Assembly (NCBI GenBank): GCA_020427345.1
Contig: JAGQOO010000002.1
Coordinates: 1-62,125, forward strand
Source: Phycisphaerales bacterium
GTDB taxonomy: Bacteria; Planctomycetota; Phycisphaerae; UBA1845; Fen-1342
DNA length: 62,125 nt
Reading direction: 5' to 3'
Numbering within the stretch: the stretch's first letter is position 1; each line of letters begins with the position of its first letter. Shown in pieces: positions 1 to 62,125 of this stretch. The notes beneath the pieces are model-generated. The model searched no databases, had not been told where the DNA came from, and saw nothing but the letters and a program-made list of their open reading frames with translations. The position numbers and the translations under genes were made by a program.

Positions 1-1
1 C

Positions 2-3000
2 GCCAATCAACTCGCCGACGCGCCCGAAGTCCGCTATTGCGAGCCCGACTTTATCCTCACCGCCCACAAGCACTTCATCCCGAACGACTCACTCTTCGAA
101 GACCAATGGGGATTGCTGAACGTCGGTCAGGCCGACGGCACGCCGGGCATCGACGTCGACGCCCCCGACGCGTGGGATATCACAACGGGCGACCCCGGCG
201 TCATCATCGCCGTTCTGGACGATGGGGTGCAGCAGGACCATCCTGATATCAACCAGTTCCCCGGCGCTGACTTCACCGGCCAGGGGACCAACGGCGGGCC
301 ATTCAACCAATGCGACAATCACGGCACATGGGTGGCAGGGTGCATCTCCGCCCGCATCAATAACGGCCCCGGCGTCGTCGGTGTCGCGCCCACCTGCCGC
401 GTGATGTCGGCGCGCTTCAACAATGCCGTCCCCCCCTGCGATGTCGGCAATTTTCAGACATCCTGGCTCGTAAACGCGATGGAGTTTGCCCGAACGCAAG
501 GCGCGCGCGTCACGAATAACAGCAACGGCTTTGCGCCAATCTCGACTATCGCGGACAAGTACAGCCAGTTGCGCGACGGCGGGATCATCCACTTCGCCAG
601 CGCCGGAAACGAAGCATCGGACGGCGTCAATTTTCCGGCGTCACTCGATTCCGTAAATGCCGTCGGCGCGATCGACCGCGCCGGCGCGCGCCTCGCGATG
701 AGCAACTACGGCCACGGGATCGCCTTCGCGGCTCCCGGCGGTGAAATCGTCACGACCGATCGCACCGGAATCGACGGTGACTCGCCCTTCGACACGCATA
801 CCGTCAGCGGCACCTCTTTCGCCACGGGTTACGCGTCAGGCGTCGCGGCCCTGCTGCTGTCCACAAACGTCAACCTGACGCCGGGCGACGTCGAAAAGGC
901 AATGCTGCAGACCTGCGATGATCTCGGCGAACCCGGCTACGACGAAACGTTCGGTTGGGGCCTGGTTAATGCGCGCCGCGTCTTCGATGTGCCCGAAGCG
1001 ATCCGAATCTACGTCAACGCCGGGGCGACAGGCGCGAATGACGGCTCGGATTGGGACAACGCCTTCACGAATCTCGCTGACGCAGTGCTCGCGGCTCGAG
1101 CCAGCATTATCCGCTCCGAAATCTGGGTGGCGACCGGCGAGTACGCGCCTGACCAGCGACGTGTGCCCTCCGACCCGCGCAGTGTGTCGTTCGATCTGCG
1201 CCCGGGAATCAAAATCTACGGCGGTTTCAGTGGAACCGAGACCGATCTGAACCAGCGCAACCCGCTGGCGAATCCGACGATCTTGACGGGCGATCTGCTC
1301 GGCAACGACGACCCCAATGGCGTCGACCCCGCGCTGATGACCGACAACGCCTACCATGTCATCACGATCGGCTTTGCTGATGATTCGACCGTGCTTGACG
1401 GCCTCCTGATTCAGGGCGGCAGCGCCACAGGCGCCGATCCGAACGACCTGTATGGCGGTGGCGTCCTCATCCGCCGGTCGCGCCCAGTATTCCAGGATTG
1501 CCGCTTCGAGCGCAACTACGCCAATCGCGGTGGAGCCGTCGCGAACCGCTCCGACACAGGCGCCCGGTTCACGGGTTGCGCCTTTTCGGAGAATGCCGCC
1601 ATCGAGCGCGGCGGCGCCGTCTACGACGACACGGCTCAAGCGTCCTTCTCCGTTTGCATGTTTGAGAACAACCACTCCGCGCGGGCCGGCGCCGTATACA
1701 ACGTGCTTGACCGCACGCATTTCTCAGATTGCGACTTTGTCGGCAACGAAGCCACGGGAAATGGGCGCGGCGGCGGCCTGTACAACTTCGCCTCCAGCAA
1801 CACAATCGAAAACCTGCGCTTTTCCGGAAACCGCGCCGGACAGGGCGGCGGTCTGTTCAATGACGGCGCCTCAAATGTGATGAGTCGTCTGCTGTTCATC
1901 AATAACGAGGCGACGCAGTCCGGCGGCGGCGCGGTCATCACCTCCGGCGCCCCTTCACTGATCAACGCCAGCTTCTTCTCGAACCACGCCCCGAGCGGCG
2001 GCGGCGCGCACGTGTCAAACAGCTCCGAAGCCCAGATCGTCAACACCATATTCAGCGGAAACTCGGCGGACAACGGCGGCGCCCTGTCGTCGCTGCTCGG
2101 CCGGCCCCGCGTCCGCAACTCGACTTTCGCCAACAACACAGCAACTGCTCGCGGCGGCGCCATCGCCGTATCAAGCGGAACCAACCTGGTCGTCGTGAAC
2201 ACCGTGCTGTGGGGCAACTCGGACAGCCAGGGTAGCCTCGAAGGCGCACAGATCGCGAATCTCGACGGCATCAACCAGATTGACACGAGCTATTCGATCA
2301 TTCAGGGATTGAGCGCGCTGACCGGCCCTGGCCTGCGCAATGCCGACCCGCGCTATCGCGATGAAGACGGTGACGACGACGTCATCGGCACCGTCGATGA
2401 CGATCTGCGCCTACGACCCAGTTCACCAGCGATTGACTCCGGCTCAAACTCCGCCCTTCCGGCTGACCTCGCCGACCTGGATGACGACGGCGATACCGCC
2501 GAGTCGCTGTCCCACGACCTCGACAACGTCCCACGCCGCGTCAATGACACAGGCACGCCGGACACCGGGGAAGGTGTCCCGCCGATCGTCGACATGGGCG
2601 CCTATGAAGTGCAGATCCCCTGTGAAACGCCGACGTTTGTGAGCCAGCCTTTGGCGCAGACCGGCTGCCTGGGACAGTCCGTTGTCTTCAGCGTGCAGGT
2701 GGAAAGCCCATTCGCGGTCACGTATCGCTGGCAGAAGGGTGGTATCGATATCCCCAACGCCAACGACCGCGTGCTGATCATCAACAACATTTCGACCAGC
2801 GACGCCGGCTCGTATCGCGTGGTCGTCGCGAACGAGTGTGACGAGGTCCTCAGTGACGCAGCGTCGCTCACGATCGCCACCGCCCCGCAAATCACCGGCC
2901 CGCCGGCTTCGCGCGAGGCGTGTGAAGGTGACACCGTGATCTTCAGCGTTGCGGCCAGCGGCACCGGCCCCCTCACCTATCAGTGGCGACGCAACGGCGT

Positions 3001-6000
3001 CGTTATGCCCAACGAGACGGCGTCCCAACTGCGATTGACGAACGTGTCTCAAGCGGACGAAGCCGAATACAGCGTGCTGGTCTCGAACGCGTGCGGATTC
3101 GATTTCAGTGAGGGCGTCACATTAGACGTGCTGGTCGCGCCGCAGATCACCTCGCAGCCGCAAAACGCAACTCCCTGCCTCGGCGACCCGCTGACCCTCC
3201 GCGTAACCGCGACTGGCGACAATCTGCGTTATCAATGGCGTCGAAACGGCATCACACTGTTGGGGCGCACAGACCCCGAGTTGGCGATTGCGGCGGTCAG
3301 CGCCGCCGATGCCGGCAACTACACGGTGATCGTGTCCAACATTTGTGGCACGCGCACCAGTTCGATTGCGGCTGTAACCGTCGGCATCGGGCCGTCCGTT
3401 GGCACGACATCACCCAACCCGACCGTCTGCGTGGGCGAGCCGATCGTCCTCTCCGTAACGCCGTCGGGAACGGCGCCGTTGACCGTGCAATGGCAAAAGA
3501 ACGGACTGCCCGTCGCGAACGGGGCGACGCTGAACATCGCGTCTGCCTCCCCGAGTGACGCCGGCGAGTACACCGCGGTCGTCTCGAATACTTGCGGCAT
3601 CGCGCTGAGTCGCCGTATCCAGGTTATCGTCATCGTTCCCGCGACGATCGCGACCCAACCCGTCGCGCGGCGGATCTGCGAAGGAACCGCTCTATCGCTG
3701 AGCGTTATCCCTGCCGGAACGGAGCCGATTACGTTCCAGTGGCGTCGCGGCGGTCAGCCGATCGCCGGCGCGAATAGCGCGCAATATACGGTTGCTCAAG
3801 CGCAGATCGCTGACGCCGGACAATACGACGTCGTGGTCACGAACGCCTGCGGCTCGCAAACGAGCAACGCGGTTTCGGTCACGATCGACGCCCTGCCTGT
3901 CGTTGTGGCTGATCCGATCGACACGATCGGATGCCTCGGACAATCGGCAGGCTTCACTGTTTCGGCGACCGGCGGTGCGCCGCTGCGCTATCAGTGGCTA
4001 TTCAACGGCAACCCGATTGCCAACGCGACGCAGTCGAGCTTCACCATCGCTACGCTGACACCCTTGAACGCTGGCGCGTACGCCGTCCGCGTCTCGAATG
4101 ACTGCGGCTCGGTCGAGAGCGCCGCCGCGGACCTCGAAGTGCGCCTGCCGCCGACAATCTCGCAGCAGCCCGTGGGCGATTCAACCTGCGTCGGCGAGAT
4201 GGTCGTATTCTCGGTTCAGGCGAATGGCGCGCAGCCACTGATGTATCAGTGGCGCCGCGACGGCCAGCCGATCCCTAATGCGACGAACGCAGAGCTTACG
4301 ATCCCTTCGGCCCAACTCGGCGACGCCGGCTCGTACACGGTCGTCATCACAAACGAATGCGATCAGATCACCAGCGCGCCCGCCGTTCTGCAGGTCGGCG
4401 CGGTTCCGCAGATCGCCCAGCAGCCGCAATCCGGCGCATTCTGCCTTGGTCAGCCCGCCGATCTCTCAGTCGCCGTCTCAAATGACGCGACCGGTTTCCA
4501 GTGGCGCCGCAATGGCGCGCCGATCTTCGGCGCCCTGTCCGCCACGTATCACGTCAACAGTGTGACACCGGCGGACGCCGGCGCCTATGACGTGATCGTC
4601 TTCAACACCTGCGGGCAAACCATCAGCGCGGTCGCGACGATCACCGTTAATCAGCCGCCTACCATAACCACACAGCCACAGGGGCAGACGCTCTGCGAGG
4701 GCGACGGATTGTCGCTGAGCGTCGTCGCGAGCGCGGCGATTCCCAATATGTATCAATGGCGCCGCAACGGCACGCCGATTTCGGGCGCCAACCAGGCCCA
4801 ACTCACGATCAATCCGGTGGCGACGACCGACGCCGGAACATACACCGTGGTCGTGACGAACACCTGTGGTTCAACCACCAGCGCCGGCGCCGTTGTACAG
4901 GTGCGCGCGGGCGTGCGGATTACCCTGCAGCCGCAACCGATGAACGCCTGCGCCGGCCAGCCCGGAACGGTGACGTTCGCCGTCACGGCGACGGGCGCAT
5001 CGCCGCTTTCCTACCAGTGGCGGCGCAATGGCGCGCCGATTTCCGGCGCCAACTCGTCGTCCTTGATGATCCAGAATCCCACCGCCGCCAACGCCGGCGC
5101 ATATGACGTTGTGGTCACCAACACGTGCAACTCCCTGACCAGCCAGGCGGCGGCGCTGACCGTCGGCGAAGGCCCGATGATCACACAGCAGCCCGTCGCG
5201 ACAGATGCCTGCCCCGGGCAGCCGATTCAGCTTTCCGTCGTTGTCGCCAATACGGTCGGCGTGACCTATCAGTGGCGTAAGAACGGCACAGCGATTCAGA
5301 ACGCGACCAGCGCCACACTGACGATCCCGTCAGCGGGCGTCAGCGATGTCGGCATGTACGATGTCATCGTCACCGACATTTGCTCGTCCATTACATCCAG
5401 CGCCGCGCAAGTCACGGTCAACGGCGGCCTCGTCATCAACGGCCAGCCGCAGAACCAGACGGTGTGCCTCGGCTCGTCCGCCATGTTCAGCGTAACCGCC
5501 GGCGGCGCCCAGCCGTTCACCTATCAGTGGCGCCGCAACGGCCAGAACATCCCCAACGCGCAGTCGGCCAGCCTGCTGCTGCCGGTCGTCAGCCTGGCCG
5601 ACGCGGGAACGTACGATGTCGTCGTCGGCAATCGGTGCGGCTCGACAACCAGCGGTGCGGCCGTTTTGACAGTACGCACACCGCCCGGCATCACGCAGCA
5701 GCCGCAGAGCCGATCCGCGTGTCCCGGTGAGCCACTCACGCTCTCTGTCGTTGCGACCGGCGCCGCGCCGCTGTCGTTCGAGTGGAGGAGAAATGGCGTC
5801 GTCATCACCGGCGCGAACAGCGCCACGCTGAGTCTCGGCGCCGCTGACGCCGGCGACGCAGGCAGCTACGCCGTCACTGTTTCGAACGTCTGCGGCCAGG
5901 CGATGAGCTCAACCGCGACCGTAACGATCTTTGCGCCGGCGGTGATTGTGGAGCAGCCGGAAAGCCGCTTCGTCTGCCAGGAGCGCAGCCACACGCTGCG

Positions 6001-7591
6001 CGTCGTCGCCTCCGGGTCCGAGCCGATCTCGTACCAGTGGCACAAGAACGGGTCGCCCATCGGCGGCGCGAACGGCGATACGCTGATATTGACCAACCTG
6101 ACACCTGCGGACGCCGGGGACTATTCCGTCGACGTGTCAAACGCCTGCGGCATGGAATCCAGCGCGACGGCAACGCTCGACGTCTTCGAGTGCCCGCCGG
6201 TTCTTTGGGTAAACGTCAACGCCGCTCCGGGCGGCGACGGCTCATCGCCGGACTTGGCCCTGCAGCGCCTCCAGGACGCGATCGACCGCGTCGTCGACGA
6301 GGAAATCTGGGTCATGGCCGGCGTTTACAAGCCGACATTCAAGACGAACGTCTTCGATTCGCGCACCGCCACGTTCCGCCTGCGAAACGGCATCAAGATT
6401 TATGGCGGATTTGATGGCGACGAGTTCCAGCGCGAGGAGCGCGACCCGGCGCTCAACGCGACAATCCTCAGTGGCGACTTGAACGGCAACGACGGCGCCA
6501 ACTTCACCAATCGCACCGACAACAGCTATCACGTCGTCGACGCGACCGGGACTGACGCCGCTACGCTGCTCGACGGCATCCGCATCCGCGGCGGCTTCGC
6601 CAGCGCCCCGACGCCCGACAACCGCGGCGGCGGCCTTTACATCAACGGCGGCGACCCCACCGTGCACAACTGCGTGTTCTACGACAACGAAGCCACCACC
6701 GGCGCCGGCGCGTATGTCGGCCCCGGCGTGCCGGAGTTCACCAATTGCGAGTTTTCCGGCAACCGCGCGACGCTCGGCGGCGCGCTGTATGTCTTCATCG
6801 CCGATCCGATGATCGTTGACTGCTCGTTCATCAACAACATCGGCGCTAACAACGGCGGCGCCGTTTATCACTCGTTCAGCGCTCCGCACTACGTCAACTG
6901 CATCATGGCGGGTAACGCCTCAAGCACCGGTGGCGCCGTCTACAACCGCACGAGCAGCCCGCTGTTCACCAATTGCGACATCGTGCTGAACATGGCGACC
7001 GACGCGGCAGGCGGTGTTTTCACCTCTACCGGCGCGCCGGTCATCACCAACTGCATCGTTTGGGCGAATTCACGCGACGGCGCCATGGATCAGGCCGCGC
7101 AGGTCGCCGGCAACAACCCGGTCGTGACCTACACACTGCTCCAAGGCTGGACCGGCTCGCTCGGCGGCGCCGGCAACTTCAACGCCGACCCGCTGTTCGA
7201 AAACGCCGCCGGCATGGATTATCGACTTGCGCCCGGATCGCCCGCGATCGATCGCGGTAACGCCGACGCCATTCCAATGGAGATCGATACTGACTTTCTC
7301 GGTATGCCGCGCTTCGCCGATGATCCGGATACGCCGAACGCGGGCGTCGGCGACCCGCCGTTCGTTGACCTCGGCGCCATCGAGTTCGGCGTCGCCCTTC
7401 CCGACTGCCCGGCGGACATCAACGGCAACGGCCAGATCGATCTCGCCGACTTGTCCGCGCTGCTCGGTCCGTTCGGAACATGCGCCGGCGACCCGGGTTA
7501 CAGCGCAGCCGCCGACATTACCGGCGACAATTGCGTATCGCTGCCGGATCTGGCGGAGTTGCTGAGCGTCTTCGGCACGGATTGTCCGTAG
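2..7591 (+). CDS. Giant secreted subtilisin-like protease with beta-helix, 14 Ig-like repeats and dockerin-like C-terminus (5' partial)
   Basis: The frame is open at the left edge, so the start and signal peptide lie outside; about 2,529 residues are visible. A propeptide end comes first, followed by an S8 subtilase domain. Its catalytic Asp is in VLDDGV (codon near 218), the His in DNHGTWVAG (near 320) and the Ser in SGTSFATG (codon 815-817). From about 1005 to 2620 lies a right-handed beta-helix region with GGFSG and repeated GGA/N motifs. From about 2630 to 6190 I count 14 Ig-like repeats, each with a YQWRRNG-like core, a DAGxY motif and two Cys. A second beta-helix follows (about 6190-7390). 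The C-terminus is a dockerin-like EF-hand pair (about 7405-7588) starting at CPAD and ending DCP. Protease activity is well supported by the intact triad. The Ig and helix parts are presumably adhesive or extending; the substrate is unknown. Confidence 0.9.
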   Translation, partial: ANQLADAPEVRYCEPDFILTAHKHFIPNDSLFEDQWGLLNVGQADGTPGIDVDAPDAWDITTGDPGVIIAVLDDGVQQDHPDINQFPGADFTGQGTNGGPFNQCDNHGTWVAGCISARINNGPGVVGVAPTCRVMSARFNNAVPPCDVGNFQTSWLVNAMEFARTQGARVTNNSNGFAPISTIADKYSQLRDGGIIHFASAGNEASDGVNFPASLDSVNAVGAIDRAGARLAMSNYGHGIAFAAPGGEIVTTDRTGIDGDSPFDTHTVSGTSFATGYASGVAALLLSTNVNLTPGDVEKAMLQTCDDLGEPGYDETFGWGLVNARRVFDVPEAIRIYVNAGATGANDGSDWDNAFTNLADAVLAARASIIRSEIWVATGEYAPDQRRVPSDPRSVSFDLRPGIKIYGGFSGTETDLNQRNPLANPTILTGDLLGNDDPNGVDPALMTDNAYHVITIGFADDSTVLDGLLIQGGSATGADPNDLYGGGVLIRRSRPVFQDCRFERNYANRGGAVANRSDTGARFTGCAFSENAAIERGGAVYDDTAQASFSVCMFENNHSARAGAVYNVLDRTHFSDCDFVGNEATGNGRGGGLYNFASSNTIENLRFSGNRAGQGGGLFNDGASNVMSRLLFINNEATQSGGGAVITSGAPSLINASFFSNHAPSGGGAHVSNSSEAQIVNTIFSGNSADNGGALSSLLGRPRVRNSTFANNTATARGGAIAVSSGTNLVVVNTVLWGNSDSQGSLEGAQIANLDGINQIDTSYSIIQGLSALTGPGLRNADPRYRDEDGDDDVIGTVDDDLRLRPSSPAIDSGSNSALPADLADLDDDGDTAESLSHDLDNVPRRVNDTGTPDTGEGVPPIVDMGAYEVQIPCETPTFVSQPLAQTGCLGQSVVFSVQVESPFAVTYRWQKGGIDIPNANDRVLIINNISTSDAGSYRVVVANECDEVLSDAASLTIATAPQITGPPASREACEGDTVIFSVAASGTGPLTYQWRRNGVVMPNETASQLRLTNVSQADEAEYSVLVSNACGFDFSEGVTLDVLVAPQITSQPQNATPCLGDPLTLRVTATGDNLRYQWRRNGITLLGRTDPELAIAAVSAADAGNYTVIVSNICGTRTSSIAAVTVGIGPSVGTTSPNPTVCVGEPIVLSVTPSGTAPLTVQWQKNGLPVANGATLNIASASPSDAGEYTAVVSNTCGIALSRRIQVIVIVPATIATQPVARRICEGTALSLSVIPAGTEPITFQWRRGGQPIAGANSAQYTVAQAQIADAGQYDVVVTNACGSQTSNAVSVTIDALPVVVADPIDTIGCLGQSAGFTVSATGGAPLRYQWLFNGNPIANATQSSFTIATLTPLNAGAYAVRVSNDCGSVESAAADLEVRLPPTISQQPVGDSTCVGEMVVFSVQANGAQPLMYQWRRDGQPIPNATNAELTIPSAQLGDAGSYTVVITNECDQITSAPAVLQVGAVPQIAQQPQSGAFCLGQPADLSVAVSNDATGFQWRRNGAPIFGALSATYHVNSVTPADAGAYDVIVFNTCGQTISAVATITVNQPPTITTQPQGQTLCEGDGLSLSVVASAAIPNMYQWRRNGTPISGANQAQLTINPVATTDAGTYTVVVTNTCGSTTSAGAVVQVRAGVRITLQPQPMNACAGQPGTVTFAVTATGASPLSYQWRRNGAPISGANSSSLMIQNPTAANAGAYDVVVTNTCNSLTSQAAALTVGEGPMITQQPVATDACPGQPIQLSVVVANTVGVTYQWRKNGTAIQNATSATLTIPSAGVSDVGMYDVIVTDICSSITSSAAQVTVNGGLVINGQPQNQTVCLGSSAMFSVTAGGAQPFTYQWRRNGQNIPNAQSASLLLPVVSLADAGTYDVVVGNRCGSTTSGAAVLTVRTPPGITQQPQSRSACPGEPLTLSVVATGAAPLSFEWRRNGVVITGANSATLSLGAADAGDAGSYAVTVSNVCGQAMSSTATVTIFAPAVIVEQPESRFVCQERSHTLRVVASGSEPISYQWHKNGSPIGGANGDTLILTNLTPADAGDYSVDVSNACGMESSATATLDVFECPPVLWVNVNAAPGGDGSSPDLALQRLQDAIDRVVDEEIWVMAGVYKPTFKTNVFDSRTATFRLRNGIKIYGGFDGDEFQREERDPALNATILSGDLNGNDGANFTNRTDNSYHVVDATGTDAATLLDGIRIRGGFASAPTPDNRGGGLYINGGDPTVHNCVFYDNEATTGAGAYVGPGVPEFTNCEFSGNRATLGGALYVFIADPMIVDCSFINNIGANNGGAVYHSFSAPHYVNCIMAGNASSTGGAVYNRTSSPLFTNCDIVLNMATDAAGGVFTSTGAPVITNCIVWANSRDGAMDQAAQVAGNNPVVTYTLLQGWTGSLGGAGNFNADPLFENAAGMDYRLAPGSPAIDRGNADAIPMEIDTDFLGMPRFADDPDTPNAGVGDPPFVDLGAIEFGVALPDCPADINGNGQIDLADLSALLGPFGTCAGDPGYSAAADITGDNCVSLPDLAELLSVFGTDCP

Positions 7592-7606
7592 TTCAACATT
7601 TTCAAC

Positions 7607-7633
7607 GCGAGCGGGTCGCGGTAGCCCGCTCGC
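7607..7633 (+). terminator. Hairpin after the subtilase gene, possible terminator
   Basis: A perfect 9-bp stem (gcgagcggg / cccgctcgc) lies 15 bases after the subtilase stop codon. It is followed by gatgattc rather than a T tract, so it would be an atypical intrinsic terminator or only an mRNA-end structure. Confidence 0.35.
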
Positions 7634-7717
7634 GATGATTCAAAAAACCGGTCGGTTCGCCGACATCCCGTACGCCGCCGCCGGGCTATCCTCAAAAGCC
7701 CGCGCGGCGGCTAGTCT

Positions 7718-8386
7718 ATGCGTATGCGTCCCTTGCGAATTCTCGTCACGGCCGGCCCGACACGCGAATACATCGATCCGGTCCGCTTCATCTCGAATGA
7801 CTCGTCCGGAAAAATGGGCTTCGCCATCGCGGCGGCGGCGGCGCAGCGCGGGCACGCGGTCACGCTGATTCACGGTCCCGTCGCGCTTCCCGCGCCGCCG
7901 GCCGTTTCCGTGGTCTCAGTCATCTCGGCGAGGGACATGCTGCGCGCATGCGTCGAACACTGGCCACGCTACGACGCGCTCATCATGGCCGCTGCCGTTG
8001 CGGACTACACCCCCGCAGCACACAGCGACGAGAAACTCAAGAAAACCGGCGATGAAATGACGCTCAAACTCGCGCCGACCGCCGACGTGCTGGCGACATT
8101 GTCAAAGAATCGCGACGCGCGACAGACCGTCATCGGCTTCGCGCTCGAAAGCCACAACGGCCGAGCAAACGCCGCGAGCAAACTCACGCGCAAGAACCTC
8201 GACGCGATCGTCCTGAATCACCCGGCCGCGATCGGCGTGGATCGCTCGGTTGTCGAGATTCTGACCCGCGATGGCGTATGGAACCCGCTGCCCGACGCGC
8301 CAAAAGACGAGACCGCTGTTCGGATTGTCGAGCTCGCCGAGTCCATCGCCGCCGGCCGACTCGCCGCCCCATCGGAAAGCCGCTAA
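7718..8386 (+). CDS. coaB: Phosphopantothenate--cysteine ligase (standalone CoaB)
   Basis: Joins cysteine to 4'-phosphopantothenate in coenzyme A synthesis in the cytosol. The 222-residue protein is only the CoaB half of the usual bacterial CoaBC fusion. It begins directly with [11 protein letters not shown], has the NDSSGKMG nucleotide-binding stretch, the AAAVADY motif and the DEKLKKTGD lysine motif, and lacks the N-terminal flavoprotein decarboxylase (CoaC). No Shine-Dalgarno sequence precedes either possible ATG (7718 or 7724). A TAGTCT hexamer at 7712-7717 would favour a leaderless start at 7724. The stop codon overlaps the dnaE ATG (TAATG), which suggests translational coupling with dnaE. 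CoaC must be encoded elsewhere. The family assignment is strong; the exact start is not. Confidence 0.92.
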
Positions 8387-11300
8387 TGACAGACATCGCG
8401 ACGCCGCAATTCGTCCACCTGCACCTCCACACTGAGTACTCACTGCTTGACGGCGCCTGTCGCACGCGCGACGTCGTCGCGAAGGCCCGCGAATTCGGCA
8501 TGCCCGCCGTCGCCATCACCGATCACGGCAGCATGTTCGGCGTCATCGAGTTCTATGCAAACGCAATCGAAGCCGGCGTGAAACCCATCGTCGGCTGCGA
8601 GCTTTACCTCGCCCCGGGCGACCGGCGCGACAAGGAAAGTCGCACGCTTGACGGAAAGTCCTCGGCGTATCACCTGCTGCTGCTGGCCATGAACATGACC
8701 GGCTATCAGAACCTGATCCGCCTTTCGAGCATCGGCTACACAGAGGGGTTCTATCGAAAGCCGCGTATCGACAAATCCACGCTGCGCGAGTTCTCCGAAG
8801 GGCTGATCTGCACGAGCACTTGCCTAGGCGCCGAAACGCCGCAGGCCTTGCTGACGCGCGACGCGAAACACGCCCGCAAGATCGTCGAAGAGTACATCGA
8901 CATCTTCGGCGTCGATCGGTTCTTCATCGAGTTGCAGAATCACGGCCTGCCCGAGCAGGCACAGACGAATCCCGAACTCGCGGCCATCGCCAACCGACTC
9001 GGCGTCGCCATGATCGCGACGAACGACGTGCACTACCTCACGCATGACGACGTGGAGGCGCACGACATCCTGTGCTGCATCTCCACGCGCGCCCGCGTTT
9101 CCGACGAGAACCGCTTCAAATTCGACGCCGACCAGTTCTACCTCAAATCGCCGCAGGAAATGGCCGCGGCGTTGCCGGAATATCCGGAAGCGCTCGCAAA
9201 CACGCTGCGCGTCGCGGACATGTGCAATGTCGAGTTCGATTTTTCAAAGCGTTTTGCCCCGCGCTACGAAACGCCGGCCGGCAAGACAGCCGACGACTAC
9301 CTCCGCGAACTCGTTTACGAAGGCGCCCGCGAGCGCTACGGCGAAATCACGCCGGAGCTCACCGAGCGCATTGATTACGAGCTCTCCGTCATCGCCGACA
9401 AGGGCTTTTCCGGCTACTTCCTGATCGTCTGGGACTTCGTCAGCTTCGCCCGGCGGAACAACATTCCCGCGCTCGCGCGCGGCAGCGGTTGCAGTACGGT
9501 CGTCGGTTATTGCTTACGGATCAGCACCGTCGACCCGCTGCATTACGGGTTGTATTTCGAGCGCTTCATGGACCCCGAGCGCGACGAAATGCCCGACATC
9601 GACATCGACCTATGCCAGGATCGTCGCGCCGAAGTCATCAACTATGTGCGCGAAAAATACGGTCACGTCGCGCAAATTATCACCTTCGGTCGCCTGAAAG
9701 CGCGCGCCGCGATTCGCGACATCTGCCGCGCGCTCGATGTGCCGCTGGCCGAAGCCGACCGCGCCGCGCGCCTCGTGCCAGAAGAATTGAAGATGACGAT
9801 CGACAAGGCGCTCGCCCGCGAGCCGGAACTGCGCCAACTTTGCGAAACCGACGAACGAATCGCCAAAGTCATCGACATCGCCCGTCGGCTCGAAGGCCTC
9901 GCCCGACACGCGTCGGTGCACGCGGCCGGCGTCGTCATCGCCGACGTGCCCCTGAACACGCTGATCCCGCTGCACAAGCAGTCTGACGACAAAGACGTCA
10001 CTACCCAGTTTGAAGGCCCGACTGTCGAAAGAGTCGGCCTGCTGAAGATGGACTTTCTCGGCCTGCGCACGCTTTCTCAGATTCAGCGCGCCTGCCAGCT
10101 GGTGGAGAAGGGCCACGGCGTCCGCATCGACCCGGAAAACCTCGACCTGACCGACCAGGCCGTGTATCGCATTCTCCAGCGCGGCGATACCAAGGGCGTG
10201 TTTCAGTTTGAATCGGGCGGCATGCGCGATGTCTTGATGAAGATGAAGCCGAACCGTATCGAAGACCTCATCGCCGCCAATGCGCTCTTCCGCCCCGGCC
10301 CGATGGAGTACATCGACGACTACGTCGCCCGCAAACACGGCCGCACACAGTGGTCAACGCCGCATCCGATCATGACCGAAGTCCTCGAAGAGACCTACGG
10401 AATCATGGTCTATCAGGAGCAGGTCTCGCGACTTGTCGCCCGCCTCGGCGGCGTCCCGCTCCGCCGCGCGTTCCGACTCGCGAAAGCGATCTCCAAGAAA
10501 AAGACATCGATGATCGATGCCGAACGCGGACCGTTCATCGATGGCGCCATCGCCAATGGCGTTGATCGCCATGTCGCCGAGCAGATTTTCGCCGACATTC
10601 TCAAGTTCGGCGGATACGCCTTCAACAAGGCGCACTCCACTGGCTACGCCGTCGTCGCCTTCGCCACGGCATATCTCAAGACGTATTACCCGGTCGAATT
10701 CATGGCCGCGCTGCTGACGTATGAAAGCGGCAACACATCCAAAATGGCGGAATATCTCGAGGAGTGCCGCCGCCTCACGCTGCCCGACGGCTCGCGCGGC
10801 GTGAAGGTGCTGCCGCCGGACGTCAATGAGAGCGAAGAGGAGTTCAGCGTCTCGTACGAGCGCGACGCAGCGAGCGACACGAAGCGCGGCGCGATCCGCT
10901 TTGGTCTCGCAGGCATCAGCGGTATCGGCGCCAAAGCGATTCACGCGATCCTCAGCGCCCGCGCCGAGGACGGCCCGTTCCGCGATCTGTTTGACTTCTG
11001 CGAACGCGTCGATCTGGGCTGCGTGAACAAGGCCGTGCTCGAGGCGCTAATCAAGGCCGGCGCGTTCGACTCCACCGGCGCAATGCGCCGCGCGCTGATG
11101 GACGTGGTCGAAGACGCCGTCGAAACCGGCCAACGCGCTCAGCAGGACAAGCGCTCCGGCCAGTTGTCAATGTTTGGCGGCTTCAACGGCGACGCCGGCA
11201 TCGAACCGCTTGCACGCAAGATCGGTTCGCAGGAATGGTCCGATTCGGACATGCTGAAGTTCGAAAAGGAAACGCTCGGTTTCTACATCACCGCGCATCC

Positions 11301-11931
11301 GCTCACGCAATACGAAGACGTGATCCGCACCTTCGGCGGCGCTACGATCGCGGGGCTTATGGAAGCCCGCGACGGCGACCCCGTCACGCTCGGCGCGCTC
11401 GTCACGCGCGTCCGCACGGTGCCCATCCGAACCGGCCGCAGCGCCGGAAAGAAGATGATCATCCCTGTGCTTGAGGACTTTACCGGCGCCGCCGAGGGCA
11501 TCGTTTTCCCCGAGCAACTCGACGACGACACGATGGCCCTGCTGCGGCCCGACGCGGTTGTGTTCGTCATCGGAAAAGTCGATCGCCGCCGCGAAGAACC
11601 GTCGATCCGCATCAGCGACGTGATCCCCGGTGAAGAGGCGGTCACGCGATTGTCGCGCCGCATGCTCGTCCGCCTATCCACCGATAGCCCCGCGCAGAGC
11701 GCTGATCGCCTGTTCGAAATCTGCAAGGCTACCGCCGGCGAGTGCGAACTGTACGTCCAAGTCGCCGCCCCGAGCGGCTGGCAGGCGACGCTACGCGGGC
11801 GACGGGCGTCCTGGGTCACCCCAACGCGCGAGCTGCTCCGCGAACTCGGCGACCTCGCCGGCCCGGAGAACGTGCTCTGCTCCGGCGGGCGGGGCTGGGC
11901 GCCGCTGACGGCGGTGGACATGGCGTCCTGA
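8386..11931 (+). CDS. dnaE: DNA polymerase III alpha subunit
   Basis: Replicative DNA polymerase catalytic subunit, 1,181 residues, close to the usual DnaE1 length of about 1,160. The start at 8386 overlaps the coaB stop and gives MTDIATPQF just before the PHP-domain motif HLHLHTEYS (residues 11-19). The polymerase catalytic aspartates are visible: PDIDID gives Asp404 and Asp406, and KMDFLGL gives Asp556. The finger and helix-hairpin-helix regions follow. An OB-fold segment (VTLGALVTRV) lies near residues 1000-1080. The His-rich PHP motif looks intact, so PHP-linked metal binding or proofreading is possible, but this is inference. No other replisome gene is adjacent. Coupling to coaB is the only operon signal. 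Confidence 0.97.
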   Translation: MTDIATPQFVHLHLHTEYSLLDGACRTRDVVAKAREFGMPAVAITDHGSMFGVIEFYANAIEAGVKPIVGCELYLAPGDRRDKESRTLDGKSSAYHLLLLAMNMTGYQNLIRLSSIGYTEGFYRKPRIDKSTLREFSEGLICTSTCLGAETPQALLTRDAKHARKIVEEYIDIFGVDRFFIELQNHGLPEQAQTNPELAAIANRLGVAMIATNDVHYLTHDDVEAHDILCCISTRARVSDENRFKFDADQFYLKSPQEMAAALPEYPEALANTLRVADMCNVEFDFSKRFAPRYETPAGKTADDYLRELVYEGARERYGEITPELTERIDYELSVIADKGFSGYFLIVWDFVSFARRNNIPALARGSGCSTVVGYCLRISTVDPLHYGLYFERFMDPERDEMPDIDIDLCQDRRAEVINYVREKYGHVAQIITFGRLKARAAIRDICRALDVPLAEADRAARLVPEELKMTIDKALAREPELRQLCETDERIAKVIDIARRLEGLARHASVHAAGVVIADVPLNTLIPLHKQSDDKDVTTQFEGPTVERVGLLKMDFLGLRTLSQIQRACQLVEKGHGVRIDPENLDLTDQAVYRILQRGDTKGVFQFESGGMRDVLMKMKPNRIEDLIAANALFRPGPMEYIDDYVARKHGRTQWSTPHPIMTEVLEETYGIMVYQEQVSRLVARLGGVPLRRAFRLAKAISKKKTSMIDAERGPFIDGAIANGVDRHVAEQIFADILKFGGYAFNKAHSTGYAVVAFATAYLKTYYPVEFMAALLTYESGNTSKMAEYLEECRRLTLPDGSRGVKVLPPDVNESEEEFSVSYERDAASDTKRGAIRFGLAGISGIGAKAIHAILSARAEDGPFRDLFDFCERVDLGCVNKAVLEALIKAGAFDSTGAMRRALMDVVEDAVETGQRAQQDKRSGQLSMFGGFNGDAGIEPLARKIGSQEWSDSDMLKFEKETLGFYITAHPLTQYEDVIRTFGGATIAGLMEARDGDPVTLGALVTRVRTVPIRTGRSAGKKMIIPVLEDFTGAAEGIVFPEQLDDDTMALLRPDAVVFVIGKVDRRREEPSIRISDVIPGEEAVTRLSRRMLVRLSTDSPAQSADRLFEICKATAGECELYVQVAAPSGWQATLRGRRASWVTPTRELLRELGDLAGPENVLCSGGRGWAPLTAVDMAS

Positions 11932-12063
11932 GTCAATTCAGAGTCTCAACCAAGTATCCCAATAGTCCGTTTCTGCGGTTTTCTTGATCAACTCCGCGCG
12001 CCGCCCCGCTATGCTGCCGTAGGGGTTCGGCGACCTCCCCAAAAAACCAGTAGGGCAAAATCC

Positions 12064-14556
12064 ATGCGACGTGATCTCTTGATCGGCCTCGCGGCCACCG
12101 GCCTGCTCGCGCTGTCTGCGCCGGCCGGAATCCAGTTCTCCGAGTCCGTCGACATTAGCGCCATCGGCGGGTCCCAGTCGTTTACCGCATCCGCGATCCA
12201 ACGCGGCTTTGACTCGCGCGCGAGCCAACTCGGCGAGCTCGGATTCGCGTTGCGCAGCGCCGCGAACGAGTTCGGCGCATATCCGGACAATTTCTCCGAG
12301 CTCTACTCGCTCGGCTACATCACGAACCCGTGCACTTTCTTCAATCCGGGCGATTCAGACTCACCTCCCGGCGACATCACCAACGACATCCCAAACGGCG
12401 CCGACAGCGCGCAAGTCAGCTTCGCATACCTCGCCGCCGGCCTGCCGGTCACCGGTCTTCCCGCAAACACCGTGCTGTTCATGGACAACTCGCCGGACAA
12501 CAACGGCGGCATGGGGCGCTGGGCTTACTACCACAGCGGCCAACTTGAGTTTGTGCCTGAGCCGAATTACGTGCTCGGCGCCGAAACCTTCGACGTTCGC
12601 GATTGCCCGATTGAACGGATCCGGCGCGGAACGACGACCTTCGATTTCAATTTTCCATTTGCGGCCGAAACAAACGTCGTATCCGGCTTCGCCCCGAATC
12701 GCCTGATCAGCACAATCGAGCACGGTTTCACGCAGGAGTACGCTGACGTCTTCGCCGCGGAGGGTTTCGGGTCCACGCAAAACACCGTTCGCGCGGCGGT
12801 CGCGGCTTCGGCGGTTGAGTCGCTCGGTCGCCTGGCGGGCCCCGCCGGTCCGGTCGTGCTGACGGCCTACCTGCGATTCGACACGACCGTCGCGGCGCCT
12901 TCTATCCCGGACAGCACCATCGATCGCGGCGGGCTCGACATGCTGTGGTACTACCAGGAATTCTCGAGCCCTTCGATTCGAACGCAGCTGTCAATCGGCT
13001 CAACACCATACGGCCCGTTTCTTGTCGGCCACCCAGCTTTCATCGAGTGCGAACTCTTGGGCGGTCATCCCGGCGGCGTGCCTGTGCGGCTGCGAGGCGT
13101 CGCCCAGATGACGCAAACCGTCAACGCTGAAACCGACCACGTTATGCAACTCGCATACAACAACGGCGTGTTGCTGGAAGTAATTCCGACCTCGACGCCC
13201 GGGCGGCTGATTCGCAGCTATGTTGACTGCGAGGCGCCCACCGATCTTGGCAATCGCACGGTCAAGTTTTTCGCGCCCCCCGGTTACTCCTACAGGCCCG
13301 GCAATCCCGATTTCCCACCGTTCCAGGTGTACATTCGCGGCGATGTGGACGAAGACGGCGATGTCGATAACGCCGATCGGTCTGCTTTCGCAGCCGTGTT
13401 TTCAGGCCAACTCGACAGCAATGACTACGCCGAGCCCGAGTTCGATCTGCTGGCCAATTTTGACTTCGACGGTGACGGCGACATTGACTGCGCCGACTGG
13501 ACCACGTTCGCCAACGACGCTTGGACGGAGGGCAATGCGCCGGTCGTGATCGCGCCTTGCGTTACGCCGACCTGGCTGCTCAGCGTGCCGGACAGCCCGG
13601 GTGGGTTTGTAAGCCGTTCGCCGGATCGTCGCGCGTTTGCCGATGGTGAAGTCGTCACGCTGGTCGCACATCCCCTGAGCGGTTGGCGATTCACGGGTTG
13701 GCGCGGAGAGGTTGACGCCGTCGGCGCCACGCTGAACCTCATCATGAACGCTGACCGAACCGTCGTGGCGACATTCGAGCGCATCGTCAATCGCGAGCGC
13801 CGCGAGGCCATCTGCCAGCCGCCGAACAGTGCCCAGTCGGAAGTCTACGGCGTGCGCGCGAGCCCGCTGATCACGCGTCTCGGATCGATCCCGACCGCGG
13901 AGAGCTTCATCGCCGACAGCAATGAGCCGATTATCGGTTTTCGCTGGTGGGGAATCGGCTACGACGATCTCGGCAAGCCGCATGACCTGGAGCCGACGTT
14001 TGATCTCGTGATTCGATCCGACAACAGCGGAACACCCGGCGCAGTGATAATCGCCACGCCGCTGCTGGATGTGGAGCGCGTCCGCACCGGCGAACGACTC
14101 AACATTCTCCGTCCGGCGCCGGACCTGATCTGGCAGGATCGCTACTCAGCCCTGTTGCCGGCTCCATTCGAACCCATGTCGGGGCAGCGGTATTGGGTTG
14201 AACTGACCGGGAGCATCGCCCGTCCGGACTCGAGATGGTGGTACTGGGCGTGGGAAACCTCCCCCGCCGGCGACGGAATCTGCTTCATCGACTACAAACG
14301 CGATGGCTACACGAATGCCGACCGCGCAAGCTACGACCTCGCGCTTTGCGTGCTGCGAAGCCGCTGCCCGGGCGACGCGACCGGCGATCGCATTGTGGAC
14401 CTAGCCGACCTCGCCCTGGTGCTGTCCACGTTCGGCTCGACCGCGGCAAGTCCGTTCTGGAACCCGGCGGCTGACCTCACAAACGACGGGATCGTCGACC
14501 TGTCCGACCTCGCCGAGCTGTTGTCCCGGTTCGGCTTGCCGTGCGAGACAGCCTAG
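12064..14556 (+). CDS. Secreted protein with InlB-type repeat and dockerin-like modules
   Basis: 830 residues of unknown function. An N-terminal signal peptide (MRRDLLIGLAATGLLALS) indicates export. The first half has no family I recognise. Around nt 13340-13520 is an internal EF-hand-like pair (DVDEDGDVDNAD and DFDGDGDIDCAD). Around nt 13570-13780 is a module resembling the divergent InlB B-repeat, ending in DRTVVATFE. The C-terminus carries a second dockerin-like pair (CPGDATGDRIVDLADLA and LTNDGIVDLSDLAELL) and ends LPCETA. It stands alone; the 132-base upstream gap has a weak TTGATC/TATGCT promoter candidate with a 20-base spacer. A structural or cell-surface role is inferred; no catalytic motif is visible. 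Confidence 0.8.
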   Translation: MRRDLLIGLAATGLLALSAPAGIQFSESVDISAIGGSQSFTASAIQRGFDSRASQLGELGFALRSAANEFGAYPDNFSELYSLGYITNPCTFFNPGDSDSPPGDITNDIPNGADSAQVSFAYLAAGLPVTGLPANTVLFMDNSPDNNGGMGRWAYYHSGQLEFVPEPNYVLGAETFDVRDCPIERIRRGTTTFDFNFPFAAETNVVSGFAPNRLISTIEHGFTQEYADVFAAEGFGSTQNTVRAAVAASAVESLGRLAGPAGPVVLTAYLRFDTTVAAPSIPDSTIDRGGLDMLWYYQEFSSPSIRTQLSIGSTPYGPFLVGHPAFIECELLGGHPGGVPVRLRGVAQMTQTVNAETDHVMQLAYNNGVLLEVIPTSTPGRLIRSYVDCEAPTDLGNRTVKFFAPPGYSYRPGNPDFPPFQVYIRGDVDEDGDVDNADRSAFAAVFSGQLDSNDYAEPEFDLLANFDFDGDGDIDCADWTTFANDAWTEGNAPVVIAPCVTPTWLLSVPDSPGGFVSRSPDRRAFADGEVVTLVAHPLSGWRFTGWRGEVDAVGATLNLIMNADRTVVATFERIVNRERREAICQPPNSAQSEVYGVRASPLITRLGSIPTAESFIADSNEPIIGFRWWGIGYDDLGKPHDLEPTFDLVIRSDNSGTPGAVIIATPLLDVERVRTGERLNILRPAPDLIWQDRYSALLPAPFEPMSGQRYWVELTGSIARPDSRWWYWAWETSPAGDGICFIDYKRDGYTNADRASYDLALCVLRSRCPGDATGDRIVDLADLALVLSTFGSTAASPFWNPAADLTNDGIVDLSDLAELLSRFGLPCETA

Positions 14557-14579
14557 GCCCTAACTTTCGACAACACCTG

Positions 14580-14607
14580 TTTACAGATCGGTTGTCATAC
14601 ATACAAT
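14580..14607 (+). promoter_or_regulatory. Promoter of the recombinase gene, leaderless type
   Basis: TTTACA (14580-14585), a 16-base spacer and TACAAT (14602-14607) match sigma-70 boxes. The -10 box is only 8 bases from the ATG at 14616, so the transcript would start at or next to the start codon. No Shine-Dalgarno sequence is present. Confidence 0.6.
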
Positions 14608-14615
14608 GCAACCCC

Positions 14616-15278
14616 ATGGCGACATGGCGGCTATCGCGCGAGTCATTCCTCGAAGCGAGTGAGATTGCCCATCTTTTGCGTCACCTGGCGTCCAGGGGAG
14701 ACTTGGATCGCCTGATCATCACAACACTACTTGGAACAGGCCTCCGCAACGGCGAGCTCTGCGGATTGACCGTCGCCGGGCTGGACGGCCAGGGTTGCCG
14801 CTTGTGCGTCGAACTCGGCACGAAAACTGATCGGATACTATACATTCCAGGCGCTTTGGCGGGTGAGTTGAAGCAGGCGGCAATCGGTCGCAACTCGCAT
14901 GAGCCGCTGATCCCAAACTCCCGCGGCCGACCGTTCACGCCGAGCGTGTTGTACCGGCGCGTGCGGCGGATACTGACCGATGCCGGTTTTGGGGCAGTCG
15001 CAAGTGTTCAACTCCTCCGCCACACCTACGGCGTCATGGCCTATCGGGCAACGGGTGGGAATTTGCTATTCGTTCAGCGGCAAATGGGCCATGCCCATCC
15101 GATGATCACCGGTGTGTACGCGGAATGGGGCAATGACGATCCCGCCACCCTTGCGGAGCGCGCGGGCCAGGAGTTGGCCCTGGATGCGGGGCAAGGACTT
15201 GTCCGAAACGAAATGGCCGTCAAGGCGCCTATTGCGGCGCCGCGGTCGCCACCGCCATTTCGCCCCGAGTGGGATTGA
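14616..15278 (+). CDS. Short tyrosine recombinase (phage integrase family), catalytic domain only
   Basis: 220 residues, compared with about 300 for XerC/XerD. The protein starts almost directly at the catalytic fold (SEIAHLLRHLASRGD), so the usual N-terminal SAM-like core-binding domain is missing. Visible catalytic elements are the first Arg in GTGLRNGELCGL, the LLRHTYG box with the second Arg, GHAHPMITGVY with the third-box His, and the nucleophile Tyr in GVYAEW. The His expected two residues before LR (HxLRH) is Gln here. An upstream in-frame start at 14541 would lie inside the previous gene and before the promoter, so 14616 is preferred. The gene converges on ruvB with 24 bases between stops. 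It could be a real minimal recombinase or the remnant of a longer integrase; no att sites or other mobile genes were seen. Confidence 0.8.
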   Translation: MATWRLSRESFLEASEIAHLLRHLASRGDLDRLIITTLLGTGLRNGELCGLTVAGLDGQGCRLCVELGTKTDRILYIPGALAGELKQAAIGRNSHEPLIPNSRGRPFTPSVLYRRVRRILTDAGFGAVASVQLLRHTYGVMAYRATGGNLLFVQRQMGHAHPMITGVYAEWGNDDPATLAERAGQELALDAGQGLVRNEMAVKAPIAAPRSPPPFRPEWD

Positions 15279-15302
15279 TCGGCTGACGTCGCGCGGTCGC
15301 CA

Positions 15303-16337
15303 TTACTCGGCGTCAAACAGACCGAGATCAACCCCCTTTCGCGGTCCGCCCTTCACGCCCAGATGCTTATAAGCGATCGGACGGGCCACCCGGCCACGCG
15401 GGGTACGCGTCACAAGGCCACTTTGGAGCAAGAACGGCTCGACGACATCCTCCAGCGTGTCCCGCTCGTAGCCCAGCGTCGCGGCGATCGCCTCGATACC
15501 CGCCGGCCCACCGTCGTAATGCTGAATCAGCGCAAGCAGATACTGGCGATCGAGCATGTCGAGCCCGGCCTGGTCAATTTCAAGCGCCGACAGCGCCTCA
15601 TCCACCACCGCCGCCGTCAGAACGCCGTCGCCGCGCACGTCGGCGTAGTCGCGGGCGCGGCGCAACAGTCGATTGGCGATGCGCGGCGTGCCCCGCGAGC
15701 GCAAGGCGAGGCGTTGGAGCGCCACCGCGTCCGCCTGAACGTCAAGGAGCTTTGCGCTGCGCTGGATGATCGCAGTGAGTTCATCTTGGCCGTAGTGCCG
15801 GAAGTGCCACAGATGACCGAAGCGCCCGCGGAGGGCGGAGGACAGCAGCCCGCTGCGCGTCGTGGCGCCGATGAGCGTGAAACGCGGCAACGAAAAGTTG
15901 ACCGTTCGCCCGCCGATGCCGCTATCAGAAGTGAAATCGACGCGAAAATCCTCCATCGCCGGGTACAAGAACTCTTCAACGACCTTGTTCAGCCGGTGAA
16001 TCTCGTCAACGAATAGGATCTGACGGGTTTCCATCTGCGTCAGCATGGCCATCAAGTCGCCTTGGCGCGTGATGGCGGGGCCACTGGTCACGCGAATCGC
16101 CACGCCCATTTCAGCTGCGATGACATGCGCGAATGTCGTCTTGCCGAGGCCCGGGGGGCCGTCGAGCAACACGTGATCCATCGCCTCGCCGCGCTGCCGC
16201 GCCGCCGCGACGGCGATGCGGACCTGTTCTTTGACGGCGTCCTGGCCGACGCAGTCATCAAGGCGGCGCGGGCGCAACTCATTGAGGAACTGCTCCTCAT
16301 CCCTCGTTTGCTGCGTGAATACGCGTTCGATGCTCAT
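15303..16337 (-). CDS. ruvB: Holliday junction branch migration ATPase RuvB
   Basis: AAA+ hexameric motor that drives Holliday junction migration with RuvA during recombination repair. At 344 residues it has the normal family length. The Walker A is GPPGLGKTT, the Walker B is DEIHR, sensor 1 is in ATTRSG and the arginine finger is in LRGRFG. A C-terminal winged-helix part ends with the typical RGRVARPIAYKHLG. Neither ruvA nor ruvC is adjacent. A TACAAT box sits 8 bases before the ATG, and the only SD-like GAGG is too close to the start (2 bases), so a leaderless transcript is likely. Assignment is essentially certain. Confidence 0.97.
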   Translation of the reverse strand: MSIERVFTQQTRDEEQFLNELRPRRLDDCVGQDAVKEQVRIAVAAARQRGEAMDHVLLDGPPGLGKTTFAHVIAAEMGVAIRVTSGPAITRQGDLMAMLTQMETRQILFVDEIHRLNKVVEEFLYPAMEDFRVDFTSDSGIGGRTVNFSLPRFTLIGATTRSGLLSSALRGRFGHLWHFRHYGQDELTAIIQRSAKLLDVQADAVALQRLALRSRGTPRIANRLLRRARDYADVRGDGVLTAAVVDEALSALEIDQAGLDMLDRQYLLALIQHYDGGPAGIEAIAATLGYERDTLEDVVEPFLLQSGLVTRTPRGRVARPIAYKHLGVKGGPRKGVDLGLFDAE

Positions 16338-16345
16338 GACCTCGC

Positions 16346-16351
16346 ATTGTA
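16346..16351 (-). promoter_or_regulatory. -10 box of ruvB, close to the start codon
   Basis: TACAAT on the minus strand ends 8 bases before the ruvB ATG. No convincing -35 box is visible. The position implies a leaderless or nearly leaderless mRNA. Confidence 0.45.
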
Positions 16352-16379
16352 GCGGCGGGTCGCTTCCAGCGGCTCAGCA

Positions 16380-16421
16380 CAAAACACGAAAGGCCGCGCG
16401 GCGTCCTGCCGCGCGGCCTTT
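16380..16421 (-). terminator. Intrinsic terminator after the small secreted protein gene
   Basis: A perfect 13-bp stem (16389-16401 with 16409-16421), with a 7-base loop, is followed on the minus strand by CGTGTTTTGTG. It lies about 30 bases after the stop codon of the gene ending at 16451 and upstream of ruvB, so it should separate ruvB from the porin unit. Confidence 0.85.
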
Positions 16422-16450
16422 CTGTATGGTCGTCCGATCTGGGTCGGGCG

Positions 16451-16786
16451 TTATTGTTCGACGACGCGGATGCTGCCGGTCGGATCAGCCGGGAACTCGC
16501 GGGCGACGAAGTTGCCCCAGAGCGACTGGAAGAACGAGTTGGTCGGCGTGGCGAAGATCGCCGCGAAGTCCGAACCCACAGAGGCGGCAGCGCCATCCGT
16601 CAGCGCGTTAATCGAGTTGTTGCCAACGGCTGTGTAGAAGTTGACCAGGTCGGTATTGCGGACCAGCTCATTGCTGCCCAGGCCGTTGAGTCCGAAGTTG
16701 TTGCAACCATTGCCGAACAGACCGAACTGGAACGCGGCGCCACCCATGCTGAGAAGGGCGACAGCCTTGATCAAACGCTTCTTCAT
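16451..16786 (-). CDS. Small secreted protein of unknown function
   Basis: 111 residues with a signal peptide (MKKRLIKAVALLSMGGAAF) followed by a short Gly/Asn-rich stretch with one Cys (GNGCNNFGLNGL). The rest is low in charge and has no recognised domain. The start at 16786 is fixed by an AGGGAGA ribosome site; a longer frame upstream would begin before this site. It follows the porin gene by 63 bases and is followed by a strong terminator, so it is probably the second gene of a porin transcript. That suggests an envelope-associated role, but nothing in the sequence gives a function. Confidence 0.75.
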   Translation of the reverse strand: MKKRLIKAVALLSMGGAAFQFGLFGNGCNNFGLNGLGSNELVRNTDLVNFYTAVGNNSINALTDGAAASVGSDFAAIFATPTNSFFQSLWGNFVAREFPADPTGSIRVVEQ

Positions 16787-16849
16787 GAAGTTATCTCCCT
16801 TGATCGGATTCTTCCGTGAATCCGGAACTGATTCCTGGTCCAAAAGTCC

Positions 16850-18370
16850 TTAGAAAGCCACCTGCAGCTGAACCCGCCACACGAGCACATCGTCATTCAC
16901 GTTCGCCAAGCTCGAGTAGTTGTTCGAGATCGGCGCTTCATAGATGCGTGTCAGGTCCGTCTGGAGCTTCACGTTGTCGCCCTGAATGTAGTAGTTCAGG
17001 CCGCCAGCGTACTCCCACGAGCCTTCCGTGCCGCCGCCCATCGCCGAGATGCCACCGACGCGGGCGACAACTTCAAGCTTGTCCTCAAGACCGGGGATCG
17101 GAAGGAAATAACCCATCTGCATGTAGGCGCCGTGCTGAACGCTTGTGCTGCCCTCACGCGTGAGGATATTGAACGGCGTGAACGCGCCGCGACGAGGATC
17201 AATCGTGCGGAACATGTACTCAGCGGTGGTCGAGAAGCCACGATACTTGAACGCGGCGTCGATACCGGCCTGGTGCATCTGCGAGCCGTTCAGATTCGTC
17301 AACGCGTAGCCGCCCTGGCGGAAGCGACGGCTGCTCGGAACCGGAATGCGCGTGGTCGCGATGTCCGAACGGTCATCGTTGAACGCGTAGTGGAAACCGA
17401 TGTCGAGCGCGGGGGATTCGCGGTGGGCATGATCGGCCTGCGACACCCAGTCCGTCTCAGGATCGTCGCCCATCACGTGCCACACAAAGCGGGCCAGAAT
17501 GGCCGGGTTGCCGTCCTTCTCGCCGCCGCTCAGCGTCAGGCGATCCGGCGTGATCGTGCGGTTGGCGGCAGTGACGATCTCGTCGCCGGTGCCGTCAACA
17601 TAATCGATGTAATACGTCGCCTGCTTGTCCCACAGGTGACCCCAGAACCGCACGCCAAGGCCGCGGCCGAGACCGAACACCGCGTCAACCATCGAGCGAT
17701 CGACGAACTGGAGGTTGCCCTCGTAGGTCATCTGGGCGCGGGTCGAAGCCAGGCGCATCAAACCGGCGCGAACCTGGAACTCATCCATGGCGCGATAGTT
17801 GACCCACGCCTCGTGAACGATCCAGTCCCACGCGTCGACGGCGTCGGCGCGCATTTCGATGTTGTACGTGTAGTCCGGGCTGTAGGCGTGACCGCTGAAG
17901 CGGATGCGGGCGCGCTGAATGTCAAACCCGGTCTTGTCGTCGCGCTGCAGGCCCGGCAGCAGGTACCGGTTGTCGGCGCGCGTGCCGTAGTGCTGCCAAC
18001 GCACCTGCAACCACGCGTTGACCTTGAACATGAAGTTGTCGTCGCTGCTCTTGATGTAGAAGCCGTCGTCGTAACCAGCGGTCAGGACGGTCGGCATCAG
18101 GCTCTCGCGAAACTCGCGCTCGCCCAGCACTTCGCGAATCTGCTCCTTGATGTTCTCCACGCGAGCGGCGTTCATACCCGCCGAGTCACTGGAGGACACC
18201 TGACGCTCCAACGCGTCGATTTTCTTTTGCTGCGCTTCGAGCAGCGACTCGAGACGGGCGATCTCGTCGCCGTCGCGAGTTGGCGACATCATGTCGCCGG
18301 CGAACGACGTAACGGCCAAGGCTCCCAGAGCCAGCACCGATACGCATCCGCGAATTCCAATTCGTGTCAT
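16850..18370 (-). CDS. Outer-membrane porin of the phosphate-selective OprP/OprO type
   Basis: 506 residues. The signal peptide (MTRIGIRGCVSVLALGALAV, cleaved near SFAG) is followed by a short coiled coil around residues 35-65 (IARLESLLEAQQKKIDALER), typical of trimeric porins. A long beta-barrel region follows, rich in aromatic/Gly alternation (FDIQRARIRFSGHAYSPDY, FQVRAGLMRL), and the protein ends in a terminal Phe (VQLQVAF), the usual outer-membrane barrel signal. The overall pattern matches Pfam Porin_O_P. The start at 18370 is set by GGAGAGG a few bases upstream. Substrate specificity cannot be read from the sequence; phosphate or polyphosphate uptake is only a family-level guess. It is co-directional with the small secreted protein downstream. 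Confidence 0.82.
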   Translation of the reverse strand: MTRIGIRGCVSVLALGALAVTSFAGDMMSPTRDGDEIARLESLLEAQQKKIDALERQVSSSDSAGMNAARVENIKEQIREVLGEREFRESLMPTVLTAGYDDGFYIKSSDDNFMFKVNAWLQVRWQHYGTRADNRYLLPGLQRDDKTGFDIQRARIRFSGHAYSPDYTYNIEMRADAVDAWDWIVHEAWVNYRAMDEFQVRAGLMRLASTRAQMTYEGNLQFVDRSMVDAVFGLGRGLGVRFWGHLWDKQATYYIDYVDGTGDEIVTAANRTITPDRLTLSGGEKDGNPAILARFVWHVMGDDPETDWVSQADHAHRESPALDIGFHYAFNDDRSDIATTRIPVPSSRRFRQGGYALTNLNGSQMHQAGIDAAFKYRGFSTTAEYMFRTIDPRRGAFTPFNILTREGSTSVQHGAYMQMGYFLPIPGLEDKLEVVARVGGISAMGGGTEGSWEYAGGLNYYIQGDNVKLQTDLTRIYEAPISNNYSSLANVNDDVLVWRVQLQVAF

Positions 18371-18966
18371 AGACCTCTCCTGGAACCCGGTTCCCGGCGA
18401 AAGACCGACCTCCTGTCGACCCTTGCGCCACACCCAAATCAATCGACCTGAAAAGTTCATTCCTCAGATCAGAGCCCATGTTTTATCAGATCATGAGGCG
18501 ATCCGCATCAACGCGCCGACGAAAAATTTCTGAAACGCCCCGCGCCAGAGACGTGCCAGACGATCCGTGCGGCAATGGGCTCAACGGAATGCCGGGCGAC
18601 CAAAAGCCCCGGCCCTACGCAGACAAGCATTTTCCGTACCAACATCCAGGGAGGAACTAGAACTGCCATAAGTCGTTTCCAATAAGTTATTTGTGGAGAT
18701 TCACCCATTGGTGACGTCGCGCTCGAGCCCGACCGTCTCTGTGACGCACAGACGCCGCAGAACTCAACGAAATCAGACGTAACACGTGGTGCGCTAGTGT
18801 GTTATGCCAATTCAAGATCGCCGCAAGCGGTGACGTAAAAGCGCCACGCCGGAGCTGAGCGCAAACCACGGTATCCGCAATCCCGATCCTTGCACCGCCA
18901 CGCCGCCCCGATACATTGGCCACCCCGTTAGCCCGACGTTTCCCTGCAACCCACGCGGAGCGATCA
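18371..18966. other. 596-base divergent intergenic region without a supported gene
   Basis: It separates the porin (minus) from the peptide transporter (plus) and must contain both promoters. It is less GC-rich than its surroundings near 18640-18800. An imperfect hairpin lies at 18591-18613. Short open frames are present but lack ribosome sites. I see no tRNA or riboswitch that I can name. Confidence 0.5.
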
Positions 18967-21348
18967 ATGGAACAACCCGCCGCCCAAAATCACCCGGCTC
19001 GCCCCGAACTGTCGCCAATGGCGATCCTGATCGGCGTCATCATCGGCGTGCTCTTTGGCGCGGCGAACATCTACATTGGCCTGAAAGTCGGCATGACGGT
19101 GAGCGCCTCGATCCCCGCAGCCGTGATCGCAATGGCGGTGATCTCCGGCATCTTGAAGAAGAGCTCGATTCTCGAGAGCAACATGGCGCAAACCATCGGC
19201 TCGGTGGGAGAAAGCCTCGCCGCAGGAATGCTGTTCACGATCCCCGCGCTGTTTATCTTTGCCTACAAGGATAAGAACCCGGATCTGGCTCCGAGCTTCT
19301 GGGAGATGACGATCTGGGGGACGCTCGGCGGCTTGCTCGGCGTGCTGTTCATGATTCCGCTTCGTCGCATGCTGATCGTACGCGAACACGGGACCTTGCC
19401 ATATCCTGAAGGCACGGCCTGTGCCGAGGTCCTCCGCTCAGGCGAACGCGGCGGCGCGGCGGCTTCGACTGTGTTCCAGGGCGTTGGCCTCGGAGGATTC
19501 TATGAACTGCTCCGGCAACTCGGCTTCTGGCCTGAGACCGCCAAACTAGCCATTCCAATGCTGCGGACAGAGGCCACTCTCGCGGCCGAGCCCTCACTCC
19601 TTGGCGTCGGGTACATACTGGGCATTCGCGTGGCGGGCTTCATGCTCGCCGGCGCCGTGCTGGGCTGGTTTATCCTCATTCCGACGTTTTCTTACTTCGG
19701 CGCCACGGCCGACGTCACGATTTCGCCGTCGGAAGCTCCGCTCAACCAGATGTCGCCCGGCGCGATGTGGGACAAGTATCTCCGTTACGTCGGCGCCGGA
19801 GCTGTCGTGCTGGGGGGGATACTATCGCTGATCCGCAGCCTGAAGACGATCGGCGCCTCCGTGTTTCACATGTTCGGCGGCAAGCGCTCCGCCGACCGCA
19901 CCGATCGCGACATCCCACTGCCTATCCTGTTGCTCCTGCTGATCGGCCTTGGCGCGGCCCTGTGGCTGCTTCCGGACGCCGGATTGCTCCACCATGTATT
20001 CAAGAGCATTCCGCTAATCGCGTGCGTCATCGGATTTGGCTTCTTTTTCGTGACCGTCTCGTCGCGTCTCGTCGGCGTCGTCGGGAGTTCATCGAACCCT
20101 GCCTCCGGCATGACGATCGCAACGATCCTCGGCACGTCGTTGATTCTGGTGTACGCCGTCAACCTGAATCTGCCGCCCGACCAAATGAAGTTCGCAATCA
20201 TCTCGGTCGGCGCGCTTGTGTGCATGGCGATCTGCCTCGCCGGTGACTGCTCACAGGATCTCAAGACCGGATTCCTCGTCGGCGCGACGCCATGGAAACA
20301 ACAGGTCGGCGAAATCCTCGGTGTGGTGACCGCGGTAGCCGCCCTGGCCGGTGTGATCGCCCTTGTCAATCATAACTTCGGCTTTGTTAAGGACGCGACC
20401 CATCCGGCGGCGTTTCTCGCGCCGCAGGCCAACCTCATGCAACTGCTTGTTAAGGGGGTTGTCGAAACCGATCTGCCGTGGACGCTGATCCTCATCGGCG
20501 TCGCGTGCGCCCTGATCGTCGAGCTCCTCGGAATACCCTCATTGCCGTTCTCGGTTGGTCTGTATCTGCCGTTATCGCTCTCGACGCCGATAATGGCCGG
20601 TGCGCTGATCCGCTGGCTGGTCGAGCGCGCACGCGGGCCGGCCCCGGAGGGCAGTGACCGCGGAATCCTGGGCGCATCGGGCCTCGTCGCCGGTCAGGGC
20701 TTGATGGGAGTCGCCGTGATCGCCGTTGCGGCACTTATCGCGTGGCGGTGGCCCACCGCCCGTTTTCAGCCGCCAGAGCGTCCACAACGCACCGCAGCCG
20801 CCGCCGAGGAGCCGTCCGCGGCCACCGCTGCCCTGATCACGCCTTTCGGGCTGACCGGAGGCGGGGTCAGTGTCCAATCCGATCCGAACGACGAGCCACC
20901 AACACCTCCGGCGGGCAAACCCGAGCCGGACCCGAATGCTAACGAACCGGCGCCTGTCGCGCCCGCGGTCACGCAACCCCCGACGGCGACTTCGCCGCAG
21001 CCCGCGGCCGAGGAGCCGCCAACCGCAGAGTTGGCGAAGCCCCTGCCGGAGGCGACCGAGCCTGAACACGGGCAATCGGAGCCCGTCCTGGCGACTGAGT
21101 CAGCGCCAAACCCCGAGGCCACAAAACCGGCCCGAATTGCCGACGAAAAGGGCGATCTCGTCATGCCGCATCACCTGCAACCGTGGATGTCGAAAGAGTT
21201 CGGCTTCCCGGTTGACTATGGGCTCCCCCAACAGCGCGTCGGCGCGTGGATAATCGACTGGTACATGCTGCTGCCGCTGGCGCCGTTCGGCGTGCTTGGC
21301 ATTTGGCTGGCCATCGTGGCGATGAAGCGCGAGCCCGAAGCGCCCTGA
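18967..21348 (+). CDS. OPT-family oligopeptide transporter
   Basis: 793-residue inner-membrane protein. The N-terminal part has the OPT-family hallmarks: GAANIYIGLKVGMTVSASIP near residues 30-50, many hydrophobic helices, an EGTACAEVLRSGE motif near residue 150 and SSNPASGMT near residue 380. The start at 18967 has GGAG 8 bases upstream; a TTG further up lacks one. Proton-coupled uptake of peptides, or metal chelates as in some family members, is the expected role. Unusually, about 135 residues (roughly 599-735) between the last core helix and a final helix form a Pro/Ala/Glu-rich linker, after which WIIDWYMLLPLAPFGVLG looks like one more membrane segment. Confidence 0.88.
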   Translation: MEQPAAQNHPARPELSPMAILIGVIIGVLFGAANIYIGLKVGMTVSASIPAAVIAMAVISGILKKSSILESNMAQTIGSVGESLAAGMLFTIPALFIFAYKDKNPDLAPSFWEMTIWGTLGGLLGVLFMIPLRRMLIVREHGTLPYPEGTACAEVLRSGERGGAAASTVFQGVGLGGFYELLRQLGFWPETAKLAIPMLRTEATLAAEPSLLGVGYILGIRVAGFMLAGAVLGWFILIPTFSYFGATADVTISPSEAPLNQMSPGAMWDKYLRYVGAGAVVLGGILSLIRSLKTIGASVFHMFGGKRSADRTDRDIPLPILLLLLIGLGAALWLLPDAGLLHHVFKSIPLIACVIGFGFFFVTVSSRLVGVVGSSSNPASGMTIATILGTSLILVYAVNLNLPPDQMKFAIISVGALVCMAICLAGDCSQDLKTGFLVGATPWKQQVGEILGVVTAVAALAGVIALVNHNFGFVKDATHPAAFLAPQANLMQLLVKGVVETDLPWTLILIGVACALIVELLGIPSLPFSVGLYLPLSLSTPIMAGALIRWLVERARGPAPEGSDRGILGASGLVAGQGLMGVAVIAVAALIAWRWPTARFQPPERPQRTAAAAEEPSAATAALITPFGLTGGGVSVQSDPNDEPPTPPAGKPEPDPNANEPAPVAPAVTQPPTATSPQPAAEEPPTAELAKPLPEATEPEHGQSEPVLATESAPNPEATKPARIADEKGDLVMPHHLQPWMSKEFGFPVDYGLPQQRVGAWIIDWYMLLPLAPFGVLGIWLAIVAMKREPEAP

Positions 21349-21512
21349 CGCCGGAAGAGGCCCTTCGCGCAGAAACCGCGCGGCGGCCGTGATGTCGAAT
21401 TACCACAGACGCCGCGAGAGGATTCTGGCGGGTCGAAATGGCGCGCCTCTCCGAATACATATGCAATGGGGGGAGCTGCGCTCCCGACATCGCGACCTCT
21501 TCGGAGAACAAC

Positions 21513-22856
21513 ATGCGGTCCGCGCAATCCGCTTCCACGATCCGTGTCACGAACCTGACCCTCCTCGCGGTCATTCCGGTCGGCGCGATCATCGCGCTTG
21601 GCATCGGCGGTTGCCCGACGCTGCCCACCGACTCATCAAACGCGGGTGTCAGCATGAAGCTGATCGCGAGCGGATTTACATCGCCGGTGGCGCTGGTCGC
21701 CCCGGATGACGGCACAAGTCGGCTCTTCGTCGCGGACCTGATCGGCCTCTTGCGCGTCATCGACGGCAAAGGCGACCTGCTGCCCGATCCGCTGCTCGAC
21801 GTGCGCGATGAGATGATCGACATCTCGCCAAATTACGATGAGCGCGGCCTGCTCGGCATCGCGCTGCATCCCGACTTCGCCGACAACGGTCGCTTCTTCG
21901 TTTACATGAGCGTCCCGAAAGGTCCCGACACGCCGAGTGATTTCGACTCCGACACGGTTCTGCTCGAATACACGATCGACGAAAACGAAGCGGATATCGC
22001 CGACCCCACCTCGCGCCGCGAGATCCTTCGCATCGGCCAGCCGCAATTCAATCACAACGGCGGCCAACTCGCGTTCGGCGCTGACGGGTATCTCTACCTC
22101 GGCGTTGGCGACGGCGGCAACGCGAACGATGAAGGTGTCGGCCACACGCCGGACATCGGCAACGGTCAGGACAAAACCACGCTGCGCGGCAAGCTGCTGC
22201 GGATCGACGTCGACGGCAAAGAGCCATACGACATTCCCGCTGACAATCCGTTCGTGGACGACCCGAACGCGCGCGGCGAGATCTTCGCGCTCGGCCTGCG
22301 CAATCCGTGGCGGTTCTCGTTCGATCGCAATGGCGCCAATGAGCGCTTGTTCGTCGCCGACGTCGGCCAGAATCAGTTCGAAGAACTCGACATTGTGGAG
22401 AACGGCGACAACCTCGGCTGGCCGATCCGCGAAGCCTCCGCGTGCTTCAGCATGGCGGCGCCCGACAATAGCCCCGCGAGTTGCGCCGAAAAGGACGCCG
22501 ACGGCGCGACGCTGGTTGGCCCGGTCCTCGAATACGGCCACGACACCGGCATCTCCATCACCGGCGGGTTCGTCTATCGCGGCATCGGCGTCCCGTCGCT
22601 CGCCAAAAAGTACGTATTCGGCGACTTCAGCGGAAGCTTTTCGACGCCGTCCGGCCGCCTGTTTACGGCGACCGAAACGAGTGGCGTTTGGACGATGGAG
22701 CCGCTGGCGCTGACGACCGCGCCGGACGGAAAACTCGAACGCTTCGTCCTCAGCTTCGGCGTCGACGCGGACGGCGAGATCTACGTCCTAACGACCGCGA
22801 ATGTCGGCCCAAATGGCGAAACCGGGCAGGTGCACCAACTCGTGACCGCGGAGTAA
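21513..22856 (+). CDS. PQQ-dependent sugar dehydrogenase-like beta-propeller lipoprotein
   Basis: 447 residues of the glucose/sorbosone dehydrogenase fold. After a hydrophobic N-terminus with a possible lipobox (ALGIGGC) come family motifs: DERGLLGIALHPDFADNG, FNHNGGQLAFGADGYLYLGV, GKLLRIDVDG, ALGLRNPWRFSFDR, VADVGQNQFEE and GFVYRG. Family members oxidise sugars in the periplasm using PQQ and Ca, but many homologues are uncharacterised and act only as secreted propellers. The start at 21513 has GGAG 8 bases before it; an in-frame start at 21438 has none. A second copy with a dockerin-like tail lies at 44123-45526. The gene converges on aat. PQQ binding was not verified residue by residue. Confidence 0.85.
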   Translation: MRSAQSASTIRVTNLTLLAVIPVGAIIALGIGGCPTLPTDSSNAGVSMKLIASGFTSPVALVAPDDGTSRLFVADLIGLLRVIDGKGDLLPDPLLDVRDEMIDISPNYDERGLLGIALHPDFADNGRFFVYMSVPKGPDTPSDFDSDTVLLEYTIDENEADIADPTSRREILRIGQPQFNHNGGQLAFGADGYLYLGVGDGGNANDEGVGHTPDIGNGQDKTTLRGKLLRIDVDGKEPYDIPADNPFVDDPNARGEIFALGLRNPWRFSFDRNGANERLFVADVGQNQFEELDIVENGDNLGWPIREASACFSMAAPDNSPASCAEKDADGATLVGPVLEYGHDTGISITGGFVYRGIGVPSLAKKYVFGDFSGSFSTPSGRLFTATETSGVWTMEPLALTTAPDGKLERFVLSFGVDADGEIYVLTTANVGPNGETGQVHQLVTAE

Positions 22857-22898
22857 CCGGCAGCGACGCCCCCTCAGACACGTGGCCGCACGCTCAGC

Positions 22899-23486
22899 TT
22901 AGGCAAACCGGCATTCCAGTCGTAACGCCTCGCGCAGCCGTGCCAAATACTCGTCCCGCGAAATCTCGCTGGCGCCCATGCGCGTCAGGTGGGGCGTTGT
23001 CCATTGCGAATCAAGCAACGTGTAGCCGCGCTCGCGCAATCGCTCGATAAGCGCGACTAGCGCGACCTTTGAGGCGTCCGTCGCGCGATGAAACATCGAC
23101 TCGCCAAAGAAAGCCCCGCCGATCGCAACGCCGTACAACCCGCCAACCAGCTCGTCATCCCGCCAGGCCTCAACGGAATGCGCGAACCCCGCCTCGTGGA
23201 GCCGCGAATACACGTCGACGATCTGATCGGATATCCATGTGCCTTCCGGCCGAACAGCGCATGTCGCGATCACGTCTCTGAAAACCGTATCGATGCGAAT
23301 ATCAAACTCGTTCCGCCGGATGCGCTGCCGCAACGACTTCGACACACGCAGGTCGTCGAACTCGATCACGCAGCGCGGATCCGGACTGAACCACAGGATG
23401 TTCCCCTCGCCGTCATCCATTGGAAACACGCCGACCTGATAGCCGTACAACACGAGTTCGGGCGAAAATGGCGGATCGGCCGACAT
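22899..23486 (-). CDS. aat: Leucyl/phenylalanyl-tRNA--protein transferase
   Basis: Adds Leu or Phe to N-terminal Arg/Lys of proteins for the bacterial N-end rule. About 195 residues, with YGYQVGVFPM near the N-terminus, WFSPDPRCVIEF, EGTWIS, HSVEAWRDDELVGGLYGVAIGGAFFGESMF and LLDSQWTTPHL, all standard for the family. The start is uncertain: ATG at 23495 or at 23486. I prefer 23486, because a TATTAT box lies 7 bases before it and overlaps the 23495 ATG; neither has an SD. It is divergent from the DUF1643 gene across a short gap and converges on the propeller lipoprotein. The clpS/clpA partners are not in the window. Confidence 0.94.
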   Translation of the reverse strand: MSADPPFSPELVLYGYQVGVFPMDDGEGNILWFSPDPRCVIEFDDLRVSKSLRQRIRRNEFDIRIDTVFRDVIATCAVRPEGTWISDQIVDVYSRLHEAGFAHSVEAWRDDELVGGLYGVAIGGAFFGESMFHRATDASKVALVALIERLRERGYTLLDSQWTTPHLTRMGASEISRDEYLARLREALRLECRFA

Positions 23487-23493
23487 GCGGGGC

Positions 23494-23499
23494 ATAATA
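23494..23499 (-). promoter_or_regulatory. -10 box of aat, leaderless arrangement
   Basis: TATTAT on the minus strand is followed by 7 bases and then ATG at 23486. The spacing matches that seen before the recombinase, ruvB and parvulin genes. A clear -35 box is not visible. Confidence 0.4.
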
Positions 23500-23543
23500 G
23501 CCGGGGACTTGAGCGTCGCCGCCGGACCCGCAAGAATCGCGGC

Positions 23544-24062
23544 ATGCCCCAGCCGCCACAACATGATCCACAGACTGTCGATCGTCTCGTCAGTGGCGCG
23601 ACTTTCTCGCGCTGCCGGCGATACCGTTACGCGCTGTGGCGAGTCTGGGACAATGGCCCGCTGGCGCTGTTCATCGGGCTGAACCCCTCAACAGCGGATG
23701 CCGAGCGAAATGACCCGACCGTTCGGCGCTGCATCGGCTTCGCGCGCGACTGGGGCTATGCGGGACTCTTGGTGGCCAACATCTTCGCATTTCGCTCGAC
23801 CGATCCGAAGGGCCTGACGGAAACCGCCAATCCGGTCGGCCCGCGCAACAACCACTGGATCGTGCGCCTGCACCAGCGCGCGGACATCACCATCGCGGCG
23901 TGGGGCGTCGGCGGCGCGCTGCACAACCGCGGCCGAGCCGTGCTCTCGCGCCTGACCGATCCGCACTGTCTGGGCGAAACAAAAGCGGGCGCCCCAAGGC
24001 ACCCGCTGTATGTGTCATCCAAAACCCGACCGCGGTTGTTTCAGCCTGGCTCGATCGCCTAA
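23544..24062 (+). CDS. DUF1643 domain protein
   Basis: 172 residues, mostly one DUF1643 domain: RYRYALWRVWDNGPLALFIG, LNPSTADAERNDPTVRRCIG, GLLVANIFAFRSTDP and ITIAAWGVGG are characteristic conserved blocks. The function is unknown; members are small soluble proteins sometimes found near mobile or nucleotide-related genes. The start at 23544 is the first ATG compatible with the divergent aat promoter; no SD is obvious. Its stop overlaps the stop of the convergent TlpA-like gene by 4 bases (24059-24062), so there is no room for separate terminators. Confidence 0.8.
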   Translation: MPQPPQHDPQTVDRLVSGATFSRCRRYRYALWRVWDNGPLALFIGLNPSTADAERNDPTVRRCIGFARDWGYAGLLVANIFAFRSTDPKGLTETANPVGPRNNHWIVRLHQRADITIAAWGVGGALHNRGRAVLSRLTDPHCLGETKAGAPRHPLYVSSKTRPRLFQPGSIA

Positions 24063-24823
24063 GCCGGCAGGATCAGCAGCTTGTCGCGCGCCGTGATCGC
24101 CGGCGCGGTCTTCGGGAACGTCTCGACAACGAGTTCATAGTAGTGGCGAGCGCGGCGATAACTGAAGTCGTTCGCGAGGCCGTCAGCAATCTTCAGCCAA
24201 CGCTCGGCCAGCGCCTGCTCCTCGCCGGTCAACGTCCGCATCGCGGTATCGCCGACGACAGCGTCTTTGCCCTTGTCCTTCTCTTTGTCCTTGTCGCCGT
24301 CCTTCTTTTCTTCGTCCGGCTTTTTCTCAATCGCCTGCTTGATGGCGTCATCGAGGTTACGTCCGCGGGCCCGCGCGGCCACGATCACGCCGTCACGACC
24401 AATCACGAACATCGCCGGAATGCCGCCGATGCCGTGCTTGCGGACGAGTTCAGTCTCCCAGCCTTTGCCGTCGCATGAGTGCTTCCACGTCATCTCGTTC
24501 TGTTCGACGAACTTCTTGCACTTGGCAACCGACTGATCGAGCGAGATGCTGACGATCTCAAGGCCCTTCTCGTGGTATTCCTTGTACAGTTTGACCAGGT
24601 GTGGCACTTCCGCCACGCACGGCCGGCACCATGTCGCCCAGAAATCGACAACCACGACCTTGCCGCGGAAGTCCTTGAGCTCAAACTCCTTGTTGTCCTC
24701 CGTCAGCGACTTGACCTTGAAGTTCGGGAACTCGGCGCCGACCTTTGGTAGCGCGGCTTGCGCCAGCAGCATCTGCCCAGCAGCAAGCCCGAATATTCCA
24801 AGCAGTAACGCCTTGCGCATCAT
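24059..24823 (-). CDS. TlpA/ResA-like secreted thioredoxin
   Basis: 254 residues. A signal peptide (MMRKALLLGIFGLAAGQMLL) precedes a TlpA-type thioredoxin fold with the active site WCRPC (Cys66, Cys69) and the cis-Pro in GGIPAMFVI. It probably reduces or rearranges disulfides outside the cytosol, which would suit the many Cys-rich exported proteins in this window. After the fold comes a highly charged Lys/Asp/Glu linker (about residues 168-190) and a short helical C-terminal part (ARHYYELVVETFPKTAPA) that looks like a tetratricopeptide-type helix pair. The ribosome site is AAGGGGCGATA. It lies downstream of the rpsL-rpsG terminator and is therefore probably transcribed separately. Confidence 0.85.
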   Translation of the reverse strand: MMRKALLLGIFGLAAGQMLLAQAALPKVGAEFPNFKVKSLTEDNKEFELKDFRGKVVVVDFWATWCRPCVAEVPHLVKLYKEYHEKGLEIVSISLDQSVAKCKKFVEQNEMTWKHSCDGKGWETELVRKHGIGGIPAMFVIGRDGVIVAARARGRNLDDAIKQAIEKKPDEEKKDGDKDKEKDKGKDAVVGDTAMRTLTGEEQALAERWLKIADGLANDFSYRRARHYYELVVETFPKTAPAITARDKLLILPA

Positions 24824-24892
24824 TATCGCCCCTTGTGCCTAACAAGCAGTTGATCTTGTGAGTATACACATGCGCCGGCCCGCCCCAATTCC

Positions 24893-24926
24893 AAAAAAAA
24901 AAAGCCCGCAACGGAAGGTCGCGGGC
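24893..24926 (-). terminator. Intrinsic terminator of the rpsL-rpsG operon
   Basis: A GC-rich stem (GCCCGC / GCGGGC plus flanking pairs) is followed on the minus strand by a run of about 11 T. It starts 30 bases after the rpsG stop. It is one of the strongest terminators in the window. Confidence 0.92.
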
Positions 24927-24955
24927 AGAATGCTGATTTTGAACTCGGAAATCGC

Positions 24956-25441
24956 CTAGCGGGCGCCCCAGGCGAAGTGCGCGAACGCCTTATTGGCATC
25001 GGCCATGCGGTGCACCATTTCGCGCTGATTCATGGCGTCGCCTTCGCCGCGATAGGCCGCCATCAACTCGTCGGCCAGACGATGGGCCGCCGGGCGACCA
25101 CCCTTGCCGCGAACCGCACCGATAATCCAGCGCAGGGCCAGCGACTGCTGGCGACGCGACTTCACCGGCATCGGCACCTGGTAGTTGGCGCCGCCGACAC
25201 GCCGCGAACGCACCTCGACGGCGGGTTTCACGTTGTTGACGGCTTTCTCGAACACCTCGATCGGGGGAGCGTCCTTGATCTTCTCGGCGATGCGCTCAAG
25301 GGCTTCGTAGAACATGCATTGCGCAACGCTCTTCTTGCCGTCCCACATGATGTAGTTGATGAACTTGGCCGCCAGCTTGCTGTTGAAGCGCGGGTCCGGC
25401 ACAAGCTGCTCTCTCGAATGCGTGTACTTCTTACGAGGCAT
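24956..25441 (-). CDS. rpsG: 30S ribosomal protein S7
   Basis: 161 residues, normal for S7. It begins [19 protein letters not shown] and carries the expected [28 protein letters not shown] and [12 protein letters not shown] blocks. S7 starts assembly of the 30S head by binding the 16S 3' domain. It is the second gene after rpsL with an 87-base gap that contains a small palindromic repeat. The usual next genes, fusA and tuf, are missing; instead a terminator and a thioredoxin gene follow. Confidence 0.97.
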
Positions 25442-25482
25442 CGGTTCTTCCGTGTGTCCCTAGAGGGTAACGCGGGCGGCCT

Positions 25483-25510
25483 GATGGTGGCACGGGCGTC
25501 CCGCCCGTCC
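25483..25510. repeat. Palindromic repeat element in the rpsL-rpsG gap
   Basis: A 7-bp stem (acgggcg 25492-25498 with cgcccgt 25502-25508) and a 3-base loop lie in a GTGGCACGGGCGTCCCGC-type block. Similar sequences occur as dispersed intergenic hairpin repeats in many GC-rich genomes. Here it interrupts a ribosomal protein operon. Confidence 0.5.
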
Positions 25511-25529
25511 GTCCGCGCTTGCTTCCCTG

Positions 25530-25919
25530 TTACTTCTTACGCTTCACGCCGTACTTGCTGCGCCCGCGATTACGCGCCTTGCCTTCCTTGTCGTTCTTCA
25601 CGCCCTGGCAGTCGAGCTTGCCGCGGACGATGTGGTAACGAACGCCCGGAAGGTCGCGGACACGACCGCCGCGCACCAGCACGATCGAGTGTTCCTGCAG
25701 GTTGTGATCCACGCCGCCGATATAGGCCGTCACTTCGCGGCCGTTGGTCAGGCGAACGCGGGCCACCTTCCGCAGCGCGGAGTTCGGCTTCTTCGGCGTC
25801 TGCGTCTTGACCAGCAGGCACACGCCGCGACGCTGCGGGCATTCCTCGAGGTCGCGCACCTTCGACTTCGCCGGGATGAACCGACGGGGTTTGCGCACCA
25901 ATTGATTGAACGTAGGCAT
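25530..25919 (-). CDS. rpsL: 30S ribosomal protein S12
   Basis: 129 residues with the start at 25919, giving the classical [13 protein letters not shown]-terminus. [12 protein letters not shown]-type ([19 protein letters not shown]) and [17 protein letters not shown] blocks are intact; the Lys positions linked to streptomycin resistance (in PKKPNS and near GVRYH) look wild-type, though I did not align them exactly. S12 sits at the decoding centre. It heads a two-gene unit with rpsG and has a good promoter upstream. A GCGGAAG ribosome site precedes the ATG. Confidence 0.97.
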
Positions 25920-25981
25920 AAACTTCCGCTTTGAGTCGGCAAACGGTCCCAAACCGCCGGAGCCCCGGCGACGAACCGGGC

Positions 25982-26009
25982 AGTATACCGCGCCTCCCGG
26001 AGCCGCCAA
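25982..26009 (-). promoter_or_regulatory. Promoter of rpsL
   Basis: On the minus strand TTGGCG (26009-26004), a 16-base spacer and TATACT (25987-25982) form a good sigma-70 promoter. It would give a leader of about 55-60 bases before the rpsL ATG. Confidence 0.65.
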
Positions 26010-26039
26010 GGGGGCGGGGGCGGGAATTTCTGAGGGCCC

Positions 26040-26135
26040 GTCGGCCGTCATTCCCGCGCACGACTGGACTCCAGCTAGGTCCGGGGCCGCCCAATCCCAT
26101 CGTCATCCCCGCGCAAAGCGGGAATCCAGGTCCCC
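26040..26135. repeat. Dispersed CGTCATTCCCGCG-type repeats, two partial copies
   Basis: Two diverged copies of the same motif (cgtcattcccgcgcac near 26047 and cgtcatccccgcgcaaagc near 26100) each contain a short inverted repeat around a ccccgc/gcggg stem. Related pieces occur at 27749-27850. The 303-base gap between DUF4139 and rpsL contains these repeats and the rpsL promoter, and nothing else recognised. Confidence 0.5.
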
Positions 26136-26222
26136 GCCGCCTAACCCGTAACTCACCCTAATAGTCATCCGAAACCCCGAACTCATACCAGTCGCCAAAT
26201 ACCCACGTGAGGCGGCCATTTG

Positions 26223-27710
26223 CTACCACGAATAGTGCACCTTGTACGTCACCTTCTTCTCGCCGTCCGCCGGCACATTCACGCGGAATTCGATCGTCCG
26301 CGCGTCTGTCTTTGAATACTCGTCCGAGTGTTTCTGAATCTCCCAGTTCACCCAGCGATACAGGTGTTCGACAATCCGCACTTCGACGGCGGTTTCCTTG
26401 TGATTCCGCACGACGATTTCGAACGACTCGTCCAGCCAGTCGCGCTCCTGATCCACCTTGTAGTCCGTCTGTGTCCGCTCCCCCACAATGTCGAACGCGT
26501 TGCCGGTATACACGCGAATCCGCTCATCCTTCGGCGTGTGGTCAATCTTGTTCTCGCCGACAAACTCGAGCTGCGCGTCATCCGCGTCGCGTTGATAGAA
26601 CCGCATCCGTCCCGCCGGCAGCGGAATGCCGAGATGGTTCTTGTCGCTGTTCTGAAACTCGCGCATCACCCACACTTTGGTGTTGGAATCCGTGCCGTAT
26701 TGCTGGTTGTAGCGCGTGTCGCCCTGATATTGATTCTTGAAGCCGTCATACACGTAGATGCGATCCGCCTTCACGCCCGATGCGCGGATGAACTCGACCT
26801 GTTTGGTCTCGCTGTCGCGCAGCGTCGTCGCATTTGAGAGCGTGTATAGGTGGTATTCGTCGAACGTCTTTTCCGTCACCGGCCCGGCGGCCCTATCCGC
26901 CATTTCGTACATGCGGTATCCCCCGCCGGCGCCACCAACCATCTGCTCCTGAATCCGACTCACATCGCCCGCCATCAGCTTGATCCGCGCGTCCTGAAAC
27001 GTCCGCCCGGTCTGGTTGTCGATCGTCACCCAACCCGTAATGTCGATCGTTGACGCGTCCTCGGCTCCGGTGATGTTGTAATCCGCCTCCCAACTCATCC
27101 CGCCGGTGATGTACGCCAGTTCCGCGTCGAGCGGCCCGGCCGTGTCCGTCGCGAGTTTCCACGACAGCGTCGGCTTGAGAATCGTGTCGTCCCCCAGCGC
27201 CGGGAACAGCGGCGTCCCCGGCAACCCAAATCGCAATTTGCCGTCAATCTCAATGATCGGCGTGTTGCCGCCGGAATTCATCATCGCCGCCTGGGCCTGG
27301 TAGTAGTTCTGCCCGTATCGGCTCCACGCGTTCTGATGCGGCACATAGCCGCTGCGTACGATGCGGCCGCGGACGGTTTCGGGGTCGCCATTTGCGCGGG
27401 GGACGAGAAAGTCGATCGTCTGCCCTTCGAACAGCGCGAGCAGGCGTTCCTGCGACGCCGGGTCATTGCGGTAGTTCTGTTCGAGAATTTGCAGGTTACG
27501 CCGGCCGGAGTGGTCGCGCAGAATCACGGAATCCGCCTCGACATGCGCGGTCGCGTTGGCGAACGACACGTCGTTGACGCCGGATGTCAGGTCCATCGAA
27601 ACAACTTCGCGGACCACGCCGAAATCCTGGTTGTAGACAGTGATCGCCGGCGAGCCGGCATAACCTACGGCCGAAGAAAATATGGCGAGGACAATTCCGC
27701 TTCGCATCAT
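26223..27710 (-). CDS. DUF4139 domain protein, exported
   Basis: 495 residues beginning with a signal-like N-terminus (MMRSGIVLAIFSSAVGYAG). The conserved DUF4139 pattern runs through the whole protein: ITVYNQDFGVVRE at the start, ADSVILRD, FDIVGERTQTDYKV and a C-terminal beta-rich part ending in TYKVHYSW. No enzymatic motif is visible and the family has no firm function; it is common as a secreted beta-sandwich protein. The ribosome site AGGAG lies 7 bases upstream of the ATG at 27710. It is transcribed away from rpsL in the same direction, with a 512-base spacing from the S12 stop that contains repeats and the rpsL control region on the far side. Confidence 0.82.
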   Translation of the reverse strand: MMRSGIVLAIFSSAVGYAGSPAITVYNQDFGVVREVVSMDLTSGVNDVSFANATAHVEADSVILRDHSGRRNLQILEQNYRNDPASQERLLALFEGQTIDFLVPRANGDPETVRGRIVRSGYVPHQNAWSRYGQNYYQAQAAMMNSGGNTPIIEIDGKLRFGLPGTPLFPALGDDTILKPTLSWKLATDTAGPLDAELAYITGGMSWEADYNITGAEDASTIDITGWVTIDNQTGRTFQDARIKLMAGDVSRIQEQMVGGAGGGYRMYEMADRAAGPVTEKTFDEYHLYTLSNATTLRDSETKQVEFIRASGVKADRIYVYDGFKNQYQGDTRYNQQYGTDSNTKVWVMREFQNSDKNHLGIPLPAGRMRFYQRDADDAQLEFVGENKIDHTPKDERIRVYTGNAFDIVGERTQTDYKVDQERDWLDESFEIVVRNHKETAVEVRIVEHLYRWVNWEIQKHSDEYSKTDARTIEFRVNVPADGEKKVTYKVHYSW

Positions 27711-27744
27711 GTTTCACTCCTGATTGGGCGCCCCGGTTCCACTT

Positions 27745-27850
27745 TTCCGACACCCCCGCGCAAGCGGGGGCCCAGTCCTTTCCTCACGCCGACGCGCAAA
27801 GCGCTGGATTCCCCCTTTTCGCGGGAATTGACGGGCGCGCCCGCAATCCC
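27745..27850. repeat. Cluster of short palindromic repeats
   Basis: A perfect cccccgc-gcaa-gcggggg hairpin lies near 27752-27770, followed by ggattccccc and cgcgggaattg pieces that resemble the repeats near 26040-26135 in inverted order. They are short, imperfect and unspaced, so not a CRISPR array. Confidence 0.45.
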
Positions 27851-27939
27851 TTCGACGCGCGCCATGCCCTTTCCGTTCCCAAGTCCGTCCCCCCACGTTT
27901 GTGGGCCCCAACCGCCTGCCCAGTGTCTCGCGAAAGCAC

Positions 27940-27967
27940 GAGGCCGGGCTCAGACAAGCCCGGCCCC
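27940..27967 (-). terminator. Hairpin after the BtrH_N-like gene, possible terminator
   Basis: GGCCGGGCT pairs with AGCCCGGCC around a 5-base loop, 20 bases past the stop codon at 27987. The downstream minus-strand sequence is only mildly T-rich (CTCGTGCTTTC). Confidence 0.45.
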
Positions 27968-27986
27968 TTTGCTTCCACAAATCAGT

Positions 27987-29306
27987 CTACGCGCCGTCCG
28001 CCGCCTTTTGCAGCGCCGCCACCGCCTCGCGTTCGGCCGCGATGATCCCGCCTACGTGATCCGCGAGTTCGCCGAACAGCTTCAGCGCGGCCTCGGGCTC
28101 GATCGGCTCCGCCTCCGTCGGCGGCGCGTACAGACGCGAGAACTGCCCGCCCTCTCCGACACGCGGATCGTCCAGCCACTCCGAATAGCGATCCAGCAAT
28201 TCGCATCCGGATTCAACCGACGGCACGCCGCAGGAGGCGATGAAGTTGGACGCCGCCCGCCAGCGCTCACCCGCCGCGTCGAACGTTTTCGCCGCCGCGC
28301 CGAAGGCGCGATTGCCGGTCACCTCGCCGGCTTCTTCTAGAAACCGCGCGTACATCGGCCGACCGGCCGCCGGCGGCGTGAACTCGTGCTCGATGCCCTG
28401 AAACGTGCGCCGAAGCGCCAATGGGGCCCGCCCATCGGCGAACAGGCGCGGCCAGCCCTTCTTGTCTTTGGGATCCGTCATCAGGGTCTGCCACTTTTCA
28501 AGGCCGGCGAAACCGACATTCGAGGCGAAAGCCTTCCACGGCGACTTGAAGTAGCGTTCGATGGTGGCAGCAACGGCCTCGTAAACGGCGCCGCGCAGGT
28601 CCAGCTTCGCGCCACGATCGCTTACTGTCGCGAGGCGGTTTTTGGCCTGTTTGCGAGCGCCGCGCGCGCGGGCGAATCGCTCGCGCGTCAGACGGCGCGG
28701 CGCCAGGCCACCCTCATCAATCAGCAGGTCATCCCCCTCAACACCGGCGACGGCGACAACCGTCGGCGCGAAGCCCTGCATCGGACTCTTGCCGGATTCA
28801 TCCGCGAGAACGACGACATCGGCCACGGCCAGCGCGGGCCGACTATCGGCGATCGCCGCTTCGAGCGCCTTGGCCGCCGCTGCGGCACTCCCGGTTTCGC
28901 TGACGTCGAGCCCCGCGCCGGAGCGAGACAACGCGCCAAACACAAACGTGTCCGACATCGTCTCGTGGCGCGCGAGCACCGACAGCATCGGCGGAAGGCC
29001 CTTGTATTCAAACACCGCATACAAGAACCCGACGCCGCCGCCGAGGCCGGCCAGCATCGCCTCGCTGATGGGCTCGCCGTTGTGTTTAGCGATCAGGCCG
29101 GCCTGCGCGAGGAAGTTGCGCGCGGCGCCGGTGTCGCGGCAAACGCCGCCGGCGCAGCGATAGCCCGCAAACAGATTCGGGACCGCACCTGTGTCCGGAG
29201 TATCAGCGGACTTGGCAAGCAACTGGGCCCGGGCGGCGGTGTAGCGTTCGCCGGTCTTGACCATGCGCTCGCGCACACGGGCCTTGAAATCACGATTCTT
29301 CGTCAT
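27987..29306 (-). CDS. BtrH_N-like domain protein
   Basis: 439 residues. The first about 35 (KNRDFKARVRERMVKTGERY) form the short basic helix seen at the start of several families in soil bacteria. Residues about 50-190 resemble a BtrH N-terminal domain: GYRCAGGVCRDTGAARNFL, EAMLAGLGGGVGFLYAVFEY and HETMSDTFV. BtrH-type domains are papain-like acyltransferases or peptidases in butirosin biosynthesis. Here Cys residues occur at YRCAGGVC, but the catalytic set cannot be confirmed by eye. The C-terminal half (SPWKAFASNVGFAGLEKW, GGQFSRLYAP) resembles the companion DUF4872 region. The start at 29306 has GGAG 9 bases upstream; a longer frame to 29423 lacks one. No biosynthetic cluster is adjacent, so the substrate is unknown. 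Confidence 0.65.
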   Translation of the reverse strand: MTKNRDFKARVRERMVKTGERYTAARAQLLAKSADTPDTGAVPNLFAGYRCAGGVCRDTGAARNFLAQAGLIAKHNGEPISEAMLAGLGGGVGFLYAVFEYKGLPPMLSVLARHETMSDTFVFGALSRSGAGLDVSETGSAAAAAKALEAAIADSRPALAVADVVVLADESGKSPMQGFAPTVVAVAGVEGDDLLIDEGGLAPRRLTRERFARARGARKQAKNRLATVSDRGAKLDLRGAVYEAVAATIERYFKSPWKAFASNVGFAGLEKWQTLMTDPKDKKGWPRLFADGRAPLALRRTFQGIEHEFTPPAAGRPMYARFLEEAGEVTGNRAFGAAAKTFDAAGERWRAASNFIASCGVPSVESGCELLDRYSEWLDDPRVGEGGQFSRLYAPPTEAEPIEPEAALKLFGELADHVGGIIAAEREAVAALQKAADGA

Positions 29307-29539
29307 GTCGACAACTCCATTCCATAGGTCAATCGCTCCGCCCGCCCGCGGTTCGCGCTGACCAGAATGGACCTCGACAAGGAAGCTTGCTTCCGGAAGG
29401 GCGGTGCCCTCCTTTGCCCTCACAAGCGACCCAGAGCGGTGGATCGAAGAGAGTTCAGCGCCGGAATCACGCTGAAATCAGATTAGCTGATCGACGGCGT
29501 CGATACAACCGCGTTCACAGGCGCGAGTGAGCTACGCCG

Positions 29540-30394
29540 CTACGCGGTTTCGGACGAGCTTCCGTTCGTCGGGCCATCCGCCCATTTCAGCTTGCCGCGC
29601 AGCGCTCGCCAGATGGAGTGCGTCGGATTACGCACCAGCAGGAAATCCGCGCCATAGCGCCGAATCGTCAGCCGATCGCCCTCGGCGAAGGGCTCCTGCA
29701 GGCGACCATCAACCGAAACGGTCGTGCCGTGGTTCGTTTCGTGCGGAACAATCGTGATTTCCCGACCCACATCCACCGCAACCGGCCGGAAGCTCAGCGC
29801 GTGCGGGCAGATCGGCGTCAGCAGCATCGACTGCGCAGTGGGTTCCAGAATCGGCCCGCCGGCGGAGAGATTATGCGCGGTCGACCCCGACGCTGTCGCC
29901 GTGATGAGCCCATCACCGCGCACGGTCATCACCTGATCACTATCCGAACGCACTTCCAACACGATCATCCGGAACGGCGGCCCCGCCAGCACGACGCAGT
30001 CATTCACTGCCGGCGTCTGAAACACGCCGCCATTCGCGCGTTCAAGCCGCACATCCAGCATGACGCGGCGCGTCACCGGCGGCTCGGCAAACAAAAAGTC
30101 CCCGCCGGACTCGAGCTGGTCCATCGTGAAATCGGCGAGAAAGCCAAGCTTACCGAGGTTGACGCCGATAATCGGAATCTGGGTCAGGCCCAAGCCATGA
30201 ACCGCGGAGATGAGCGTGCCATCGCCGCCGAGCACGAACAACAAGTCGGGGTTGAAGGCGAGCGTTCTAGCGCTGTCGTAGGTCAGCTCACAAAAGGCGA
30301 GTTCCGCGCGACCCGCGAGCCACACGCGAAGCCGCTCCAGCGTAGCCTGCGCGAGCCGCTTTTCAGGAGACCCAATGATCGCGACTCGTTTCAA
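29540..30394 (-). CDS. nadK: NAD kinase
   Basis: Phosphorylates NAD to NADP in the cytosol. 284 residues with the GGDGT motif at 56-60, the VNDCVVL acidic motif and the glycine-rich SGSTAHNLSAGGPI loop, all diagnostic. The start is a TTG (MKRVAIIGS) with a strong GGGGAG site 5 bases upstream; no upstream ATG fits as well. It stands between the BtrH_N-like gene and the first of the large secreted proteins, with no evident operon partner. Confidence 0.95.
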   Translation of the reverse strand: MKRVAIIGSPEKRLAQATLERLRVWLAGRAELAFCELTYDSARTLAFNPDLLFVLGGDGTLISAVHGLGLTQIPIIGVNLGKLGFLADFTMDQLESGGDFLFAEPPVTRRVMLDVRLERANGGVFQTPAVNDCVVLAGPPFRMIVLEVRSDSDQVMTVRGDGLITATASGSTAHNLSAGGPILEPTAQSMLLTPICPHALSFRPVAVDVGREITIVPHETNHGTTVSVDGRLQEPFAEGDRLTIRRYGADFLLVRNPTHSIWRALRGKLKWADGPTNGSSSETA

Positions 30395-30496
30395 AGCTGC
30401 TCCCCACTGCTACGCGCTAATGCGCAGTCGTCATCATCCCCGCGATATCGCCATGATCGTATTATCAGGAATAACGCGCTGGTTTGCCACGCGGTC

Positions 30497-33400
30497 TCAC
30501 GGACAGGCGACGCCGAAATGCGCGAGCAGGCCCGCCAGATCGGCAAGATTCACAAACCCGTCGTGATTGAAGTCCGCCCGCGCATCATATTGGGGGTCAC
30601 CCTCGCGTGATCCGAACCGCGCCAGTATCGCCGCCAAATCCGCCAGGTCGACGAATCCGTTCCCGTCAATATCCTCACACGGCTGCGCATCCTCGCACGG
30701 ATCTTCGCTCAGCGGCTGTTCCAGACGCCACGCCAGCCCGACCTGCAACGCCGACTGCGCAATCGCCACGCCTTCGACGCCATCCGGGCTCTCGATCCCG
30801 ATGGTCCAGTCAGTCGGCGACGACGGAGTGGCGAGCTGGAGATACCGAAACTCAATCGAGCTATCAGACTCGTAGAGAATCGCCTCAAACGTCATGGCCG
30901 CGTTGAGGTTCCCTTCATCCGCGGCTTGCGGCAGCTTGTTCCATTGCACAATCAACTGGCGGTCCGGGGCGACGCCGCGCACCTCGCGGTAGATTCCGGC
31001 AAATGCGTCGCGGGCCGACAGGTCATCCCACAACGGCGCGATAAACCCGTCGGGCGTGCGCGTCGAGTTGGGAATCGTGTCATTGCTGGCGTCATCCAGG
31101 TCCGTCCCGAAACTCATGTACCCGTTGGAAGAAACGCCGATGTTCACAAATGGCTGGTTATAGAACGTGAACGAAAACCCGATCGGAATCACGACGCCGG
31201 CGTCGTCCGCCGAGGATATTGCCGTAATCAGAGTTCCGGTCGAACTGATGTCGATAAACGGCGCCGGGGACCCGATGAACCCGTCGGCGCTGGGCCACCG
31301 CTCGCCACACGCCGTCCCAACGCCCGCGAACACGCCGCCAAGCAGCCCGCATCCGGCCTGCGTCGTCAGTTCGCAAGTCCCGCCGAGACAACATGCGCCG
31401 ACCGGCTCGCACAGCGTCGCGGAACCGGCGCAGGACACACCGCCGGTAACGGTCAGTTCGAACCGCCCCGTCCCGCCGACGCCGTGCACCATCGCGTAGT
31501 ACTCAGCGCCGAACTGCGTGCAGAAGCTGACCATGCTGAGCCGCCGCTGGCCGCGCAAGTCACACGCGGCTCCGCCGGTGGTGCTGTCGTCGTTCGAGGC
31601 GATGCAGGTCAGGGCGTCGCAGTCGCCACAGTACACGCTGATTCGCGTGTCGATGTCGCTCGCCGGGTGACAGGTGGACACGGTCATCTCGCCGCCGTCG
31701 CCAAGAACGGAATACCAGACGCCCGGGCTGATTACCCCGACGCCGCACCCGGACGGCACGTTGTCGCTGGTCGCGAAGGCGGTCGTGTTCACGAAGTGAG
31801 CCGGAATCACGTCGCAGAAAATGGCGGAGGCGCAATCGTCCGGGTAGTTGCCGCAAGTAGCCGCGCTGCACTGGGATTGGGGCCCACCCCACACGCCCGA
31901 CAGGCTGTTCGGCTCTTCACATCGCGGTCGCGTAACGGCCTCCACGCAACTGCCGTCAGGCAGGCAGCACGCGCCGACATCGCACGGACAAGCGATTGTC
32001 AGCGTGTAGTCCTGCCGCGCGGCGTCGTCATTGACGGTTACCTGCAAGTACACAATCTCGCCGAGTTCCAGCGCCGGCAGACACAGCGATGTCCCACTGT
32101 CGCAATCGAGCCTCGCGCACCGCAGCGGCTGCAGCGCCCCGCACACGCCGCGATACGCCGAAACCTCCGCCGACCGCGGCTGATCGCCGCATAACGTCAC
32201 GACGGCGGACGTGTCCTCCGCCAAGAATCGATACCACAACGAGCCGACAAAGCCCGCATCGACGCACGCGCCGAGTGGATCATCAAACTCGCGTTGCGCG
32301 AGGTCCATGTGGGCGATTGCCGATTCCCCGCAATTCAGAAAAAGCGCATCGGCACAGGCGTCATTGTCATGAGCGGGGCAATCCGCGCAAACGGATCCAT
32401 CCCCCTGATAGGACAGATACGGCCCGTTCGGGTCGAGCGGACAGTCCACACGGGCGCGAAGCTCGCATCGACCATCGCGGAAACAACACGCGCCGACCGG
32501 ACACTCGCAGTCGAGTTGAACCGTCACAAGCGACGACGTCGACAACGCGTCGTGCATCCCGACGCGAACAAAATACTCCGTGCCGGGCAGCAACCCCGTC
32601 GCGCACAGCAGCGATCGCTGCGGCGGACAAACGACGTCGTTCAAATCACCCGCATCTTCATCGCAATCGCGCAGGGCCGTACAGGCGGTCCACAGCGACA
32701 GCGTCGTGTCGACCAGTCCGGGCGTGGCGCACGTGCTGATCCGCGCGGAGTCGCCGGCCGCGGTGAACCGAAACCAGGCGGCCCGATCGTCTTCCGACCC
32801 GCAAATGAAAATCGGCCCGCCGTTGAGCGTGTATTCCGCCAGATCGACCTGGATCGGCATGCCGCAGGTCAGCCCGATGGCGCCGATGCACGCGTCGTTG
32901 TCGGGTGGCTGCGGACAGGCGACCTCAAAACAGTCGCTGCCGCGCCCTTGAAACACGCCGTCTTCGTTCTCGCACTCCAGCGGCTCGCGAAACACGCACG
33001 AGCCGTCGTGCAAACAACACGCCCCAATGTCACAATTCGCCCCGCCGCAGCTGACGCTGTCGCCCGCGTACGCGCCGCCCTTTGTCGCACAATGCGCCGG
33101 CGAAATCACCTCGCACGAGCCATCAGTGAAGCAACACGCGCCGGATACGCAGTTGCAATCGCTATCCAACACATACAGGCCTTCCGAACCGGCGTGCGCA
33201 GCGATCTGAATGTAATATGTGTTGCCGACGAACAGATTGGAAAAGCAGAACTCCGGCAACAGGCCGCAATCGTCTTCATTGCACGCGAGCGGAAACAGCG
33301 AGTTGCAGCGGCTTCCGTACAGCGTCATCACCGCGTCGCCACCATCACTTGCGCATGTCGACAGGCGAATGGAACCAGAATTCGCGCGAAACCGATACCA

Positions 33401-33604
33401 AACCGCGCCCGACAACATCGCGCCGGGGCGCGCACAGGCCGGCGCGGGCTCCGTCGGCGCAATCGTCGCGTCGCTCAGGTCAACGAGAATCATCTGGCCG
33501 CAGGTGTACCCGATGGCGTTGACACAATCATCATTCGAGGGTTGAGCGCACGCGGCCACGGCTGCGAGCAGGACGAAACCGAACGTCGTCAGCCGTGTCA
33601 GCAC
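30497..33604 (-). CDS. Large secreted Cys-rich multi-module protein with dockerin-like C-terminus
   Basis: 1,035 residues of unknown function. A signal peptide (MLTRLTTFGFVLLAAVAACA) leads into several modules. The PSNDDCVNAIG type (about 120 residues, each with WYRF and STC motifs) occurs about four times. Between them are short GACCxxDGSC Cys-rich units ending in a CxxxxC. Then comes a beta-rich domain (FTFYNQPFVNIGVSSNGYMSF, PLWDDLSARD) like the nidogen-type modules of its neighbours, and a dockerin-like pair (CEDIDGNGFVDLADLAAILA) ending in VACP. I chose the GTG at 33604, preceded by GAGG at 7 bases, over the TTG at 33622, which has no SD. It heads the block of tandem paralogues that continues to 43082. 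Confidence 0.78.
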   Translation of the reverse strand: MLTRLTTFGFVLLAAVAACAQPSNDDCVNAIGYTCGQMILVDLSDATIAPTEPAPACARPGAMLSGAVWYRFRANSGSIRLSTCASDGGDAVMTLYGSRCNSLFPLACNEDDCGLLPEFCFSNLFVGNTYYIQIAAHAGSEGLYVLDSDCNCVSGACCFTDGSCEVISPAHCATKGGAYAGDSVSCGGANCDIGACCLHDGSCVFREPLECENEDGVFQGRGSDCFEVACPQPPDNDACIGAIGLTCGMPIQVDLAEYTLNGGPIFICGSEDDRAAWFRFTAAGDSARISTCATPGLVDTTLSLWTACTALRDCDEDAGDLNDVVCPPQRSLLCATGLLPGTEYFVRVGMHDALSTSSLVTVQLDCECPVGACCFRDGRCELRARVDCPLDPNGPYLSYQGDGSVCADCPAHDNDACADALFLNCGESAIAHMDLAQREFDDPLGACVDAGFVGSLWYRFLAEDTSAVVTLCGDQPRSAEVSAYRGVCGALQPLRCARLDCDSGTSLCLPALELGEIVYLQVTVNDDAARQDYTLTIACPCDVGACCLPDGSCVEAVTRPRCEEPNSLSGVWGGPQSQCSAATCGNYPDDCASAIFCDVIPAHFVNTTAFATSDNVPSGCGVGVISPGVWYSVLGDGGEMTVSTCHPASDIDTRISVYCGDCDALTCIASNDDSTTGGAACDLRGQRRLSMVSFCTQFGAEYYAMVHGVGGTGRFELTVTGGVSCAGSATLCEPVGACCLGGTCELTTQAGCGLLGGVFAGVGTACGERWPSADGFIGSPAPFIDISSTGTLITAISSADDAGVVIPIGFSFTFYNQPFVNIGVSSNGYMSFGTDLDDASNDTIPNSTRTPDGFIAPLWDDLSARDAFAGIYREVRGVAPDRQLIVQWNKLPQAADEGNLNAAMTFEAILYESDSSIEFRYLQLATPSSPTDWTIGIESPDGVEGVAIAQSALQVGLAWRLEQPLSEDPCEDAQPCEDIDGNGFVDLADLAAILARFGSREGDPQYDARADFNHDGFVNLADLAGLLAHFGVACP

Positions 33605-33711
33605 AAAAAAGCCTCGCGACAATAAGCTTGTTGCGTCACTAGGAAAGGCGCATTCGGGACTTACGTCCCTTCAGCGCCAGAAATAGTATCAAACAGGTCG
33701 CCACTGCTCTA

Positions 33712-33756
33712 GAAAAAAAAGAGCGACGCCGCGCGTTCGATGGAACGCGCGGCGTC
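33712..33756 (-). terminator. Intrinsic terminator of the gene ending at 33787
   Basis: A perfect 14-bp stem (33725-33738 with 33743-33756, core GACGCCGCGCG) with loop CATC is followed on the minus strand by eight T. Its core is shared with the terminators of the next three genes. Confidence 0.92.
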
Positions 33757-33786
33757 GGAAGTGCTTCACTGCTTAGCGCTTATCGC

Positions 33787-35190
33787 TTACGGGCAGGGCA
33801 ATCCGAACAGCGACAGCAGCAGCGCCAGGTCGCTCAGGTCGACCGTGCCGCTGGTGTCGAAGTCGGGAACCGGGTCGTAGCCCGGGTCGCCCACTGAGCG
33901 ACCAAACGCCGCGATCAGCCGCGCCAGGTCGGACAGGTCAACCAGACCGCTGTTGTCCATATCCGGGCAGGGCTCCTGGTCGTCGCACGGGCTCATGACC
34001 ATCATCGGCTCAATGCGATAGCACGAGCCGTTGGTGATGGACGCGCCCGAAACCGAGAACCCGTCCGTCCCATCTTCGTTTTCGATGCCGATCGTGTAGT
34101 CGCCCGCCGGGGTTTCCGGCGCAACGTCCAGGTAACGGAATTCGATCGCGTTCGAACCCTCGAACAGGATGCCCTGGAAAGTAAACAACGGAGTCGTGGT
34201 GTTGAACTGCGGCACTGCGTTCCACTGCACGATGAACCGCCGATTCGGCGCCGAGCCACGCGTCTCGATGAACACGTCGCCACTCGTTCCCGGGTTGAAG
34301 TCATCCCACAGCGGAGCAATAAACCGGTTCGGAATCGCCGCGCTAGGAATCGGATCGTTCGAGAAGTCATCCGCGTCCGCCTCGGTCGTCGGCGGCAACG
34401 CCAGCAGGCCGTTCGAACTGACCCAGATCGAGTTGTAGCTGATGCCGTAGAACGTAAAGTTAAACGGAAGTGATATCTCCTCGGCGTTATCGTCGCCAGA
34501 GCTCGCGAACGACGCCAACGAGCCCGTTCCGCTGATATCCTCGAACGAATTCGAGCAGGTCATAAAGCCGGTGTAGCCGCCGTCGCCGCAATCGGTATTG
34601 TCACCGAGGTAGCTGCCGCCGGCGTTGGCGCAGCCGATGCGCGTATTGATCGTGCAGCCGGCGCTCGTGCAGCAGGCGCCCGTCGGCAGGCAGCCGATCG
34701 CGCCCGAGCACTGCTGGCCATCCGAGGACACGATCAATTCAAAAGCGCCGACCGCGCCGTTATAGCCCTGGACCAGAATCAGGTAGTTGGCGCCCGCCTG
34801 CGAGCAGAACGTGACGCGAGAAGGAAGGCCGATCCCGCGCGGGAAATTGCAGTCGGGATTGCCGAAGTCGTCGTCGTTGCCACCGATGCACGTGGGCGTA
34901 TCGCACGAGTTGCAGTACACGTTCAGCTTGGAGTCAAAGTCGGTGTTCTCGCTGCATGTCGTGACGGTGATTGTCGTGCCGTCACCCACCAGCAGATACC
35001 AGACGCCGGGCGCGGTAATCGTCGTGCCGCAGGTGCCAAATGTCGTGTCGTCCGTCGCGGTGCTTGTGTCGCCAAACACGCTCCCGCTCAGCGACGAGAG
35101 CCCGATCGCGTCCGAACAGTCGTCGTTGTTGACGCCGGCCATCGCCGCCGGAGCGATCGCCAGCAATCCAACCAAAATCAGCTTCTTCAT
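33787..35190 (-). CDS. Secreted paralogue A with beta-rich module and dockerin-like C-terminus
   Basis: 467 residues. After the signal peptide (MKKLILVGLLAIAPAAMA) comes one NNDDCSDAIGLSSL module with repeated Cys and a WYLLVGDGTT motif, a GACCTSAGC Cys-rich unit, and a beta-rich domain (FTFYGISYNSIWVSSNGLL, FIAPLWDDF, RRFIVQWNAVPQF, IEFRYLDV). The C-terminal dockerin-like pair begins EPCPDMDNSG and ends LPCP. The start at 35190 is supported by AAGGGGAAGC; the longer frame to 35304 runs through unrelated sequence. It is the shortest of three close tandem paralogues. Function unknown; a surface or matrix role is plausible. Confidence 0.8.
   Translation of the reverse strand: MKKLILVGLLAIAPAAMAGVNNDDCSDAIGLSSLSGSVFGDTSTATDDTTFGTCGTTITAPGVWYLLVGDGTTITVTTCSENTDFDSKLNVYCNSCDTPTCIGGNDDDFGNPDCNFPRGIGLPSRVTFCSQAGANYLILVQGYNGAVGAFELIVSSDGQQCSGAIGCLPTGACCTSAGCTINTRIGCANAGGSYLGDNTDCGDGGYTGFMTCSNSFEDISGTGSLASFASSGDDNAEEISLPFNFTFYGISYNSIWVSSNGLLALPPTTEADADDFSNDPIPSAAIPNRFIAPLWDDFNPGTSGDVFIETRGSAPNRRFIVQWNAVPQFNTTTPLFTFQGILFEGSNAIEFRYLDVAPETPAGDYTIGIENEDGTDGFSVSGASITNGSCYRIEPMMVMSPCDDQEPCPDMDNSGLVDLSDLARLIAAFGRSVGDPGYDPVPDFDTSGTVDLSDLALLLSLFGLPCP
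33790..33960. repeat. Near-identical 3' coding block, copy 1 of 3
   Basis: The last about 170 bases of gene 33787-35190 are nearly identical to the ends of the two following genes (35405-35590, 37160-37360). The high DNA identity indicates recent tandem duplication or gene conversion. Confidence 0.85.
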
Positions 35191-35341
35191 GCGCGCTTCC
35201 CCTTGTTGTAATTGGAACCTCGAATCGACTCGCCATCGACGTGAATCCCACCGCACGACCGCACTAGCGACCGAATCTGCATCATACCGGTCCGCCCGCG
35301 TCAATACATGCCAACTTGATACATCTGCATCGAAAATGAAA

Positions 35342-35372
35342 GACGCCGCGCGAAGAGCGTTCGCGCGGCGTC
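35342..35372 (-). terminator. Intrinsic terminator of the gene ending at 35404
   Basis: A 13-bp stem (GACGCCGCGCGAA with TTCGCGCGGCGTC) and a 5-base loop, followed on the minus strand by TTTCATTTTCG. It shares its core with the neighbouring terminators. Confidence 0.85.
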
Positions 35373-35383
35373 GAAACTGCCTC

Positions 35384-35399
35384 TAGTTATCGCCCCTTG
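35384..35399 (-). other. Conserved 3'-UTR element of the paralogue block
   Basis: On the minus strand CAAGGGGCGATAACTA lies between the stop codon and the terminator. Near copies occur at 37140-37153 and 39251-39266; a degenerate one precedes the terminator at 33712. It may be a relic of the ribosome site of a duplicated downstream gene (compare AAGGGGCGATA before the thioredoxin gene). Confidence 0.5.
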
Positions 35400-35403
35400 A
35401 CGG

Positions 35404-36960
35404 CTACGGGCAGGGCAGGCCGAACAGCGACAGCAGCAGCGCCAGGTCGCTCAGGTCGACCGTGCCGCTGTTGTCAAAGTCAGGAACCGGGTCGTAGCCC
35501 GGATCGCCGACCGAGCGGCCGAACGACGCGATCAAGCGCGCCAAGTCGGACAGGTCCACCAGACCGCTGTTGTCCATATCCGGGCAGGGCTCGACGTTGT
35601 CACACGGATTCATCGAGACGAGCGCCTCGATCCGGAAGCACGATCCGCTGACGATGGAAGCGTCAGACACCGAGTATCCCTCGGTACCGTCGTCGTTTTC
35701 GATGCCGATCGAGTAATCGCCCGCTCCGCCGTTCGGTCGAACAACGGTCAGGTAGCGGAACTCGATGTCATTCGAGCTTTCGAACAGGATCGCCTGGAAC
35801 GTCATCGCGAAGTTGATATCCGAGCCGTCGCCGAGCTGCGGCACATCTTCCCACTGCACGATGAAGCGGCGGTTGGGCGCCGCGCCGCGCGTCTCGGTGA
35901 GCACGCTGGCGAACGTCGGCGTCGTATGCAGGTCATCCCAAAGCGGCGCGATGAACCGGTTCGGGAGAGTCGTCGACGGAATCGGATCATTCGAGAAGTC
36001 GTCCGCTTCCGCCTCCGTACTCGGCGGGAACTGCATCAGGCCGTTGGAACCGATCCACACCGAGTTGTAGCTCGTCCCGAAGAACGTGAACGAGAACGGC
36101 ATTGGGACTTCTTCGGCGTTGTCATCGCCCGAGCTCGCAAAGCCCGCGACCGCGCCCGTGCCGCTGATATCTTCCAGTTCATTGGCGCACGCCATAAACG
36201 TGGAGTAACTGACATCTCCACAGTTCGTTCCGTCGCCGGAGTAGCTGCCGCTGACGTTCCCGCAGCCTTCCTCCGTCAGGATCGAGCAACCGCTCGCTGT
36301 GCAGCAGGCGCCGGTCGGGCAGTCCACGGTATCGCAGCTGGAGTTGTCACCGTAATACGTGCCGCCCGCATTGTCGCAGTCGCCTTCGGACAGGACCAGG
36401 CAGCCGCTATCGGTGCAGCACGCGCCGGTCGGGAGGCAGGCGATCGCGCCCGTGCACGGCTGGCCATCAGAACGGATCGTCAATTCAAACTCGCCGACCG
36501 CGTTGTTGAAGCCCTGCACGAGGATGTAGTACTGCCCGCCGTTCTGGCTGCAGAAGCGTACAAACGACGCGCGGTTGGCGGTGCTGCCGGTTTCCGGAAT
36601 CACGCAATTCGGATCGGTCACGCCGGATGGCGACCCGTCGTCATTTCCGGCCACGCAGGTCGGTAGATCGCACGAACTGCAATACACATTGATCTTCGTG
36701 TCATAGTTCGTGATATCGCTGCCACACGTCGTGATTTCAATCGTTGTGCCGTCACCAATAAAGCTGTACCACACGCCGGGCGCGCTAAGCGTCGTTCCGC
36801 ACGTCGCAAAGCCCGTTTCAGTCGAGGCGAGGCTGGTGTCGCCCGCCACATGCGAATTCAGTGACGAGAACATGATCGCGTCGGCACAGTCGTCATTGCT
36901 GATACCCGCAAACGCCGCCGGAGCGATCGCGAGCAAACCTACCAGTACCAGTTTTTTCAT
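35404..36960 (-). CDS. Secreted paralogue B with two Cys-rich units and dockerin-like C-terminus
   Basis: 518 residues, closely related to paralogue A. It has the same signal peptide type (MKKLVLVGLLAIAPAAFA), one NDDCADAIMFSSL module with WYSFIGDGTT, then two GACCTxSGC units rather than one, the same beta-rich domain (FTFFGTSYNSVWIGSNGLM, FIAPLWDDLHT, RRFIVQWEDVPQLG) and the same dockerin-like pair ending LPCP. The start at 36960 follows AAGGGGAAGC; the frame to 37035 lacks an upstream site. The extra Cys-rich unit and slightly different loops suggest duplication followed by module gain. Function unknown. Confidence 0.8.
   Translation of the reverse strand: MKKLVLVGLLAIAPAAFAGISNDDCADAIMFSSLNSHVAGDTSLASTETGFATCGTTLSAPGVWYSFIGDGTTIEITTCGSDITNYDTKINVYCSSCDLPTCVAGNDDGSPSGVTDPNCVIPETGSTANRASFVRFCSQNGGQYYILVQGFNNAVGEFELTIRSDGQPCTGAIACLPTGACCTDSGCLVLSEGDCDNAGGTYYGDNSSCDTVDCPTGACCTASGCSILTEEGCGNVSGSYSGDGTNCGDVSYSTFMACANELEDISGTGAVAGFASSGDDNAEEVPMPFSFTFFGTSYNSVWIGSNGLMQFPPSTEAEADDFSNDPIPSTTLPNRFIAPLWDDLHTTPTFASVLTETRGAAPNRRFIVQWEDVPQLGDGSDINFAMTFQAILFESSNDIEFRYLTVVRPNGGAGDYSIGIENDDGTEGYSVSDASIVSGSCFRIEALVSMNPCDNVEPCPDMDNSGLVDLSDLARLIASFGRSVGDPGYDPVPDFDNSGTVDLSDLALLLSLFGLPCP
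35405..35590. repeat. Near-identical 3' coding block, copy 2 of 3
   Basis: Coding end of gene 35404-36960, nearly the same as the blocks at 33790-33960 and 37160-37360. Confidence 0.85.
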
Positions 36961-37091
36961 TCGTGCTTCCCCTTTTTCATTCCGAGACTTGACACGACTC
37001 GGATTCGACACGACAGGTCGCAGAACCCCAGACATGAGATTGTACGGGGAGCGCCCTTGCGAATGTACCCTTTCCTGCGCGCTTTCGCGAC

Positions 37092-37126
37092 AAAAAAAAC
37101 GCCGCGCGAATCGCTTCGCGCGGCGT
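37092..37126 (-). terminator. Intrinsic terminator of the gene ending at 37159
   Basis: A 12-bp stem (ACGCCGCGCGAA with TTCGCGCGGCGT) and a 4-base loop, followed on the minus strand by eight T. Confidence 0.92.
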
Positions 37127-37158
37127 CAGAACGTACTCTGAGTTATCGCCCCTGTTGG

Positions 37159-39054
37159 CTACGGGCAGGGCAGGCCGAACAGCGACAGCAGCAGCGCCAG
37201 GTCGCTCAGGTCGACCGTGCCGCTGTCGTCGAAGTCGGGAACCGGGTCGTAACCCGGGTCGCCAACCGAGCGGCCGAACGACGCGATCAGGCGCGCCAAG
37301 TCGGACAGGTCAACCAAACCGCTGTTGTCCATATCCGGGCACGGCTCCTGATCGTCGCACGGGCTCATGACCGGAATGGGCTCGATACGGAAGCACGAGC
37401 CGCTGACCACCGACGTGTCAGGGACAGAGAAGCCGACCGTGCCGTCATCGTTTTCGATGCCGATCGAGTAATCGTTCGGCGGCGAGCTCTGCGCGACAAC
37501 GGTCAGGTAACGGAACTCGATGGCGTTCGAGGTTTCAAACAGAATCGCCTCGAACGTCATGCCTCCGCCGCCGGCCAACTGCGGGACATCGTTCCACTGA
37601 ACGATGAAGCGACGGTTGGGCGCCGTGCCGCGGGTCTCAACAAAGACGTTGGCGGTGCCCGCGGTCGTCGTCAGGTCATCCCACAACGGCGAGATGATTC
37701 GGTTCGGCGTCAATGTCGACGGAATCGGATCGTTCGTGAAGTCGTCCGCTTCCAGTTCGGTGCTCGGCGGGAACTGCAGCAGGCCGTTCGAGCTGACCCA
37801 CACCGAGTTGTAGGTGGCGCCGAAGAACGTGAACGTAAACGGAATACCCACCTCTTCCGCGTTGTCATCGCCCGAACTCGCGAACGCCGCGATCGTGCCG
37901 GTTCCGCTGATGTCTTCGAGCGTATTGGAGCAGGTCATGAACTCGGTGTAGCCGCCGTCGCCGCAATTGGTATTGTCGCCGAGGTAGCTGCCGCCAAGCG
38001 TGTCACAGCCGATCTGCGTCGTGACAGAGCAGCCACTCGACGAGCAGCACGCGCCCGTCGGCAGGCAGCCGATCGCGCCGGAGCACTGCTGGCCATCGGA
38101 GCGAATCGTCAACTCAAAGTCGCCAACCTGCGCCGCAAAACCCTGGACAATGACGTAATAGTGGGCGCCGGCCTGCGTGCAGAATCGCATGAACGAAGCG
38201 CGATTGAATGTGCTGCCGGTCTCCGGAATCACACAGTTCGGATCGGTCGCGCCCGAGGGTGAGCCGTCATCGTTGCCGCCGACACACGTCAGGTCGCCAC
38301 AGGAACCACAGTAGACGTTGATTTTGGTGTCGTAGTTCGTAATGTCACTGCCGCAAGTCGTGATCTCGACCGTTGTGCCGTCACCAATGAACTCATACCA
38401 GACGCCCGGGGCCGAGAACGAGGTGCCACAGGTTCCGACACCAGGATCGTCATCCTGCAGCGCGCCGATCGTCGTGCCCTGAACGGTTCCATTCAACGAA
38501 GAGAAGCCGATTGCGTCCGCGCACGAGTCGTTCGTCACTTCCCCGGTGCTCATGCACGCGACGGGATTTGAACACGCCACGCCATCCGACGAAACAATCA
38601 ACTCGAACGGGCCCACTGCGCCGCCGAAGCCCTGCACCAGAATCAGATATGTGGCGCCGTCCTGCGAGCAGAACGTGACCGTCGACGGGAGGCCGATGCC
38701 CTGCGGGAAGTTGCAATCGGGATTGCCGAAGTCGTCGTCATTTCCGCCGACACAGATCGGTGTATCGCATGAGTTACAGTACACGTTCAGCTTCGTGTCG
38801 TAACCGGTGTTCTCGCTGCACGTCGTGACGGTAATGGTCGTTCCGTCGCCGACAAGCGAGTACCAAACGCCCGGAGCCGTCAATGAAGTGCCACATGTGG
38901 CAAAACCTGTGTCGTCGGTCGCCGCGCTCGTGTCGCCAAACACATGCGAATTCAGCGACGAGAACATGATCGCGTCCGAACAGTCGTCGTTGTTAGCGCC
39001 CGCCAGCGCCGCCGGAGCGATCGCCAGCACACCCGCCAGGACTATCCACCTCAT
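37159..39054 (-). CDS. Secreted paralogue C with duplicated N-terminal module and dockerin-like C-terminus
   Basis: 631 residues. The signal peptide (MRWIVLAGVLAIAPAALA) is followed by two copies of the NDDCSDAI/NDSCADAI module instead of one: the first with WYSLVGDGTT, the second with WYEFIGDGTT. The first copy resembles paralogue A (NSCDTPICVGGNDDDFGN) and the second paralogue B (SDITNYDTKINVYC), so the gene looks like a fusion of the two types. Then come one GACCSSSGC unit, the beta-rich domain (FTFFGATYNSVWVSSNGLL, ISPLWDDLT) and the dockerin-like pair ending LPCP. Start at 39054 with AAGGGGAAGC. Function unknown; this is the clearest sign of module shuffling in the block. Confidence 0.82.
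   Translation of the reverse strand: MRWIVLAGVLAIAPAALAGANNDDCSDAIMFSSLNSHVFGDTSAATDDTGFATCGTSLTAPGVWYSLVGDGTTITVTTCSENTGYDTKLNVYCNSCDTPICVGGNDDDFGNPDCNFPQGIGLPSTVTFCSQDGATYLILVQGFGGAVGPFELIVSSDGVACSNPVACMSTGEVTNDSCADAIGFSSLNGTVQGTTIGALQDDDPGVGTCGTSFSAPGVWYEFIGDGTTVEITTCGSDITNYDTKINVYCGSCGDLTCVGGNDDGSPSGATDPNCVIPETGSTFNRASFMRFCTQAGAHYYVIVQGFAAQVGDFELTIRSDGQQCSGAIGCLPTGACCSSSGCSVTTQIGCDTLGGSYLGDNTNCGDGGYTEFMTCSNTLEDISGTGTIAAFASSGDDNAEEVGIPFTFTFFGATYNSVWVSSNGLLQFPPSTELEADDFTNDPIPSTLTPNRIISPLWDDLTTTAGTANVFVETRGTAPNRRFIVQWNDVPQLAGGGGMTFEAILFETSNAIEFRYLTVVAQSSPPNDYSIGIENDDGTVGFSVPDTSVVSGSCFRIEPIPVMSPCDDQEPCPDMDNSGLVDLSDLARLIASFGRSVGDPGYDPVPDFDDSGTVDLSDLALLLSLFGLPCP
37160..37360. repeat. Near-identical 3' coding block, copy 3 of 3
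   Basis: Coding end of gene 37159-39054; over 90 percent identical by eye to the block at 33790-33960, including its CDDQEPCPDMDNSG-coding part. Confidence 0.85.
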
Positions 39055-39192
39055 GCGTGCTTCCCCTTATGTCCAGTGATCTAATGTCGCGCCGATCGCT
39101 GCCGACACGGCGCAGTTCCACCCATATGCAACGTGCATCGTAACCTGAGGCGCCCGTCTTGACGCCTCCATTGGGCTCACGCCTCTCGTTTT

Positions 39193-39238
39193 TCGCCGAA
39201 AAACAGCGACGCCGCGCGAGTCAATCGCACGGCGTCGC
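39193..39238 (-). terminator. Intrinsic terminator of the gene ending at 39279
   Basis: GCGACGCCG pairs with CGGCGTCGC, extended by GCGA/TCGC inside, and is followed on the minus strand by TGTTTTTCGGCG. It has the same GACGCCG core as the three preceding terminators. Confidence 0.8.
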
Positions 39239-39278
39239 ATACCTCTTCACTAGTTATCGCCCCTTGGCGATTACTGAC

Positions 39279-42200
39279 CTAGCACCCCGGACCGGTCCCG
39301 AAGACGCTGAGCAACCCGGACAGGTCGCCCAAGTCCACGTCGTTGTCGTTGTCGAGATCGGCCAGCGGGTTGTAGTTTGCGTCGCCCGGCGCCGAGCCGA
39401 ACGCCGCCAGCATACCGGCCAGGTCAGCCAGGTTGACGCAATCGTCCCCATTCAGGTCGCCGAAGAGGGCGGCCGAATCACACGAAAGCGTCAGGACACC
39501 GGCGCCGGTCGCGGCGTTGAACCCGCCCACGCGGATCAGGATCGCGTCACCGGACGTGACCGGGAACACGACACGCGACACAAACCCGTCGTCGCTCACC
39601 GAGCCGTTGCCGTTGCAGTCGAAGTCGTCGTTGCAATACATGACTTCGCCCGAACCCGACGGACAGGCGGCGTAGATGGCGACGCGCGTGTCATACGAAC
39701 TGCCACACAGGTCGACCGTCAGGTCGCCCGTGCACGTCGCCACGTGCGAGAACCAGATATCCGAACCGACGTTCGAATCGCCGGCGTTCAAACAGGCGTT
39801 CGGCTCGTCCGGCCCATCAGTCGTGGCGCCGGTCGTGTCGAAGTTCGTCGCGCCGATACCGATCGCGATCGCATTCGCACAGTCGTCATTCACCGGGCCG
39901 ACTGTGCCGGTCGAACTGATGTCCAGCTGGAAGGCGCCTGTCAGGCCGTTGAACCCGGAGACGCGGATCAAGTAGGTCTGTCCCGATGTGATCGACCACG
40001 TGACCGTCGAGCGCAGGCTTGAGAATCCCGTGCAGTCGTCGTCGTTGCAGACGATCTGCGTTCCGCCGCACGAATCCAGCACCGACAGCACCGTGTCGTA
40101 CGCCGTAACGCCGTTGCAGGTCGTCGCGGTCGCGTCACCGGTTACCGGCGCGGTGTACTCAAACCACACGTCAGGCGTCGTCGTGGACGAGCCGCACGAG
40201 GCCGTGCCGTCGTTCGTAGCCGTCGACGTATCGCCCGAGAACGACCCATCGCCCACGGCGGTGGCATTTGCGCAGTTGTCATTCGGCAGACCCACGCCTG
40301 TCGAACTGATGTCGAGCTGGAACCCGCCGGTCGCGCCGTTGAAGCCGGAAACGCGGATCAAGTACGTCTGACCCGATGTCACCGACCATGTCACGGTCGA
40401 TTTGCGGTTCAGGCCGCTCAGTGAACAGGCCGCCGGCGCCCCCGCCGTGTCATCATTGCACACGATCTGGGTTCCGCCGCACGAATTCAGCACTGACAAC
40501 ACTGTGTCATAATCTGTCAGGCCGTTGCAGGTCGTCGCGGTCGCGTCGCCCGTCACCGGCGCGGTGTACTCGAACCACACATCCGGCGAAGTCGTTGACG
40601 ATCCGCACGTGGCGGTACCGTCATTCGTCGCCCCAACGGTCGAGCCCGTGAAGGAACCATCGCCCACCGGCGTCGCGTTGGCACAGTCGTCATTGTCACC
40701 GCCCGTGTTCGGATCATTCGGGTCGGCGGAGACCGAAACCGACATCTCGTAGATACCCTCGGCGCCCGCTTCGCCATCGATGACGATGAAGTAAGTCGAA
40801 CCGGCGGCCACGGCCACGTTCTGCAGAATGGAGCGGTTACTGGTCGGGCACGCGTCCTCGTCGCAAGCGAACGGCGAACCCGGCGTGACGGTGTTCTCGT
40901 AGATATACAACCGTGTATCAAAGCCCGAGTTGCACAGCGTCACATCGATCGACTGGTTGACAGTCGGCTGGTAGTAGTACATCGCGTCGGCCGCGGTCGA
41001 AGCCGCGCCGCCGCAAATCTCGTCCACGTCGTCCACACAATCGGCGGTGTTGCCGCTGTGTGAGAACGGCAGGCCGGTAACCGGCAGCGCGTCGTTCGCG
41101 TCATCACCGGGGCACGAGCCACCAACGCCCGTGCAAGTGACCGTCAGCGTGCCTGTCCCCTGCGCGCCGTTGTACCCGCCAACGCGAATCAGGTACTCAA
41201 CACCCGCGGTCGCCGAGAACGTCAACAGACTGCGCGTCGTACTCGGGCAACCGTCGTCGTCGCAAGCGAGCACTTCGCCCGTTCCGGTGGGACAGCCGTC
41301 ATACACGCCGACCTTGGTGTCGTAGTTGCTGCCGCACAACGAAACTTCCACGTCGCCGTTGCAGGGAGCCGTGTACGAATACCAGATGTCGCTGCCGATG
41401 TTCGAATAGCTGAACTCGGTGCACCCGGCTGGCTCGTCCGGGCCGTCCGTCGTGGCGCCGGTGTTGTCAAACGAATGCGAACCATCATTGATCGGAATCG
41501 CGTTCGCGCAGTTGTCATTCGGCACGCCGGAAACAGCCGTGCAGCTGATGTCGATCGTGCCGCTACCGGCCACACCGGCCCCGCCGACGCGAACCAGATA
41601 CTGGGCGCCCCCGATCACGCTGAACGTCACTTCCGACGCGTTGCCGCATGAATCATCGTTGCAGGCGATCGCCGTGTTGGCGCTCACCGGGCAGTTACCG
41701 TCATAAATGGCAAGGCGCGTGTCAAACGAACTTCCACAAAGGCCAATGGTCGCGTCGCCGGTGCAGGAAGCCGTGTAGACGTACCACTTGTCGCTCGTAA
41801 TCGCGCCGCCGCAACTCGACTCCGACGGACCGTCGGTCGTAGCAGTGCTCGTATCAAAGGCCGTTACGCCGTCGGAAATCGCCGACTTGTTGGCGCAGTC
41901 GTCGTTATCGACCACGGCCGGGAAGCTCAGCGACACCGAACTGGGCGTGCCCGGGCGGTGCATGGTGATCGTCGCCAGGCCAAGCTGGTTCGGATCAAAG
42001 TCGCCGGTGAAGCGGAAGTTGTACAGCGTGCCCCAGCGCAGCGCGTTGGTCGTGTTGGGGTCAGTCTCCGCGTTCGCCGTCCAGGAAACACTGTTGGAGG
42101 TCGTCGAACTCGTCCAGTCCGTTCCGACGTATGGGTCGCCCGAGTGATAGGCGACATCATGGAAGCCGAGCGACGAAATCGCGGCGCCGTTCGGCACGCC

Positions 42201-43082
42201 AACGGTGAACTGCTTGGCGGCGCGATGCGAGGTGTAGTTGTACAGCGCGATCTCATAGCTCCAGTTGCCGCCGCCGAGATCTGTCGCTTTGTAGGCCAGA
42301 TAGAAACGACCATCGTTCACAATGTCGACCGAGTCGATCGCGACCGAACCGTCATAGTCCTGCCACGCCTGAATCGCCGGCTTGCGGCGCTGCGTCGCAG
42401 ACTGGCCACCGCCGGGATTGTCGAACGAAATCGTGTTGCCGGCGCCAACCCAAACCTGGCGGTATGACGCGTTGTTATAGCCATTGCCCGCCGCAGTATC
42501 GTCGGCGGCCAGATATTGGCCCTCAACGAAGTACAGCGCGCCGACGTTTTGCGCCGGGTCCATGTCGACAGCGGCGACCTGCACGCGACCGGCAATCGTG
42601 CCGCTACCCGGCGTGGGGTGACTCTGCGTCACCACACCCGTCGACGGGTTCGTCACCCGCTTCGGACCGAGGCCGCTCTGCGAACCGTTCAGGCTCGCGC
42701 TGTAAGGGTCGGAGCAACCGACGCCGAGTTCGGAGCCACCACCCGGCGGGGTTATGCACGTCGCGCAGAAGTCCTGATTCAGCGCGAGGAAGCCCCACTT
42801 CAGCCAGCTCTGCCCGAGTTGCTCAAACTTCCCGTCCTTCATGCGGAACATGTTCTGGCCGATGACCGGACGCTGATTGTCAAAGTTGTGCCACGCCAGC
42901 GGTTCGTCGCCGAAATTGCACGACACGGTGCCAACCGAATAGGCATAGATCCCGCCCGACGAACCCCAATTCTGAACCTGGTACAGATCAGCCGTAATGA
43001 CGTCCGGACCGATCTGGGCCCAGGCCGCCGCGCTCGTCAGAAGCGCGGCGCCAATACAGAAACAGCGCGACAACTTGACCAT
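39279..43082 (-). CDS. Large secreted repeat protein with dockerin-like C-terminus
   Basis: 1,267 residues. A signal peptide (MVKLSRCFCIGAALLTSAAA) leads to an unrecognised N-terminal region of about 380 residues (DLYQVQNWGSSGGIYAYSVG, FNFRFTGDFDPNQLG-like). Then come six modules of about 110-140 residues, most beginning NDDCANA or NDNCANA, with a middle WYxYTAP/WFEYTAPV motif, a TYLIRVSGFNG motif and an FDTRLAIYDG motif. Modules 4 and 5 are nearly identical. The C-terminus is a dockerin-like pair (GDLNGDDCVNLADLAGMLA) ending GTGPGC. The start at 43082 is fixed by AGGAGG; the frame to 43238 has no support. The modules resemble pre-peptidase C-terminal-type beta-sandwiches. Function unknown; an extended surface fibre is plausible. 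Confidence 0.82.
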   Translation of the reverse strand: MVKLSRCFCIGAALLTSAAAWAQIGPDVITADLYQVQNWGSSGGIYAYSVGTVSCNFGDEPLAWHNFDNQRPVIGQNMFRMKDGKFEQLGQSWLKWGFLALNQDFCATCITPPGGGSELGVGCSDPYSASLNGSQSGLGPKRVTNPSTGVVTQSHPTPGSGTIAGRVQVAAVDMDPAQNVGALYFVEGQYLAADDTAAGNGYNNASYRQVWVGAGNTISFDNPGGGQSATQRRKPAIQAWQDYDGSVAIDSVDIVNDGRFYLAYKATDLGGGNWSYEIALYNYTSHRAAKQFTVGVPNGAAISSLGFHDVAYHSGDPYVGTDWTSSTTSNSVSWTANAETDPNTTNALRWGTLYNFRFTGDFDPNQLGLATITMHRPGTPSSVSLSFPAVVDNDDCANKSAISDGVTAFDTSTATTDGPSESSCGGAITSDKWYVYTASCTGDATIGLCGSSFDTRLAIYDGNCPVSANTAIACNDDSCGNASEVTFSVIGGAQYLVRVGGAGVAGSGTIDISCTAVSGVPNDNCANAIPINDGSHSFDNTGATTDGPDEPAGCTEFSYSNIGSDIWYSYTAPCNGDVEVSLCGSNYDTKVGVYDGCPTGTGEVLACDDDGCPSTTRSLLTFSATAGVEYLIRVGGYNGAQGTGTLTVTCTGVGGSCPGDDANDALPVTGLPFSHSGNTADCVDDVDEICGGAASTAADAMYYYQPTVNQSIDVTLCNSGFDTRLYIYENTVTPGSPFACDEDACPTSNRSILQNVAVAAGSTYFIVIDGEAGAEGIYEMSVSVSADPNDPNTGGDNDDCANATPVGDGSFTGSTVGATNDGTATCGSSTTSPDVWFEYTAPVTGDATATTCNGLTDYDTVLSVLNSCGGTQIVCNDDTAGAPAACSLSGLNRKSTVTWSVTSGQTYLIRVSGFNGATGGFQLDISSTGVGLPNDNCANATAVGDGSFSGDTSTATNDGTASCGSSTTTPDVWFEYTAPVTGDATATTCNGVTAYDTVLSVLDSCGGTQIVCNDDDCTGFSSLRSTVTWSITSGQTYLIRVSGFNGLTGAFQLDISSTGTVGPVNDDCANAIAIGIGATNFDTTGATTDGPDEPNACLNAGDSNVGSDIWFSHVATCTGDLTVDLCGSSYDTRVAIYAACPSGSGEVMYCNDDFDCNGNGSVSDDGFVSRVVFPVTSGDAILIRVGGFNAATGAGVLTLSCDSAALFGDLNGDDCVNLADLAGMLAAFGSAPGDANYNPLADLDNDNDVDLGDLSGLLSVFGTGPGC
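39900..40700. repeat. Internal tandem repeat: modules 4 and 5 of the large secreted protein
   Basis: Two consecutive about 380-base units (around 39900-40286 and 40287-40700) share long identical stretches, including the coding segment for WFEYTAPVTGDATATTCNG. This points to a recent in-frame duplication. Confidence 0.8.
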
Positions 43083-43309
43083 GACTGGCCTCCTGATGGA
43101 CAGTTTCCCCAACATTCCGATCGCGATCGCCGTTTTCGACGAATCATCGGCGGCCACGCGCTCACAACCCGGAACGCGCAGCGACCATGCCTCGCCGAGA
43201 CGACCGACAACGCAGCTAGTTCGAATGGGGCCTCGCAACCCCGACGTGCAGGAGGCATGTTAGACGATGATTGAGTGAATCGCCACGCAAATTTTCGGCG
43301 AATCAGCGA

Positions 43310-44068
43310 TTATCGGCCGCTGCCGCCGAAGAACTTACCGATCCCCTCGCGCGACTCCGCCGTGAGCCGCATAGAGGCGTTCAACGCCCGCGCCTGGGCG
43401 ACAGCTGCCGCGTGATCCAGACTGCGAATCTCGTTCCATAGTCGCTTGGTATTGGTCAGCGCCTGTGGTGGATAGCCGGCGAACATCGCGGCGTACTCCC
43501 TGGCTCGATTCCACAGCTCTTCATCCGCCACGACTTCGTTGCACAACTTCATTTCCAGCGCGCGACGCGCCGGCAAGTTCTCACCCGTCAGCAGCAGGTA
43601 CTTCGCGTCGCGCTCGCCGACGAGTCGTCGGAGATACGTCATGACGATGGCGGCGACCAGACCCCGCTTGATCTCCGGATAGCCGATTATGCCCGATTCG
43701 CCACACAGCACGAGGTCACATACCGACACCAGCCCCGCGCCACCCGCCACGGCCGGCCCGTGCACAACGGCGATCACCGGCTTCTGGAGATTGTCGATCC
43801 TTTCAAACAGCGTCAGCAGGCTCGAAGCATCGTGCTCAGCCTGCTCCGCGGTTGTCTGGGCGACTTCTTTGAGGTCAAGCCCGGCGCTGAAGGCCGGCCC
43901 GGCGCCGCCGATGATGACGCTTCGAATCGCGTCATCGCGCTCCGCCGCGCGCAGCGTTTCAGTCAATTCGGAAATCAATGCGCGCGACAGCGCGTTTCGC
44001 TTATCCGGACGATTCAGCGTCAACTCCAGCCAACTCGCGCCGCGCTCGACCAGTAACACGTCAGACAT
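43310..44068 (-). CDS. Enoyl-CoA hydratase/isomerase family protein
   Basis: 252 residues, standard crotonase size. LNRPDKRNALS, the oxyanion-hole AFSAGLDLKEV and AGGAGLVSVCDLVLC motifs and YPEIKRGL are present. The usual first catalytic Glu (GGGCEL in rat hydratase) is Gly here; the second, in PEIKRG, remains. That pattern is also seen in methylglutaconyl-CoA hydratase-like members, so the reaction cannot be fixed as enoyl-CoA hydration. Start at 44068 with GAGGGA. It lies alone between secreted-protein genes and has no neighbouring acyl-CoA enzymes. Confidence 0.87.
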   Translation of the reverse strand: MSDVLLVERGASWLELTLNRPDKRNALSRALISELTETLRAAERDDAIRSVIIGGAGPAFSAGLDLKEVAQTTAEQAEHDASSLLTLFERIDNLQKPVIAVVHGPAVAGGAGLVSVCDLVLCGESGIIGYPEIKRGLVAAIVMTYLRRLVGERDAKYLLLTGENLPARRALEMKLCNEVVADEELWNRAREYAAMFAGYPPQALTNTKRLWNEIRSLDHAAAVAQARALNASMRLTAESREGIGKFFGGSGR

Positions 44069-44122
44069 CGGATCCCTCGCTCGACGACCACGCCTTGCGT
44101 GCTTGAGTGAACGGGGCGAATC

Positions 44123-45526
44123 CTACGGCGCGAGAGCCGTGCAGTCACATCCGAAATCCGCCAGCATCGCGGCGAGGTCGGCCAGGTCCACGACATCGTC
44201 ATTCGTCAGATCGACAGCCGCGTTGTAACCCGGCTCGCCGAGCGCATGCCCGAACGCCGCGAGCATCGCGGCCAGATCGGCGAGATCGACGCGACTATCG
44301 CCGGTCACATCCGCATCGCACGGACAATTCGCAACGATCTGGTAAATCTCGCCACCGCCGGAGTCGACAATCAACAACTCGCCGCATGCGTCTTCGCCGA
44401 ACGAAGTGGGTCGGTTGATAACTCCAACCGCAGGCGTCAATTCGGCCTTGCGATTCCGCGCGTCCACAACAACGTCGTTCTCATATCGCAGCGAAAAGAT
44501 ATCGCCGGTGCAGTAGTCGCCGTAGAAGTACGTCCCCTGCAAGCCGGGAATCGCGTCCCCGCGATACACGTATCCGCCCGTGATCGAGCAGCGGCCGTTT
44601 TCGTGACCATACGCGATGATCGGATCGTGCAGCGTCGGGTCGTTGCACTCGCACCCATTGTCCGGGCCGCACGGCCCATCCGTGCATGAGTATGCTTCGC
44701 GACAATCCCAGCCGTAATTCGTTCCGCCTTGCCACTCGGCCGGCTGGAAGTTCACCTCTTCCCAATCGTTCTGACCGACGTCGGCAATCCAGAAATCGCC
44801 CGTTTCGCGATCGAACGAGCAACGCCACGGATTGCGCAAACCGTACGCCCAGATTTCGTCGTCACCCTCCGTGCCGACAAACGGGTTGTCGAGCGGAATC
44901 GCGTAGTTGCGGTTGGGGTCGGCGGGAAAGTCGTCGCCACGAACATCGATCCGCAGAATCTTGCCGAGCAGTTCGCCGGTGATTCGCTGCGCGCGTTCCT
45001 GCGGGTCGCATTGCGATCCGCCGTCGCCGGTCGATATGTACAACATGCCGTCAGGCCCGAAACCAACCCAGCCGCCATTGTGATTGCGGTTGGGCTGGAT
45101 GATTTTCAACAAGACTTCGCGCGACATCGGATCGGCGCGATCCGGATCGTTTGAATCGACATGATACCGCGCGATGATCGTGTCTCCGGCGAGGTTCGAG
45201 TGGTTGATGTAGAACACGCCCGACGCGGCATAATTCGGGTCGAACGCCAGGCCTAGCATGCCCTGTTCGCTTTGCGTCCCGGTTTCGGCGGTCAGATCGA
45301 GGAAGGGCGTGGGCAGAATGAGACCGTCCCGGATGATGCGGATCGTCCCGATCTTCTCCAGCGCGAATAGGCGTGATTCATCCCCCGGCGCGTGTGTCAC
45401 GAATGTCGGAGACAACAGTCCGCGCGCGATGCGCACCGCGTTGATGGGCACATAGGCCTGCGCGGTCGACCCCGCCCCGATCAACCCGATCACCCCAACT
45501 ACAATCCGCGCGCGGATATCGGACAT
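44123..45526 (-). CDS. PQQ-dependent sugar dehydrogenase-like propeller with dockerin-like C-terminus
   Basis: 467 residues. A signal peptide (RIVVGVIGLIGAGSTAQA) is followed by the glucose/sorbosone dehydrogenase beta-propeller: SEQGMLGLAFDPNYAASG, NRNHNGGWVGFGPDGMLYIS, LLGKILRIDVRG, AYGLRNPWRCSFDR, IADVGQNDWEEVN and GGYVYRGDAIPGL. The C-terminus is a dockerin-like pair (CDADVTGDSRVDLADLAAML) ending CTALAP. Its other homologue, 21513-22856, is a lipoprotein instead. Start at 45526 with GGGGGA. Enzymatic activity and PQQ use are family inference. Confidence 0.85.
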   Translation of the reverse strand: MSDIRARIVVGVIGLIGAGSTAQAYVPINAVRIARGLLSPTFVTHAPGDESRLFALEKIGTIRIIRDGLILPTPFLDLTAETGTQSEQGMLGLAFDPNYAASGVFYINHSNLAGDTIIARYHVDSNDPDRADPMSREVLLKIIQPNRNHNGGWVGFGPDGMLYISTGDGGSQCDPQERAQRITGELLGKILRIDVRGDDFPADPNRNYAIPLDNPFVGTEGDDEIWAYGLRNPWRCSFDRETGDFWIADVGQNDWEEVNFQPAEWQGGTNYGWDCREAYSCTDGPCGPDNGCECNDPTLHDPIIAYGHENGRCSITGGYVYRGDAIPGLQGTYFYGDYCTGDIFSLRYENDVVVDARNRKAELTPAVGVINRPTSFGEDACGELLIVDSGGGEIYQIVANCPCDADVTGDSRVDLADLAAMLAAFGHALGEPGYNAAVDLTNDDVVDLADLAAMLADFGCDCTALAP

Positions 45527-45614
45527 GGATTTCCCCCGAAAATCGTCATTTCCGCCAATGGTAGCAAATCGAACCGTGGCTTGGCGCGGTTGTTTCTTGG
45601 GATGATCTGTCCGA

Positions 45615-46982
45615 TCAGACGCAGCTCGTTCCGAACACCGCGAGGAAACCGCTCAAATCAGCCAGATCAACAAAGCCGTCACCCGTCAGGTCGCCCTCAG
45701 CGGGCTCGGCCGTCGTGCCAAAATGCGCGAGCAACTGGGCCAGATCCGACAGGTCGATGCCCCCGCTGCCGTCGAAATCCCCGGGGCACGGCGGGTCGCC
45801 GAACTCCGCGACATACAGGCCGATCGAGGTATCCGTGAACTTCGCGAGGAAGGCCACCTTGTTGGACGCGAACAGAGATTTCTGATCGATGTCCACTGAC
45901 AACAGCTGCTTGCCATCGAGCATCTGCGTGTTGTCGATGATGCGATCGAGTTGTCCTTGGTAACGGACATACAGCCCGTCCAACCCGCCGCCCGAGCCGC
46001 CGACAAAGACGACCGTGTCGCCGTCATGCGACGGCCCGCGCCCGAAGTCGACGAACGGATCGAGTCCGCCCGGCGCGATGGTGTTCGTGTCCGCTACTTT
46101 GTGCAGGGCGCCATCAAACGACTCGTATACGCCGCGAATGCGATCGGCCGTCGCGTCTCCCCAGGCGATGAAGGCGATTTTGTCGTCAAAGATCGCCGGG
46201 TCGAGGAACTGAAGGAAGTGCTGTGTGGAATCCGGAACTAGTTCATACGCGTTGGCGACGAGTTCAACCGAGCCGTTTCGATTCGTGATAATCGCCTGTC
46301 TCAGGTCCTCGTCGAACGCCTGCATCGCGATCGAACCGTTCGACTGCACAGCCTGCGACACCCACGTCAGCGCGCCGCTCATCGGCGACGGAAGCGGCGT
46401 CACATTCGCGCGCCATACCTGCGACAGCACGCCACCGGAATAGAAGGTTGTAACGGCGCGATCCCCAAACAGATCGTTGGAAAACGCGATTTCTTCATTC
46501 GAAAGGTACGGCTGCATCAAGTTGTTGTATTGCAGTGCCGTTCCGGGAATGGTCGTCGTCTTGTCAACGACTCGAAACAGCGGCCCGTTATCGAATGTCG
46601 CGTAGATGCCCTGTTGACCGCCCGCGCCGGTTGCGCGAAACGCGACATCATTACCATCCAATTTCGCCAGGGAGAACGTGAAGCTGCCAGAAAGAAATGT
46701 CCCCGTCCCGCCGGGGATGGGCGTGCCGTCGCGCGCGATAACGCGATCCATGCCGCCGAATCGCCCGAACACGCCATCCACGGTCGCGCCTGAGCCGACC
46801 CACGCGATTTTGTCGCCGCTGGCCGCCGGCCGCTTCAAATCAAAATATGTCTCAGTCGTGCCGGGAATCGTGTCGCCGGTTTGCACGATCCGCGTGAATG
46901 TCACCGGAATGTCACCCAAAGCCGCCGCGACCCCGGCCGCAACGATGAAAACGCCGATTCTGATAACGAAGCCGACCCGCAT
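45615..46982 (-). CDS. Secreted beta-repeat protein with NxxGxVAF-like motifs and dockerin-like C-terminus
   Basis: 455 residues. Signal peptide MRVGFVIRIGVFIVAAGVAA. The body has recurring GxxVAF/IAF motifs: GNDVAFRATG, NEEIAFSND, DDKIAFIAWG, GDTVVFVGG, SNKVAFLAKF, each with a GIY/GVY nearby. This resembles the choice-of-anchor NxxGxVAF tandem-repeat (DUF7453-like) proteins, probably a beta-propeller. The C-terminus is a dockerin-like pair (CPGDFDGSGGIDLSDLAQLL) ending FGTSCV. The start at 46982 has GAGGGA; the frame to 47018 lacks an upstream site. Substrate unknown. Confidence 0.75.
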   Translation of the reverse strand: MRVGFVIRIGVFIVAAGVAAALGDIPVTFTRIVQTGDTIPGTTETYFDLKRPAASGDKIAWVGSGATVDGVFGRFGGMDRVIARDGTPIPGGTGTFLSGSFTFSLAKLDGNDVAFRATGAGGQQGIYATFDNGPLFRVVDKTTTIPGTALQYNNLMQPYLSNEEIAFSNDLFGDRAVTTFYSGGVLSQVWRANVTPLPSPMSGALTWVSQAVQSNGSIAMQAFDEDLRQAIITNRNGSVELVANAYELVPDSTQHFLQFLDPAIFDDKIAFIAWGDATADRIRGVYESFDGALHKVADTNTIAPGGLDPFVDFGRGPSHDGDTVVFVGGSGGGLDGLYVRYQGQLDRIIDNTQMLDGKQLLSVDIDQKSLFASNKVAFLAKFTDTSIGLYVAEFGDPPCPGDFDGSGGIDLSDLAQLLAHFGTTAEPAEGDLTGDGFVDLADLSGFLAVFGTSCV

Positions 46983-47084
46983 GAGATATCCCTCACAACG
47001 CGAATTCGTCGATCTCAATCGTAGTCAATGCACCGCCGATCCCCAACCCGAACATTCACGAGGCATTCAGTGTCGCGATCGCAG

Positions 47085-47112
47085 TTGCACGCGCGGAGTA
47101 GTGTTCTACGAT
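47085..47112 (+). promoter_or_regulatory. Promoter of the amidohydrolase gene
   Basis: TTGCAC (47085-47090), a 16-base spacer and TACGAT (47107-47112) match sigma-70 boxes, giving a leader of about 31 bases to the ATG at 47150. Confidence 0.55.
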
Positions 47113-47149
47113 AAAACACAGCGACGAACGCACGATCGACGGAGCCCGG

Positions 47150-48124
47150 ATGTCTGACGCCCCACGCTCGCCCGCCAACCGGCTGGGAATCGACTATCGC
47201 CATCCGCCGGCACGGCGCTGGTCCGGCCCGATCGTGGATGCGCACTGCCACATCACGAACTGCGCGCCGCTTTCGACGTTTTTCGAAGCCGCCGATCTGT
47301 ATGGTATGTCTCGATTCGTCACGATGTCGCCGCTGCCGGACGTCGAACCGCTACGGCGGACCTACGGTGATCGACTGATCTTCAACGCCGTTCCATCGTT
47401 TCGCGACTTGCGCGCCACCGACGAGTTTCGCGGCGAGTGGATGCGCGACCTGACCACATTCCGCTCGCTCGGCGCCCCGCTGTGCAAGTTCTGGATGGCC
47501 CCGCGAATGCGCGGCGAGCACGGCGTGACCGTCGACGGCGCCTGGGCGCGGCCGGTTGTCGATCACGCGCTTGATCTGGGTTTCGAATTCATGATTCACG
47601 TTTCGGACCCGGTCGAGTGGTTCGCTCCGGGCGCGCGTTACGCGGATGCGGCCAGATACGGCACGCGCGACGCGCAGTACGACCAACTCGAGTGGCTGCT
47701 CGAATATGCGCGACCGCGACGTGTGATCGCCGCGCATATGGCCGGCAGTGTGCACGATCCCGACTTCATCGCTGAACTGATGCGCCGCCATGACAATCTG
47801 TGGATCGACACCAGCGCGACAAAGTGGATCGCGCGCGGCGTCGCGCTGGCGCCCGACCGCGTGTGCGAGTTGATCATCCGCCACGCCGATCGCGTTCTAT
47901 TCGGCAGCGATCTCGTGGTCCGCGCACAGTTCACCGACTTTGACCACTACGCCAGCCGCTATTGGGCACATCAGATGATGTGGGAATCCGACTACCGCGG
48001 CGAAAGCCCGATCGACGACCCCGACGGTCCGCAACCCCCGCGTCTCGCCGGCCTCACGTTGCCGCAAGAGACGCTCCGACAGATTTATGTGGACAACGCC
48101 CGGCGGTGGGGCTTTATCGACTGA
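47150..48124 (+). CDS. Amidohydrolase family protein
   Basis: 324 residues of the amidohydrolase-2 (TIM-barrel) type. DAHCHI near residue 30 supplies the first metal histidines, IAAHMAGS a third His, WIDTSAT and RVLFGSDL the later strand motif with the catalytic Asp. Members are metal-dependent hydrolases or decarboxylases on ring or amide substrates; the substrate cannot be read. A GGAG ribosome site lies 5 bases before the ATG. It is divergent from the gene at 45615-46982 and followed by a separate sulfatase-like unit. Confidence 0.82.
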   Translation: MSDAPRSPANRLGIDYRHPPARRWSGPIVDAHCHITNCAPLSTFFEAADLYGMSRFVTMSPLPDVEPLRRTYGDRLIFNAVPSFRDLRATDEFRGEWMRDLTTFRSLGAPLCKFWMAPRMRGEHGVTVDGAWARPVVDHALDLGFEFMIHVSDPVEWFAPGARYADAARYGTRDAQYDQLEWLLEYARPRRVIAAHMAGSVHDPDFIAELMRRHDNLWIDTSATKWIARGVALAPDRVCELIIRHADRVLFGSDLVVRAQFTDFDHYASRYWAHQMMWESDYRGESPIDDPDGPQPPRLAGLTLPQETLRQIYVDNARRWGFID

Positions 48125-48141
48125 TGAACGCGCGGCGGGCA

Positions 48142-48173
48142 TTGACGGGCGCGTCGAGCGAAACCGATATAAT
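48142..48173 (+). promoter_or_regulatory. Promoter of the sulfatase-like gene
   Basis: A perfect TATAAT (48168-48173) is preceded by TTGACG (48142-48147), but the spacer is 20 bases, longer than usual. The leader to the ATG at 48237 would be about 57 bases. Confidence 0.5.
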
Positions 48174-48236
48174 CAAAACCGCCAAAACGGCGCAAACGAA
48201 CCACAAAGCAGGAATCGATCGAATCACGGAAATGCA

Positions 48237-49793
48237 ATGAACGATTACGATTCGTACTCTCCCAACCGCCGCCACGCCATCCTCGCCGCGATTGGGCTCG
48301 CCGCTTCGCTCGCTCCGCTGATCGCGTGTAACAAGGACACCAGCCAACCGCCGCCGCCGCGGCCGAACATAATCTTCATCCTTGTCGACACACTCCGCGC
48401 CGACCGGCTCGGTTGCTACGGCTACCCCGACGCGCAAACGCCGCAAATTGACGCGCTCGCGAGCGAAGGCGTGCTGTTCGAACGCGCGGTCTCTCCCGCC
48501 CCGTGGACGCTGCCCGCAATGGGCTCGATCTTCACCGGCGTTTATCCGAGTGTGCACAAGGCGAACGACTATTCGCAAGGCGGCGGCATGCTGGAAACAA
48601 AAGTGCGTGTCGTCGATGATGACTGGGATACACTCGCCGAGCGCCTGCAGGCCGCCGGCTACGAAACGGCCGCGTTTTCGGCCAATCCGTTCATCAAGGA
48701 ATCCACGGGCTTCGCGCAGGGGTTTGACCACTTCGACAGCAGCTTCGCGAACAACGCGACACAAGGCGGCACCGTGACCGCCGCGGCGCTAAAGTGGCTG
48801 GATGCGCGCCCGGATAAGTCCAAGCCGTTGTTTCTGTACCTGCACTATATGGATGTCCATGCGCCGTACATCGTGCCGGACGACGTTCTGGCTGAGGTCG
48901 TCTCCAAACTCGCCAACAAGAGCGACATGCGCCCGGTGCAGCGGATCGAAGCCGAGAATCACCAGGGCTTTTTCACGACGAGCGTGGCGAAGTACCGCGG
49001 CGAGCCATATGACAGGCTCCGCAGCTACGCAGACTACTACTCGGCTCTCTATGACGGCTGCATCCAGTCTATGGACCGGGAAATCGGCTCACTGAAATCC
49101 GCACTCACCGAACGCAACTTATGGAATGGCGCATATGTCATCCTCACCGCGGATCACGGCGAGGCGCTGGGCGAACATCTCGTCTGGACGCACGGCTTCA
49201 CGGCGCATCAGGACCAGGTTCATGTGCCGCTGATTCTGCGCTGGCCGGGAACGCTTCAACCGAAACGCGTCAGCCCGGTCGTCACGACACTGGACGTCGG
49301 ACCAACCCTGCTCAAGCAACTCGATCTGCCCATCCTGCAGCGCGCTCAGGGAAGGCCGTTTGTCGGCGCGTTCGAGAAGAGCGACTTCAAGGATCGCGTC
49401 ACTTACAGCGAGGGCGTCAAGCGACACGAGAAAATGAACGAAGTCGCCGAGCCGTTGGGACAACTCTTCAACCTTGCGAATGATCCGGATGAGAAGACGG
49501 ATGTTTCAGCGGATCACCCGGACGAGGTCAAACGGCTTGAACACTTGCTCAACCTTCAGATTCAGAAAAACGAGAAGCTGGCCCAGGGCATTGTCGCCAA
49601 GTCCGCAGAACTCGACACAGGGTCCATTGAAGACATGATCTACTTGGGCGGCGAGGGCGACGACGTGACCTTTGAAACGCGCGAATGCGCCCTGATCGTC
49701 TACCCCTGGAAACTGCTGTACTCCATCACCCCCGAAACCGTCGCCATCCAGCGCAAGAACGCCGAATCGTCCGCCGATTCCAAGGCGCCCTGA
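48237..49793 (+). CDS. Sulfatase-like (alkaline phosphatase superfamily) Tat lipoprotein
   Basis: 518 residues. The N-terminus contains SPNRRHAIL, a twin-arginine motif, then a hydrophobic stretch and a lipobox (LIAC), suggesting a Tat-exported lipoprotein. The sulfatase fold is clear: NIIFILVDTLRADRLG (metal Asp), TPQIDALASEGVLFERA, DHGEALGEH and WPGTL. At the active site, however, the sequence reads PWTLPAMGSIFTG, so the formylglycine Cys/Ser is Thr and the following Arg is Met. That fits a Thr-nucleophile phosphotransferase or phosphodiesterase better than a sulfatase. The start at 48237 has only a weak GGAA site; upstream frames run through the previous gene's end. Confidence 0.82.
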   Translation: MNDYDSYSPNRRHAILAAIGLAASLAPLIACNKDTSQPPPPRPNIIFILVDTLRADRLGCYGYPDAQTPQIDALASEGVLFERAVSPAPWTLPAMGSIFTGVYPSVHKANDYSQGGGMLETKVRVVDDDWDTLAERLQAAGYETAAFSANPFIKESTGFAQGFDHFDSSFANNATQGGTVTAAALKWLDARPDKSKPLFLYLHYMDVHAPYIVPDDVLAEVVSKLANKSDMRPVQRIEAENHQGFFTTSVAKYRGEPYDRLRSYADYYSALYDGCIQSMDREIGSLKSALTERNLWNGAYVILTADHGEALGEHLVWTHGFTAHQDQVHVPLILRWPGTLQPKRVSPVVTTLDVGPTLLKQLDLPILQRAQGRPFVGAFEKSDFKDRVTYSEGVKRHEKMNEVAEPLGQLFNLANDPDEKTDVSADHPDEVKRLEHLLNLQIQKNEKLAQGIVAKSAELDTGSIEDMIYLGGEGDDVTFETRECALIVYPWKLLYSITPETVAIQRKNAESSADSKAP

Positions 49794-49832
49794 ACCACGC
49801 ACGCGTCGAGAAGGCGAGCGCCAAGCCCGATT

Positions 49833-49860
49833 TTGCCGAGCCGGGCGGGCCGCGTATAGT
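49833..49860 (+). promoter_or_regulatory. Promoter of the parvulin gene, leaderless type
   Basis: TTGCCG (49833-49838), a 16-base spacer and TATAGT (49855-49860) end 6 bases before the ATG at 49867. No Shine-Dalgarno sequence is present, so translation probably starts at the mRNA 5' end. Confidence 0.55.
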
Positions 49861-49866
49861 GGCCCC

Positions 49867-51189
49867 ATGCATGCACGAATCTGGATTTCGCTGTGCGGGC
49901 TCGGCGGCCTGATCGCCGGCTGTTCAGACCTCAATCTCGGCTCATGGCGTCTCAAAGACGACGCCGGTCCGCCCGACGCCCGACGCCCGCAGCTCAAGAC
50001 CGACGCAGAACTCGCCGCCGATCGGGCCAAGGCGCTTCGCTCGGCCGCGGCCAATCCCAACGCTCCAAGCGCCCGCGGATCGATCGTTGCCGACAAACAG
50101 GACAACGCAGCCGCGCCGGCGCCCTCCCCTGATCTCGCGCCTCCGCTCGTTCCCGGCAAAGGCACAATCCGCGGTGGCGTGCTGATGGTCAACGACCTGC
50201 CGCTGACGATCCCAGAAACGTTATACCCGGTTCGAACGGAGTTGCTCGCCGCCCGGGCCGGTCAGACTGATCGCGGGTTCGAATCCGCCGCCCGCCAGAT
50301 CATCATCAACGAGCTCCGAACGGATGTCGGCACGCTGCTGCTTTATCAGGACGCTACGCGCGAACTCACTGACCAACAGAAGAAGGCGATCGACACGGCG
50401 GTGGAGCGCGAAGTCAAGCAGCGCGTCGCGCGCGAGTTCGGCGGCAGCGAGGCGAAACTGGACAATCACCTCGCCACGTTCGGACTCACGCGCGAGGAAC
50501 ACGATGACATGGTCAAGCGCGCCATGGTCGTGCGCCAATACCTGCGCGAGCGGCTCGTCGCGCGCATGACCTTGCGCCGTGACGATCTGCTGAACTTCTA
50601 CACGGCCAATCCGGACAAGTGGAGCACGCCGGCGTCGCGCGAACTGCTGCTGATCGAAGCGCCGATCGCCACATTCCTGCCCGACGGCGTCACGATGCAG
50701 ACCGCTTCGCCGGCCGCCGTCGCCCGCGCCCGCCTCGCCGCGACGCGCCATATGCGCAGCGCGCACGAAGCACTGCGATCGCGCCACTTTGCCGATGTCG
50801 CCAAGGAGTTTTCACGCGACACGCACGCCGAACTCGGCGGCTCGTGGGGGCCGATCGGCCAGCCGCTTGAGGGTGAGCCGTTCCACGCGCTCAGCGAGCG
50901 GATTTTCAAGTACCACCAGGGGCAGTACAGCGAGCCAGTCGAAACCGAGGACGCCTGGTACATCGTCGGTTGCGGCGAGGTGGTTAACGCGAAGACGCGC
51001 AGCTTTGCCGAAGCACAAGACGACATTCGCCAGGAACTGGAACGAGCGCGCTTCGTTAAAGCGTCAAACGAATACATGGCCAAACTGGTCGAGCGCGCGA
51101 CGATCACATCAATGGAAGAATTCATCGACGCTGCGACGACCGCCGTCATGAGCGGCCAGTGGCCGAAGAGCGCGATAGCGAAGAGGTAG
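49867..51189 (+). CDS. Parvulin-type peptidyl-prolyl isomerase lipoprotein
   Basis: 440 residues. The signal peptide ends in a lipobox (LIAGC), so it is membrane-anchored outside the cytosol. A Pro/Ala-rich linker is followed by a helical chaperone-like part and a parvulin (PpiC) domain near residues 250-380: TPASRELLLIE, FADVAKEFSRDTHAELGGSW and FKYHQGQYSEPVETEDAWYIV. The layout resembles SurA/PrsA chaperones that help outer-membrane or exported proteins fold. The stop converges on the M14 gene 20 bases away. Client proteins are unknown, but the porin and the many secreted proteins are candidates. Confidence 0.88.
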   Translation: MHARIWISLCGLGGLIAGCSDLNLGSWRLKDDAGPPDARRPQLKTDAELAADRAKALRSAAANPNAPSARGSIVADKQDNAAAPAPSPDLAPPLVPGKGTIRGGVLMVNDLPLTIPETLYPVRTELLAARAGQTDRGFESAARQIIINELRTDVGTLLLYQDATRELTDQQKKAIDTAVEREVKQRVAREFGGSEAKLDNHLATFGLTREEHDDMVKRAMVVRQYLRERLVARMTLRRDDLLNFYTANPDKWSTPASRELLLIEAPIATFLPDGVTMQTASPAAVARARLAATRHMRSAHEALRSRHFADVAKEFSRDTHAELGGSWGPIGQPLEGEPFHALSERIFKYHQGQYSEPVETEDAWYIVGCGEVVNAKTRSFAEAQDDIRQELERARFVKASNEYMAKLVERATITSMEEFIDAATTAVMSGQWPKSAIAKR

Positions 51190-51209
51190 ATCGGAACTCG
51201 AGTGCCCGT

Positions 51210-52082
51210 CTATTGTCCAAGCGCCGTGCGCGGTCCGTCGATTGCCGCCAGCAGCGCAGAACGGTTTCGCTCCCAGCTGGTCGGCCCGCTCGCCGCGCTC
51301 GGCAATTCCAACGTGATCGTCGGAATACCCATGTCCTGTCCCGCCCAGCTTCCCAGGCTCCCGGGTGTGGGGTAGCCGATCGACGCCTTGGGCGGATAAC
51401 CGTTGAATCCGGCCATGTGTTCGGCCAGCGCGCCAGCCGGGCCGTCGTAATTGTTGCACTCGCGCCCGCCGCTAATGGAATGCAGCGCGATGATTGCGCG
51501 TGGCCGTGTTTGCAGAATCGCGCGTGCCATCGCCTGCGTCTCGGGCTCGCTCTCCGGTCGCGGGCCACCGTGATAACGCGATCCCGGCGAGTTCAGCTTC
51601 CAATTCGACGCAGAAAAGTTGCGGTTCAGATCGACACCGCGGGCATTCCCGCGCGAACCCGTCGCGAGCCCATCCGGATTCGCCACCGCCAGGATCGCCA
51701 CGCCGCCCCGCGCCTGCGACGGATCGGCCCGAAGCTGCTCCAGAAACCGCTCCGCGACAAACGCGGCCGTCGGCTCGTCACCGTGAATCCCCCCGATGAT
51801 CAATAGCGGGCTCGGCGAGGCGCCGAACGTGTGCAGAGTCAGCGGCGTCCCCATGACCGATCGTCCGAGTTCCACGCTTCGGGCTCCGTACTGAGGCGTC
51901 GCGAGCGCCGGCAACGCCGGCCGACGCACGTACGTCATCGCTTCCCGCGCCTTGAGCGGCGATCGCGCCGCGGTCGGCGGTCGCGCCGCGCGGGCCTCCA
52001 TGGACTTGTCGATCCGCTCGCAGCCCGCCAGGCCGAGAACCGCAACCAGCAGTATCAGGAACGAGTAGCCGCGAGCGGGCAT
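51210..52082 (-). CDS. M14-family zinc carboxypeptidase lipoprotein (MpaA-like)
   Basis: 290 residues. A hydrophobic N-terminus with lipobox GLAGC places it outside the cytosol. The zinc-site motif GGIHGDEP gives His and Glu, GVDLNRNF the substrate Arg, ALHS the third zinc His and TLELPS the catalytic Glu, so the M14 set looks complete. Closest is the succinylglutamate desuccinylase/MpaA branch, in which MpaA cleaves gamma-D-Glu-Dap in peptidoglycan peptides; that role would suit the neighbouring amidase but is inference. The start at 52082 has GGAG 9 bases upstream. Confidence 0.85.
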   Translation of the reverse strand: MPARGYSFLILLVAVLGLAGCERIDKSMEARAARPPTAARSPLKAREAMTYVRRPALPALATPQYGARSVELGRSVMGTPLTLHTFGASPSPLLIIGGIHGDEPTAAFVAERFLEQLRADPSQARGGVAILAVANPDGLATGSRGNARGVDLNRNFSASNWKLNSPGSRYHGGPRPESEPETQAMARAILQTRPRAIIALHSISGGRECNNYDGPAGALAEHMAGFNGYPPKASIGYPTPGSLGSWAGQDMGIPTITLELPSAASGPTSWERNRSALLAAIDGPRTALGQ

Positions 52083-52239
52083 TAGGCGAGTCTCCAGAAT
52101 CGGGCAGCCCAAACGCCGCGCTCACGTCCATGCGAACCGCAAAGTCGCTCGGGCAAAACAACAACGCCATAAACTCCGCCGGAACGCGTTTCGAGTCAAG
52201 CGCCGCCAACGGTTATCATCGCCATCTGAGTGAGGGATC

Positions 52240-52716
52240 ATGCGGCGACGGTATTTCGATTCCAACCCACACGGTCGGCTGAACTTGCTGCGCCTCGCGG
52301 AGTTCGAGGAGCGGCTGGGACGCGCGTTGCCGGGTGGATACCGCCAATATCTGATCCGCCACAACGGCGGCCTGCCCACCCCGCGCCAATTCGCCAGGAC
52401 CGGAGATCGAGGGGAAATCGCCGCTCTGTTCGGTATCCACCGCGGCCCGCGCGATGAGCGCCTTCAGGTCGTTGCGCAAACAGCGCCTGACGCCTTGCCG
52501 ATCGGCCGACTCGCGGACGGTCGCCTGCTCGTCTTGTGCCTGCGCGGCGCCGAACGGGGCTCGATCCTCATGGAGGGCGAATCAACGCTGATTTCGCGTT
52601 CTTTTGCGGGATTACTGGCGTTGCTCGGCGAAATATGTGAGGATGTGAGATCGCCGCAGGAAGCGGCGCCGTCTTTGTCGATTCGCGCCGCTGCGCGCGG
52701 CTCGATTGTCGCCTGA
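52240..52716 (+). CDS. SMI1/KNR4 (SUKH) family protein
   Basis: 158 residues of the SUKH fold: FEERLGRALPGGYRQYLIRHNGGLP near residues 20-45 is the hallmark of the family, followed by IAALFGIHRGP and a central VLCLRG strand and helical tail. Many bacterial members are immunity proteins against secreted toxins, others regulate cell-wall genes. Start at 52240 with a GAGGG site. It is followed after 17 bases by the amidase gene, probably one transcript. No polymorphic toxin gene is visible beside it. Confidence 0.85.
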   Translation: MRRRYFDSNPHGRLNLLRLAEFEERLGRALPGGYRQYLIRHNGGLPTPRQFARTGDRGEIAALFGIHRGPRDERLQVVAQTAPDALPIGRLADGRLLVLCLRGAERGSILMEGESTLISRSFAGLLALLGEICEDVRSPQEAAPSLSIRAAARGSIVA

Positions 52717-52733
52717 ACCAAAAGGGGCTGGTC

Positions 52734-53558
52734 ATGCAACGGATTGCGCGACTTCTCCCAATCGCCGTCTTGCTTGCTATCACGGGTTGTTCAACGCAAA
52801 CGCGAACCACGACCGTCGTTCGGAAGACGCCGGTCCGGCCGACGCGCCCGATCATGCGCGCGAACCGGTATGTGACGCCGCTGCATCGATATCAACCGGT
52901 ACCCGTGCCGCCGCCGATGCGCCCACCCACCGCGCCTCCGAGCACATCTGACTCGATCGGCGGCGTCAACGTCGCGGCTATCGCCCCGCCCGGCGGGATT
53001 CAACGCTGGCGGTGGAAGGAAATCGTCATCCACCATTCCGCGACGCCGGTCGCGTCGATTCAAAGTATGGACAACGAACATCGCAATGTTCGCAAGTGGA
53101 AGGACGGCCTCGGATACCACTTCGTCATCGGCAACGGCGTAAAGACCGGCGATGGCCAGATTTGCGCCGGCAATCGCTGGATGCGGCAGATTCAGGGCGC
53201 TCACTGCAAGTCCGACGGCAACTATTACAATGAGCACGGCATCGGCATCTGCCTGATCGGCAACTTCGAGGAATCGCGCCCTTCACCGGCGCAGCTCGCG
53301 TCGTTGCGCGGCCTGATTCGCTACTTGTGCATGCAAACCGGCGTTTCGCCAACCCATATTGCGGGGCACGGCGCCATCACCGGCAAAACCGAATGTCCCG
53401 GTCGATTCATGGACGTCGCATCCGTGCGTGTCAGCGTGGAGCGTATGTTGGCGGACGGATCGGACGAGACAACCGAGCCAGTAGCAATTCGGGACCTCGA
53501 CGCGCTCGATCGGATGAGCGACGACGAATTGTGGGACGCGCTAAGCGGTCAACTTTAG
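52734..53558 (+). CDS. N-acetylmuramoyl-L-alanine amidase lipoprotein
   Basis: 274 residues. The signal peptide ends in lipobox AITGC. A long Pro-rich linker (about residues 30-80) leads to an amidase_2/PGRP domain with the zinc ligands His-His in IVIHHSAT, the later His in AGHGAITGKTECPG and the Cys there; the LGYHFVIGNG and GIGICLIGNFE motifs are typical. It would split the MurNAc-L-Ala bond in peptidoglycan. A helical tail follows. It lies 17 bases after the SUKH gene and converges on a membrane protein gene 5 bases away, without a terminator between. Confidence 0.9.
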   Translation: MQRIARLLPIAVLLAITGCSTQTRTTTVVRKTPVRPTRPIMRANRYVTPLHRYQPVPVPPPMRPPTAPPSTSDSIGGVNVAAIAPPGGIQRWRWKEIVIHHSATPVASIQSMDNEHRNVRKWKDGLGYHFVIGNGVKTGDGQICAGNRWMRQIQGAHCKSDGNYYNEHGIGICLIGNFEESRPSPAQLASLRGLIRYLCMQTGVSPTHIAGHGAITGKTECPGRFMDVASVRVSVERMLADGSDETTEPVAIRDLDALDRMSDDELWDALSGQL

Positions 53559-53563
53559 CCGCG

Positions 53564-53971
53564 CTACGCCCCCGCTCCGTGCCCGACGGTCGCGTACGCC
53601 CACAACACCCAATCGCCCTGCTGGAGCCCGCCGACTTCGGCGAAGTACTGCGCCCACCGGATCCCTACCAGCACATGCACAGCCATCCCGGCCCATGCGG
53701 CCATTTCGGCCAGAAAGTGCCGCCGCAGGCAGAGCAGGATCAGCGTGGCGCCGCCGATCATGCCGGCTTTGTATATGGTGGCCTGCGCCTCCGAACCAAT
53801 CACATGCACGGCGAACGGGTTCGATTCGAAGAACATCGGGTTGCGGGCCTCGCCGAGCGTGTAGTTGAGGTCAAACGCCCCAAGGACCCACGTCGCCGCC
53901 AGTACCCAAAGCACCCGCCGCGATCGTGTGACACTTGTCGCTTCCGGTTGACAGGCCTGAATCGCCAACAT
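53564..53971 (-). CDS. Small polytopic membrane protein
   Basis: 135 residues with about four hydrophobic segments (LWVLAATWVLGAFDLNYTL, AGMIGGATLILLCL, MAAWAGMAVHVLVGI, WVLWAYATVG). Motifs FDLNYTLGEA and ESNPFA resemble the DUF5658 type, but this is only a resemblance. GAGGGGA lies just upstream of the ATG at 53971. It precedes the minus-strand RND gene's end by 168 bases with no overlap, so linkage to that operon is weak. Function unknown. Confidence 0.6.
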   Translation of the reverse strand: MLAIQACQPEATSVTRSRRVLWVLAATWVLGAFDLNYTLGEARNPMFFESNPFAVHVIGSEAQATIYKAGMIGGATLILLCLRRHFLAEMAAWAGMAVHVLVGIRWAQYFAEVGGLQQGDWVLWAYATVGHGAGA

Positions 53972-54138
53972 CGTCGTGTCCCCTCAAGAGCGGCGCACCT
54001 CGCCGCCAACTTCAAAGCGAAAAAACCGGCCGTCGCACACGCACAAAAATCGGCGACGCCGCTCTCTCACCGGGGGATTATGCGAATCGGGACAAGATCT
54101 GACACGAAAATGAAGGCAACAGCGTGCCCGGTCAATAG

Positions 54139-56442
54139 TTATCGGACATTTGGATCCGATATCCGGTCCAAGGCCCGCCGATCCGGAAACAGCACGAGCA
54201 GGGCCGGCAGCAAAATGAGGTCCCCCACCAGAGCAGCCGCCAACGCCACCATCGACATTGCCGCGAATGTTCGAATCGAGGGTAATTCGGAAAGCAATGC
54301 CACGCCGAAACCGGCCATCAGCACAGCCGTTGTCGTCAGCACCGCCGACCCGACCGCGACAAAGCTGCGATGCACAGCCGCCCGGGGATCACCGTCGATG
54401 GCCACCTCGCGGCGAAACCGGCTCAGCAGGTGAATCGTGTCGTCCACCGCGACGCCAAGACAAACACTGAAGACAATCACGCTCGACAGTTGCAGAGGCA
54501 TACCGACGATCCTCAACCCCGCCGCCGCGACGAGCAGCGGAAATGCGTTCGGCACAACGCTGATCAGACCAAGCCGAATCGAGCGTAGTTCGAGCGTCAT
54601 CACGCCAAATATCACGATGGCGGCCACGATCAGGCTGCGTGCCAGGTCGGAGATCATGCCCAATGTCATCTTGACCGCCACGACCGTCGAGCCGGCCAGG
54701 CGGAAACGGATATCTGGCGTCCTCGACTCCAATCCCTGCAGGGCGGCCGCGACGCGTTCCAACTCCGGCTGCGCCGCGGCGGATCCGCAATCCGGAATGC
54801 GCCCCATGACGATTGCCCGGCGACGCTCCGGATTCACAAAACGCGCCAGCACCGTATTGGGTACGGCGGGAAGCAGCGCGGCGCGCGCGTCCGGGTCCGA
54901 GCCCGGCAGTGATAGCGCCACACTCAGCAACGACAACGGCGCGCTGATCAAATCGGACCGCTCGAAGACGGCATGCGTGTCACTCAGCGCCGCCAACAGC
55001 TCAGGTGAGTCCCACGACAACGATGGGGAATAGTCGAGCACGGCATACACGCGCAGCGCGCCCCCAAACGCCCGATCACACTGCTCGATCGCCATGGCTG
55101 TCTCACTGCCACTCGGCAGGGTTTCGCGGATCTGATTGTCCGCGCGCAGTCCCGACGCCAGCCACGCAAGCGCAGCGCAAACCGCAAGCCCAATGCCCAC
55201 AACCACGCGAGGCCGTGCCGTTATGAGCCGCGCCAACTGTTCCAACCCACGCATCGCGCGCCGCGACGAACCTGTCGGCGTGTTACGCCCGAGACGCCCC
55301 CCAAGCCGCGTGCCACCCATTAGCGGCGTGAACGCAATGACCGCGACAAACGCGATCAGCGTCGCAACCGCGCACGCCAACCCGAAGCGGCGAATGACCG
55401 ACACGTCAGCCGTGGCCAGGGACGCGAACCCCGCGGCTGTCGTGATCGATGTTAGAAAGCAAGGAAGCGTCAGTCGCCGCAGCGCATCCATGGAAGCCGA
55501 CCGTGGCGAAACCCCGAGCGCCGTGGCGTGCCGCATGTGGTGAATCAGGTGAACCGCGTCCGCAAAGCCGATCATCAGCACCAGTGGCGCCATGATCGTG
55601 TTAATCACATTGACCGGTTCGCCCGCCAGGCCCATCGCTCCCATGGCCCAGAAAGCGCCCAACAAGGCGGCCGGAGCCACGATCAGCGTTGGCGCAATTC
55701 GACGAAACACCAGGAGGGCCATGGCAAATCCGGCGACGCCGCCAACGGTCAGGAACCTCCTCTGCTGGCGCTCAAGCATCGTGTGAATGTCCACACGAAC
55801 CGGCGGAAGTCCCGTGAGTCGCCAGCCGAGCCCGGAATCGCGCATCGCTTCGCCGGCCACCCGACGCAGGTCCGCAACAACAGGCCGAAACCGATCGCCC
55901 GCCGGACGACGCATATGCGCAATCACCATTGTTGTGCGAGCGTCTGCCGACAACAGCCGTTCGGCGACCAGCGGATGTCGCAACGCGACCTGACGGGATT
56001 GGACGAGTGCTGCCGCGTCCGCATTCGCCGGCACAAGCGAAGTCGGGATGGCGCCCGTTGCGAATATCGGTATGTCGAGCAAGCTATGCACGCCCCGCAC
56101 CGAACTGACTTTGCGCAGGCCGCTCGTGAGCCGCCGCAAGCCGCCGATGCCCGCCGGCGAAAAGACGTCGCCCTCAATCAGGAAAATGCAGTCTGTATCG
56201 GTGTCGCCAAAGTCGCGCGCCAGCTCGGCGACGAGCAGCGCCGCCTCATCGTGCGAGCGGAAGAGCGTGCCGAGGTCGTTTTCGAGTCGTAGGCGAGAAA
56301 CGCCGAAAGCCGCAAGCGCCGTGAGGAGCGCCAGCAGTATCGCCACAAGGCGGCGGTGGCGGTCAAACCACCGCGCCCAACGATCAACGACGCCACCCGC
56401 CGGTTGGCTGGAATCAGCCGCATCGATCTCGCGACCGTTCAC
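54139..56442 (-). CDS. RND/MMPL-family exporter
   Basis: 767 residues, two halves of about six membrane helices each with large extracytoplasmic loops, the MMPL/HpnN-like layout. VVDRWARWFDRHRRLV at the N-terminus precedes helix 1; FADAVHLIHHMRH and CLGVAVDDTIHLLSRFRRE are the paired GxxxD-type proton-relay motifs in helices 4 and 10. The start is a GTG only 6 bases after the ammonia-lyase stop; no good SD except GAGG overlapping the previous stop, so translation is probably coupled. It likely exports a lipid or the product linked to the lyase, but the cargo is not evident. Confidence 0.85.
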   Translation of the reverse strand: MNGREIDAADSSQPAGGVVDRWARWFDRHRRLVAILLALLTALAAFGVSRLRLENDLGTLFRSHDEAALLVAELARDFGDTDTDCIFLIEGDVFSPAGIGGLRRLTSGLRKVSSVRGVHSLLDIPIFATGAIPTSLVPANADAAALVQSRQVALRHPLVAERLLSADARTTMVIAHMRRPAGDRFRPVVADLRRVAGEAMRDSGLGWRLTGLPPVRVDIHTMLERQQRRFLTVGGVAGFAMALLVFRRIAPTLIVAPAALLGAFWAMGAMGLAGEPVNVINTIMAPLVLMIGFADAVHLIHHMRHATALGVSPRSASMDALRRLTLPCFLTSITTAAGFASLATADVSVIRRFGLACAVATLIAFVAVIAFTPLMGGTRLGGRLGRNTPTGSSRRAMRGLEQLARLITARPRVVVGIGLAVCAALAWLASGLRADNQIRETLPSGSETAMAIEQCDRAFGGALRVYAVLDYSPSLSWDSPELLAALSDTHAVFERSDLISAPLSLLSVALSLPGSDPDARAALLPAVPNTVLARFVNPERRRAIVMGRIPDCGSAAAQPELERVAAALQGLESRTPDIRFRLAGSTVVAVKMTLGMISDLARSLIVAAIVIFGVMTLELRSIRLGLISVVPNAFPLLVAAAGLRIVGMPLQLSSVIVFSVCLGVAVDDTIHLLSRFRREVAIDGDPRAAVHRSFVAVGSAVLTTTAVLMAGFGVALLSELPSIRTFAAMSMVALAAALVGDLILLPALLVLFPDRRALDRISDPNVR

Positions 56443-56448
56443 GAGGAG

Positions 56449-57969
56449 CTACGCCTCGCCGCGAGCCACGCGCCGCAGCGGTTCGCTTTCGCGCAGCAGC
56501 TTCAGACACGTCTGGATGTCGGCGCCGAATTCGCGGTCTTCCTCCGCGTGAGGAATCGTGGCGCGAATCACATCTCGGGCGGCAGCCGGCCCCGCGCCGG
56601 GGCGCAACGGATCGCGATAGTCCATCGCCTGCGCCGCGCAGAGCATCTCGATTGCCAGTACGGTTTCGGCGCGGTCGATCACTTCGTACAGCTTCAGCGC
56701 CGCCGTCGCGCCCATGCTGACGTGATCCTCCTGACCGAGTGATGTCGGGATCGTGTCGACCGAAGCCGGTGTCGCCAGCACTTTGCACTCATTGACGAGT
56801 GCGGCGGCCGTGTATTGCGGAATCATGAAGCCGCTGTTCACGCCGGTGTCGCGCATCAACAGCGTTGGCAGATCATCCTGCCCGAGGAGCAGCAGGTACG
56901 TGCGCCGCTCCGAGATGCTTGCCAAGTCAGTGAGGGCGATCGCCAGATAGTCCATGACGCCCGCAAGCGGCGCCCCGTGAAACGCGCCGCCGCTGATGAA
57001 GTCGTCATCGAAGATGAGCGGATTGTCGGTCACACTGTTGATTTCGCGCCCGACAACCGCGCGCCCATGTTCAAACGCGTCGCGCACGGCCCCGTGCACC
57101 TGCGGCGCGCAACGCAGCGAATACGGATCCTGCACCTTGCCACACTGCGCGTGCGATCCGAGGATTTCGCTGTCGCGCATGTGCCGTCGCACCTTTTCTG
57201 CGACATAAATCGCGCCCGGATGCGGCCGTGCGGCGTGCAGCCGTGCGTCCATCGGCCGCACGCTACCTAATTGCCCTTCCAGTGACATGCACAGCGTCAA
57301 GTCGGCGAGATCCAGCAGGCGCGCCGCGCGCACGCAAATATTCGCCGCATACGCGCTCATGAACTGCGTGCCGTTGATCAGCGCCAGTCCCTCCTTCGAC
57401 GCCAACGCCAGCGGCTCCCCCAGTTTCAAGCGCCGGTGCGTCTCCAGAGACGCCATCCGCCCCAGCGGGCTGACCATCTCGCCGCGCCCGATCAGCGGCA
57501 AGGCCAGATGCGCCAACGGCGCAAGGTCGCCGCTGGCGCCAAGGGACCCGCGCGTCGGCACGACCGGCAGCGCGTCAGCGTTCAACCACGCGACCAGCCG
57601 GTCAACAAGCTCGGTCCGCACGCCGCTATGCCCCCGCAGCAGCATGTTGATCTTGAACAACAGCATCCAACGCACAATCGCCGCGGGCGTCTCGGGCCCA
57701 ACACCGACGGCGTGCGAAATCAGTAGATTGTGCTGAAGTTGTTCGAGCCGATCGGCGGGAATCCGCTTGTTCTTCAAGTGACCGAATCCCGTGTTTACGC
57801 CGTAGATCGGCTCATCACGGCCGCGCAGCGCGTCCACCTTGGCGCGACAGTCGCGCACGCGCCGTAATCCCGCTTCGGCCAGCGCGATCTGCAAAGGCCG
57901 GCCGAGCGCCGCATCAAGCGCAGGCCAGTCGAGCGCGTCCGCTCCAACTGTCAGGCGAAATGGCGTCAT
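56449..57969 (-). CDS. Histidine/aromatic amino acid ammonia-lyase
   Basis: 506 residues. The MIO-forming Ala-Ser-Gly lies in RGSLGASGDLAPLAH; YGVNTGFG supplies the catalytic Tyr, QDPYSLRC the Gln/Tyr/Arg set and QEDHVSM the Glu, all as in histidine ammonia-lyase. The substrate-selecting pair is Ser-His (ISHAVG), the histidine-type rather than the His-Leu of tyrosine lyases. Yet the otherwise near-invariant GGNFHAEP is GGAFHGAP here. No other hut gene (hutU, hutI, hutG) is nearby, so a catabolic role is not supported. The ATG at 57969 overlaps the stop of the upstream gene (ATGA). It sits between a PDZ protein and an RND exporter, which could mean product export. Confidence 0.9.
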   Translation of the reverse strand: MTPFRLTVGADALDWPALDAALGRPLQIALAEAGLRRVRDCRAKVDALRGRDEPIYGVNTGFGHLKNKRIPADRLEQLQHNLLISHAVGVGPETPAAIVRWMLLFKINMLLRGHSGVRTELVDRLVAWLNADALPVVPTRGSLGASGDLAPLAHLALPLIGRGEMVSPLGRMASLETHRRLKLGEPLALASKEGLALINGTQFMSAYAANICVRAARLLDLADLTLCMSLEGQLGSVRPMDARLHAARPHPGAIYVAEKVRRHMRDSEILGSHAQCGKVQDPYSLRCAPQVHGAVRDAFEHGRAVVGREINSVTDNPLIFDDDFISGGAFHGAPLAGVMDYLAIALTDLASISERRTYLLLLGQDDLPTLLMRDTGVNSGFMIPQYTAAALVNECKVLATPASVDTIPTSLGQEDHVSMGATAALKLYEVIDRAETVLAIEMLCAAQAMDYRDPLRPGAGPAAARDVIRATIPHAEEDREFGADIQTCLKLLRESEPLRRVARGEA

Positions 57970-60839
57970 GGTTTTGAGCTGCGCTCCCATTCCTTGATCG
58001 TCGCCTCGACGTCGTCGATGAACGCTTCGACGCCCGGAAGGCCCCTGGCCTCAAACGCCGCGGACACCATCGCGCGAATCTCGGCGCGCGACATGGATCG
58101 ATACCACTCGTCCGGCAGCGCTATGTTCTGGATTCCCATTTCCTCCACTTCGCCCGTCTCAAGATCAATCCGGTAAGAGGCGCCGCCCTCCTCGGGCAGG
58201 CGAACACAGTACGCGAAGCGCTGGTCGCCACGCTGATAGGGCAACGTCTCCGGAATCACGACCGGATATGGAGCATCGCCCGGCAACGCCAGCCGCCGCA
58301 CTGATTCGTCAATCGTGTCCAGAATGACCACACCGCGCGTCGTCAGCAATAGCGCTCGTGGCGCCGCATCGTCGGGCGCCGTCAGCATCCGCACAAAAAA
58401 CCGGAACGGCGGCTCCGCGCCGATACGCCCCGCCAGCCAATCGGATGTCCAGACGCGCTGGCCGACCGTGTCGATCAACGCCGTCGGCCCGCCGCGAAAC
58501 GACGCGTACGCAAACCGGGGATTGTCCGCAAGCGATCGCGTCACGCCCAGCTCGGGCAGGTCGGGGTCGGATACGTATTCGTGATTGGCGCCGACCTCGG
58601 CACGCAGAAACTCGCCCGACTCTTCATTCTGATCCGGCGGCGAACAAGACGCCGTCATTTCACTGAAGAACGGCGCGACGATGCGGTCGAACGAGGTCGC
58701 CTGCCCGAACGTGAGATTCAGCCGCACCGGCGTTTCCACCCCCGGCGTGATCTCCACGACACGCCGTCGGCCATACGCCCAAACACGGCCCGTCTTCTCC
58801 TCGCGCCCGATCCAGGGCCAGGCGAACGGATTCGGAAACCACGTCGGCGTCGGAGCCGGGATCTCGCGCGTGACGCCCGTTTCGCCGTCGAGGCTGTACA
58901 GGCGCCTGTCGCGTCCCAGCACAACCCACACTCCCTCGCGCCCCGTCGCAGGGACCGCCAGTAATGGTCGATCAAGTCGCGCATCGCCACCGACGTAGAG
59001 CGTTCCCCCCGGATCAAGCCCCGCCTGCGCGCGGCGAAACGCAATTGTGGTCTTCAGCGCGGCGGCGTCCGGTTCGTCACTCCAATCGGCCAGCGCCTGC
59101 TCCGCCCCAATGAGGTCATCGCCAGCCAAAGCGCTCAGCGTGTCAATCAAAGCCAGCCAGCGCTCGCGCGACTCGCTCGGCGGGCACTGCGCAAGCCGCT
59201 GCCGCGCAGACAACATCACATCCGGATCAGGCGCTTCGCGGACATATTCGAGCATAGCCAGGGCCCGCGCAAACGGCGGGGCGCCATCATCCGACATCGC
59301 CGGCGCCAGCTTCGCCAGGTCGTTGCGAATCGCGTCGAAGTTCCCCTCGCGCAGCGCGAACAACATCCAGCCCGCGTATGTGCCCAAAGCGGCGTGACCT
59401 TCCCGCTCAAACGTCTCCAACGCCTCACGGCGCTGGTCGGCGTCGGGAAACTGGTAAACAAAGAACGCGACAATCGCCGCCACGCGCGGATTGCGAATCG
59501 CCGCGCTCGGGTCCTCCTCACTCGGCGGTCGCTTCAGGACACCCATCGCGTCATCAAACAGACGGGACAGCGCTTCCGCCTCCTCGCCGCGCAGGAACGG
59601 CAACCACGCGTCGGTGTCAACGCGCAGCCACGTAGCTGTCGCCGCGTTCGATCGCCGCAGGACGGCGCTGCGCGGCTCGATCATCCGCGCGCACTCCGAG
59701 CGCAAGTCAAGTTCGTTGAACATCCACGCCGTTACCGCCAGCATATTGCCGGCAATGATGTCGCGGTCAGACCCGCCACCCCGCATCAGGTCGCGATAGT
59801 CCTCGGCCCAGATCGCCGCCGAGCGCGTCGCCGCCGATATGAAACGTCCCGCAGGCACGAGCACGCGCTGTACGCGCAAGTCCGGATCACGCTGACGCAA
59901 CGGCGGCTCATCCAGGTCATTCACCGCGCGCTCGGCGTCGCGCGTCAGCGCGTTCCACTCCAGCGCGAAAGGCGCCTTGCCCGGTCCGCTCAAGTCCAGC
60001 GGGGACGGGTCGCTCCACTCATTGCCGGAGCCGCCGATCGGCACGGCGTTTGCCGCGCCGCGCTCGACGCGTTCCATCAGCCGCTCGGCCGCGTCGCCAT
60101 CTCCCGCCGTAAACGCGATCCGAGCGCGCAGCAACCGCGTAAACTCGCGCTCGTCAATGTCCTTGGCGTCTTGCAGAAGCTCGTTCGCACGCTCAGCCTG
60201 CCCAGATGCGTATAGGCGCGTCGCCGCCGCGAATATCTCCCCCTGAGGCGTCACATAGTCCCGCACGTCTCCCGAGAGCGACAGTGGCCCCAGCCGAACC
60301 GGGCCGACCTCGCGCGGGCCGTCCTCGCCAAACACGCGCAATGTGGCGCCCTGTTCAAAGTCGCGCAGCCGATCGCGAAACTCCTCCTGGTTCGATATCC
60401 GCCACGGTCCGACGTGCGTGACAATGTCCCCGGGTCGCAGGCCGCTTTCCGCGTACGCCCGCAAGATCAGCGCGCCGCGCGTCGGCGGGCGAATGTTGTC
60501 GAGTATGTAGCGCAGCCGATAGCAGATCTCGGTGTTCGTCTCGCGCGCCAATCGCGCGCGGAGGTCCGGCAAGACCGAGGGTCCCAGCGCAATGATCCGC
60601 CGTGTCGCGGCCTGGCGCTGGGCGTAGCTCTCATTTCCGAGCGCATCAATCAAAGGCCCAAGTTCGCTTGCAAGTGGCCCCTTCGACCGAGGCTGGGTCT
60701 TATTGGGCGGCGCGTCAACGGCGATCCCGAAAGTCGCCCGGGGCGTCGCGCCGATCAGGGCCGCGACGGCGAAGAGCCAACTGTGCGAGCGGAAACGCCC
60801 GGGAATCGAGGGCATCTCAAAATACGGTGAATGTCGCAT
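57966..60839 (-). CDS. Exported PDZ-domain protein with helical repeats
   Basis: 957 residues. A signal-like N-terminus (SWLFAVAALIGATPRATFG) is followed by about 60 residues of HEAT-like helices (LGNESYAQRQAATRRIIALG), then a PDZ-like module near residues 115-170 (GALILRAYAESGLRPGDIV, EEFRDRLRDFEQGATLRVF). Long helical repeats follow (TPR-like, about 200-560), then a beta-propeller-like half (GREGVWVVLGRDRRLYSLDG, GRVWAYGRRRVVEI). The C-terminal helix ends KEWERSSKP. No catalytic motif is visible. The stop overlaps the lyase start, so the three genes form a translationally coupled set. Start 60839 or 60815; GGAG lies 10 bases before the former. Function unknown, possibly a scaffold. Confidence 0.7.
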   Translation of the reverse strand: MRHSPYFEMPSIPGRFRSHSWLFAVAALIGATPRATFGIAVDAPPNKTQPRSKGPLASELGPLIDALGNESYAQRQAATRRIIALGPSVLPDLRARLARETNTEICYRLRYILDNIRPPTRGALILRAYAESGLRPGDIVTHVGPWRISNQEEFRDRLRDFEQGATLRVFGEDGPREVGPVRLGPLSLSGDVRDYVTPQGEIFAAATRLYASGQAERANELLQDAKDIDEREFTRLLRARIAFTAGDGDAAERLMERVERGAANAVPIGGSGNEWSDPSPLDLSGPGKAPFALEWNALTRDAERAVNDLDEPPLRQRDPDLRVQRVLVPAGRFISAATRSAAIWAEDYRDLMRGGGSDRDIIAGNMLAVTAWMFNELDLRSECARMIEPRSAVLRRSNAATATWLRVDTDAWLPFLRGEEAEALSRLFDDAMGVLKRPPSEEDPSAAIRNPRVAAIVAFFVYQFPDADQRREALETFEREGHAALGTYAGWMLFALREGNFDAIRNDLAKLAPAMSDDGAPPFARALAMLEYVREAPDPDVMLSARQRLAQCPPSESRERWLALIDTLSALAGDDLIGAEQALADWSDEPDAAALKTTIAFRRAQAGLDPGGTLYVGGDARLDRPLLAVPATGREGVWVVLGRDRRLYSLDGETGVTREIPAPTPTWFPNPFAWPWIGREEKTGRVWAYGRRRVVEITPGVETPVRLNLTFGQATSFDRIVAPFFSEMTASCSPPDQNEESGEFLRAEVGANHEYVSDPDLPELGVTRSLADNPRFAYASFRGGPTALIDTVGQRVWTSDWLAGRIGAEPPFRFFVRMLTAPDDAAPRALLLTTRGVVILDTIDESVRRLALPGDAPYPVVIPETLPYQRGDQRFAYCVRLPEEGGASYRIDLETGEVEEMGIQNIALPDEWYRSMSRAEIRAMVSAAFEARGLPGVEAFIDDVEATIKEWERSSKP

Positions 60840-60944
60840 CCCAGAAAGCTCCGGCTGCGACCGACTTGGGCCGCTCCCGGTAGTCTAGGCTGCGGCACAA
60901 TTGACGCCCAGCGCCGCCGCGCTGGTCAGAACGCACGGCGCAAG

Positions 60945-60982
60945 AAAAAGGGCGGCGGGCGCGGGCCATGGGGCCACGCGCC
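60945..60982 (-). terminator. Likely terminator of the PEP-CTERM gene
   Basis: GGCGCG pairs with CGCGCC, extended by GGCC/GGCC around a CCAT loop, and is followed within 10 bases on the minus strand by TTTTTCTT. It lies 40 bases after the stop codon at 61022. Confidence 0.5.
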
Positions 60983-61021
60983 ACGCTCGCCAACTCGCTT
61001 CGCTAACTCGGCGTGTTCGCG

Positions 61022-61693
61022 CTACCGCCGCAGGCGCAGCACCAGCGGACCAAAAGCCAGCAGGATCAGACTGCCCGGCTCCGGAACCAGCACGAGATCC
61101 GCAAGGGCGCCTGAGCCCCCCAGATTGACCTTGAAGCTGTTGAACTGTGCGGCGTCAAAGCCGATCGTCTGAACGGCGCCGTCAGCAGTCGGAGTAATCG
61201 GGGCCGTGCCTACCTGGAGGCCGTCCTTGAAGAACTGGATCAGACCCGGCTCTTCATTGTCGAGCAGCGTGAAGCGCGCTTCCGTCAGCACGAATGTCAT
61301 GTCAAACGTGAATGATCCGGCCGGCTGGCGGCCCTCGTCGTCAGGATCGATAACGTTACCGTTCATATCGAACACGGCGTCCTCGGCGATGATCAGCACG
61401 TTGTCATAGGCGACCGTATTGCTCGGGTGCAGGCCGGGATTCGGTGTGCGAAGATCGAAGTCACCACCTGTCGGATTCGCGCTGTCGAACGCGATACCCA
61501 GATCAGGGTGCCCCGGAGCCAGGTTCTCGGTCGTGATCGTGACGCCGTATGCGGCGTATTCGTTGTCGATTACCTGGCCGGTCTGGATGGGGTTGCCCAT
61601 CGCGTCGGTGTCAAAGTCGATGTGAATCGGATCGGCGACGGCGAAGCCGGCGCCCAGACCGGCAAGGCCGGCCAAAGCGGCAAACAGTTTCAT
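61022..61693 (-). CDS. PEP-CTERM sorting-signal secreted protein
   Basis: 223 residues. Signal peptide MKLFAALAGLAGLGAGFAVA, a beta-rich body (IHIDFDTDAMGNPI, FTFDMTFVLTEARFTLLD) and a C-terminal PEP-CTERM signal: VPEPGS, a short hydrophobic stretch (LILLAFGPLV) and the basic end LRLRR. Such signals are processed by exosortase; no exosortase gene is in this window. Its sorting route therefore differs from the nine dockerin-tagged proteins. The start at 61693 is set by a GGGGGA ribosome site; the longer open frame to 61969 runs into the terminator region of the rRNA gene. Function unknown. Confidence 0.85.
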   Translation of the reverse strand: MKLFAALAGLAGLGAGFAVADPIHIDFDTDAMGNPIQTGQVIDNEYAAYGVTITTENLAPGHPDLGIAFDSANPTGGDFDLRTPNPGLHPSNTVAYDNVLIIAEDAVFDMNGNVIDPDDEGRQPAGSFTFDMTFVLTEARFTLLDNEEPGLIQFFKDGLQVGTAPITPTADGAVQTIGFDAAQFNSFKVNLGGSGALADLVLVPEPGSLILLAFGPLVLRLRR

Positions 61694-62110
61694 TGCTCCA
61701 TTCCCCCGGAATGCTGGTGTGAGAGTGAGATAACCCTTGCGGCGATCAACCCTGGTCGCCGTGCCCAAGTCTAGGCCCCGAAAGCCGGCCCCTCGCGCGA
61801 TCGGGGGGGCGGGGACGTTGGGATTTGGAGTGGGGCCGATAGCAAAAAGGGGCGTAGTCGAGGAGCCGCGAGCCGCGGTGGCGATCGATTTTGATAATCG
61901 GCGCGCGTTACCGGAAACAACCGAAGGGCGGACCCACATGGGCAAAGAAAAAGCCTGCTGCCGGGCCAAAACCCGACAACAGGCGATATCGCAAACAGTG
62001 GACGGAAGACCGGGCCTGCGGGTCGCCCCGCCGGGCCATCGACCGGAGTCGATTGAGAGCGCACTGACTGAATCATGCCGCCGAAGCGGACACGTTCCAG
62101 GTATCCCTAG
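61694..62110. other. 417-base intergenic region between the PEP-CTERM gene and 16S rRNA
   Basis: It holds the rRNA terminator (61944-61984), then about 125 bases of 16S trailer with no tRNA cloverleaf that I can fold. The rest (61694-61943) must include the PEP-CTERM promoter; I did not see clear boxes. No 23S or 5S sequence is present. Confidence 0.6.
61944..61984 (-). terminator. Intrinsic terminator of the 16S rRNA transcript
   Basis: A 13-pair stem (61953-61965 with 61972-61984, two pairs being G-U in RNA) and a 6-base loop are followed on the minus strand by TTTTTCTTT. It lies about 127 bases past the mature 16S end, so transcription stops before any 23S gene. Confidence 0.85.
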
Positions 62111-62125
62111 AAAGGAGGTGATCCA
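62111..62125 (-). rRNA. rrs: 16S ribosomal RNA, 3' end (partial)
   Basis: Read on the minus strand the last 15 bases are TGGATCACCTCCTTT, the universal 3' end of 16S rRNA with the anti-Shine-Dalgarno CCTCC. The gene runs off the right edge. A single-gene transcript is implied by the terminator at 61944-61984, as expected of the unlinked rRNA genes known in planctomycetes. Confidence 0.9.

Follow-up and report, generated by a model that had tools for sequence, protein, structure and literature searches.

The closest described relatives of the enzyme discussed here are the histidine ammonia-lyases (HAL, HutH). In the HAL of G. kaustophilus, changes at Y52, H82, N194 and E411 abolish activity, and the characterised HALs named in the same article have Ala or Ser at residue 85 (PMC11432326). 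FlxA, the tyrosine ammonia-lyase of flexirubin clusters, belongs to the same superfamily. At one selectivity motif its residues, too, are HAL-like (PMC3992019), so that the substrate of a lyase such as ours is not settled by sequence alone. The genes for histidine breakdown may stand together: in a sister family of Phycisphaerae (locus L127) they form the run hutH-hutU-hutI. As to the spacing of bacterial genes in general, pairs with a short overlap or gap (-8 to +10) encode subunits of heteromeric complexes more often than distant pairs do (30.4% versus 6.8% in E. coli), and translational coupling via such overlaps is described in the same source (PMC10666635).

The locus considered here departs from this scheme. 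It lies in a window of 62,125 nucleotides, which is the whole stretch analysed and one contig of a 3.5-Mb draft genome (84% complete) of a Phycisphaerales bacterium. A sequence-only reading had pointed to three consecutive genes, and the ORF listing confirms them, all on the minus strand: a PDZ-type protein (57966..60839, 957 aa, ATG start), an ammonia-lyase of the MIO type (56449-57990 at full opening, 513 aa, ATG) and a transporter of the MMPL/RND type, HAE3-like (54139..56442, 767 aa, GTG start). The contig ends 1.3 kb past the PDZ gene. We consider it probable that the lyase is a HutH and that it forms a conserved unit of two genes with the PDZ protein; the transporter is outside this unit.

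The lyase can be classified with some precision. With the hutH equivalog model TIGR01225 it reaches 589.3 bits (cut-off 539.15), with NF006871 607 bits (cut-off 524), and its best match in the PDB is the histidine ammonia-lyase 1gkm, which we take to be the enzyme of P. putida. All 11 catalytic positions compared with 1gkm are identical in the alignment: Tyr53, His83, Ala142-Ser143-Gly144, Asn195, Gln277, Tyr280, Arg283, Phe329 and Glu414, numbered by counting along the printed alignment. The Ala-Ser-Gly triad, which forms the MIO cofactor, is encoded at 57529..57537. We take Tyr53, His83, Asn195 and Glu414 as the equivalents of the four residues of the G. kaustophilus enzyme mentioned above (PMC11432326). 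Among 14 positions compared with 1gkm only position 85 differs, being Val here and Ala there; the same Val85 is found in five sister lyases that adjoin hutU. Two of the PDZ-linked lyases were scored with the hutH model and reached 589.3 and 590.8 bits, versus 646.7 for a lyase from a sister hut operon. The enzyme is thus of the HutH type, and we infer that it acts on L-histidine.

The tree of 85 lyase sequences agrees with this assignment. The 13 PDZ-linked lyases form a single clade with a support of 100/100, nested inside Phycisphaerae lyases that belong to two sister families in the same order. The same 85 rows make up the residue table; repeat fetches of the same loci and the partial lyase of G025 were dropped, every fourth of the loci L058-L111 was kept (L072 being one of these), and the row of G020 is a fragment that lacks the N-terminus. 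The labels A, B and C for the types of lyase are our own; they were assigned from the identity with the query and from the tree.

Further HAL-like lyases turned up on the way. A second one, 37-40% identical, stands beside or near the present type in G067 (C259; L119 7176-10882), G093 (C458; L023) and G014 (C24; L138 4027-11614). It is divergently oriented in G067 and G093, and the copies of G067 and G014 pass the hutH cut-off. A third type, with an open frame of more than 600 aa, occurs in G002 (C60), G013 (C14) and G015 (C3; L163, L165 and L166 for the three). In G013 and G015 the match breaks near residue 330 of the query, and two copies, scored over their matched parts, fall short of the hutH cut-off (499 and 495 bits, with 539 required).

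If the lyase is a HutH, the remainder of the pathway has to be sought elsewhere. The window was scanned with Pfam at E limits of 0.1, 0.01 and 1e-5; the scan covered 36 ORFs of at least 90 aa, from position 113 in the first to 61022-61690 as the last, and found no hut gene among them besides the lyase. In the same genome hutI is over its cut-off on a different contig (C433), and hutU is represented by a fragment at the edge of contig C174. The relatives offer a similar picture. A match to urocanase is present in 13 of the 14 family genomes that have this lyase, and hutI is over the cut-off in 13. No other lyase was detected in 12 of these genomes, 11 of which have both hutU and hutI. The dispersal is real and not just a matter of broken contigs, since in G023, a genome of 3.9 Mb on a single contig, the lyase is found at about 0.24 Mb, urocanase at about 3.02 Mb and hutI at about 3.19 Mb. 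Most simply, the lyase of the window type would serve as the functional HutH in a pathway whose genes are dispersed.

Outside the family, lyases of the same type were found in 46 genomes with 52-62% identity. In 15 of them a match to urocanase is found on the strand of the lyase at a distance of no more than 2.6 kb, and in 12 of these it is within 0.65 kb. That relatives might keep the lyase inside a full hut operon had been named as the result that would speak against a separate small pathway. It proves true for part of the relatives outside the family, with L127 as the complete example; inside the family the genes are dispersed. None of the 46 genomes contains a full-length PDZ protein.

Could the locus nevertheless be the remnant or a variant of an aryl-polyene or flexirubin cluster? 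The idea is suggested by the fact that the lyase and MMPL genes adjoin. It is confronted with a score of 284.2 bits in the FlxA model, for which the cut-off is 700, and with the scan of the 36 ORFs, which yielded no polyketide, ketosynthase or acyl-carrier gene, as the sequence-only reading had noticed for the neighbourhood. We regard the link as exceedingly improbable and have rejected it.

The transporter itself is a sound MMPL protein. It matches the Pfam family with 105 bits (cut-off 20.5), and has acidic residues in hydrophobic segments, of the kind used by RND pumps. None of the 16 NCBIfam families listed is matched above its cut-off, TIGR00921 for instance giving 188.7 bits with 351.9 required. 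Its GTG begins 6 bases past the stop codon TAG of the lyase, precisely as had been noticed before. The arrangement had been read as a possible export pathway, in which the lyase would produce an unsaturated acid (urocanate, cinnamate or coumarate, say) and the MMPL protein would export it with the help of the PDZ scaffold. The comparison with relatives does not favour the proposal. Of 12 testable loci, the window's own is the only one in which the MMPL gene comes next after the lyase; the 12 comprise 11 of the synteny set, from which L140 was left out because of a contig edge, and G020. MMPL proteins with 40-50% identity occur in seven relatives (G003, G004, G014, G037, G068, G085 and G112, the copy of G003 being partial and at a contig end), and the stretches fetched around them (L146-L150, L155 and L156) show no match to the lyase or the PDZ protein. 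For urocanate there is also a route onwards, since the genome has hutI and hutU, the latter at least in part. With a lyase of the HutH type and a transporter that keeps its place in no other testable locus, the export pathway appears very unlikely. The MMPL gene is rejected as a conserved third gene; it looks like a chance neighbour in this one genome.

Some other genes of the window are mentioned here for completeness. A subtilase of 2492 aa with many Ig-like domains is encoded at 113-7591 (plus strand). A repeat protein (Flg_new_2; 12064-15278, plus strand) overlaps a gene of the phage-integrase type. At 52240-52716 (plus strand) there is a SMI1/KNR4 (SUKH-1) protein, adjoined at 52734-53558 by an N-acetylmuramoyl-alanine amidase gene; proteins of the SMI1/KNR4 type are often immunity proteins.

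The order PDZ gene-lyase, by contrast with the position of the transporter, is kept throughout. The PDZ protein is present in 16 of the 27 family genomes, and the lyase follows it in all 14 that have the lyase. Three of these 14 loci are partial: of the PDZ protein, the contig of G009 contains the C-terminal part only, and of the lyase, those of G020 and G025 contain only a part. Of the three-gene order that was to be checked, the first two members thus hold in 14 of 14 genomes and the third does not.

The junction of the two genes deserves attention. In the window an internal ATG at 57969 overlaps the stop codon TGA of the PDZ gene (57966-57968) and forms the sequence ATGA (57966..57969). This ATG is favoured as the start of the lyase because the same geometry is available in the relatives; the more likely enzyme has, in consequence, 506 aa (56449..57969). 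A start codon of the lyase (ATG, GTG or TTG) is available at -4, i.e., as NTGA, in 12 of the 14 pairs; of the remaining two, one has a start at -1 (TAATG) and one a gap of 3 bases. The genes of the relatives were called with a purpose-made ORF caller, not an annotation pipeline, and this caller tends to open frames too early. As a control, 74 close same-strand pairs in the family loci were inspected. An in-frame start at -4 is available in 22 of them, namely in 11 of the 13 PDZ-lyase pairs and in 11 of the 61 others; as the loci are related, the pairs are not independent. The overlap is more than chance would give. Gene order and a -4 or -1 overlap retained in the relatives support the coupled, operon-like arrangement that had been proposed for the locus, as far as the first two genes are concerned.

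The surroundings of the pair are not conserved to a similar extent. Within six genes of it, the 14 loci contain 107 gene families, the PDZ and lyase families included. Clustering places these two in 13 loci each, the missing ones being fragments. The next most shared are two families found in 4 of 14 loci each, one LOG-like and the other an amidohydrolase, as judged by Pfam from one member each. Downstream of the lyase there is no conserved neighbour across the loci compared, and in 8 of 12 loci the called gene on this side runs in the opposite direction, one of the 8 being at a contig edge.

Upstream, no promoter-like site was found 5' of the PDZ gene; for promoters as for terminators, the scan yielded no more sites than shuffled sequence. 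The PDZ gene is preceded, at a distance of 182 bases and in the same orientation, by a gene (61022-61690, minus strand) whose product matches a PEP-CTERM tail below the cut-off (14.7 versus 20.7 bits). In G007, G003, G014, G011 and G018 a divergent gene of one family stands upstream of the PDZ gene; it is absent from the window, and its copy in G007 is LOG/lysine-decarboxylase-like.

How the two genes are distributed can be read in more than one way. Of the 13 family genomes that lack this lyase, 11 lack the PDZ gene too, which means that the two tend to co-occur. All 13 have another HAL-like lyase, its type being assigned by identity and gap pattern alone for genomes outside the tree (G001, G005, G017 and G024 among them). 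The other two keep the PDZ gene. In G018 the contig stops too soon after it to show a lyase; in G019 some 5 kb 3' of the C-terminal part of the PDZ protein are free of a lyase, and a search of the whole draft (82% complete) revealed none of this type.

The pairing could be purely historical: in the ancestor of the family, hutH would have ended up next to a gene that has nothing to do with it and, for want of start signals of its own, would have kept this place. The single origin of the linked lyases in the tree, the solitary PDZ gene of G019, the unconserved downstream neighbours and the 11 of 27 family genomes that do without both genes and carry other lyase types would fit. The joint absence from 11 of the 13 lyase-less genomes speaks rather for a bond between the two, but joint loss is also what one expects of neighbours. 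We rate this history as possible, though not as the favourite; it is compatible with the identification of the lyase as HutH.

The PDZ protein proved to be the less ordinary member of the pair. It had been described as a PDZ/helical-repeat protein that could not be recognised, and this description holds in all its parts. Pfam finds no family above cut-off in the window's own copy, and no family library named it. PDZ_6 matches 6 of 14 family members with an E of 0.01 or better, the window copy not being among them, HEAT_2 matches 4 of 14, and the family profile matches the PDZ domains of DegQ and DegP. The predicted model (pLDDT 84.9, pTM 0.84) bears out the helical repeats. It starts with HEAT-like helices (residues 57-116) and a PDZ domain (about 120-185), together encoded at 60285..60671, continues with an alpha-solenoid (residues 199-606; 59022..60245), for which weak matches of the TPR type were obtained, and ends with propeller-like strands (residues 627-905; 58125..58961) and a helical tail. 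When the last part was modelled alone, the same elements appeared with a pLDDT of 85.8. Invariant residues number 9 in the HEAT part, 6 in the PDZ domain, 43 in the solenoid, 31 in the propeller-like part and 2 in the tail; the N-terminus has none.

A convincing structural relative of the whole protein was not found with Foldseek or VIA. Foldseek gave E values down to 7.8e-05 with TM-scores near 0.1, VIA a Z of at most 8.7, a level rated as common. The C-terminal part alone fared better in Foldseek (E down to 2.8e-06, TM-scores of 0.18-0.29 among the matches listed), and in VIA it resembled beta-propellers with a Z of up to 9.6 over 115 residues, which corresponds to about three blades. The matching structures are mostly propeller proteins. 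The TM-scores are low and the matches partial, and therefore we call this part propeller-like and nothing more.

In the genomes searched, full-length homologues of the PDZ protein are restricted to the family. Of the 397 genomes of the class sample, with two first-look candidates scored per genome, 40 match the profile at an E of 1e-10 or better. The long matches are those of 14 family members; the other 26 cover profile positions 8-180 only, i.e., the HEAT and PDZ part. In the phylum sample of 294 genomes, with at most seven candidates scored per genome, the C-terminal part has a match in a single genome, the window's own. A spread of the protein through the wider class or phylum was considered and rejected, as long matches in these samples occur in family members only.

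All 14 N-termini of the PDZ proteins are signal-peptide-like, with a hydrophobic stretch ahead of the HEAT helices (12-residue mean of about 1.9 or more), whereas the 12 complete N-termini of the lyases reach 0.48-1.62 by the same measure. Of 381 called ORFs used as control, however, 36% attain 1.9 within their first 75 residues, and export is therefore likely rather than demonstrated. Judging from the N-termini, the PDZ protein is probably exported.

This bears on the possibility that the PDZ protein interacts with HutH directly or regulates it, that the two assemble during translation and that a new kind of HutH complex results, which would again be compatible with the HutH assignment. The NTGA overlap available in 12 of 14 pairs, the enrichment of complex subunits among closely spaced genes (PMC10666635) and the fact that each of the 14 lyases is accompanied by the PDZ protein can be invoked in its favour. 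Yet the PDZ protein, if exported, would reside in another compartment than HutH, which weakens a direct functional link, with the reservation that the control ORFs impose; and G019 has the PDZ gene without the lyase. A direct complex is, in our view, unlikely.

We prefer, then, the HutH with its conserved PDZ-lyase unit, and it might work as follows. The first gene probably yields an exported, adaptor-like protein composed of HEAT helices, a PDZ domain, an alpha-solenoid and a propeller-like domain. The second would yield a cytoplasmic HutH, its translation being coupled to the first via the 4-base NTGA overlap. Judging from this geometry, a ribosome that has finished the PDZ protein may re-initiate at the overlapping codon, and PDZ protein and HutH would thus be made in a set ratio. 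HutH would convert histidine to urocanate with release of ammonia; degradation of the urocanate would then fall to HutU and HutI, which are encoded elsewhere in the genome. The MMPL transporter presumably landed downstream in this genome only; by its position it is probably co-transcribed.

What the PDZ protein does can be said only tentatively. It may act outside the cytoplasm, as a binding protein or a scaffold, in amounts tied to the breakdown of histidine; such an adaptor role is favoured by the probable export signal and by the fact that the domains recognised are of the binding type only, and even so we hold it with reserve. A bolder idea is that it is a dedicated partner of histidine breakdown, kept in a fixed ratio with HutH by stop-start coupling, which either binds HutH directly or, outside the membrane, acts as a sensor or collector of histidine, peptides or urocanate. 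We deem it unlikely. If it were true, it would add a kind of component that is not known from any hut system.

The enzyme of this locus is ordinary. The novelty is its large partner, found so far in one bacterial family. The tight register of PDZ gene and lyase, while the other neighbours are scrambled, provides the PDZ protein with a concrete link to a pathway. The locus also contains a warning: a lyase beside an MMPL gene should not be read as a secondary-metabolite cluster. What remains is a small, lineage-specific oddity. Among the matches listed for the open-access literature, and judged by title and start of the abstract, no report of a HutH-PDZ pair in planctomycetes was found; nor did that literature yield a paper on the degradation of histidine or amino acids by Phycisphaer- organisms in metagenome-assembled genomes.

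Compared with known systems, the lyase shares with HutH, as represented by 1gkm and TIGR01225, the family score, the MIO triad and the 11 catalytic positions, and its genome has hutI and part of hutU. It differs in its Val85, in the lack of hutU and hutI beside it in the window, and in coming, with an overlap of 4 bases, after the gene of an unrelated protein of the secreted type. The hut operons of the sister families contain lyases of the same group, but they have urocanase 3' of the lyase and dispense with the PDZ protein. FlxA is a member of the same superfamily and resembles HAL at one motif (PMC3992019); the window lyase is far below the FlxA cut-off, and the polyene genes are absent nearby. 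The transporter matches the HAE3/MMPL branch of RND transporters (TIGR00921, HpnN) at the level of the family and over its length, but is below the cut-off of every NCBIfam subfamily listed. The PDZ protein, finally, has domain folds in common with the PDZ domains of DegP and DegQ and with the propellers of YncE, BamB and YVTN proteins; the matches are weak and confined to single domains, and a protease domain was not found in it.
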